This document shows positions 1-27,368 of a DNA stretch of 27,368 bases, in pieces. The stretch spans positions 1 through 27,368 of the IMG/VR virus record IMGVR_UViG_3300020595_002102, one strand, 5' to 3'. A program made the translations under genes and the position numbers. Under the pieces are notes generated by a model. That model searched no databases. It saw nothing but the letters and a program-made list of their open reading frames with translations, and was not told the DNA's origin. How positions within the stretch are numbered: the first letter of the stretch is position 1; every line of letters starts with the position of its first letter. The stretch comes from a virus.

Positions 1-2
1 CT

Positions 3-335
3 GATATTAAGATGCAGATGCAAGATGCTGAGTTTGACCATCTACAAGACATGGCTCACCATGAAGAACATAAACGTCTAATCGAACATGATATTGCTAT
101 CTCTAAAGAGACAGGGTTCTTTGCAGGTCTTAAAAAGGGCGTACGTCCTATTATCACCTATTGTTTCTTTGGATTTTTCTTATTCTATAAAACCGTACTA
201 GTAATGGAAGCGATGAAAGCAGGACTAAATTTGTCCGATATCTCTGATGTTATCTGGGACCCACAGTCTCAATCTATCTTCGCAGCAATTATTTCATTCT
301 GGTTTGGATCACGAGCAGTTGAAAAATTAAAGTAA
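3..335 (+). CDS. Holin-like small membrane protein (5' end probably outside window)
   Basis: The frame is open to the left edge. The first ATG (12) has no ribosome binding site, so the true start is probably upstream. The visible part has a charged, His/Glu-rich N-terminal half followed by a hydrophobic segment (about residues 45-65, RPIITYCFFGFF) and a second one near the C-terminus (IFAAIISFWFGSRAVEKL). A basic RP before the first segment and a terminal FWFGSRA..K segment resemble the three-TM holin family of gene-transfer agents and marine phages (GTA_holin_3TM). Holins make holes in the inner membrane to time lysis. Family assignment is from recalled similarity; another small inner-membrane protein remains possible. 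Confidence 0.55.
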   Translation, partial: DIKMQMQDAEFDHLQDMAHHEEHKRLIEHDIAISKETGFFAGLKKGVRPIITYCFFGFFLFYKTVLVMEAMKAGLNLSDISDVIWDPQSQSIFAAIISFWFGSRAVEKLK

Positions 336-338
336 CTG

Positions 339-367
339 TTTACAAATTTCGTGATCTGATATATAAT
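339..367 (+). promoter_or_regulatory. Sigma70-type promoter for the ribonucleotide reductase gene
   Basis: A -35 box TTTACA (339-344) and a perfect -10 box TATAAT (362-367) are separated by exactly 17 bp in the gap after the holin-like gene. Transcription would start near 374 and leave a leader of about 35 bases with AGAGG (396-400) before the ATG at 409. The same layout recurs near 3766, 23812 and 25740. Confidence 0.8.
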
Positions 368-408
368 ACCTAATTCTAAAAATTCAAGCATAAAAAGAGG
401 TACGTTCT

Positions 409-2625
409 ATGACTAATAGTCTAGACATGAGGGATTTTCTGTCTCAAACTAAATTTTACGACTCATATTCCAGATACATCGATGATGAAAACCGCTATGA
501 GAGTTGGGATGAATCTGTTGACCGTGTTATGGCTATGCATAAGGACTATTATAAAGATCAGATGAGTACTGCATTGGCAGGAGAAATGGCTACTGCTTCT
601 AATGCATATAAAGAAAAACGCGTACTCGGCGCACAACGTGCTTTACAGTTTGGTGGTGACCAGCTGCTTAAACATCAAATGAAAATGTATAACTGTACGT
701 CTTCATATGTAGACCGTGCATCTTTCTTCGGTGAGTACTTTTACATTTTGCTTTGTGGTGCAGGTGCAGGTTTTTCTGTACAAACCCACCATGTAGACAA
801 GCTTCCTCAGGTTGTAGATCGCAAGAAGCAGGCTAAAGGTTATGTTGTAGAAGATTCAATTGAAGGCTGGGCATCTGCGTTGGACGTATTGATGTCTTCA
901 TACTTTGTAGGTGGTGGTAACTACCCTGAGTTTGAAGGACGACGTGTATTCTTTGACCTGACAAATATCCGTCCGCGCGGTGCTAAAATCTCTGGTGGAT
1001 TTAAAGCGCCCGGTCCTGACGGTTTGCGTATGGCTTTGGATCGTATTGAGTACTTGATTCAAGGTCAAGTAATGGGTAAAAGCAATCCTGTTTCTTTACG
1101 CCCAATCCATGTCTACGATATTGCGATGCATTGTGCTGACGCGGTTCTGAGCGGCGGTGTGCGGCGTTCTGCTACTATCTGTTTGTTCTCACCAACTGAC
1201 ACAGAGATGATGAGTGCAAAGACTGGTAATTGGTTTGTAGATAACCCACAGCGTGCACGTTCTAATAACTCTGCGGTGATTGTACGTAAAGAAACCAAAA
1301 AAGAAGACTTTATGGCAATCATGGACAGCATTAAGCAGTTTGGTGAACCAGGGTTTGTATTTGTAGAATCCACAGAGCATACAACCAATCCGTGTGTAGA
1401 AATTGGTATGTTCCCACAGATTGATGGCGAATCTGGTTGGCAAGGATGCAATTTGACAGAGATTAATGGTGGTCAATGTGTAGATGAGGAATCATTCTAT
1501 AAAGCATGTGAAGCAGCATCGATCCTTGGTACTCTTCAGGCTGGCTACACTGACTTTAAATTCTTATCTGATACATCCAAAAAGATCTTTGACCGCGAGG
1601 CTTTGCTTGGTGTATCGATTACTGGATGGATGAATAACCCTGATGTACTATTCGATGAAAAGATTTTGGAAAAGGGTGCCAAAATTGTTAAAGAGACTAA
1701 TGCTCGACTTGCTGCTCTTATCGGTATCAATCCTGCTGCTCGGACTACTTGTGTTAAGCCTAGCGGGAATGCTTCTGTCCTCTTGGGTACAGCAAGTGGA
1801 ATCCATGCTGAGCACGCTGAAAGATATATTCGCAACATTCAGTTGAATAAAGAGTCTGAGATTGCACAGTTAATTGCTAAGACTAATCCTGATATGGTTG
1901 AAGAATCAGTTTGGTCTGCAGCTGGTAGCGATTGGGTTGTATCATTCCCTATTACACCTAAGCCAGGTTCTATTCTTAAAGATGAACTGATTGGACCTAA
2001 GCACCTTGATCTTGTAGGAAAAGCGCAAAAACATTGGGTAAATACAGGTAAGAACAAAGAACTTTGTGCAGACCCAACCGTATCTCATAACGTATCAAAC
2101 ACAATTTTAGTGGAGGATTGGGACGAAGTTGCAGAATATGTTTATAGCAATAGGAATAGCTTTGCTGGTATTTCTTTCTTGTCTACTTCTGGCGATAAGG
2201 ATTTCAATCAAGCGCCAAACACTGAAGTCATCGACGCTGAGAAGATGGTTGAAAAGTATGGAGTGGCTTCTGTATTAGCCTCTGGTCTCGTTGTGGATGG
2301 CCTGCAGGCATTCGGAGACCTTTGGATGGCTTGTTCTACAGCTCAAGGATTTGGTGAGGATATTTCTCAAGAAAACTCTAAGAACACTATGAAGAAAGAT
2401 TGGGTGCGTCGATTCCAGGCGTTTGCCAGTAAGTATTTGGAAGGTGATCTTAAGCAGGCAGAATACTGTTTGAAGGATGCTCACTTGATTCATAAATGGG
2501 AAAAGATCAAAAGGTCATACCAACAGATTGATTGGATTGGTGAGCTTACTGAAAAGAAGTTTACTGACGTCGATACTCTCGGTGCGGCTGCGTGTGCCGG
2601 AGGTGCATGCGAGATCGACTTCTAA
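409..2625 (+). CDS. nrdJ: Adenosylcobalamin-dependent (class II) ribonucleotide reductase, monomeric type
   Basis: The 738-residue protein would reduce ribonucleotides to deoxyribonucleotides for phage DNA synthesis, using a cobalamin-generated thiyl radical. The length matches the monomeric class II ribonucleoside-triphosphate reductase of Lactobacillus (about 739 residues). Residues 327-331 read NPCVE, the radical-cysteine loop, with C329 as likely thiyl site and N327/E331 as catalytic partners. C96 (YNCTSSY) and C347 (GWQGCNLTE) are candidates for the substrate-reducing pair. The C-terminus carries the CX4C relay pair C729/C734 (CAGGAC) four residues from the end. No N-terminal ATP cone is seen, and no class I or III partner subunit is in the window. 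The start has AGAGG 8 bases upstream. The gene stands alone between a strong promoter and an intrinsic terminator. Confidence 0.95.
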   Translation: MTNSLDMRDFLSQTKFYDSYSRYIDDENRYESWDESVDRVMAMHKDYYKDQMSTALAGEMATASNAYKEKRVLGAQRALQFGGDQLLKHQMKMYNCTSSYVDRASFFGEYFYILLCGAGAGFSVQTHHVDKLPQVVDRKKQAKGYVVEDSIEGWASALDVLMSSYFVGGGNYPEFEGRRVFFDLTNIRPRGAKISGGFKAPGPDGLRMALDRIEYLIQGQVMGKSNPVSLRPIHVYDIAMHCADAVLSGGVRRSATICLFSPTDTEMMSAKTGNWFVDNPQRARSNNSAVIVRKETKKEDFMAIMDSIKQFGEPGFVFVESTEHTTNPCVEIGMFPQIDGESGWQGCNLTEINGGQCVDEESFYKACEAASILGTLQAGYTDFKFLSDTSKKIFDREALLGVSITGWMNNPDVLFDEKILEKGAKIVKETNARLAALIGINPAARTTCVKPSGNASVLLGTASGIHAEHAERYIRNIQLNKESEIAQLIAKTNPDMVEESVWSAAGSDWVVSFPITPKPGSILKDELIGPKHLDLVGKAQKHWVNTGKNKELCADPTVSHNVSNTILVEDWDEVAEYVYSNRNSFAGISFLSTSGDKDFNQAPNTEVIDAEKMVEKYGVASVLASGLVVDGLQAFGDLWMACSTAQGFGEDISQENSKNTMKKDWVRRFQAFASKYLEGDLKQAEYCLKDAHLIHKWEKIKRSYQQIDWIGELTEKKFTDVDTLGAAACAGGACEIDF

Positions 2626-2655
2626 CTAGTAATATCAAAACTTAATAAAAATGAT

Positions 2656-2690
2656 AAATAGCTCCAGGTGAATAACTTGGAGCTATTTTT
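2656..2690 (+). terminator. Intrinsic terminator after nrdJ
   Basis: AAATAGCTCCA (2656-2666) pairs perfectly with TGGAGCTATTT (2678-2688). The stem can extend inward by about three more pairs (one G-U) to a 5-base loop, and a run of five T follows at 2686-2690. The next gene starts only 7 bases after the T-run, so its upstream GGAG (2679-2682) lies inside the stem. Confidence 0.85.
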
Positions 2691-2696
2691 GTATAT

Positions 2697-3140
2697 ATGT
2701 GGTATCATGAATTTAAACCGTTTGAGCCAGAAAGTGCTCCGGAAGAATATATTGGATTTGTCTATCGTATTCAAGACTTAGATACAAATAAAAAGTATAT
2801 CGGTAAAAAACTGTTTTGGAATCGACGCAAGACCAAAGTAAAAACTAAAGCCGGTGGTACTAAGACAAAATATGTAACTAAAGAATCCGATTGGAGAAGT
2901 TACTACGGTTCTAATGCTCAACTCAAAGAAGAAGTTGCAAATTACGGACCAGACCCAGAAGCTAAAAAATATTACAGAGAAATTCTTAGGTTATGTAAGA
3001 CCAAAGGCGAATGCTCATACCATGAAGCAAAGTTGCAATTTGAATATGATGTATTATTAAGAGACGATTATTATAATGGTTATATCCAGTGTAGGATTAA
3101 CTCGAAGCATATTAAAAAGGATGAAGATGATGGTGAATAA
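2697..3140 (+). CDS. SegE-like GIY-YIG domain protein
   Basis: The 147-residue protein has the core of the GIY-YIG nuclease fold: GFVYRI at 20-25 stands for GIY, KYIGKK at 33-38 for YIG, a likely metal-binding Glu at 110 (YHEAK), and an Asn at 135 (RINSK). A Lys/Arg-rich stretch (42-60) could bind DNA. Proteins of this size and motif order are common in T4-like phages and are usually labelled SegE-like endonucleases. The family includes homing enzymes, but this one sits between core genes with no sign of a split target, so it may be a resident nuclease. The start is odd: the ATG follows the nrdJ terminator by 7 bases and lacks a free Shine-Dalgarno site. Confidence 0.75.
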   Translation: MWYHEFKPFEPESAPEEYIGFVYRIQDLDTNKKYIGKKLFWNRRKTKVKTKAGGTKTKYVTKESDWRSYYGSNAQLKEEVANYGPDPEAKKYYREILRLCKTKGECSYHEAKLQFEYDVLLRDDYYNGYIQCRINSKHIKKDEDDGE

Positions 3141-3552
3141 GATGACATTACAGATTCATGAAGTGATTAAAAAAGCTGCTAGTCAAAGCAAAAAGGCAGA
3201 TAAGATTAAAGTCTTAAAGGAAAACGAATCTTTTGCTCTTAGGACAATTTTGCAGGGAGCTTATGATTCTAGAATTCAGTTTATTCTCCCAGAGGGTACT
3301 CCTCCTTATACTCCAAATGAACCACACGCGGTACCTAGTACCTTACACAAACAAGTTAAAAGACTTGCTATGTTTGTCAATCCTAAAGCTACCCAATTAA
3401 AAGACTACAAAAGAGAATCTATGTTTATTCAGCTTCTGGAAGGGATTCACCCTGAAGATGCTAAAATCGTATTGCAGGTGAAAGACAAGAAACCATTTAA
3501 AGGTATTTCAGCTGCAGTAGTGAAGGAGGCGTTTCCAAGTATCCTCCCTTAG
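3130..3552 (+). CDS. DUF6433-like conserved T4-type phage protein
   Basis: A protein of about 140 residues of unknown function. The pattern is characteristic: an N-terminal helix (IHEVIKKAA), KADKIKVLKENES, FILPEGTPPY, a helix with KRESMFIQLLEGIHPEDA, and the tail VKDKKPFKGI..VVKEAFPSILP. I recognise this as a family widespread in T4-like phages (DUF6433), from memory. AAGGA at 3117-3121 favours ATG 3127 or 3130. ATG 3142 would best match typical family N-termini but has poor spacing, so the start is uncertain by a few codons. The gene overlaps the end of the SegE-like gene by about 11 bases, which suggests translational coupling. Confidence 0.75.
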   Translation: MVNKMTLQIHEVIKKAASQSKKADKIKVLKENESFALRTILQGAYDSRIQFILPEGTPPYTPNEPHAVPSTLHKQVKRLAMFVNPKATQLKDYKRESMFIQLLEGIHPEDAKIVLQVKDKKPFKGISAAVVKEAFPSILP

Positions 3553-3594
3553 TTACTATGATTTTTGAACCTCAACTACTAAAGGAATCTTTCT

Positions 3595-3762
3595 ATGATC
3601 ATTTCCCAAATCGAAAGACTCAGAAAAGACTATCGTGAACTAGAACACTATGAGTACAAGATGGCAAAAAAAGGTCGTTCAGACCTTGTGAGGAAACTGA
3701 GGCTTAAAAGGGATTTCTTAGGTAAATCAATATCTGATATGGAGGAACAATCCTACACTTAG
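3595..3762 (+). CDS. Small basic hypothetical protein (55 aa)
   Basis: ATG at 3595 has AAAGGA (3581-3586) eight bases upstream, an ideal phage ribosome binding site. The product starts MIISQIERLRKDYRELEHYE and is rich in Lys, Arg and Glu, with an almost entirely helical, possibly coiled-coil character. It has no cysteine or membrane segment. The function is unknown. It is the last gene before the promoter at 3766, whose -35 box begins four bases after the stop codon. Confidence 0.65.
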   Translation: MIISQIERLRKDYRELEHYEYKMAKKGRSDLVRKLRLKRDFLGKSISDMEEQSYT

Positions 3763-3765
3763 TTG

Positions 3766-3794
3766 TGTACAATCACTGAAAATTAGTATATAAT
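3766..3794 (+). promoter_or_regulatory. Sigma70-type promoter
   Basis: A -35 box TGTACA (3766-3771) and -10 box TATAAT (3789-3794) have 17 bp spacing. The -35 is preceded by GT, giving GTTGTGTACA, nearly the same as GCTGTGTACA at the 23812 promoter. It would drive the small genes from 3969 onward through a structured leader of about 165 bases. Confidence 0.75.
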
Positions 3795-3810
3795 AACAGT
3801 ACTGTTGCGG

Positions 3811-3845
3811 GGGGAGAGGTATACACCAATGTATCTTTCCCCTTT
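3811..3845 (+). promoter_or_regulatory. Leader hairpin (attenuator or stabiliser)
   Basis: GGGGAGAGGTAT (3811-3822) can pair along its whole length with GTATCTTTCCCC (3831-3842), with G-U wobbles, closing an 8-base loop. Only three T follow, so it is a weak terminator at best. It begins about 10 bases after the predicted transcription start and encloses a GAGAGG that could be a ribosome binding site for the ATG at 3829. Confidence 0.5.
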
Positions 3846-3948
3846 GCCTATAGTAACATATATGTTACAGTATCAAGTTTATATACAAAAAATGAATTTA
3901 GTGTTGTATTTGTGTAGCTACAAGTTATATATTACATATATAAGCTGA
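3829..3948 (+). CDS. Possible 39-aa leader peptide
   Basis: An ATG inside the loop and closing arm of the leader hairpin opens a 39-codon frame, preceded by GAGAGG 9 bases upstream. The product is Tyr/Leu/Ile-rich (MYLSPLPIVTYMLQYQVYIQ at the start) and ends shortly before the next real gene. It could be a small hydrophobic protein or a regulatory leader peptide, or chance. No family is recognised. Confidence 0.25.
   Translation: MYLSPLPIVTYMLQYQVYIQKMNLVLYLCSYKLYITYIS
3853..3868. repeat. Perfect 16-bp palindrome in the leader
   Basis: GTAACATATATGTTAC is its own reverse complement (8 + 8 bp, no loop). It lies in the leader about 50 bases past the predicted transcription start. It is a candidate protein-binding operator rather than an RNA hairpin, since a loopless stem is poor in RNA. 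Confidence 0.6.
3925..3943. repeat. AT-rich inverted repeat before the 3969 gene
   Basis: TTATATA (3925-3931) and TATATAA (3937-3943) are inverted copies around TTACA. The element could be an operator, a weak hairpin, or part of a further promoter: TATATT at 3927-3932 lies 18 bp from TTGTAT at 3903-3908. It ends shortly before the AAAGGA ribosome binding site (3955-3960). Confidence 0.4.
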
Positions 3949-3968
3949 TTAACTAAAGGACTTACATC

Positions 3969-4277
3969 ATGACAAAGTTTGACAAAACACAGTTCGAATT
4001 CTTCGGTGGATACCTTAACTACCATGGCGACTATGAAGGCGCTGAGTACTACGAAGAAGGTAATTGCCACCCATCCCGTGTAGGTACTCGTAAGCCTCTC
4101 TTTATTGCTCGCTTCAAGCACGGTGGACCTTTTACTAAATCGAAGGTAATGAAGAAAATCGTAGATATGTTCACTGTGGAGCAATACGCCGAAATGATGA
4201 AGATTGGTAACACTCCACTCAATATCATCAAGCAATTCGACCCGGTGTGGTTCAACAAAACTCTTTACGGAAAATAA
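3969..4277 (+). CDS. Hypothetical protein (102 aa)
   Basis: A well-formed gene: AAAGGA (3955-3960) sits eight bases before the ATG. The product is aromatic and acidic in its first third (FEFFGGYLNYHGDYEGAEYY) and basic in the middle. It has no signal peptide, membrane segment or metal-binding motif. I do not recognise the family. Being first after a promoter and structured leader suggests early or high expression, which is inference from position only. Confidence 0.7.
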   Translation: MTKFDKTQFEFFGGYLNYHGDYEGAEYYEEGNCHPSRVGTRKPLFIARFKHGGPFTKSKVMKKIVDMFTVEQYAEMMKIGNTPLNIIKQFDPVWFNKTLYGK

Positions 4278-4280
4278 GAA

Positions 4281-4493
4281 ATGAAACGTCAAACCATACT
4301 CAAGCGGATTGGAGAGCCTAATTTGTCTCTCTTTGACGCTCCGGGTTACTTTTATTTTGAATATGATGATGGTGTTATATTAGAAACACGTAATGTGATG
4401 GTCGATCGGCTTTCACACCTATTTATCGACGAGTGGGTTGAAGAAGGTAAAGACTTCGTAAAGGACATTAAAAATGAAAGCACCCAGACTTAA
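4281..4493 (+). CDS. Conserved small phage protein, function unknown (70 aa)
   Basis: It starts three bases after the preceding stop. The pattern LKRIGEPNLSLFDAPGYFYF, then EYDDGVILETR..MVDRLSHL, then WVEEGKDFVKDI looks like a small alpha/beta protein seen in several T4-like phages, where it has no assigned role. It shares its last 20 bases with the next small gene in another frame, so the three genes from 3969 to 4629 are probably co-translated. Confidence 0.65.
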   Translation: MKRQTILKRIGEPNLSLFDAPGYFYFEYDDGVILETRNVMVDRLSHLFIDEWVEEGKDFVKDIKNESTQT

Positions 4494-4629
4494 AGATTAT
4501 TGGAAGTATAATTTTACCCAGACATTCTGGAATCTATACCTAACTAAAAACCCTATGGCCCGATTGATGGGACTTGATTTTAGTAGCTTCCTAAACAAAA
4601 AGAAAGATGAAAATGACAAAACTGAATGA
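4474..4629 (+). CDS. Small basic hypothetical protein (51 aa)
   Basis: ATG 4474 has AAGGA (4461-4465) eight bases upstream, inside the 3' end of the previous gene. It overlaps that gene by 20 bases and the following HAD gene by 23. The product is aromatic (YWKYNFTQTFWNLYL near the N-terminus) with a Lys/Asp tail. A short amphipathic helix is possible but there is no clear membrane segment. Real expression is supported by the ribosome binding site and by the continuous overlap chain; the function is unknown. Confidence 0.6.
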   Translation: MKAPRLKDYWKYNFTQTFWNLYLTKNPMARLMGLDFSSFLNKKKDENDKTE

Positions 4630-5200
4630 AAAAGTAATCCTCACTGATTGTGATGGTGTACTCGTTGACTGGCTCTTTGGCTTCAAAGAGTTTATGGCTA
4701 ACAAAGGTTACACTGAGCAAGACCCGACTGGCTATGCTGTATGGAAACGGTATGGGCTATTGAATAAGGATAAGGGAAGAGAAATCTGTGAGGAGTTTAA
4801 TAACTCTGCAGCCATTGCTTATTTGACTCCAAACTTAGATGCTATTAAATATGTACGTAAGCTCCACGAAGAAGGTGGATACGTCCTACGTGTAATCACC
4901 TCTTTGTCGTTGAATAAATATGCATACAAAGCACGGCTACAGAACCTTCACGATCTTTTTGGTGAATCTGTAATCGATGAACTTGTTTGCCTAGATACTG
5001 GAGCTGATAAGGATGAGGCGCTCGAGCCTTATCGTGACACTGACTGTGTATGGGTAGAAGACAAAGTTCAAAATGCAGTACTTGGCGATGAATTGGGACT
5101 AAACTCTTTTTTGATTGATCTACCTCACAATCGTCATCTTGAATATCCTAATCGTGTAAACGGCTGGGAAGATATTTACCATTCTATTGTAGGAGTATAA
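4607..5200 (+). CDS. HAD-superfamily phosphatase (phage type)
   Basis: The 197-residue protein is a complete HAD phosphohydrolase. Motif I is TDCDGVLVDW with nucleophile D14 and acid/base D16. Motif II is VITSLS (T98/S99), motif III probably K135 (GADKDEAL), and motif IV WVED with E151/D152 for magnesium. A helical cap lies between motifs I and II. The family includes 5'-nucleotidases and sugar phosphatases; the substrate cannot be read from the sequence. Start ATG 4607 or 4613 cannot be separated because the upstream purine run is weak. A second HAD domain occurs at 5622, but the two are not close copies. Confidence 0.8.
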   Translation: MKMTKLNEKVILTDCDGVLVDWLFGFKEFMANKGYTEQDPTGYAVWKRYGLLNKDKGREICEEFNNSAAIAYLTPNLDAIKYVRKLHEEGGYVLRVITSLSLNKYAYKARLQNLHDLFGESVIDELVCLDTGADKDEALEPYRDTDCVWVEDKVQNAVLGDELGLNSFLIDLPHNRHLEYPNRVNGWEDIYHSIVGV

Positions 5201-5201
5201 A

Positions 5202-5522
5202 ATGAAAGCACTTATTATCGGCAGCGTGTCTATGTTGGCACTTACTGGCTGTGGAGTTAACACATATCCAAGTCTTAATCAATGTACAGATGTATTGTAC
5301 TACACCCCTGAAACTCCAGCATACGCAACTCTCGGTGCAATCGTAGGTTCGATTGGTCTAGGTATTTTGTCTGATGGCGATGTTGCTATGTCTATGATTG
5401 GAGCAGGAGCTGGTGCTGTAGTTGGTACTAACGCTGCTGGTGGTTTGCATTCACACGAGGTGTGTCCTACTTCTGAAGTAACTTATACAGAACCGGAATA
5501 TGAACATGTCTATGAAAAGTAA
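5202..5522 (+). CDS. Glycine-zipper lipoprotein
   Basis: The first 17 residues are a lipoprotein signal: MKA, a hydrophobic stretch, then lipobox LTGC with C17 as the lipidated residue. The mature part contains small-residue, Gly-every-fourth segments (GAIVGSIGLGIL and MIGAGAGAVVGTNAAGG) typical of the glycine-zipper 2TM family that includes the rickettsial 17-kDa antigen and SlyB/OsmB-like outer-membrane lipoproteins. The acidic tail ends in EPEYEHVYEK. AGGAG (5191-5195) gives a strong start. In a phage this would act in the infected cell's envelope, for example in superinfection exclusion or lysis, but that role is inferred. Confidence 0.75.
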   Translation: MKALIIGSVSMLALTGCGVNTYPSLNQCTDVLYYTPETPAYATLGAIVGSIGLGILSDGDVAMSMIGAGAGAVVGTNAAGGLHSHEVCPTSEVTYTEPEYEHVYEK

Positions 5523-5625
5523 TATTCTCGTAGGATTAGTCGGAGCAATTTTTGCTTTGGCTACTCCTGCTAAAGCAGAGACTGCAATTGTAACTGAATC
5601 AAAGCCGTACGTACAGCACCAGTGA
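5506..5625 (+). CDS. Tiny exported peptide, possibly a truncated gene (39 aa)
   Basis: ATG 5506 (CGGAA at 5494-5498 upstream) begins a textbook Sec signal peptide: MSMKSN, a hydrophobic core LVGLVGAIFALA, and an AKA cleavage site. Only about 15 mature residues (ETAIVTESKPYVQHQ) follow before the stop. It overlaps the lipoprotein gene by 17 bases, and its TGA overlaps the GTG start of the next gene in a GTGA junction. The full signal and almost no mature protein suggest the 5' remnant of a periplasmic protein gene cut by insertion of the downstream sugar gene. A genuine micro-peptide is the alternative. Confidence 0.5.
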   Translation: MSMKSNILVGLVGAIFALATPAKAETAIVTESKPYVQHQ

Positions 5626-6971
5626 CGAAACTAGTTCTTTTTGATTTAGATGGCGTCCTTATTGATGCTAAGGAAATACACTATAAAGCTTTAAATCAGG
5701 CTTTAAATGAAGAGTATCGTATTACCAGAGAAGAACATATTAATATATACGATGGTAAAAAGACTACTGAAAAGCTTACAATACTTACAGAATTTAAAGG
5801 CCTTCCAGAAAAATATCATCAATGTATTAGTGATAAGAAACAATCTTTTACCATGGAATTATTGGCTGAACTTAATCCTATTTTTGAAATAACTGAACTG
5901 TTTAAAGAACTTGAAACAAAAGGATATAAGATTGGAGTTTGTTCTAATTCAATTAGAAGAACTGTGCTTACAGCTCTATCTAAAAGTCAACTAATTCACC
6001 ATTGCTCGGTGATTATCTCTAATGAAGATGTAAGAAATTCTAAGCCTCATCCTGAAATGTACTGGAAAGCAATGTCAATTATGGGAGCGCTCCCAGAAGA
6101 AACATTAATTGTTGAAGATTCTCCTCCAGGTCTATTGGCTGCGGAAAGAAGTAGGGCTAAATATATCAGGGTAAATAATCCGTATGATGTTACGAGAGAA
6201 AAGATTTTCTCTAATCTAGAAAGTGGTAAAATAATGAATAAGTGGAAATCCGAAAAATTGAATGTATTAATTCCTATGGCAGGTGCTGGATCTAGGTTTG
6301 CAGCTGCAGGATACACTTTTCCCAAACCTTTAATTCAAGTACATGATAAGCCAATGATCCAGCTAGTAACTGAGAATTTAGGTTTAGATGCTAATTTTAT
6401 CTATGTGGCACAGAAAGAACACAAGAAAAAATATAATCTAGATACTATGTTAAATCTAATCTCTCCAGGGTGTAAAATCATTGAGGTTGATGGTATCACA
6501 GAAGGAGCAGCATGCACGGCTTTACTGGCCAAAGAATTGATTAATAACGATGATCCTTTATTTTTTGCTAACTCAGATCAGTATGTTGACTGGAATCCTG
6601 TTGAGTTTATGTATGAAATGCAGGAAAGAGATGCTGATGGTGGCATTGTAACATTTAAAGCAACTCATCCTAAATGGTCATTCGCAAAGGTAGATGATAA
6701 CGGACTAGTCGCAGAAGTTGCAGAAAAGAATCCTATCTCTGATAACGCTACAGTTGGTTACTATTACTGGAAGCATGGCTCCGACTTTGTGAAGTACGCA
6801 GAGCGGATGATTGAAAAAGATATTAGGGTCAATGGCGAGTTTTATGTTTGTCCGGTATTCAATGAAGCAATTAAAGATGGTAAGCAGATTAGAACGCATG
6901 AAGCAAGAAGAATGTGGGGTCTTGGTACACCAGAAGATTTGGAGTATTTTATAAAAGAAGATATTAAGTAA
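5622..6971 (+). CDS. Fusion of HAD phosphatase and sugar-nucleotidyltransferase
   Basis: Residues 1-200 form a beta-phosphoglucomutase-like HAD domain: D8/D10 (FDLDGVLID), S108-N-S (VCSNS), K141 (SKPHPEMY), E165/D166 (VEDSPPG). Residues 212-449 form a GT-A nucleotidyltransferase: the NTP loop IPMAGAGSRF (217-226), FPKPL (233-237), and the metal-site motif ANSDQ with D319. Such proteins make an NDP-sugar from a sugar-phosphate and NTP, while the HAD half would process a related phosphosugar. The product would feed glycan synthesis; the sugar is unknown. The start is GTG (GTGA overlap with the 39-codon ORF). An internal ATG near residue 205 could release the second domain, but it has a poor ribosome binding site. 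Confidence 0.85.
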   Translation: MTKLVLFDLDGVLIDAKEIHYKALNQALNEEYRITREEHINIYDGKKTTEKLTILTEFKGLPEKYHQCISDKKQSFTMELLAELNPIFEITELFKELETKGYKIGVCSNSIRRTVLTALSKSQLIHHCSVIISNEDVRNSKPHPEMYWKAMSIMGALPEETLIVEDSPPGLLAAERSRAKYIRVNNPYDVTREKIFSNLESGKIMNKWKSEKLNVLIPMAGAGSRFAAAGYTFPKPLIQVHDKPMIQLVTENLGLDANFIYVAQKEHKKKYNLDTMLNLISPGCKIIEVDGITEGAACTALLAKELINNDDPLFFANSDQYVDWNPVEFMYEMQERDADGGIVTFKATHPKWSFAKVDDNGLVAEVAEKNPISDNATVGYYYWKHGSDFVKYAERMIEKDIRVNGEFYVCPVFNEAIKDGKQIRTHEARRMWGLGTPEDLEYFIKEDIK

Positions 6972-7828
6972 TGAAAGTAGCGCTACTTTTACCAGGGTTT
7001 GTTAGAGACTTAAGTTATCTTAATGCCTTAAATGTTTTCTTAAATAACCATAAGAGTTATGATTTTGATTTATACACTAGTAGTTATGATATAGTAGGGC
7101 TGCCAACAAAATCTTCTATAAATCATACAAAATATAAAACTACTGAATCTTTTGTAGAACATAATTACATTTCTAAATTTAAAAAATGTGAATTAGATGA
7201 TTATGAGTCTTATAGTAAAGAGTGTTTACAGTTTGTAAATAAAAATAAATTATCATCTTTTATACAAAAATGCTCAAATGAGTTTTGGAAAAAATACAAC
7301 GCTAAGTTTAAAATAAAGGAAACTGAAGAAACACTTTTAGCAAATATATTTGCTCAGTGGAATAAGGTATATAAAACATATTGTTTACTAGATGATCCAG
7401 ATTCTTATGATATTATTATTAGATCTAGATACGATTATAATTTAAAAACAATGGACCTAAGCAAATATATTAATTTCTGTGATCAAGATAAAAAAACTAT
7501 AGTACATAAAATTACGTTATTAACAAATCAACCTAAGTTAGTCGGTGGTGATAATATTAAAATATTTCCTGTAGACGGATTTGCAATGGGAAATCCATAT
7601 ACTATGAAAATATATTGTTCTTTTGGAAAACCTGAAAATTTTATTAGGAATATAAAAGATCAAAATTTAAAATCAACTAATTGGTTTCAAGGAAAAGGTA
7701 AAGATATAAAATTAAGTAATGAGGGATCATTGTCTTACTGGTGTCACAATGTTAACGGACTTGATTATGCAAACATATCCGATAATCATTTGAAAAAATA
7801 TCCCAATATGAGAACGACTAAAGTATAA
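6971..7828 (+). CDS. Glycosyltransferase-like protein, AT-rich
   Basis: The 285-residue protein starts MKVALLLPGFVRDL and has DSYDIIIRSRYDYNL at 144-158. An N-terminal G-F/Q-x-R motif with a central R-S-R-x-D is seen in a poorly characterised group of glycosyltransferase-like proteins of marine bacteria and large viruses; R151/R153/D155 would line the nucleotide-sugar site. It starts in a TAATG overlap with the fusion gene, so both probably serve one sugar pathway. Composition stands out: the 60-base lines at 7201 and 7501 hold only 12 and 16 G+C, against 27 in the line at 9181. It may be a recent acquisition. The donor and acceptor are unknown. Confidence 0.6.
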   Translation: MKVALLLPGFVRDLSYLNALNVFLNNHKSYDFDLYTSSYDIVGLPTKSSINHTKYKTTESFVEHNYISKFKKCELDDYESYSKECLQFVNKNKLSSFIQKCSNEFWKKYNAKFKIKETEETLLANIFAQWNKVYKTYCLLDDPDSYDIIIRSRYDYNLKTMDLSKYINFCDQDKKTIVHKITLLTNQPKLVGGDNIKIFPVDGFAMGNPYTMKIYCSFGKPENFIRNIKDQNLKSTNWFQGKGKDIKLSNEGSLSYWCHNVNGLDYANISDNHLKKYPNMRTTKV

Positions 7829-7836
7829 ATTATTAT

Positions 7837-7913
<77 letters not shown>

Positions 7914-7931
7914 TTATTATAGGAGAAAGAA

Positions 7932-8366
7932 ATGTTATTTCTTGGATTAGGCGCAGTTGGTCTTACCTTAACTGCAATTGTTGGAGGTTGGGTTATTTAC
8001 GATCAACTTTTTAACAATACTGAAGAAGATACTACTGAAAGTGAAGTACCTACTATTGCTTATTATAGTGATGCTGAATGGTTTAGTGAACCTCAAGCTA
8101 CAATTAAATATCTAGTTGAAGATGACGAAGGCATTGATGCCCAGCTAACTCTTAACGCAGTTATGGATTGGGTAGAAGCAGACGAGCCGAATATCTGGAC
8201 GGGCGATTGGAACGTAAGAGTTTCAACTTGGAACGATGCCGGCGTAGTACAAATTAACGGTGATGCTTCTACTCTCATTAAAAATACCTATGATGATGTA
8301 GAAGTTCCTTACTTTACCGGCGACGGTTTTCTTGAAACAGCAATTATTGATTTGGAGTTTGCATAA
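7932..8366 (+). CDS. Membrane-anchored acidic hypothetical protein (144 aa)
   Basis: AGGAG (7921-7925) precedes the ATG by six bases. Residues 2-24 form one hydrophobic segment (LFLGLGAVGLTLTAIVGGWV) and the rest is a very acidic soluble domain with several Trp/Asp pairs (MDWVEADEPNIWTGDWNVRV). The lack of basic residues before the segment leaves topology unclear. No AXA or lipobox is present, so it is probably anchored rather than released. I do not recognise the domain. It follows the tRNA and is coupled by TAATG to the next gene. Confidence 0.6.
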   Translation: MLFLGLGAVGLTLTAIVGGWVIYDQLFNNTEEDTTESEVPTIAYYSDAEWFSEPQATIKYLVEDDEGIDAQLTLNAVMDWVEADEPNIWTGDWNVRVSTWNDAGVVQINGDASTLIKNTYDDVEVPYFTGDGFLETAIIDLEFA

Positions 8367-8566
8367 TGAATAATCGAATGAATAAAAATATCTCTAAAGA
8401 GTTTCGTAAACAGTTAGACCTACTAAATCGCTGGAAAAAGAAGCAAAATCCTAATGTTACTGTGTGGACTACTGTCAAGAATAGTGAAGGTAAAGAAACT
8501 TATAAGCATGAGCGGAAGAAGGCCAATGAGGCCTGGGGACAACCAGAACCATTCCGGATGAAGTAA
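8366..8566 (+). CDS. Small basic hypothetical protein (66 aa)
   Basis: It begins in the TAATG that ends the preceding gene and ends in the TAATG that begins the 2OG oxygenase gene. The product is highly basic (LDLLNRWKKKQNPN, KHERKKANEAWG), has no hydrophobic segment or cysteine, and ends QPEPFRMK. It could bind nucleic acid, but nothing in the sequence proves it. Similar short Lys-rich proteins occur in many T4-like phages without known function. Confidence 0.55.
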   Translation: MNNRMNKNISKEFRKQLDLLNRWKKKQNPNVTVWTTVKNSEGKETYKHERKKANEAWGQPEPFRMK

Positions 8567-9111
8567 TGGAAAAACTAGCTGACTATATTAAAGTTTATCA
8601 GAAAATAATGCCAGATGCCTTATGCGATAAACTCATTGAGCATTATGATAAGTCTGAAGACAAGATTGTACGTGATGATAAACTCATGAAGTTTAAAGAA
8701 ATTAATCTAATGGATGATGTATCTCTTCTAGAAGAGTTCAATCAAATGGCTGGTCTGATGGAATCAACATACCGGCAGTATATCCAAGATGTTTTTGGTT
8801 TATTTCCTAAAAAAATCTCGTATGAAGCACCTCGCGTGAAAAGATATGAACCAGGCGAAGGATACTTTGAATGGCATACTGATGTAGCCACGGCTGAGTC
8901 TGGTAAACGTATGCTTGTTATGTTTTGGTATCTAAATGATGTTAAGGAAGGTGGAGCGACTCAGTTCTTAATCAATGAAAAGGTCATGTCTGTTAAACCG
9001 CGTAAAGGTTCAGTTGTTTGTTTCCCGCCCTATTTCATGTATCCGCACAAGGGCGACGTCCCAATTAGTGAACCGAAATATGTAGTAAGCTCATATATAA
9101 ATTTAGCGTAA
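8566..9111 (+). CDS. 2-oxoglutarate/Fe(II)-dependent oxygenase
   Basis: The 181-residue protein carries the iron facial triad of the prolyl-hydroxylase-type 2OG-Fe(II) fold. H104 and D106 lie in FEWHTDV, H161 in YPHKGD, and K171, ten residues later, would hold the 2-oxoglutarate carboxylate. The spacing and VKRYEPGEGYFEWHTD match the 2OG-FeII_Oxy_3 family, common in marine myoviruses. It uses oxygen and 2-oxoglutarate to hydroxylate an unknown substrate. The final KYVVSSYI strand completes the jelly roll, so the protein is full length. It is the last gene of a TAATG-linked trio and precedes GMP reductase. Confidence 0.85.
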   Translation: MEKLADYIKVYQKIMPDALCDKLIEHYDKSEDKIVRDDKLMKFKEINLMDDVSLLEEFNQMAGLMESTYRQYIQDVFGLFPKKISYEAPRVKRYEPGEGYFEWHTDVATAESGKRMLVMFWYLNDVKEGGATQFLINEKVMSVKPRKGSVVCFPPYFMYPHKGDVPISEPKYVVSSYINLA

Positions 9112-9127
9112 CATAAGAGAGGCAACA

Positions 9128-10237
9128 ATGCACATTGAGAGTGATATCAAACTAGACTACTCGGACGTTCTCCTTCGCCCCAAGCGTTCAACACTAACGT
9201 CTAGAAAGGAGGTCAAGCTTACTCGAGCATTTGCATTTCCTCATTCACAACGAAAGATCGACGTCAATCCTATTATCGCAGCTAATATGGATGGCGTCGG
9301 TACTTTTGAGATGCTCAAGGTTCTTGCAGAAGACAACATGCTTGTAGCACTCAACAAATCGTACACCGCAGAAGAACTTCGCGATATGTACAGTCATGCA
9401 GCTATAAAAGATAGCAATCGCATGAAAGAAAGTCTTTGCCTAACCATTGGCATGCAAGATGCTGATTATGAAAAAGTCAAAGAGCTTAAAGATAAATTCC
9501 CTATTATTTGTATTGATACTCCAAACGGTTACATGGAGAAGTATGTTCAGTTTGTAAAGTCTATCCGTGAGCTTTGTGGTGTCAACAACATTATCATTGC
9601 AGGTAACGTGGTTACTGCCGATCAGACACAGGAGTTGATTCTAAATGGAGCTGACGTGGTTAAAGTGGGCATTGGTCCTGGATCTGTTTGTACTACTCGT
9701 ATTGTTACTGGTGTTGGGTATCCGCAACTATCGACGGTTATCGAGTGCGCTGATGCCGCTCATGGGCTTGGCGGTCATGTTGTTGCTGACGGTGGTTGCA
9801 CTTCTCCGGGAGATGTAGCTAAGGCATTCGCTGCAGGTGCAGACTTTGTAATGCTAGGTGGTATGCTGGCAGGTCATGATGAAGGTGGCGGTGAACCTGT
9901 ACATAAATATATTCATAATAACGAGTACTACTTTGTAAAAGACGATGAGTCATATAAGCCGGTTATTGACCGTAAAGAGTTTCGTCAGTTCTATGGCATG
10001 TCATCTAATACAGCTAACAAAAAGCATGCAGGCGGTTTAAAAAACTATCGTGCATCAGAAGGTCGTGATATTCTTGTACCATACCGTGGTGCAGTAGCAG
10101 ATACAGTACAATATATCCTGGGCGGTCTCAGGTCCACCTGTACGTACGTAGGAGCAAAGCAGATCAAAGACCTAACCAAGTGTGCTACATTTATTAAAGT
10201 AAACAATCAGTATAACAGGGTATACGAAAATGCTTAA
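9128..10237 (+). CDS. guaC: GMP reductase
   Basis: The protein would convert GMP to IMP with NADPH, moving guanine nucleotides from host RNA breakdown back to the purine pool. It aligns from memory almost end to end with E. coli Gua[30 protein letters not shown], the catalytic loop [11 protein letters not shown] (181-191, C188), [14 protein letters not shown] (221-234), [13 protein letters not shown], and [14 protein letters not shown]. There is no CBS domain, and the GuaC-style C-terminus separates it from IMP dehydrogenase. At 369 residues it is about 22 longer than the bacterial enzyme; the extra part lies near 256-287, between the LAGH and FYGMSS motifs. GAGAGG (9117-9122) fits the start. 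Its last codons overlap the heme oxygenase gene by 8 bases. Confidence 0.93.
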
Positions 10238-10802
10238 TCTTCGTGAACTAACTATGGAACAGCATAAAAATGCTGAACGTACAAAATTTGCTAAAAAACT
10301 TGTTTCAGGTAAAATTCGTCGATCCGAATATACTGCCTATCTTTGTAATATGTGGAGGATATACAGCTGTCTAGAAATGTGTGCGGTCAAATTTAATCTT
10401 TTTGAAGGGATTGAAGCAATTAAGCGGGCAAAGCTTATTAAGATGGATTACTTGGAGATAGTCGGATTAAAAAAAGAATTGACTGATCATGTTTATACGT
10501 GTAATACTACACTTAAGTACATAGAATATTTGTCTTCTTTACAAGATCCTGAAAAACTTTTAGCACATATTTACGTACGTCATATGGGAGACTTATCCGG
10601 TGGTCAGATAATTGCTGATAAGTTAAAAGGTAAGTTTCCAGCTAGATTTTATATGTTTGATGATGATGTTGATGTCTTAAAAGATAAGTTAAGAGAGAAG
10701 TTAAATAATAATATGACAGATGAGGCAAAAATTGCCTTTGACTTCGCTAAGAATTTATTTGCAGAACTGGAAAATATCGATGATCTGGAATCGATTGATT
10801 GA
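10230..10802 (+). CDS. Heme oxygenase (biliverdin-forming)
   Basis: The 190-residue all-helical protein has the two hallmarks of canonical heme oxygenases: a proximal heme ligand H12 in EQHKNAE near the N-terminus and the distal-helix signature YVRHMGDLSGGQ (115-126), including D121, which corresponds to the catalytic Asp of the human enzyme. It opens heme to biliverdin IX-alpha, CO and iron. It is shorter than cyanobacterial HO1 (about 240) mainly at the C-terminus. It overlaps guaC by 8 bases and the bilin reductase gene by 23 bases, so heme cleavage and bilin reduction are probably co-translated. Reducing power (ferredoxin) is not encoded in the window. Confidence 0.92.
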   Translation: MLNLRELTMEQHKNAERTKFAKKLVSGKIRRSEYTAYLCNMWRIYSCLEMCAVKFNLFEGIEAIKRAKLIKMDYLEIVGLKKELTDHVYTCNTTLKYIEYLSSLQDPEKLLAHIYVRHMGDLSGGQIIADKLKGKFPARFYMFDDDVDVLKDKLREKLNNNMTDEAKIAFDFAKNLFAELENIDDLESID

Positions 10803-11460
10803 GATCCAAAACTTTTTAGAAAACAAATTTAATAATACTGGTAAAGAGATTGCTGAACCTGGAATGGATAGGTTCAATCAACCTGGATGGGTTAATCGGG
10901 TTTGGACTTCTGAATCTTATCGTCGAGCACACATTGATGTAGTTGATGCTAGAGAGACCAAAAAGCTTTGGATGATGCATGTCTGTATCTTTCCTCATCT
11001 TAATAGTGATGCACCAATCTTTGGATTTGATGTTATTGCTGGAAAGAATAAAATTACTGGCGCCTTTTTTGATTATAGTCCAACCACTGATGTAAATCAT
11101 CCAATGGTTAATTGGTTTGGTAATACTATGGCTAAGTACGGTTATAATAAGACTAGAACACTTCCTGAGTGGGCACAAAAGATTTTTAGTAAACATATGG
11201 TTGCTGCTGGTAACGTATCAGAAGAATCTGAAATAAATATGATTACTGATATGGTCGACGAAGGTTTGACATATTACCTAAATAACGTAGGAAACCATAA
11301 AGGAGCTTTTGTCTACGATCATATGGGACAGTTAGCTCAGAACAGATATGCTAAATACCAAAAGCAAAACCCGCACACTCCTAGGACTATGGCTTCACTA
11401 GGATTGGATGAAGATGACGTGAAGCTTTTTATTGATAAATGTTTATTTCCTGAGGTTTAA
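10780..11460 (+). CDS. Ferredoxin-dependent bilin reductase (PcyX/PebS/PcyA family)
   Basis: The 226-residue protein fits the ferredoxin-dependent bilin reductase fold, which reduces biliverdin to coloured bilins. Diagnostic stretches are WTSESYRRAHIDV, MMHVCIFPHLNSDAPIFGFD with D77 at the position of the catalytic Asp of PcyA/PebS, TGAFFDYSPTTD, and a C-terminal helix region QNRYAKYQKQNPHTPR..ASLG then FIDKCLFPEV. D180 (FVYDHMGQL) is a candidate for the second Asp used by phycoerythrobilin-forming enzymes. Which bilin is made cannot be decided here. The start was set at ATG 10780 (GGAAAA at 10769-10774); a longer frame from 10720 would only run through the heme oxygenase gene. Viral relatives known to me are PebS, PcyX and cyanophage PcyA. 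Confidence 0.88.
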   Translation: MIWNRLIEIQNFLENKFNNTGKEIAEPGMDRFNQPGWVNRVWTSESYRRAHIDVVDARETKKLWMMHVCIFPHLNSDAPIFGFDVIAGKNKITGAFFDYSPTTDVNHPMVNWFGNTMAKYGYNKTRTLPEWAQKIFSKHMVAAGNVSEESEINMITDMVDEGLTYYLNNVGNHKGAFVYDHMGQLAQNRYAKYQKQNPHTPRTMASLGLDEDDVKLFIDKCLFPEV

Positions 11461-11461
11461 T

Positions 11462-11695
11462 ATGCCAGTCTACACCGTAAAGAATAAAGAGACCGAAGAA
11501 GTTGTGGATGTTAACTGCCCTTATATAGAATTAGAAGAATTCTTGAAAGAAAACCAAGAATGGATTCAGCTGCTAAAAATGCCTGCCACTATTGGTGGAA
11601 CAGTATCTACCCTAAGACAAGCAGGTCAAGGGTGGCAAGATGTTTTAAGCAAAATTAAAAAAGGTTCTGGTAAGGAAAATAATGTTAATGTCTAA
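11462..11695 (+). CDS. FmdB-like small protein without zinc cysteines
   Basis: The 77-residue protein starts MPVYTVKNKETEEVVDV and continues ELEEFLKENQEW, then a weakly conserved P-rich middle and a GWQDVLSKIKKGSG end. This is the layout of the short FmdB-like (putative regulatory) proteins found beside replication genes in T4-like marine phages. The zinc-ribbon cysteine pairs of bacterial FmdB are missing: there is a single Cys (C18). GAGG (11452-11455) favours ATG 11462; an in-frame upstream ATG (11432) lies inside the bilin reductase gene. It overlaps phoH by 14 bases. Confidence 0.7.
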   Translation: MPVYTVKNKETEEVVDVNCPYIELEEFLKENQEWIQLLKMPATIGGTVSTLRQAGQGWQDVLSKIKKGSGKENNVNV

Positions 11696-12383
11696 GCAAA
11701 AAGGTGTCAGATCCTTGAAGCTGAAACTCGAAGACCTACCTGAGATCGAACCTATTACAGAAACACAAAAAAAAGTGTTTACAAGCTTCGAAAAAGGTGA
11801 TAATATAGTACTTGCAGGTTCGGCAGGTACCGGAAAAACATTTGTAGCGCTATTCCTCGCTCTTGAAGAAGTTTTGGATAGAGAAACGCCTTATGATAAA
11901 GTCGTATTGGTTAGATCAATTGTACCTACACGGGACATTGGTTACTTGCCTGGGAATGAAGATGAAAAGAAAGATGCTTATACCGGCCCCTACCGCTCTA
12001 TCTGTGATGAACTATTCAGTGAAGGTGATGCCTGGAATAAGCTCGTACAATCCGGAATTATTAAGTTCGAGTCTACATCTTTCATTCGAGGGACCACGTT
12101 TAATAATTCGATAGTGATCGTAGATGAAATGCAGAACCTTAACTTTCATGAGTTGGACTCTGTGATCACTCGTGTCGGTAGAGAATGCCGAGTCATCTTA
12201 TCAGGTGATTACTACCAATCTGACTTTGATAAAGAAAAAGACAGAGACGGCATACTCAAGTTTCTAACCATTGTAGAGCAAATGAAAGACTTTGAAATCT
12301 TTGAGTTTGGTTGGAAGGACATTGTCAGGTCAGGCATTGTTCGTGATTATATTATGACCAAGGAAATGCTAAAAGTCAAATGA
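11682..12383 (+). CDS. phoH: PhoH-like P-loop ATPase
   Basis: The 233-residue protein is a single PhoH domain. It has TETQKKVFTSFEKGDNIVLA, Walker A GSAGTGKT (46-53), VLVRSIVPTRDIGYLPG (76-91), Walker B IVIVDEMQN (144-152) and the sensor-like ILSGDYYQSD (172-181). PhoH is among the most common auxiliary genes in marine phages. It is phosphate-starvation inducible in bacteria and probably acts in RNA metabolism, but its phage role is unproven. No PIN or KH domain is fused. AAGGA (11672-11676) fits ATG 11682; ATG 11688 is an alternative. Confidence 0.92.
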   Translation: MLMSKQKGVRSLKLKLEDLPEIEPITETQKKVFTSFEKGDNIVLAGSAGTGKTFVALFLALEEVLDRETPYDKVVLVRSIVPTRDIGYLPGNEDEKKDAYTGPYRSICDELFSEGDAWNKLVQSGIIKFESTSFIRGTTFNNSIVIVDEMQNLNFHELDSVITRVGRECRVILSGDYYQSDFDKEKDRDGILKFLTIVEQMKDFEIFEFGWKDIVRSGIVRDYIMTKEMLKVK

Positions 12384-12395
12384 AAGGATAAGACA

Positions 12396-12578
12396 TTGGC
12401 TAAGTTTTCGCGTTTTGACCCGCGTAATAAAAAGAATGGACGTCATAAAAAAATGACTATTGAACAATATCCAAAAGGATCCAAACGGTCAGATGTGGAT
12501 AATGAGGATGATAAGTATCTTCGTAAGTACAAAAAAATTGATTATTATGATGACACTGATGAGGAGTTTGTAAGGTAA
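12396..12578 (+). CDS. Small basic hypothetical protein (60 aa), TTG start
   Basis: The start is TTG 12396 with AAAGGA (12383-12388) seven bases upstream; no ATG fits the reading frame as well. The N-terminal half is strongly basic (KFSRFDPRNKKNGRHKK) and the C-terminal half strongly acidic (KKIDYYDDTDEEF). There is no hydrophobic core, so it may be disordered or bind nucleic acid. It ends in a TAATG shared with the cupin gene. The function is unknown. Confidence 0.6.
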   Translation: MAKFSRFDPRNKKNGRHKKMTIEQYPKGSKRSDVDNEDDKYLRKYKKIDYYDDTDEEFVR

Positions 12579-12928
12579 TGATTGCCGGTAAAGTATGGGG
12601 TTCCACGGAACTAATTGAAGCTAACGGTGCACTTGAGTTTCACCGTATCTTCACCAAGAAAGGTGGAGTGTGTTCCAAGCACAAACATGAGTATAAATGG
12701 AACGGATTCTTCGTGGAATCTGGTTACCTGCTTATTCGCGTATGGCAGAATGATTATGATTTAGTCGATGAGACTATCGTAGGTCCAGGCGAATGGACCA
12801 AAGTAAAGCCTGGTGTCTATCACCAGTTTGAGTGTATTGAAGACTGCGTGGCCTTTGAGGTCTACTGGGCAGAATTTTCACATAATGATATCGTTAGGGA
12901 AACCGTTGGATACTCGTCGGACGTTTGA
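12578..12928 (+). CDS. Cupin-fold protein
   Basis: The 116-residue protein is a single cupin barrel. The first cupin motif appears as CSKHKHEYKWNGFFVESGYLLI with probable metal ligands H35 and H37. The second is PGEWTKVKPGVYHQFE with H82. Small cupins of this sort in phages are often linked to sugar or nucleotide-sugar genes, and here one lies 1.5 kb before the cytidylyltransferase-cupin fusion. The reaction is unknown. Its last 23 bases overlap the nuclease gene. Confidence 0.75.
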   Translation: MIAGKVWGSTELIEANGALEFHRIFTKKGGVCSKHKHEYKWNGFFVESGYLLIRVWQNDYDLVDETIVGPGEWTKVKPGVYHQFECIEDCVAFEVYWAEFSHNDIVRETVGYSSDV

Positions 12929-13610
12929 ACACGTTAAAGTTCACTTTGATTATGATGACCTTCTTTCAGAAACAACTGATAATGGTCGCATGTACCTAAC
13001 TGAGGACCGTAAAAAATACCCGTCTATTACTACTGTCCTCTCTATTCTTTCTCGTGCTGGTATTGCTGCATGGCGTAAACGTGTAGGTGACGAAGAAGCA
13101 GACCGCGTTTCTCGTATTGCTACTACTCGTGGTTCAGCCGTTCACCAGATCGTAGAGGACTATATAGATAATAAGCCAGACTATGATGCTGGTTATTTTC
13201 CTAATATTCTAGATAACTTCTTTGATCTTAAAAGCATCATTGATAAGCGTCTAGGTAAAGTCTACGCACAAGAGCAGCCACTGTACTCGCACCACCTAGG
13301 TGTGGCAGGTCGTGTTGACTGTGTAGCAGAGTTTGATGGTAAACTATCCATCATTGATTTTAAAACATCTAAACGACGTAAGACTCGTAGCAATTGCTAC
13401 AGTTATTTTATGCAAGAAGCTGCTTACGCAATCATGTGGGAGGAGCGGACCGGCATGCCGATTACGCAACTCGTGACGATTATGTCAGTAGACAATGATC
13501 ATCCACTTGTTTTCGTAGAACAACGTGACGATTGGACGGAGAAGCTTAATGCAACCATCGAACAATACCGAGGAGAACAGGCTCAAGCCTCAGAAAATCA
13601 CACCAGTTAA
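12906..13610 (+). CDS. PD-(D/E)XK exonuclease (Cas4/RecB-like)
   Basis: The protein of about 234 residues has KKYPSITTVLSILS, RGSAVHQIVEDYI, VYAQEQPLYSHHLGVAGRVDCVAEFDGKLSIIDFKTSK and YFMQEAAYAIMW. These make a PD-(D/E)XK nuclease: the Asp of GRVDCVAE, the D and K of IDFKTSK, and a Gln/Tyr helix after them, as in RecB- and Cas4-like enzymes. Marine T4-like phages carry this protein near recombination genes, where it probably processes DNA ends. TTG 12906 with AGGGA (12896-12900) just upstream gives an N-terminus MDTRRTF like other family members. ATG 12885 is possible but has no ribosome binding site. Confidence 0.82.
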   Translation: MDTRRTFEHVKVHFDYDDLLSETTDNGRMYLTEDRKKYPSITTVLSILSRAGIAAWRKRVGDEEADRVSRIATTRGSAVHQIVEDYIDNKPDYDAGYFPNILDNFFDLKSIIDKRLGKVYAQEQPLYSHHLGVAGRVDCVAEFDGKLSIIDFKTSKRRKTRSNCYSYFMQEAAYAIMWEERTGMPITQLVTIMSVDNDHPLVFVEQRDDWTEKLNATIEQYRGEQAQASENHTS

Positions 13611-13836
13611 GTCTGATGTTAGGTATTACACTGTTGATGGGACTTTTTGTTCCATCAATATGTGTCTAGAAAAATTTGATACTGTTACAGCTGTAGAAAA
13701 GAAAGCACGTAATGGTCAAGCGTATAGCCAATATTTCCATGTGTGTAATGAATGTAACAGGAAATATGAAACCTCACGAAATAAAAGCGATACGTCTAAT
13801 GCTAGACGCGAAGCTGAACTGAAAGGTAAAGTATGA
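13549..13836 (+). CDS. Hypothetical protein with possible zinc-binding cysteines (95 aa)
   Basis: ATG 13549 has GGAGAA (13538-13543) at good spacing and overlaps the nuclease gene by 62 bases. The N-terminal 20 residues are polar; then come VRYYTVDGTFCSINMCLEKF and YFHVCNECNRKYETSR. The cysteines F-C-S, M-C-L and VCNECN could form one zinc site (CX4C ... CX2C), which would suit a nucleic-acid-binding or assembly role. That is inference. The long overlap is unusual, and a shorter start inside the unique part cannot be excluded, although no later ATG before residue 40 fits. It ends in an ATGA with the ClpP-like gene. Confidence 0.55.
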   Translation: MQPSNNTEENRLKPQKITPVKSDVRYYTVDGTFCSINMCLEKFDTVTAVEKKARNGQAYSQYFHVCNECNRKYETSRNKSDTSNARREAELKGKV

Positions 13837-14453
13837 ATATGGACCCGTTTGCTCCACTAGATGAAATGCTAGGTATGGGACAAAAGAATAAAAACATTTT
13901 CTCTGGTAAGTCTCTTGTTCAGCAGCATGATCTTTATCTAACAGGTGAGATTAAGTCTGCTGAACATTACACTGATTGGTTTGAACTTCTTCGCTCTGCG
14001 GGTAAATCAGATATTATTAAAATCCATATCAATTGTTATGGGGGTGATTTGTTTACTGCTATTCAATTGATGCGCTGTATCACAGAGTCTAATGGTAATA
14101 TTGTAACTTCTGTAGAAGGCGCATGTATGTCTGCTGCTACCATGATCTTCCTGGCATCAGAGTCTTTTGAGGTGTCTGATCACTCTGCCTTTATGTTCCA
14201 CAACTACTCTGGCATTACTATTGGTAAAGGCGGAGAGATGTACGAGCAGATTAACTTTGAAAAGAAGTGGTTCAATAAGTTAGTTAATAACATCTATAAA
14301 GACTTCTTGACAGAAGAAGAAATTAAGGACATTGAGCACGGCAAAGACCTATGGCTAGACGGCGATGAAGTCGTTATCCGTTTGAAGAAAATGGGTAAGT
14401 TTGAGGTTGAAAAACAGCTTAGCCTAGAATTAGGTGAAGAAGATGATGAATGA
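13833..14453 (+). CDS. ClpP-like serine protease
   Basis: The 206-residue protein matches the ClpP/crotonase-fold protease. INCYGGDLFTAIQLM (66-80) is the oxyanion-side glycine motif. S100 in EGACMSAATMIFLAS is the nucleophile, H123 in FMFHNYS the general base, and D172 in GKDLWLDGDEV the probable third residue, so the triad looks intact. No Clp ATPase is in the window. Phage ClpP-like proteins may act on host proteins with host ClpX/ClpA, or as capsid maturation proteases. This one lies among replication and sugar genes, away from any visible capsid gene. The C-terminus is very acidic (GEEDDE). Confidence 0.88.
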   Translation: MNMDPFAPLDEMLGMGQKNKNIFSGKSLVQQHDLYLTGEIKSAEHYTDWFELLRSAGKSDIIKIHINCYGGDLFTAIQLMRCITESNGNIVTSVEGACMSAATMIFLASESFEVSDHSAFMFHNYSGITIGKGGEMYEQINFEKKWFNKLVNNIYKDFLTEEEIKDIEHGKDLWLDGDEVVIRLKKMGKFEVEKQLSLELGEEDDE

Positions 14454-15186
14454 TAACATTGTCGTGTTCACGGGCGGGTTTGATCCAATCCACTCTGGAC
14501 ATATTGACTTGATTAATGAAGCGGCTAAGATGGGCCGAGTTGTAGTTGGCCTGAACTCAGATGAGTGGTTGACACGTAAAAAGGGACAAGCCTTCCTGCC
14601 ATGGCGAGAGCGCGAGTATATCCTACGGCAGTTTAAAAACATTATGCAAGTCATTAGTTTTGATGATAGCGATGGCACTGCAGTTGACGCCATTCGTAGA
14701 GTCAAGAATACCTTTGCGGCTAATAAAATCATTTTCGTCAATGGCGGTGATAGAACTTCAGGTAATGTCCCTGAAATGGAAGCTTTCATTAACGATCCTC
14801 AGATTGAGTTTCAATTCTCTGTCGGAGGGGACAATAAGAAAAACTCTTCAAGTTGGATTCTTGAAAAGTGGAAGTACCAAAAGACGTATCGTGACTGGGG
14901 ATATTGGCGCGTACTAGACGATAAAGGTACAATTAAGACCAAGGAACTAGTTATCGAACCAGGTAAGTCATTAAGTGATCAACGGCATCAATACAGGTCA
15001 GAGCATTGGTATGTGTTAAGTGGCACAATAAATATTTGTGATAAAGTGCTAAAGCCACACGATACGATTATCATTGATCCTATGCAGTGGCATAAAGCAG
15101 AAAATACCGGAACAGAGCCAGCACACATTATTGAAATTCAGTATGGCGACAAATGCATTGAGGATGATATTGAAAGGCGCGATTGA
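14443..15186 (+). CDS. Cytidylyltransferase-cupin fusion enzyme (glycan precursor synthesis)
   Basis: Residues 1-130 form a nucleotidyltransferase of the HxGH class: FTGGFDPIHSGHIDLI with H17/H20, then LNSDEWLTRKKG and LPWREREYIL, most like glycerol-3-phosphate cytidylyltransferase or the RfaE/HldE nucleotidyl domain. Residues 149-247 form a type II phosphomannose-isomerase cupin: YRDWGYWRVL, PGKSLSDQRHQYRSEHWYVLSG with H182 and H188, H217, and the typical end IIEIQYGDKCIEDDIER. It could both isomerise and activate a phosphosugar. GTG 14434 and ATG 14446 are alternatives; AGGTGA (14432-14437) suits ATG 14443. It opens the glycan module and overlaps the ClpP-like gene by 11 bases. Confidence 0.82.
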   Translation: MMNDNIVVFTGGFDPIHSGHIDLINEAAKMGRVVVGLNSDEWLTRKKGQAFLPWREREYILRQFKNIMQVISFDDSDGTAVDAIRRVKNTFAANKIIFVNGGDRTSGNVPEMEAFINDPQIEFQFSVGGDNKKNSSSWILEKWKYQKTYRDWGYWRVLDDKGTIKTKELVIEPGKSLSDQRHQYRSEHWYVLSGTINICDKVLKPHDTIIIDPMQWHKAENTGTEPAHIIEIQYGDKCIEDDIERRD

Positions 15187-15902
15187 TGAATATTGCTGTA
15201 GTCACTACATTTAATAACAAGCTATATAAAAAATATGCTTATCGCTTTATGGAGACATATAACTGGGATTTTGATCTTCACGTCTATAGTGAAAACGCTA
15301 TTCCAGGATCTTATATAGATTATATAGATCTTTACTCAGTACCTGGCTGTAAAGAGTTTGTAGAAAGAAACGCAGAGCGTTCTGCAAAAGACGCTCAGGT
15401 AAGTTATAAATTTGACTCAGTTAGATTTTCTTATAAAATTTACGCCTATACTGATTTTATTCTTAATAAAGCTAAAGACTATGACGGCGTAATTTGTATC
15501 GATGCCGATAGTGTTTTCTATAAACCAATTGGATCTAAATGGATTAAAGAACATATTCATAGAGATGATTGCATGATGGGGTATTTAGGTAGAGCAGGAT
15601 ACTACAGCGAGTGTGGGTTCTTGTATTTTAACATGAATCATAAAGACACTTTAGACTATGCTGCAGAAATGAAAAAAATGTACGACACCGACAATCTTTA
15701 TAAAGAAAAAGAATATCATGATAGTTGGATTTGGGACGTAGTACGCAATAGGTTTGAAAAAAACAAAGGCACTAAAAATTTCAATATTGGTGACAATGCA
15801 AAGGGTCATGTTCAAGCCAGATCGCCTTTAGGTAAAATCTATGACCATACAAAAGGTAAACGTAAAGTAAGTGGTGTAAGCCCAGAATTTAAAAGGATTT
15901 AA
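15186..15902 (+). CDS. Glycosyltransferase, GT-A type with DAD motif
   Basis: The 238-residue protein starts MNIAVVTTFNNKLYKKYAYR. Its core YDGVICIDADSVFYKPI carries the DxD metal/nucleotide-sugar motif at D106-D108. VSYKFDSVRFSYKIYAYTDF upstream and GYYSECGFLYFNM downstream follow the order of GT8-like transferases. It adds an unknown sugar to an unknown acceptor. Start ATG 15186 shares one base with the preceding TGA and has AAAGG (15173-15177) upstream. A Lys-rich C-terminus (HTKGKRKVSG) may contact the acceptor or membrane. Confidence 0.75.
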   Translation: MNIAVVTTFNNKLYKKYAYRFMETYNWDFDLHVYSENAIPGSYIDYIDLYSVPGCKEFVERNAERSAKDAQVSYKFDSVRFSYKIYAYTDFILNKAKDYDGVICIDADSVFYKPIGSKWIKEHIHRDDCMMGYLGRAGYYSECGFLYFNMNHKDTLDYAAEMKKMYDTDNLYKEKEYHDSWIWDVVRNRFEKNKGTKNFNIGDNAKGHVQARSPLGKIYDHTKGKRKVSGVSPEFKRI

Positions 15903-15904
15903 AT

Positions 15905-16447
15905 ATGACTGAAGTAGAAATGCATTTGGGTGGTCACCTAAATAAGACGTGCATCGACGAGCCAGTACTTAAATACCTAAAAGAAATGTATGGTATTAAA
16001 AGTATGATTGATATTGGCTGTGGTCCAGGAGGAATGAAAGAGATTGCATCTCAACATAATATTAAATGGACAGGCGTAGATGGTGATCCTACTGTAGAGC
16101 AGGACGCAGTACATATTCATGATTATACTAAAGGTTCGTTTACTTTTGCAGATAAAACATTTGACTTGGCTTGGTCTGTTGAATTTTTAGAACACGTTGA
16201 AGAAAAGTATATTCCTAATTATATGAAGACTTTTCAACTAGCTGATATGTGTGTAGTAACTGCAGCACCTCCAGGGACACCAGGACACCACCACGTTAAT
16301 TGTAAAGGGCTAGATTACTGGACTAAAGTATTTGCTGAGTACGGATTTAAATACGATGCAAACCTAAGTGGTTCTCTTAAGATGATTAGTACAATGCGGA
16401 AAGACTTTTTCAAAAAAACAGGTATGGTATTTACAAAGGAAGAATAA
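15905..16447 (+). CDS. SAM-dependent methyltransferase
   Basis: The 180-residue protein is a class I methyltransferase: motif I SMIDIGCGPGGM (33-44), the acidic D59 after the second strand (GVDGDPT), and FDLAWSVEFLEHVEEKYIP (86-104). It then has PPGTPGHHHVNCKGLDYW, a form common in phage and capsule-cluster methyltransferases. AAAGGA (15892-15897) precedes the ATG. In this setting the substrate is probably a sugar or sugar nucleotide; small-molecule or protein methylation is possible. Confidence 0.82.
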   Translation: MTEVEMHLGGHLNKTCIDEPVLKYLKEMYGIKSMIDIGCGPGGMKEIASQHNIKWTGVDGDPTVEQDAVHIHDYTKGSFTFADKTFDLAWSVEFLEHVEEKYIPNYMKTFQLADMCVVTAAPPGTPGHHHVNCKGLDYWTKVFAEYGFKYDANLSGSLKMISTMRKDFFKKTGMVFTKEE

Positions 16448-16448
16448 A

Positions 16449-16937
16449 GTGAAACTAGAAATTGGAGCTGGAGAAGCAGCTGGAAATAATCCAGACTGGA
16501 AATACTCAGATGTTAGAGCTGTTCCTGGAGTTGATTTTGTATGTAATGCCTGGGATATTGACGAACATGTAGAAGACAATGTTGTCGAAAAGATTTATTC
16601 TAGACATTTCTTTGAACATGTAACCTTTAGGCAAGGTGAGGTTGTTTTAGAAAAGTGGCTTAAAATTATGAAACCTGGTGGTGTATGTGAAATGATGCTT
16701 CCCAATATGGACTTTCATGTAAAACAATATGTCTCGGGAAATAAACCTGAGCATTGTCGAGCAGGATTTTGGGGCTGGCAACGAGGTGAGTTTGAAGAAG
16801 TTTGGGATGTACATAAGAGCGGATATAATGTAAAATCTTTGAGTGCATTGGTAAAGTCTAAAGGATTTGTTAATTATAAAAGCCTTAGATCTACTTCTGA
16901 TAAACACTTACATGTAACATTTGAGAAAGCAGTATGA
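16449..16937 (+). CDS. Short methyltransferase-like protein, GTG start
   Basis: The 162-residue protein begins directly with motif I (MKLEIGAGEAAGNNPDW), continues with D21 (YSDVRAVPGVDFV), the post-II motif IYSRHFFEHVTF (49-60), and LKIMKPGGVCEMMLPNMD. This is the compact predicted SAM-dependent methyltransferase type found in polysaccharide clusters. The GTG start has AAAGGAA (16435-16441) upstream and lies one base after the previous stop. The missing N-terminal helix is normal for this subfamily. It ends in ATGA with the next glycosyltransferase. Confidence 0.78.
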   Translation: MKLEIGAGEAAGNNPDWKYSDVRAVPGVDFVCNAWDIDEHVEDNVVEKIYSRHFFEHVTFRQGEVVLEKWLKIMKPGGVCEMMLPNMDFHVKQYVSGNKPEHCRAGFWGWQRGEFEEVWDVHKSGYNVKSLSALVKSKGFVNYKSLRSTSDKHLHVTFEKAV

Positions 16938-17608
16938 TTAACGTATTCATTGGTTATGACAGTAAAGAAAAGGCAGCGTTTAGTACGCTGTCTTACTCTA
17001 TTCTAAAAAATAGCACTAAACCCGTGGCAATCACGCCAATCTATCTTAAAAACATCAAAGATGATTTTGTTCGTGCAAGAAATAACTTATCTTCTACCGA
17101 GTTTTCTTTTAGTCGATTTATTGTACCTCATTTGATGAACTATCAAGGCTGGGCATTATTCATGGACTGTGATATGCTTATGAAAGGAGATATCGCAGAA
17201 CTGTGGCGTATGCGTGATGATCGATATGCTGTACAGGTATGTCAACATGACTACGAACCTAAGTCTACTACTAAGTTTTTAAACCAAACTCAGACAGTGT
17301 ATCCCAAAAAGAACTGGTCCAGTTTTATGTTGATGAATTGTTCTAAGTGTACACGACTAACACCAGACTATATCAACTCTGCTTCAGGCCTGGAGCTTCA
17401 TCAGTTTAAATGGTTAGATACTGAGGAAATGATTGGTTCTCTTCCTTTAGAGTGGAACTGGTTAGCAGGTGAATATGAACATAAAGAAGACGTTAAAAAT
17501 ATTCACTACACTGAAGGTGGTCCATGGTTTGAGGCATACAATAAAACAGACTATGCTAAAGATTGGTGGAAATATCATTTCGAAACAAGTAAGGTAGGTT
17601 TATCATAA
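16934..17608 (+). CDS. Glycosyltransferase, GT-A type with DCD motif
   Basis: The 224-residue protein starts MINVFIGYDSKEKAAFSTL and contains NYQGWALFMDCDMLMKGDIAEL with DxD at D78-D80, and a late H191 in IHYTEGGPWFE that would be the second metal ligand, as in GT8-like transferases. RARNNLSSTEFSFSRFIVPHL is the usual acceptor-side helix. Proteins of this form occur in bacterial surface-glycan loci and marine phages. ATGA and TAATG overlaps tie it to both neighbours. The sugar and the acceptor are not known. Confidence 0.82.
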   Translation: MINVFIGYDSKEKAAFSTLSYSILKNSTKPVAITPIYLKNIKDDFVRARNNLSSTEFSFSRFIVPHLMNYQGWALFMDCDMLMKGDIAELWRMRDDRYAVQVCQHDYEPKSTTKFLNQTQTVYPKKNWSSFMLMNCSKCTRLTPDYINSASGLELHQFKWLDTEEMIGSLPLEWNWLAGEYEHKEDVKNIHYTEGGPWFEAYNKTDYAKDWWKYHFETSKVGLS

Positions 17609-18492
17609 TGGATTTTACTGCGTATCTTTCTACTACATCTGGACACAAACAAAAATTCCTAAAAAACTTCGGGAAGGGTGTAGAGAAGCACGGTGATAAA
17701 GTTAATTATTACAATGGAAGCTCCTATATAGATGCCGATGCTTCTATCGTGTTTGGTTATATTTCGTACCAAAATAGATCTCCTTCCTTGGACTTAAGAA
17801 AAAAGATCGCCAAGTCTCAGAGAGAAAAAAATGTTTTCTTCTTGGATAGTAATGCTTTTAAAGAATATGAACGTACTTTGTATCATCGCTATCCGATGAT
17901 ATCTCCTTATCCAAATAAATCTGAGTTCTTTGTGGATCATATTAAAGAAGACCGATGGAAAAAGATTAAAGAAGATAGTAAGATTGATGTAAAAGATTAT
18001 CGCAAAGAGGGTAGTCATATTCTAATTCTACTGAACCGTGGTACTTTGGGATTTGCCAGTAAAGGATATAACTGCTGGGATTGGGCATATGAGACAGTCA
18101 AAAAGATTAGAAAATACACTGATAGAAAAATCGTCATTAAGCCTCATTCCAAAGATACTGATGTTAATAGATATGCCACAGAATTTTATAGTGATAAATC
18201 TGTAACAATCACTAAAAAGACTTTGAAACAGTCTTTAGAAAACGCATGGTGTAGTGTGATTCTTTCTAGTAGTGCAGGAGTCCCTAGTTTAGTTGAAGGT
18301 GTACCGGTAATTACCACGTGTGATTACAGTTTACTTTCTAAGTTCTGTACAGATACATTGAAAGATATTGAGAATCCAACCATGTTTGATAGAAAAGATA
18401 TCTTTCAAGAATTAGCCAAACAACACTGGACTCTAGATGAAATTGCAAACGGAGATTACTGGGCTATAGCCAGAGAAAACTTATGCAAATAG
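17608..18492 (+). CDS. Capsule-synthesis-like transferase, copy A
   Basis: The 294-residue protein has a GT-B-like C-terminal half: HILILLNRGTLGF, KIVIKPHSKD (174-183), a signature CSVILSSSAGVPSLVEGVPVITT (215-237), then HWTLDEIANGDYW (273-285). IKPHxK, S-S-A-G-V and E-G-x-P are how KpsS/CDP-glycerophosphotransferase-like capsule enzymes bind the phosphate donor. Two other genes in the window (18483 and 21697) share this order and the W/F-T-L-D-E-I-x-N-G tail, so they form a local paralogue set. No membrane segment is seen, so it probably acts on the cytoplasmic side. Confidence 0.7.
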   Translation: MDFTAYLSTTSGHKQKFLKNFGKGVEKHGDKVNYYNGSSYIDADASIVFGYISYQNRSPSLDLRKKIAKSQREKNVFFLDSNAFKEYERTLYHRYPMISPYPNKSEFFVDHIKEDRWKKIKEDSKIDVKDYRKEGSHILILLNRGTLGFASKGYNCWDWAYETVKKIRKYTDRKIVIKPHSKDTDVNRYATEFYSDKSVTITKKTLKQSLENAWCSVILSSSAGVPSLVEGVPVITTCDYSLLSKFCTDTLKDIENPTMFDRKDIFQELAKQHWTLDEIANGDYWAIARENLCK

Positions 18493-19403
18493 TAGGATTT
18501 AGAGGTTCATATAGAAACTTTCCATTTCCATCACATCCAGACTTTCAACTAAAAGATTTTGGTGCAAGGGAGTTGATCAATCCTGATGCATATATTCAAA
18601 CTAGCGTGGCTGGAGTGGCAAAGACTTCTAATAATAATCAGTATAGTTACATTCGCAAAAGAGGTAAACCGGTTTATGTAGTTGAACAGGCTATCTTTAG
18701 GCAGAACCTGAATATGAAACAGGACAAAGATACGTATCTTCGTTTTGGATTGAATCACTATGATTTAAAAAACGGATATTTTGCAAACCATAATTCACCC
18801 GATGATAGATGGAAACAAATTCAAAAAGACCAGGATATTGAAATTAAACCTTGGAGAACTAAAGGAGATTATATCCTAATTCTGTTGCAAAATCCTATTG
18901 ATACCAGTTTAAACTCAATGGTACAGAAAATTCAATACGGCCAGTGGTTAGTAAATCTAGTAAGAGACATTCGTAAGATTACTGACGAAGATATCGTGAT
19001 TAGACCACATCCGTTGTTTATCAATCGTATTAAGAATAATGGATTAAATGGCACCAAACAATATAAGAATGTTAGAATATCAGATGTACACAAAGGAACT
19101 AGTCCATCCAATGGGGGAGACAATTTAGCCAAAGATTTGGAAAAAGCTAGAGTCTGTATTTCTTATACTAGTAACAGTTTAACAGAAGCAATCTGTGAGG
19201 GAATCCCATCTATATCTTTGTCTGACGAGTGTTTTGCATGGCCTGTTAGTTATCATAATTTAGATATTTTAAAAGACCGAAGTTTAGTTTGCAATATAGA
19301 TAGAACACAGTGGTTACATGATTGTGCTTATGCTCAATGGAAACTATCTGAGATTAACTCTGGCATTCCTCATAGGAGACTATTAAATGGCAATAGAGCT
19401 TAA
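18483..19403 (+). CDS. Capsule-synthesis-like transferase, copy B
   Basis: The 306-residue relative of the preceding protein has DYILILLQNPIDT, IVIRPHPLFI (171-180), ARVCISYTSNSLTEAICEGIPSISL (222-246) and a degenerate tail AQWKLSEINSG (284-294). A middle element with DDRWKQIQKD matches EDRWKKIKED in copy A. It overlaps copy A by 10 bases. Arginine codons are mainly AGA (12 of 20; 3 AGG, 5 CGN). The R-P-H motif is intact, so it is probably an active transferase, perhaps with a different acceptor. Function inferred from motif order only. Confidence 0.68.
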   Translation: MQIVGFRGSYRNFPFPSHPDFQLKDFGARELINPDAYIQTSVAGVAKTSNNNQYSYIRKRGKPVYVVEQAIFRQNLNMKQDKDTYLRFGLNHYDLKNGYFANHNSPDDRWKQIQKDQDIEIKPWRTKGDYILILLQNPIDTSLNSMVQKIQYGQWLVNLVRDIRKITDEDIVIRPHPLFINRIKNNGLNGTKQYKNVRISDVHKGTSPSNGGDNLAKDLEKARVCISYTSNSLTEAICEGIPSISLSDECFAWPVSYHNLDILKDRSLVCNIDRTQWLHDCAYAQWKLSEINSGIPHRRLLNGNRA

Positions 19404-19995
19404 AAATAGTATGTTCATCCATGTTCCAAAATGTGGAGGTAGAACTGTAAAAACTCTCTTGCAGAAATACGTCAGTAATGTAAAGATTATTGGGGACGTA
19501 ACATATGATAGTCACGCAACTCCTGATACCAATAAACAAGTGTTTGGTTTTATTCGTCATCCTGCAACGTTTATTCATAGTTTATGGACACATCGAGGTA
19601 AGAAAAAAACAAATACGAGAGGACACCCCTGGAATTGGCAGACAGATATTAGATTAGAAAGAGAATGTAAGTCTACTGATTATAATGAGTTTGTTGAAAA
19701 CATTTTAAAAGATACTAATTATGTTTGGGACTATTATCATTATTATTTAGGAAAGTATGAAAACGTTCAGTACGGTAAAATTGAAGACTTAACAGAAAGT
19801 TTAATCCGTATTTTAAAAGAAAACGAAGAAGACTTTGATGAAGATGGTATTCGTAGCAATATGATTGTCATTGGCGCTAATGATAAGAAAAAACCAGTAG
19901 GTTTATTTTCCAGCATGGATCCAGAGCAAATATATAAACTAGTAACAGTATCAGAAAAACAATTATGTGAAAGGTTTAACTATCATGCGCTTTGA
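19387..19995 (+). CDS. Sulfotransferase (PAPS-dependent family)
   Basis: The 202-residue protein opens with NSMFIHVPKCGGRTVKTLL: P14-K-C-G-G-R-T20 is the 5'-phosphosulfate-binding loop of sulfotransferases (usual form PKTGGT). FGFIRHPATFIHSLW (R57, S65) is the 3'-phosphate motif. Both halves of the PAPS site are thus present. It would move sulfate to a sugar hydroxyl; PAPS must come from the host because no sulfurylase or APS kinase is here. AGGAG (19374-19378) gives a strong start inside the end of copy B. The downstream 2OG oxygenase overlaps it by 11 bases. Confidence 0.82.
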   Translation: MAIELKNSMFIHVPKCGGRTVKTLLQKYVSNVKIIGDVTYDSHATPDTNKQVFGFIRHPATFIHSLWTHRGKKKTNTRGHPWNWQTDIRLERECKSTDYNEFVENILKDTNYVWDYYHYYLGKYENVQYGKIEDLTESLIRILKENEEDFDEDGIRSNMIVIGANDKKKPVGLFSSMDPEQIYKLVTVSEKQLCERFNYHAL

Positions 19996-20998
19996 CAATC
20001 CAATCTATGATCATGGATTTAAGTTTCCGGATATTGCAGAATTTCCTGATGTTGCAGATGAGCCGCGATACAATGGCAATAATGCAGAAGAATATTTAGC
20101 TAAAATGAGATCTGCTATTGAGAATAAAAATCAAGAAGAGTTTTCTAATGGCTATAAGCATTTTATGAAAAAACCAGATTCAAAGTTATTTGATAAACTT
20201 AATAAAATGTTTAGCTTCTACTCCGGTTTTAAGAACAATAGAAAAGAAACTGGATTACCAACCAATAAAATTTATGATGAATTATTTGAAAATGGCATCT
20301 CATACCTTCATATTGATACAGATGATTTAAACAAAAAGCTTAAATCAGATATTAATCAGTTGCTTAATAAAGCAGATTGGCGTCCGCCACTTGGTACCTT
20401 TGATAGATTCAAACAGATGCCAGAACATGTTGGTTATGTAAATAATATGTTCAATAAATTAGGTATTCTTCAGGCTGCTACAAAGTATAATAAAGGTAAA
20501 CCTTTACAAGTTAAAAATGTAGTATTGCATATTGCCAAACCAACAGATCAAAATTATAAACAGTTTTTATATGATTGCGAAACTGTCAGTAAAACTATTA
20601 ACACGCACATTGATCCTAAAGAAGACGTTATTAAGTCAATGATTTACTTGAATGAGATCGGAGAAGACGACGGTCCATTTAAATATGTTGAACAGTCACA
20701 GCGTTGGATGCATGATGATTTGCAAGATTTATTTGGTCGAGCTATTACAACTGGAAGCTATTGCCATGATGAAGAATCCAGAGCATCTGTTTTTCAGTTA
20801 CCTAAAGAGTTAAGAGTATCTCATAACTTTGGTAGACTTCTATTGGATGGAACCCCTGAACAGGATTTTATTTTAGATAGACAGACGTCAATGACAAGTG
20901 ATAAAGCAAACTGTTGTGTTTTTGATACTGCAGGAATTCATCAGGGTGGCGTGTGTAACACCGGAACTAGAATAGCATTACAGGTATTAATGAAATGA
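19985..20998 (+). CDS. 2OG-Fe(II) dioxygenase, phytanoyl-CoA-dioxygenase-like
   Basis: The 337-residue protein has the iron and 2-oxoglutarate ligands in its last half. H208 and D210 are in TINTHIDPKED, H319 in DTAGIHQGGV, and R329 in GTRIALQ. The strand SMIYLNEIGEDDGPFKYVE is typical of the PhyH-like group, which often modifies small molecules or sugars. The N-terminal 110 residues are helical and not recognised. Start ATG 19985 has AAAGG at 19970-19974. Placed between a sulfotransferase and an FkbM methyltransferase, it probably tailors the glycan or its precursor. It ends in ATGA. Confidence 0.82.
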   Translation: MRFDNPIYDHGFKFPDIAEFPDVADEPRYNGNNAEEYLAKMRSAIENKNQEEFSNGYKHFMKKPDSKLFDKLNKMFSFYSGFKNNRKETGLPTNKIYDELFENGISYLHIDTDDLNKKLKSDINQLLNKADWRPPLGTFDRFKQMPEHVGYVNNMFNKLGILQAATKYNKGKPLQVKNVVLHIAKPTDQNYKQFLYDCETVSKTINTHIDPKEDVIKSMIYLNEIGEDDGPFKYVEQSQRWMHDDLQDLFGRAITTGSYCHDEESRASVFQLPKELRVSHNFGRLLLDGTPEQDFILDRQTSMTSDKANCCVFDTAGIHQGGVCNTGTRIALQVLMK

Positions 20999-21687
20999 CT
21001 TTGAATTTAAGTGATAATGTTTTAAAACGGCGTGTATTTAAGCAAGCAATTCTTGATTTGCATATCAAAGAGTTCATGTTAGGACAAACAAAAAAATATT
21101 TGTTTAAAAATAAAAACACAATTGATATAGGAGCCGCTACTGGAATGTACTCTAGCTTTTTTGCTAAGCATTCTAAGAATGTATTTTCTTTTGAAGCAGT
21201 TCCTCCTGTCTATAAACAATTGGCATTGCTATCAGATAAAATTGATAATCTTAATGTTTATAATTTAGCGGTTAGTGATTTTTCCGGCAAATCTGATTTT
21301 TATGTCGATGATAAGCGCCTATCTAATTCAGGATTTCAAAATCTAGTTGGCGGTCAAAAAATAGAAGTAGACACTATTAAACTTGATGGATTCGGTATCG
21401 ATAACATTGGTTTTATGAAAATCGATGTTGAAGGTAATGAGCTAGACGTCTTGAATGGAGCTGTAGGACTTATTGAAGAATATTTACCTACGTGCATGGT
21501 TGAGATTTATGATAAGTTCAATAAGTATCCTGTTGAAACTACTTTTGATTTTTTCTTTAGCAGAAACTATAAATGTTTTTATAATGAAAGAGCAAAGGGC
21601 TTAAAACAAGTTCGCAATATCAATGAGGCTTTAGAAGCACAAAAAATTATAGAAATCACAGATGGAGATTTCTTGTTTACTCAGTAA
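20995..21687 (+). CDS. FkbM-family methyltransferase
   Basis: The 230-residue protein shows NTIDIGAATGMYSSFFAK (41-58, SAM loop), VFSFEAVPPVYKQL with E67, and the family-defining FMKIDVEGNELDVLNGA (140-156), followed by CMVEIY. FkbM enzymes O-methylate hydroxyls of sugars and other natural products. It is the third methyltransferase of the cluster and the one most firmly tied to sugar O-methylation. It is coupled by ATGA to the oxygenase gene. The tail GDFLFTQ is complete. Confidence 0.9.
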   Translation: MTLNLSDNVLKRRVFKQAILDLHIKEFMLGQTKKYLFKNKNTIDIGAATGMYSSFFAKHSKNVFSFEAVPPVYKQLALLSDKIDNLNVYNLAVSDFSGKSDFYVDDKRLSNSGFQNLVGGQKIEVDTIKLDGFGIDNIGFMKIDVEGNELDVLNGAVGLIEEYLPTCMVEIYDKFNKYPVETTFDFFFSRNYKCFYNERAKGLKQVRNINEALEAQKIIEITDGDFLFTQ

Positions 21688-21696
21688 GGATACATT

Positions 21697-22509
21697 ATGA
21701 TTGTTACTCATAAGATGGATTGGGACGCGTGTCTCAGTCGGAAAATTTGGCCTCATGTGAAAAAAGGCTGGATTGACGAATTTAAATATATGAACTTTTT
21801 CTGGGGTTTGGGCGGTGATAACCTTACAAAACTTGCTGAAGTTATCAATGTTAAAAAAGAAGAATGGTGGTTTGTTGATGTTGGATATCTAACTAAACAA
21901 ATCGTACGATATCCTGAACCTAAGATTGTTGATAAAGATAATACTTATTTCAGGATCGTAAAGGAAGCTTTACATACTAATGTTCATAATTATAATGATC
22001 CTAGCAGACTTAGATATTTACAAGAAAATGATATTGTAGGTGAGTTTCCAGGCTGGAATGAGAAAGGAGATCATATTTTGATATGTCCTTCCTCAGAAAC
22101 TGTTACTAGATCCTTAACTAAAATGTCGGTAAAAGACTGGACAAAAAAGGTGATTGATGATCTTAAAGAGGTTACTGATCGCCCTGTTAAAGTTCGAATG
22201 AAACCCAGACCTAAGAATAAGTTTTGGGGAACTGATATTAATGACGATTTGGAAAACTGTCATGCATGTATAACCTCTCTTAGCCTATCGGCTATTGATT
22301 CCGTGATGAAAGGAGTTCCTATCATTACATATAATGCTCATGCTGGATCATCTTTGTCCGCCAAAAGTCTACAGCACATTGAAAAGTTAAATAAGCCATC
22401 AGATAAAATAGTAAATGATTGGTTGGCTTCGCTTGCTAATAATCAGTTTACACTAGATGAAATCGGCAACGGTACAGCTTATGAGGTATTGAAAAAGAAC
22501 TATGGATAA
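21697..22509 (+). CDS. Capsule-synthesis-like transferase, copy C (altered motif)
   Basis: The 270-residue paralogue has HILICPSSETVTR, VKVRMKPRPKNKF (165-177), CHACITSLSLSAIDSVMKGVPIITY (188-212) and NQFTLDEIGNGTAYEVLKKN (249-268). Two features differ from copies A and B: the His of the P-H motif is Arg (K169-P-R-P172), and the acidic residue of E-G-x-P is Lys (MKGVP). The active site may therefore be changed or lost, or the donor may differ. The TLDEIxNG tail is kept. AAGGA (21686-21690) gives a clear start. It is separated from copies A and B by three genes. Confidence 0.62.
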   Translation: MIVTHKMDWDACLSRKIWPHVKKGWIDEFKYMNFFWGLGGDNLTKLAEVINVKKEEWWFVDVGYLTKQIVRYPEPKIVDKDNTYFRIVKEALHTNVHNYNDPSRLRYLQENDIVGEFPGWNEKGDHILICPSSETVTRSLTKMSVKDWTKKVIDDLKEVTDRPVKVRMKPRPKNKFWGTDINDDLENCHACITSLSLSAIDSVMKGVPIITYNAHAGSSLSAKSLQHIEKLNKPSDKIVNDWLASLANNQFTLDEIGNGTAYEVLKKNYG

Positions 22510-23155
22510 TGTATTTTTAACAGGGTGCGACCGTAACACAGAATGGATGTTAGAATGGTGGTTTGAAAACTATTCTAGATATAATGATTTGCCTGTTATT
22601 TTTGCAGACTTTGGTGTCAGCAGTAGTTGTCGACAATATGTAAAAGAACATTTTGCACATATTATTACTTTCAAACCATACGAATATAAGGCGTGGTTTC
22701 TCAAACCTAAAGCCATGATTGAAGCTTCACACCGAGCTAAGAAAGTGTGTTGGATTGATACCGATTGTCATGTATTAGATAACATCTCTGAAATTTTTGA
22801 GTATTCTAAACCAGAAAAATTAGGGATGGTACAGGATAAACCATGGTCTAAACGTAGGGGTGAAGTTTGGCATAATTCAGGAGTTGTTCTTATTGAAGGT
22901 ACTCCAAAAATTCTGCACAATTGGGCCGATCGGATTGAAAAAAGACCAAAAGTTGGAGATCAGGAAGTTTTACATGAGATGGTCAGAGGTGACGACTTAA
23001 CTAGAATGATACATATTGAAGATCTGCCGAATATGTATAATTGGTTAAGAATCCAAATAGAACACGACAATCATGATTCTAAGAAAAAGAAGATTATGCA
23101 TTGGACTGGCAACAAAGGTAAGAAGATTATTAAGGAGATTATGAAGAGTGGCTGA
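22502..23155 (+). CDS. Glycosyltransferase-like protein with DTD motif
   Basis: The 217-residue protein begins MDNVFLTGCDRNTEWMLEWW and holds KKVCWIDTDCHVL with DxD at D86-D88, GEVWHNSGVVLIEG (120-133), and a final IMHWTGNKGKK with H200. This is a compact GT-A fold of the GT8-like type, probably full length. It differs from the two other DxD enzymes in its N-terminus (CDRNTEWML), pointing to another acceptor. It overlaps copy C by 8 bases and the next gene by 8. Confidence 0.75.
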   Translation: MDNVFLTGCDRNTEWMLEWWFENYSRYNDLPVIFADFGVSSSCRQYVKEHFAHIITFKPYEYKAWFLKPKAMIEASHRAKKVCWIDTDCHVLDNISEIFEYSKPEKLGMVQDKPWSKRRGEVWHNSGVVLIEGTPKILHNWADRIEKRPKVGDQEVLHEMVRGDDLTRMIHIEDLPNMYNWLRIQIEHDNHDSKKKKIMHWTGNKGKKIIKEIMKSG

Positions 23156-23780
23156 TAATATTGTACATGTTATTGGTAATGGTGATAACGCTGTTTGGTT
23201 TGATAATGCTTCAAAGGGTAAAAAGCTTGTATGCAACAAACCTATGGTAGAGGTTCGTAATCCATATGCCACGTGTATCGTAGATTTTAAGATGATGAAA
23301 GCCTTGACTGAAGGTAGTATCAATCTTGATGGTTTTACTTGGATTTTAGGTTATCGTCCTAAGATTTGGATGGAAAAACATCCTGCGTTTCATATGCGCC
23401 ATGCTTCACACATTAAAGACTTTTATACGGTTCTTCCTAAATATGCAGGCAAGGGAGGTCAGGGATATACAAATCTAAACTGCGGTCACTTTGCCACACA
23501 CTACGCTGCAAATAAACTCAAAGCCGATACTATCCATTTATATGGATTTGATTGCTTATTTGATTTTAGTACAAGATCCATGACGGACTTTGCCTTACAG
23601 TCTGATAGAGGTAACAATAACACTCAACGTTTGACCGATACCTGGCGTCACGTGTTTAACGGTATTTTTAATGAGTTTAAGGACACTCAGTTTGTTTTGC
23701 ACCATAAACACTCCAACTTAAAAATTCCTAAGACGGATAATATGGAGATTGTAGTCCATTCTAAAAAGAAAAAATCTTAA
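23148..23780 (+). CDS. Conserved protein closing the glycan module, function unknown
   Basis: The GTG start (23148) lies in the overlap with the preceding gene. The 210-residue product opens IVHVIGNGDNAVWFDNASKG, a Rossmann-like nucleotide-binding start, and then has NCGHFATHYAANKLKADTIHLYGFDCLFDF and DSDRG-like LQSDRGNNNTQRLTDTW. The middle and C-terminal stretches are strongly patterned and I believe they recur in marine phages next to sugar genes. The glycine-rich N-terminus plus HLYGFDC resembles DUF115/MAF-like sugar proteins, but the likeness is weak. The tail is Lys-rich (SKKKKS). No membrane segment. Confidence 0.6.
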   Translation: MADNIVHVIGNGDNAVWFDNASKGKKLVCNKPMVEVRNPYATCIVDFKMMKALTEGSINLDGFTWILGYRPKIWMEKHPAFHMRHASHIKDFYTVLPKYAGKGGQGYTNLNCGHFATHYAANKLKADTIHLYGFDCLFDFSTRSMTDFALQSDRGNNNTQRLTDTWRHVFNGIFNEFKDTQFVLHHKHSNLKIPKTDNMEIVVHSKKKKS

Positions 23781-23796
23781 CTAATAGTTTGTAAAA

Positions 23797-23825
23797 AATG
23801 CAAATTAGCTGTGTACATTTGCGTT
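23797..23825. repeat. Inverted repeat spanning the -35 region
   Basis: AATGCAAAT (23797-23805) and ATTTGCGTT (23817-23825) pair over nine positions with one G-U, around an 11-base centre that holds most of the -35 box. As DNA it is a plausible operator; as RNA the left arm would be upstream of the transcript start. No such clear repeat flanks the other promoters. Confidence 0.4.
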
Positions 23826-23840
23826 GAAAGAGTATATATT
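23812..23840 (+). promoter_or_regulatory. Sigma70-type promoter for the DUF932 operon
   Basis: A -35 box TGTACA (23812-23817) and -10 box TATATT (23835-23840) are 17 bp apart. The flank GCTGTGTACA matches GTTGTGTACA at the 3766 promoter. Transcription would start near 23847, with AAAGG (23862-23866) eight bases before ATG 23875. It is the only promoter seen between about 3.8 and 25.7 kb. Confidence 0.75.
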
Positions 23841-23874
23841 CATACCATAACATCGACACAGAAAGGTATGAACG

Positions 23875-24819
23875 ATGGCTCACGAAATTGAAATGGTAAA
23901 CGGTGTTGCTCAGATGGCTTATGCAGGTAACCTTCCTTGGCATGGTCTTGGTGCTGAAGTATCTGACGATATTTCTACTAATGATATGATGAAGGCCGCA
24001 GGCCTTGATTGGTCTGTAACCAAGCAGCCTATGTACTACATGGATGATCTGGGCGAGATGGGTGAAGTACCTGGTAAGACTGCTCTGGTCCGTTCCACTG
24101 ACAACAAGGTCATGGACATTGTAGGTGAAGGCTGGAACCCAGTACAGAACCAAGAAGCATTTGACTTTTTTCGTCAGTTTGTAGATGCTGGTGATATGCA
24201 GATGCACACTGCCGGTTCTCTCAAAGGTGGTAAGATGGTCTGGGCTCTGGCTAAGATCAACGATGGTTTTACTATCAAAACTCCACAAGGCGAAGACACT
24301 GTAGAATCCTACCTTCTCTTCTCCAACCCACATCAGTACGGTAAGTCAATCGACGTACGGTTCACTCCAATCCGTGTGGTGTGCAACAACACTCTTACTC
24401 TCTCCATTAACCAGCAGGTAGACAACTACGTTCGCGTGGGTCACCAGACTCCATTCGATGCAGCTACTGCAATGGAAACCCTTGGCATGGCTCAGCAAAA
24501 GATGGAGACTTACCGCAGTGCAGCTGAGTATCTTTGTCAGAAGAAGTATACTTCTGAGCAGATGGTTAATTACTTCAACCAAGTATTTCCTTCTGCTGGT
24601 GAGAAAGCTTCCTATAAAGCACGTGAAGCACAAGAGGTTATGCACACCCAAGCAGGTGCCAACCTTGGTGAAGGTACTTTCTGGCAGCTCTTTAACACTG
24701 TAACCTACATGGCCGACCATACTCTTGGCCGAAATAATGATAACCGCCTTCAGTCTTCTTGGTACGGCACTAATGCCAATGTCAAGAAGAAGGCACTTGA
24801 ACTTGCAGTCGCAGCATAG
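23875..24819 (+). CDS. DUF932 family phage/plasmid-like protein
   Basis: The 314-residue protein has the family hallmarks: PWHGLGAEVSDDISTNDMMKAAGLDWSV near the N-terminus, VGEGWNPVQNQEAFDFFRQF, LVWALAKI-like KMVWALAKIN, and the signature YLLFSNPHQYGKSIDVRFTP followed by RVVCNNTLTLS. DUF932 proteins (TIGR03299 group) are common in phages and plasmids, and their function is unknown; they are thought to act in DNA or establishment processes. Codon use is rich in CGT/CGC and preferred codons, unlike the AT-rich glycan genes, which suggests strong expression. It is the first gene after its own promoter. Confidence 0.88.
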   Translation: MAHEIEMVNGVAQMAYAGNLPWHGLGAEVSDDISTNDMMKAAGLDWSVTKQPMYYMDDLGEMGEVPGKTALVRSTDNKVMDIVGEGWNPVQNQEAFDFFRQFVDAGDMQMHTAGSLKGGKMVWALAKINDGFTIKTPQGEDTVESYLLFSNPHQYGKSIDVRFTPIRVVCNNTLTLSINQQVDNYVRVGHQTPFDAATAMETLGMAQQKMETYRSAAEYLCQKKYTSEQMVNYFNQVFPSAGEKASYKAREAQEVMHTQAGANLGEGTFWQLFNTVTYMADHTLGRNNDNRLQSSWYGTNANVKKKALELAVAA

Positions 24820-24830
24820 GAGAAATGAAA

Positions 24831-25304
24831 ATGAGTTTTTGCAATGAAGTTCGTATTGGCTTTACCCAAATGGTTGGCCAAGAAGGTTTTACAACCAAAG
24901 AATTTGCTCGTAAAATAGGGTTCATTAATGATAATATGAGCCCGGGCAAAATCGGAAATATCATGACTAAAATTACAGATGAGGCTAAAAGATGCCGGGC
25001 ACATGATGATAATCTTGTGGTAAATCCTAAAAAGGGTATGCCGGCGGAAAAGTCTGATCACGCTCACATGATGGAAGAGCTGGGAGTTCGTCTCTACCTG
25101 GAAAATTCAAAACCCAGTAATTCTGAAGGTAAACGTCGCTCGGCTCACCGTTTCAAAGTTGTAGCTATTGATACACAAAAAGTATCAACTTTTGTGAATG
25201 CATCTGTAGGAAATACATTTGAGCAGATTACTACACTTGCAATTCAAGAAGCAACTGACCAACAACTTATCAGCGAACTCTACCGGAGAAGTAACAATGG
25301 CTGA
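24831..25304 (+). CDS. Hypothetical protein (157 aa)
   Basis: AGGAG (24818-24822) is eight bases from ATG 24831, which is better than ATG 24825 (two bases). The product begins MSFCNEVRIGFTQMVGQEGF. The N-terminal third has a helix-turn-helix-like look (TTKEFARKIGFINDNMSPGKIGNI), the middle is basic, and the C-terminal helix carries NTFEQITTLAIQEATDQQL. A DNA-binding regulator is possible but not shown. It is the second gene of the DUF932 operon and overlaps the WYL_2-like gene by 8 bases. Confidence 0.6.
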   Translation: MSFCNEVRIGFTQMVGQEGFTTKEFARKIGFINDNMSPGKIGNIMTKITDEAKRCRAHDDNLVVNPKKGMPAEKSDHAHMMEELGVRLYLENSKPSNSEGKRRSAHRFKVVAIDTQKVSTFVNASVGNTFEQITTLAIQEATDQQLISELYRRSNNG

Positions 25305-25581
25305 TACAAACATGATGAAAAACTTTCTTGAGAAGGTTCAGAAGGGTATTGTTGACGTCCGCTTTGAGAAGGCGGACGGTACCCAGACCAATCGTAAGGT
25401 AACTCTTTCCCCAGATTGGATTCCTTCTGATCAGCCAGGCGTACAACAACCTGAGTATGAAGACCTGCTAGAAAACAAGGATACGATTATGGATAAAGAC
25501 TACCTTCGTGTCTATAGTGTGACTGATCAGGGCTGGCGTACGATTAAGCCCAGTAAGTTAATTAGCTGGATTGGTTCTTAA
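25297..25581 (+). CDS. WYL_2-like (DUF2693) Sm/SH3-fold phage protein
   Basis: The 94-residue protein starts MADTNMMKNFLEKVQKGIVD. It continues VRFEKADGTQTNRKVTLSPDWIP, a gap with an acidic loop, and LRVYSVTDQGWRTIKPSKLISW. A helix, then a small beta barrel with VWD/VTD-x-GWR near the end, fits the WYL_2 family (PF10902, formerly DUF2693), widespread in T4-like phages and possibly nucleic-acid binding. The start was set by GGAG (25285-25288) before ATG 25297; a longer frame from 25219 would only overlap the previous gene. Assignment is from memory of the pattern. Confidence 0.7.
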   Translation: MADTNMMKNFLEKVQKGIVDVRFEKADGTQTNRKVTLSPDWIPSDQPGVQQPEYEDLLENKDTIMDKDYLRVYSVTDQGWRTIKPSKLISWIGS

Positions 25582-25582
25582 G

Positions 25583-25687
25583 ATGCTTAGGTACTTTTTG
25601 CAATACTTAGTTCTTCCAGTAGGTACTATGGTTATGGCATTAGTCTTATCTTATATTAATGCTTTAACTGGGTGGCCTGGATACTAG
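25583..25687 (+). CDS. Possible 34-aa membrane peptide
   Basis: ATG 25583 begins one base after the preceding stop. The product has one transmembrane segment (YFLQYLVLPVGTMVMALVLS) with a basic N-terminus (MLR) and a short WPGY tail, so it would insert with the N-terminus inside. There is no strong ribosome binding site, so expression would rely on coupling. It lies just before the terminator-like hairpin and could be the last gene of the DUF932 operon. Confidence 0.45.
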   Translation: MLRYFLQYLVLPVGTMVMALVLSYINALTGWPGY

Positions 25688-25702
25688 TAACAAAAATGTA
25701 AC

Positions 25703-25740
25703 ACCCCTAAGATAATCTCGCAAGAGTGCATTTTAGGGGT
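25703..25740 (+). terminator. Terminator-like nested hairpin
   Basis: ACCCCTAA (25703-25710) pairs perfectly with TTAGGGGT (25733-25740). Its 22-base loop holds a second small hairpin, CTC-GCAA-GAG (25717-25726), capped by a GNRA-type loop. The following TTACTTTTAT is T-rich but broken. It separates the DUF932 operon from the next promoter, whose -35 box shares its last base. Confidence 0.55.
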
Positions 25741-25768
25741 TTACTTTTATGCCATAATGTCTTATATA
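25740..25768 (+). promoter_or_regulatory. Sigma70-type promoter before the exported hydrolase gene
   Basis: A -35 box TTTACT (25740-25745) and -10 box TATATA (25763-25768) have 17 bp spacing. They are one step weaker than the three other promoters but in the right place, between a terminator-like hairpin and the next gene. The predicted start near 25775 coincides with the (ATTG)4 repeat. Confidence 0.55.
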
Positions 25769-25774
25769 AGTAGT

Positions 25775-25790
25775 ATTGATTGATTGATTG
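25775..25790. repeat. (ATTG)4 tetranucleotide repeat in the leader
   Basis: Four perfect head-to-tail ATTG units start at the predicted transcription start and end 11 bases before ATG 25802. TTG 25784 in the repeat is in frame with the gene. The repeat could change length by slippage and alter the leader, although no frame effect is expected if ATG 25802 is the true start. Confidence 0.7.
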
Positions 25791-25801
25791 GATATTTTGA
25801 T

Positions 25802-26338
25802 ATGCGTAAGCAAACTTTGTATATTGTTATTTTTGTTCTTTCTTTCATTGCAGGTTTTTGGGCATACAATGCCTTTGCAGATGAGACACTTGACTGCAAC
25901 GAAGTAAGTTTCGGTGAGTATGACTACACTGCCATTTCAACTAATCTTCCTACTCGGAATAACAACCCCGGCAACATCCGTAAGACGAAGGTAACCTACT
26001 ATGGTGAAACTACTAATGAGTCTGGATTTGAGTCGTTCGCTGCTCCTGAATGGGGATATGCAGCTATGTTTGATCTTCTGGACCGCCTCTACTCTGGACT
26101 CTCTTTGAGTGAAGCAATCTACAAGTGGGCTCCGCCTGTAGAGAATGACACAGAACGGTATGTTCGGTTTGTTGCTAAGAAGACTGGTTATGACCGGAAT
26201 GAGTATAAAGTAAATGTTAATGATGAAAGCATCATCGAGTTTGCCAAGTGGATGTCTGTCCTAGAAGGCATGAAAGGTTTCTCTGATGATGATGTAAGTT
26301 TTGGATATATGGTATGGGATAAATGTTACAATGACTAA
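25802..26338 (+). CDS. Exported putative peptidoglycan hydrolase (RNNNPGNIR family)
   Basis: The 178-residue protein begins with a Sec signal: MRKQ, hydrophobic YIVIFVLSFIAGFWAY, then AFA at 24-26 as a likely cleavage site. The domain opens with TRNNNPGNIR (51-60), then GFESFAAPEWGYAAMFDLLD, SLSEAIYKWAPPVENDTERYV and VAKKTGYD. I recognise this order from phage proteins often labelled structural protein P5 or lytic protein, probably cell-wall degrading. The hydrophobic start could also act as a signal-arrest-release anchor. Catalytic residues are not certain. ATG 25802 is preferred to TTG 25784; the ribosome binding site is weak (TTGGA). It may serve in lysis. Confidence 0.6.
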   Translation: MRKQTLYIVIFVLSFIAGFWAYNAFADETLDCNEVSFGEYDYTAISTNLPTRNNNPGNIRKTKVTYYGETTNESGFESFAAPEWGYAAMFDLLDRLYSGLSLSEAIYKWAPPVENDTERYVRFVAKKTGYDRNEYKVNVNDESIIEFAKWMSVLEGMKGFSDDDVSFGYMVWDKCYND

Positions 26339-26576
26339 CATGAAAATTTACATTCTTAGTTTCTGGGATTATGAAACCGCTGAGACGGAGACTATGGGGT
26401 ACTATCAAACGAAAGAGTTAGCAAAGTTGGATGCACTTGAGTTGTTTATCCGACTCAAGCGAAGCACTAAGGACGCATATGCCGAGCTGCAATATGAAAA
26501 TTGGAGCTTTAAGAAATTTTGGGACAGCTATTACTTGCACCTTGATTCTGCCACCGTAGAAATGAGCGATGAATAA
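26331..26576 (+). CDS. Hypothetical protein (81 aa)
   Basis: ATG 26331 overlaps the hydrolase gene by 8 bases; ATG 26340 (MKIYILSFWDYETAETETMG) is an alternative. The product has a beta-strand start followed by KELAKLDALELFIRLKRST and an aromatic acidic end (WSFKKFWDSYYLHLD). Small phage proteins of this MKIYIL..G.Y.TKE.A shape are common but have no known role. It ends in a TAATG shared with the next gene. Confidence 0.55.
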   Translation: MTNMKIYILSFWDYETAETETMGYYQTKELAKLDALELFIRLKRSTKDAYAELQYENWSFKKFWDSYYLHLDSATVEMSDE

Positions 26577-26788
26577 TGATTAAGTCAGTGCATCACAAGT
26601 ATGGTACAATAATTGATCCCCCTTCTGGATGGAAGTATGGTTTCCCTAAGCATTTACCAGATAGTAAAGATTATAAAGAGATGCTTAAGGAAAGCGGTTA
26701 TCCAGAAAAAGATATTGATTTTGCAATGAAGCATTCACGAATGTGGTTTACACATGTCGGGTTTAGTTTGGTGAAGGACGATGAATAA
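26576..26788 (+). CDS. Hypothetical protein (70 aa)
   Basis: It begins and ends in TAATG overlaps. The product starts MIKSVHHKYGTIIDPPSGWK, is rich in His, Lys, Pro and Tyr, and has no membrane segment or obvious domain. SGYPEKDIDFAMKHSR suggests a helix-turn. The family is unknown. It lies directly before the hexapeptide-repeat gene and is probably co-translated with it. Confidence 0.5.
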   Translation: MIKSVHHKYGTIIDPPSGWKYGFPKHLPDSKDYKEMLKESGYPEKDIDFAMKHSRMWFTHVGFSLVKDDE

Positions 26789-27368
26789 TGACTAATATTT
26801 ATTTTGATTTTGAAGATGGCAACGGTCCTGTACCAGCACACCAGCATCCTAATGGCGGTGGCTGGGTAGCTGATACTGCTAAAGTATATGAGACTTCTTA
26901 TGTTGGTCCTGATGCTCAGGTCTATGGTGATGCTACAGTCTCTGGTAATGCTCGGGTCTATGGTTATGCTGAGGTCTTTGGTAAAGCTCGGGTCTATGGT
27001 GCTGTTGAGGTCTATGGTAATGCCACGGTCTCTGGTAAGGCCACGGTCTCTGGTAATGCTCGGGGCTATGGTAATGCCACGGTCTCTGGTAAGGCCACGG
27101 TCTCTAGTAATGCTCGGGTCTCTGGTAATGCTCGGGTCTCTGGTAATGCTCTGGTCTCTAGTAATGCTCGGGTCTATGATGATGCTTGGGTCTCTGATGA
27201 TGCTCGGGTCTCTAGTAATGCTACAGTCTCTGGTAATGCTCGGGTCTATGGTAATGCTTGGGTCTCTGGTAATGCTAAGGTCTGTGATGATGATCGGGTC
27301 TGTGATGATGATCAGGTCTATAGTTATACTAAGGTCCAGAAAGAGACCAAGAAAGATCGAATTTTTAT
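26788..27368 (+). CDS. Hexapeptide-repeat (left-handed beta-helix-like) protein, 3' end outside window
   Basis: The frame opens at ATG 26788 in a TAATG overlap and is still open at the right edge after 193 codons. After a 40-residue head (VPAHQHPNGGGWVADTAKVY) come 23 six-residue units of the form G/S/D-N/D/K-A-x-V-S/Y (residues 41-178), for example GNARVY and GKATVS. Six-residue periodicity with Val every sixth position is expected for a left-handed beta-helix, as in hexapeptide transferases and some phage adhesins. The last units degrade (DDDRVC, DDDQVY). The head has PAHQHPNGGG. A tail-associated or receptor role is guesswork; no transferase His is seen. Confidence 0.75.
   Translation, partial: MTNIYFDFEDGNGPVPAHQHPNGGGWVADTAKVYETSYVGPDAQVYGDATVSGNARVYGYAEVFGKARVYGAVEVYGNATVSGKATVSGNARGYGNATVSGKATVSSNARVSGNARVSGNALVSSNARVYDDAWVSDDARVSSNATVSGNARVYGNAWVSGNAKVCDDDRVCDDDQVYSYTKVQKETKKDRIF
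26908..27321 (+). repeat. 23 tandem 18-bp coding repeats
   Basis: Units of 18 bp such as GGTAATGCTCGGGTCTCT run head to tail in phase with the gene, with point changes that mostly alter the first, fourth and sixth codons of each unit. Near-identical blocks (for instance the GGTAATGCCACGGTCTCT units) recur, which is a sign of unequal exchange or slippage. Confidence 0.85.

Follow-up and report, generated by a model that had tools for sequence, protein, structure and literature searches.

Marine T4-like phages often carry islands rich in glycosyltransferases, and such islands have been published before. In pelagimyophages, both the host recognition cluster and scattered LPS-type clusters are hypervariable and rich in glycosyltransferases (GT8), for which O-chain modification and LPS remodelling have been proposed (PMC7029224). 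The main text on these clusters names neither sulfotransferases nor methyltransferases (PMC7029224). A related cassette is present in the Pelagibacter phage Mosig EXVC030M, cultured on Pelagibacter ubique HTCC1062 (Mosig_00183-00191, MT647606), as one plus-strand block with FkbM methyltransferases, a DUF6716-like transferase and a sulfotransferase (Pfam Sulfotransfer_2, E 4e-12). Phage C48C1 (OQ984149, Kyanoviridae) encodes glycosyltransferases and also carbamoyltransferases. The cassette described here is a variant of these islands with an unusually complete enzyme set.

The window, i.e. the whole analysed stretch of 27,368 nucleotides, contains 13 abutting plus-strand genes (g1–g13) at 14434–23780, with intergenic spacings of -29 to +9 bases. 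This bears out the first-pass annotation, which had described 13 consecutive overlapping genes, and its gene assignments are upheld by family, motif and fold evidence. The g1 start is a GTG at 14434, with an inner ATG at 14443. The features are as follows.

12578..12928, plus strand: cupin, weakly WbuC-like (TIGR04366 E 1e-4, below cutoff), apart from the main block
13833..14453, plus strand: ClpP-like protease, phage backbone, left boundary
14434..15186, plus strand: g1, HldE/TagD-like nucleotidyltransferase fused to a type-II PMI cupin, lineage-resident (profile matches)
15183..15902, plus strand: g2, GT-A-like glycosyltransferase (conserved DxD, DADSVF)
15905..16447, plus strand: g3, SAM-dependent methyltransferase (Methyltransf_23 E 1e-7)
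16449..16937, plus strand: g4, small SAM methyltransferase-like protein (Methyltransf_23, weak, E 0.002)
16934..17608, plus strand: g5, GT8 family glycosyltransferase (Glyco_transf_8 E 6e-7)
17608..18492, plus strand: g6, putative KpsC/WbbB-fold Kdo-type glycosyltransferase (alignment; fold modelled on g11)
18483..19403, plus strand: g7, putative KpsC/WbbB-fold Kdo-type glycosyltransferase (alignment; fold modelled on g11)
19387..19995, plus strand: g8, carbohydrate sulfotransferase (PAPS P-loop and 3'-phosphate motif; phrog_3347 weak)
19967..20998, plus strand: g9, PhyH-like 2OG-Fe(II) oxygenase (HxD...H...R; PhyH weak)
20995..21687, plus strand: g10, FkbM-family methyltransferase (FkbM E 7e-15)
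21697..22509, plus strand: g11, KpsC/WbbB-fold Kdo-type transferase (predicted fold)
22502..23155, plus strand: g12, Nucleotid_trans GT-A glycosyltransferase, lineage-resident 3' cassette end (E 3.5e-6; DTD)
23148..23780, plus strand: g13, sialyltransferase/Maf-fold transferase, fixed last cassette gene (predicted fold)
23875..24819, plus strand: DUF932/phrog_1221 protein, phage backbone, right boundary

Nucleotide-metabolism genes surround the cassette, and auxiliary metabolic genes (2OG oxygenase, PhoH, ferredoxin oxidoreductase) lie nearby.

The Mosig cassette shares g2 (61%), g5 (74%) and g11 (48%) with the window. It differs in its site, between RuvC/NrdB and DUF3310, and in having no close homologues of g1, g3, g4, g9, g12 and g13; its sulfotransferase resembles g8 at the P-loop only. 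C48C1 has homologues of the DUF932 protein (48%), the phrog_298 exonuclease (51%) and g13 (43%), but there the g13 homologue is far from DUF932 and the remaining cassette is unlike. From the pelagimyophage clusters the present locus differs in lineage and in its site between ClpP and DUF932. The pelagimyophage host recognition cluster is placed between VrlC and gp14; in a 96-kb relative (G001) about 45 kb separate the cassette from gp13/gp14, and VrlC was not located. The layout of fixed ends, with g12–g13, and a variable middle is not described for pelagimyophage clusters in the available text of PMC7029224.

The same 96-kb contig supports the earlier view that the DNA is from a phage, since it joins the backbone (RNR 86%, DUF932 88%) to T4-like gp13, gp14 and gp3; a further contig (G005) carries this backbone together with TerL, portal and sheath. 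The assignment to a T4-like (Pantevenvirales/Kyanoviridae-related) myovirus is made through these two relatives, as the window fragment itself has no T4-type neck, portal, terminase or sheath genes. The gp23 profile PF07068 matched nothing, controls included, and is hence uninformative.

Conserved synteny, which had been suggested as a check, was found for the block ends across phage relatives; the interior is exchanged at the same site. About 25 IMG/VR contigs have ClpP and/or DUF932 in common and differ in their interiors. Within its own lineage identity is 81–91% for g1, 64% for g12 and 72% for g13. Full-length relatives of g3, g4 and g7–g11 are confined to, or far closer in, pelagimyophage-type contigs, with identities of 69% for g8, 67% for g9 and 82% for g10; in three such contigs (L183, L185, L193) the cassette is flanked by Nrd and RuvC genes that are about 56–90% identical to those of Mosig. 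The GC content of g2–g11 is 0.345 versus 0.391 in the flanks (Mann-Whitney p 0.004). Sister cassettes carry LPS-like families, namely GT25, GT8, GDP-mannose dehydratase, an RfbH/PseC-like aminotransferase and UDP-galactopyranose mutase. At the sequence level these comparisons show the fixed ends (g1 on the ClpP side; g12-g13-DUF932) to be lineage-owned and most of g2–g11 to be nearest to Mosig-like pelagimyophages, where they occupy a different genomic site. It is highly probable that the cassette is a mosaic, horizontally exchanged in a T4-like marine myovirus. Phage lineages thus exchange cassette interiors between fixed ends, and seemingly trade sugar 'designs'.

A different origin would be a bacterial locus for surface polysaccharide, either joined to phage DNA by misassembly or taken over entire from the host in recent times. 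As its refuting case the first-pass annotation had named a mobile O-antigen locus of a bacterial host, with the phage part a mis-assembly. We looked for such a locus and did not find one. Single bacterial relatives of g5 do exist at about 52–63% identity, but the genes next to those in Rhizobium, Aurantimonas and Methylophilus gave no cassette, and 80 bacterial-genome loci with g5 relatives, from a search seeded by g5 alone, contained no bacterial cassette. Several module genes occurred together in only three of these contigs (L204-L206), which are pelagimyophage DNA binned into MAGs. Moreover, the junctions recur in independent phage contigs. Neither a flippase or polymerase nor an ABC exporter, as expected in a bacterial O-antigen or capsule cluster, was found among the 13 proteins by hydropathy (maximum 1.51 in g6, below the membrane threshold), in line with the reported lack of membrane flippase and polymerase. 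A bacterial origin, which is very improbable, was dropped after the scan of genome contigs, where multi-gene matches were to pelagimyophages only.

In g1, Pfam detects CTP_transf_like (E 2e-10) and a MannoseP_isomer cupin (E 4e-22). An assignment as HldE heptose-1-P adenylyltransferase fails on the equivalog score (rfaE_dom_II E 5e-14, 52 bits versus a cutoff of 181), and GMP_PMI (E 8e-20) is likewise below its equivalog cutoff. Judged by its profiles, g1 clearly belongs to the HldE-like nucleotidyltransferase superfamily, within which the score does not fix a substrate. The three DxD glycosyltransferases recognised earlier are g2, g5 and g12, all with DxD motifs. That of g2 is conserved across 20 aligned sequences; g5 has 496 relatives in IMG/VR.

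The three capsule-type transferases are g6, g7 and g11, paralogues by alignment. They have no Pfam match of their own, and their relatives weakly match DUF6716 and Capsule_synth. The g11 model, the one examined for the group, is nearest to the KpsC/WbbB/KrkA Kdo transferases (Foldseek E 2e-5): Kdo transferases make up all of its 12 best structural matches (Z 10.1–12.4), led by KpsC 6mgc (Z 12.4, rmsd 4.0, 225 aligned). The likeness is one of fold, since identity to KpsC/WbbB is about 6–12%, below sequence-family thresholds, and unlike KpsC systems the cassette has no KpsS partner or ABC exporter. From the predicted fold we infer that g6, g7 and g11 are Kdo-type transferases, although likeness in fold is not enough to settle the donor. 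A gene for the CMP-Kdo synthetase KdsB (PDB match E 2e-32) is present in two sister cassettes, where it adjoins g13 and a radical-SAM gene. Our literature searches on phage KdsB as an auxiliary gene, and on phage sulfotransferases and capsid glycosylation, yielded no paper; given their limited coverage, this does not imply absence.

Among the decorating enzymes, the three methyltransferases correspond to g3, g4 (weak) and g10. The sulfotransferase is g8, with the 5'-PSB loop HVPKCGGRT and the 3'-PB motif RHPATFIHS; HVPKCGGRT and RHPATFxHS are near-invariant in an alignment of 7 sequences. Pfam and NCBIfam gave no match for g8, and the sole PHROG match is weak (phrog_3347, E 0.0035). Divergent sulfotransferases of at least three kinds recur among the cassettes and were apparently recruited independently. 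The 2OG oxygenase is g9, in which H214-x-D216...H325...R335, i.e. the HxD...H iron triad and the 2OG-binding Arg, is invariant in aligned relatives; the PhyH profile matches g9 (E 0.007) and its relative in L185 (E 0.0013), both below cutoff. PDB sequence searches with alignments of g2, g6/g7/g11, g8, g9 and g13 yielded no meaningful match.

The terminal gene g13, formerly listed as unknown, indeed has no Pfam or NCBIfam match, but a fold can now be assigned, so that g11 and g13 are two proteins placed at fold level where Pfam gives no match. CstII is a LOS sialyltransferase of family GT42 and Maf a protein O-glycosyltransferase acting on flagellin. The g13 model (pLDDT 78, eight sequences) resembles both, with Z 11.4 over 170 residues (rmsd 3.9) for Maf 5mu5 and Z 11.1 for CstII, at about 12% identity. 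This assignment is less secure than that of g11, because all Foldseek E-values were non-significant and the Maf/CstII grouping was visible only in a second structural alignment. It closes the cassette in 77 of the 79 marine phage loci that were compared.

The enzyme set fits assembly of a glycan and its decoration with methyl, sulfate and possibly hydroxyl groups, as the first-pass annotation had read it; two further steps of that reading do not hold. Polymerisation is unsupported, as a polymerase is absent and the transferases all differ from one another, a set that points to a short, defined oligosaccharide. Nor does the missing flippase point to DNA or the virion. Soluble cytoplasmic transferases also build on LPS-core and lipid-linked acceptors, and host machinery can export the product. 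Because LPS core is likewise made by soluble enzymes, the lack of a flippase is uninformative on the acceptor.

The enzyme types are LPS-like (HldE-like, GT8 and Kdo-transferase folds, joined in sister cassettes by GT25 and KdsB), and we favour remodelling of host LPS over glycosylation of a virion protein. Judging from families and folds, g1 would help to supply a sugar in activated form, either a heptose-like one or some other NDP-sugar. The GT-A enzymes g2, g5 and g12 and the KpsC-fold enzymes g6, g7 and g11 would append sugars singly, the latter three using CMP-Kdo-like donors that would come from the host or, where sister phages encode KdsB, from the phage itself. Methylation by g3, g4 and g10, sulfation by g8 and possibly hydroxylation by g9 would follow these families, and g13 may cap the chain with a CMP-linked sugar or form the first link. 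The acceptor would be the cytoplasmic LPS core precursor of the host, exported through the host transporter, and the altered surface of the infected cell could impair adsorption of competing phages. This full explanation, mosaic cassette, enzyme roles and LPS acceptor together, has a probability of roughly 0.45; the LPS acceptor taken alone also stays somewhat short of even odds. Against it, LPS remodelling pays less for a lytic phage because old LPS persists on the surface, and the model of g13, as close to Maf as to CstII, would favour a protein acceptor. In its favour are the O-chain modification proposed for pelagimyophage glycosyltransferases (PMC7029224), the position of the cassette among nucleotide-metabolism genes and the absence of a clear late promoter. 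A scan for the T4 late promoter TATAAATA gave 0 matches with about 3 expected, although promoter scans are weak evidence; for CTAAATA, 8 matches were found and 8 expected, which is uninformative.

Virion attachment is possible because g13 resembles a LOS sialyltransferase and a protein O-glycosyltransferase alike. In that case the oligosaccharide would be placed in the cytoplasm on a tail fibre, capsid or decoration protein. A Maf-like g13 would make the initial O-linkage to Ser/Thr, with extension and decoration left to the remaining enzymes; the glycan would then alter adsorption, stability or recognition. The Maf fold of a gene so constantly last, the lack of membrane proteins and the variation of the cassette among close relatives agree with this, and virion glycosylation is known in mycobacteriophages (cited in PMC12619734). 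However, CstII fits g13 equally well, the enzyme families are of LPS type and structural genes are not adjacent, gp13 being some 45 kb away in the 96-kb relative. We regard a virion-protein acceptor as a tentative alternative. In a more specific form, 'serotype' cassettes traded among marine T4-like phages would furnish the phages' own virion proteins with a methylated, sulfated oligosaccharide of Kdo type, and g13 would be the Maf-like protein O-glycosyltransferase of the first link. This form is rather doubtful; it would mean a sulfated virion glycan produced wholly with phage enzymes. With the related cassette in cultured Mosig, LPS versus virion is directly testable.

For phage DNA as acceptor no evidence was found. 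Glycosylated phage DNA exists as a class and soluble enzymes would be enough to place a glycan on a hypermodified base as a shield from nucleases, but the window genes searched included no recognisable base-hydroxymethylating enzyme, g9 is PhyH-like rather than TET/JBP-like, and sulfated, multi-methylated oligosaccharides with Kdo-type transferases are unlike known DNA sugars. This acceptor is thus very unlikely. Equally hard to credit is a metabolic diversion of nucleotide-sugar or sulfate metabolism with no defined glycan product. The many auxiliary metabolic genes close by (2OG oxygenase, PhoH, ferredoxin oxidoreductase) would suit it, but at least six transferases and the decorating enzymes are kept and shuffled as a unit, which implies a specific product.

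The cupin gene at 12578–12928 lies outside the range of the first-pass annotation yet within many related cassettes, where it is placed between g2 and g5; a homologue is present in 31 of 81 loci.

The window, 27,368 bases long, corresponds to one entire IMG/VR record and represents a fragment of a virus genome. The glycan cassette lies between the following genes:

upstream: ribonucleotide reductase (phrog_367), PhoH, phrog_298 exonuclease and ClpP-like protease
14434-23780, + strand: cassette g1-g13, thirteen genes with intergenic gaps of -29 to +9 bases
downstream: DUF932 protein (phrog_1221), WYL_2 protein and lysozyme-like protein

Judged from its gene content, the DNA bearing the cassette is phage. 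In a 96-kb relative (G001) the backbone flanking the cassette recurs (ribonucleotide reductase 86%, DUF932 88%), accompanied by T4-like gp13, gp14 and gp3; a second relative (G005) carries TerL, portal and sheath. The nearest named genomes belong to the Kyanoviridae: phage C48C1 shares DUF932, exonuclease and g13 with the window, Pelagibacter phage Mosig EXVC030M the cassette interior. Elsewhere in the window, a 285-aa ORF of very low GC (6971-7913, GC 0.256) without PHROG match is possibly an inserted element. It lies immediately 5' of a tRNA-Arg(TCT) with 86-94% identity to Klebsiella and Acinetobacter phage tRNAs. The protein at 2697-3140 matches PHROGs labelled 'NAD synthetase' and also 'homing endonuclease', one of which is probably misleading. 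At 26788-27366 a YdcK-type beta-solenoid/hexapeptide protein is truncated by the record end.

The first-pass annotation had considered that a host O-antigen locus might have been misassembled with phage DNA. Among 80 bacterial-genome loci from a g5-seeded scan, several module genes were found only in L204 and L205 (Porticoccaceae MAG MED754) and L206 (Rickettsiales MAG MED606). Their flanks match Mosig, marking them as Mosig-like pelagimyophage contigs placed in bacterial MAGs by binning. Since these sole multi-gene matches of the g5-seeded scan are phage contigs, a bacterial locus was rejected and the misassembly is not borne out.

The conserved synteny in other phages that had also been raised holds, within the window's lineage, for the cassette ends but not for the interior. 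Across about 25 IMG/VR contigs of this lineage both ends reappear, ClpP at one side and (g12-)g13-DUF932 at the other, while the intervening genes vary. Interiors of sister phages encode GT25, GT8, GDP-mannose dehydratase, RfbH/PseC-like aminotransferase, UDP-galactopyranose mutase, UDP-glucose dehydrogenase, FkbM methyltransferases and radical-SAM proteins. In the 79 loci obtained by a g13 search, g13 was recovered in 77 and g12 in 59, with GT25 copies 5' of g12/g13 in 67. In these loci g13 is the final cassette gene, followed by an exonuclease (22 loci) or short unrelated genes. A Sulfotransfer_2 protein is present in 10 of the 79, and the Mosig cassette contains yet another sulfotransferase. 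Similarity of these proteins to g8 is confined to the P-loop; therefore, sulfation was apparently acquired on more than one occasion. The variable region of one sister phage also encodes a RuBisCO-like protein of 351 aa (L102:1638-2690; also L086:1350-2402 and L166:5977-7029) with a GGDFIKEDE motif, scoring below the equivalog cutoff of NCBIfam rubisco_III (E 6e-31). B12-binding radical-SAM proteins (PhpK/HpnJ-like) lie directly 3' of g13 in several sister phages:

L088:6957-8594
L098:5266-6912
L003:12878-16176, two in tandem

Closest relatives of g1 (81-91%), g12 (64%) and g13 (72%) were found within the window's own lineage, full-length relatives of g3, g4, g7, g8, g9 and g11 only in the pelagimyophage-type set. 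For g10 identity is 82% in that set versus 25% in the own lineage; g5 is a partial exception (87% in the own lineage versus 82%). The block g8-g9-g10-g11 is unbroken in several contigs, and L186 lacks g9 and g10. The contigs typed, L183, L185 and L193, are Mosig-like (Nrd and RuvC genes about 56-90% identical to Mosig), with the cassette between RuvC and a Mosig_00183 homologue. Mean GC of g2-g11 is 0.345 versus 0.391 in flanking genes (p 0.004), in agreement with a mosaic origin; the Mosig genome has 30% GC (PMC7892664). We read this pattern as cassette segments having been exchanged between two T4-like lineages in which the cassette occupies different sites.

The protein g1 combines an HldE/TagD-superfamily nucleotidyltransferase with a fused phosphomannose-isomerase-type cupin. 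Its scores are below equivalog cutoffs; it may add a heptose-type sugar. GT-A enzymes carrying DxD motifs are g2, g5 (GT8) and g12 (Nucleotid_trans), and methyltransferases are g3, g4 (weak match) and g10 (FkbM). Catalytic motifs are conserved in g2, g8 and g9: g8 has both sulfotransferase signatures, near-invariant among relatives, and g9 retains the HxD...H...R set typical of PhyH-like oxygenases. The paralogues g6, g7 and g11 form one group. For the g11 model (pLDDT 89, 40 sequences) the closest structural neighbours are the Kdo transferases KpsC, WbbB and KrkA (Foldseek E 2e-5, 25 matches below 0.001; Z 12.4, rmsd 4.0 Å across 225 residues). The g13 model (pLDDT 78) gave Z 11.4 to Maf flagellin glycosyltransferase and Z 11.1 to CstII sialyltransferase, with Foldseek alone not significant.

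The predicted KpsC/WbbB fold points to donors of the CMP-Kdo type, a reading independently supported by KdsB-like CMP-Kdo synthetases (90% identical to each other) that follow g13 and the radical-SAM gene in two sister cassettes:

L088:8594-9355
L098:6912-7673

A MAG containing a Mosig-like contig also has kdsB above cutoff, suggesting that a candidate host could supply CMP-Kdo.

Hypervariable glycosyltransferase islands in such phages are already described (PMC7029224). As far as the literature searched shows, the fixed ends and variable middle with g12-g13, the exchange across phage lineages, the recurrent sulfotransferases, the modelled Kdo-transferase and Maf/CstII folds of Pfam-unmatched proteins and a phage KdsB are new.

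Presumably, the soluble transferases assemble a short defined oligosaccharide stepwise, which would then be methylated, sulfated and perhaps hydroxylated. The polymer proposed in the first-pass annotation is unsupported, since the cassette contains no polymerase; membrane-like segments were found in none of the 13 proteins. As acceptor we tentatively favour the host LPS core (probability roughly 0.45), because the enzyme families are LPS-type and because the LPS core is assembled in the cytoplasm by soluble enzymes, with export by the host. The Maf-like g13 would fit a virion protein as acceptor, a less probable alternative; the cassette, however, sits among nucleotide-metabolism genes and does not adjoin structural genes, which again favours the LPS core. 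Attachment of the oligosaccharide to phage DNA is very unlikely. Diversification of the cassette, which fits phage-phage competition, likewise speaks for the LPS core. For pelagimyophages the same idea of LPS modification is already published (PMC7029224).
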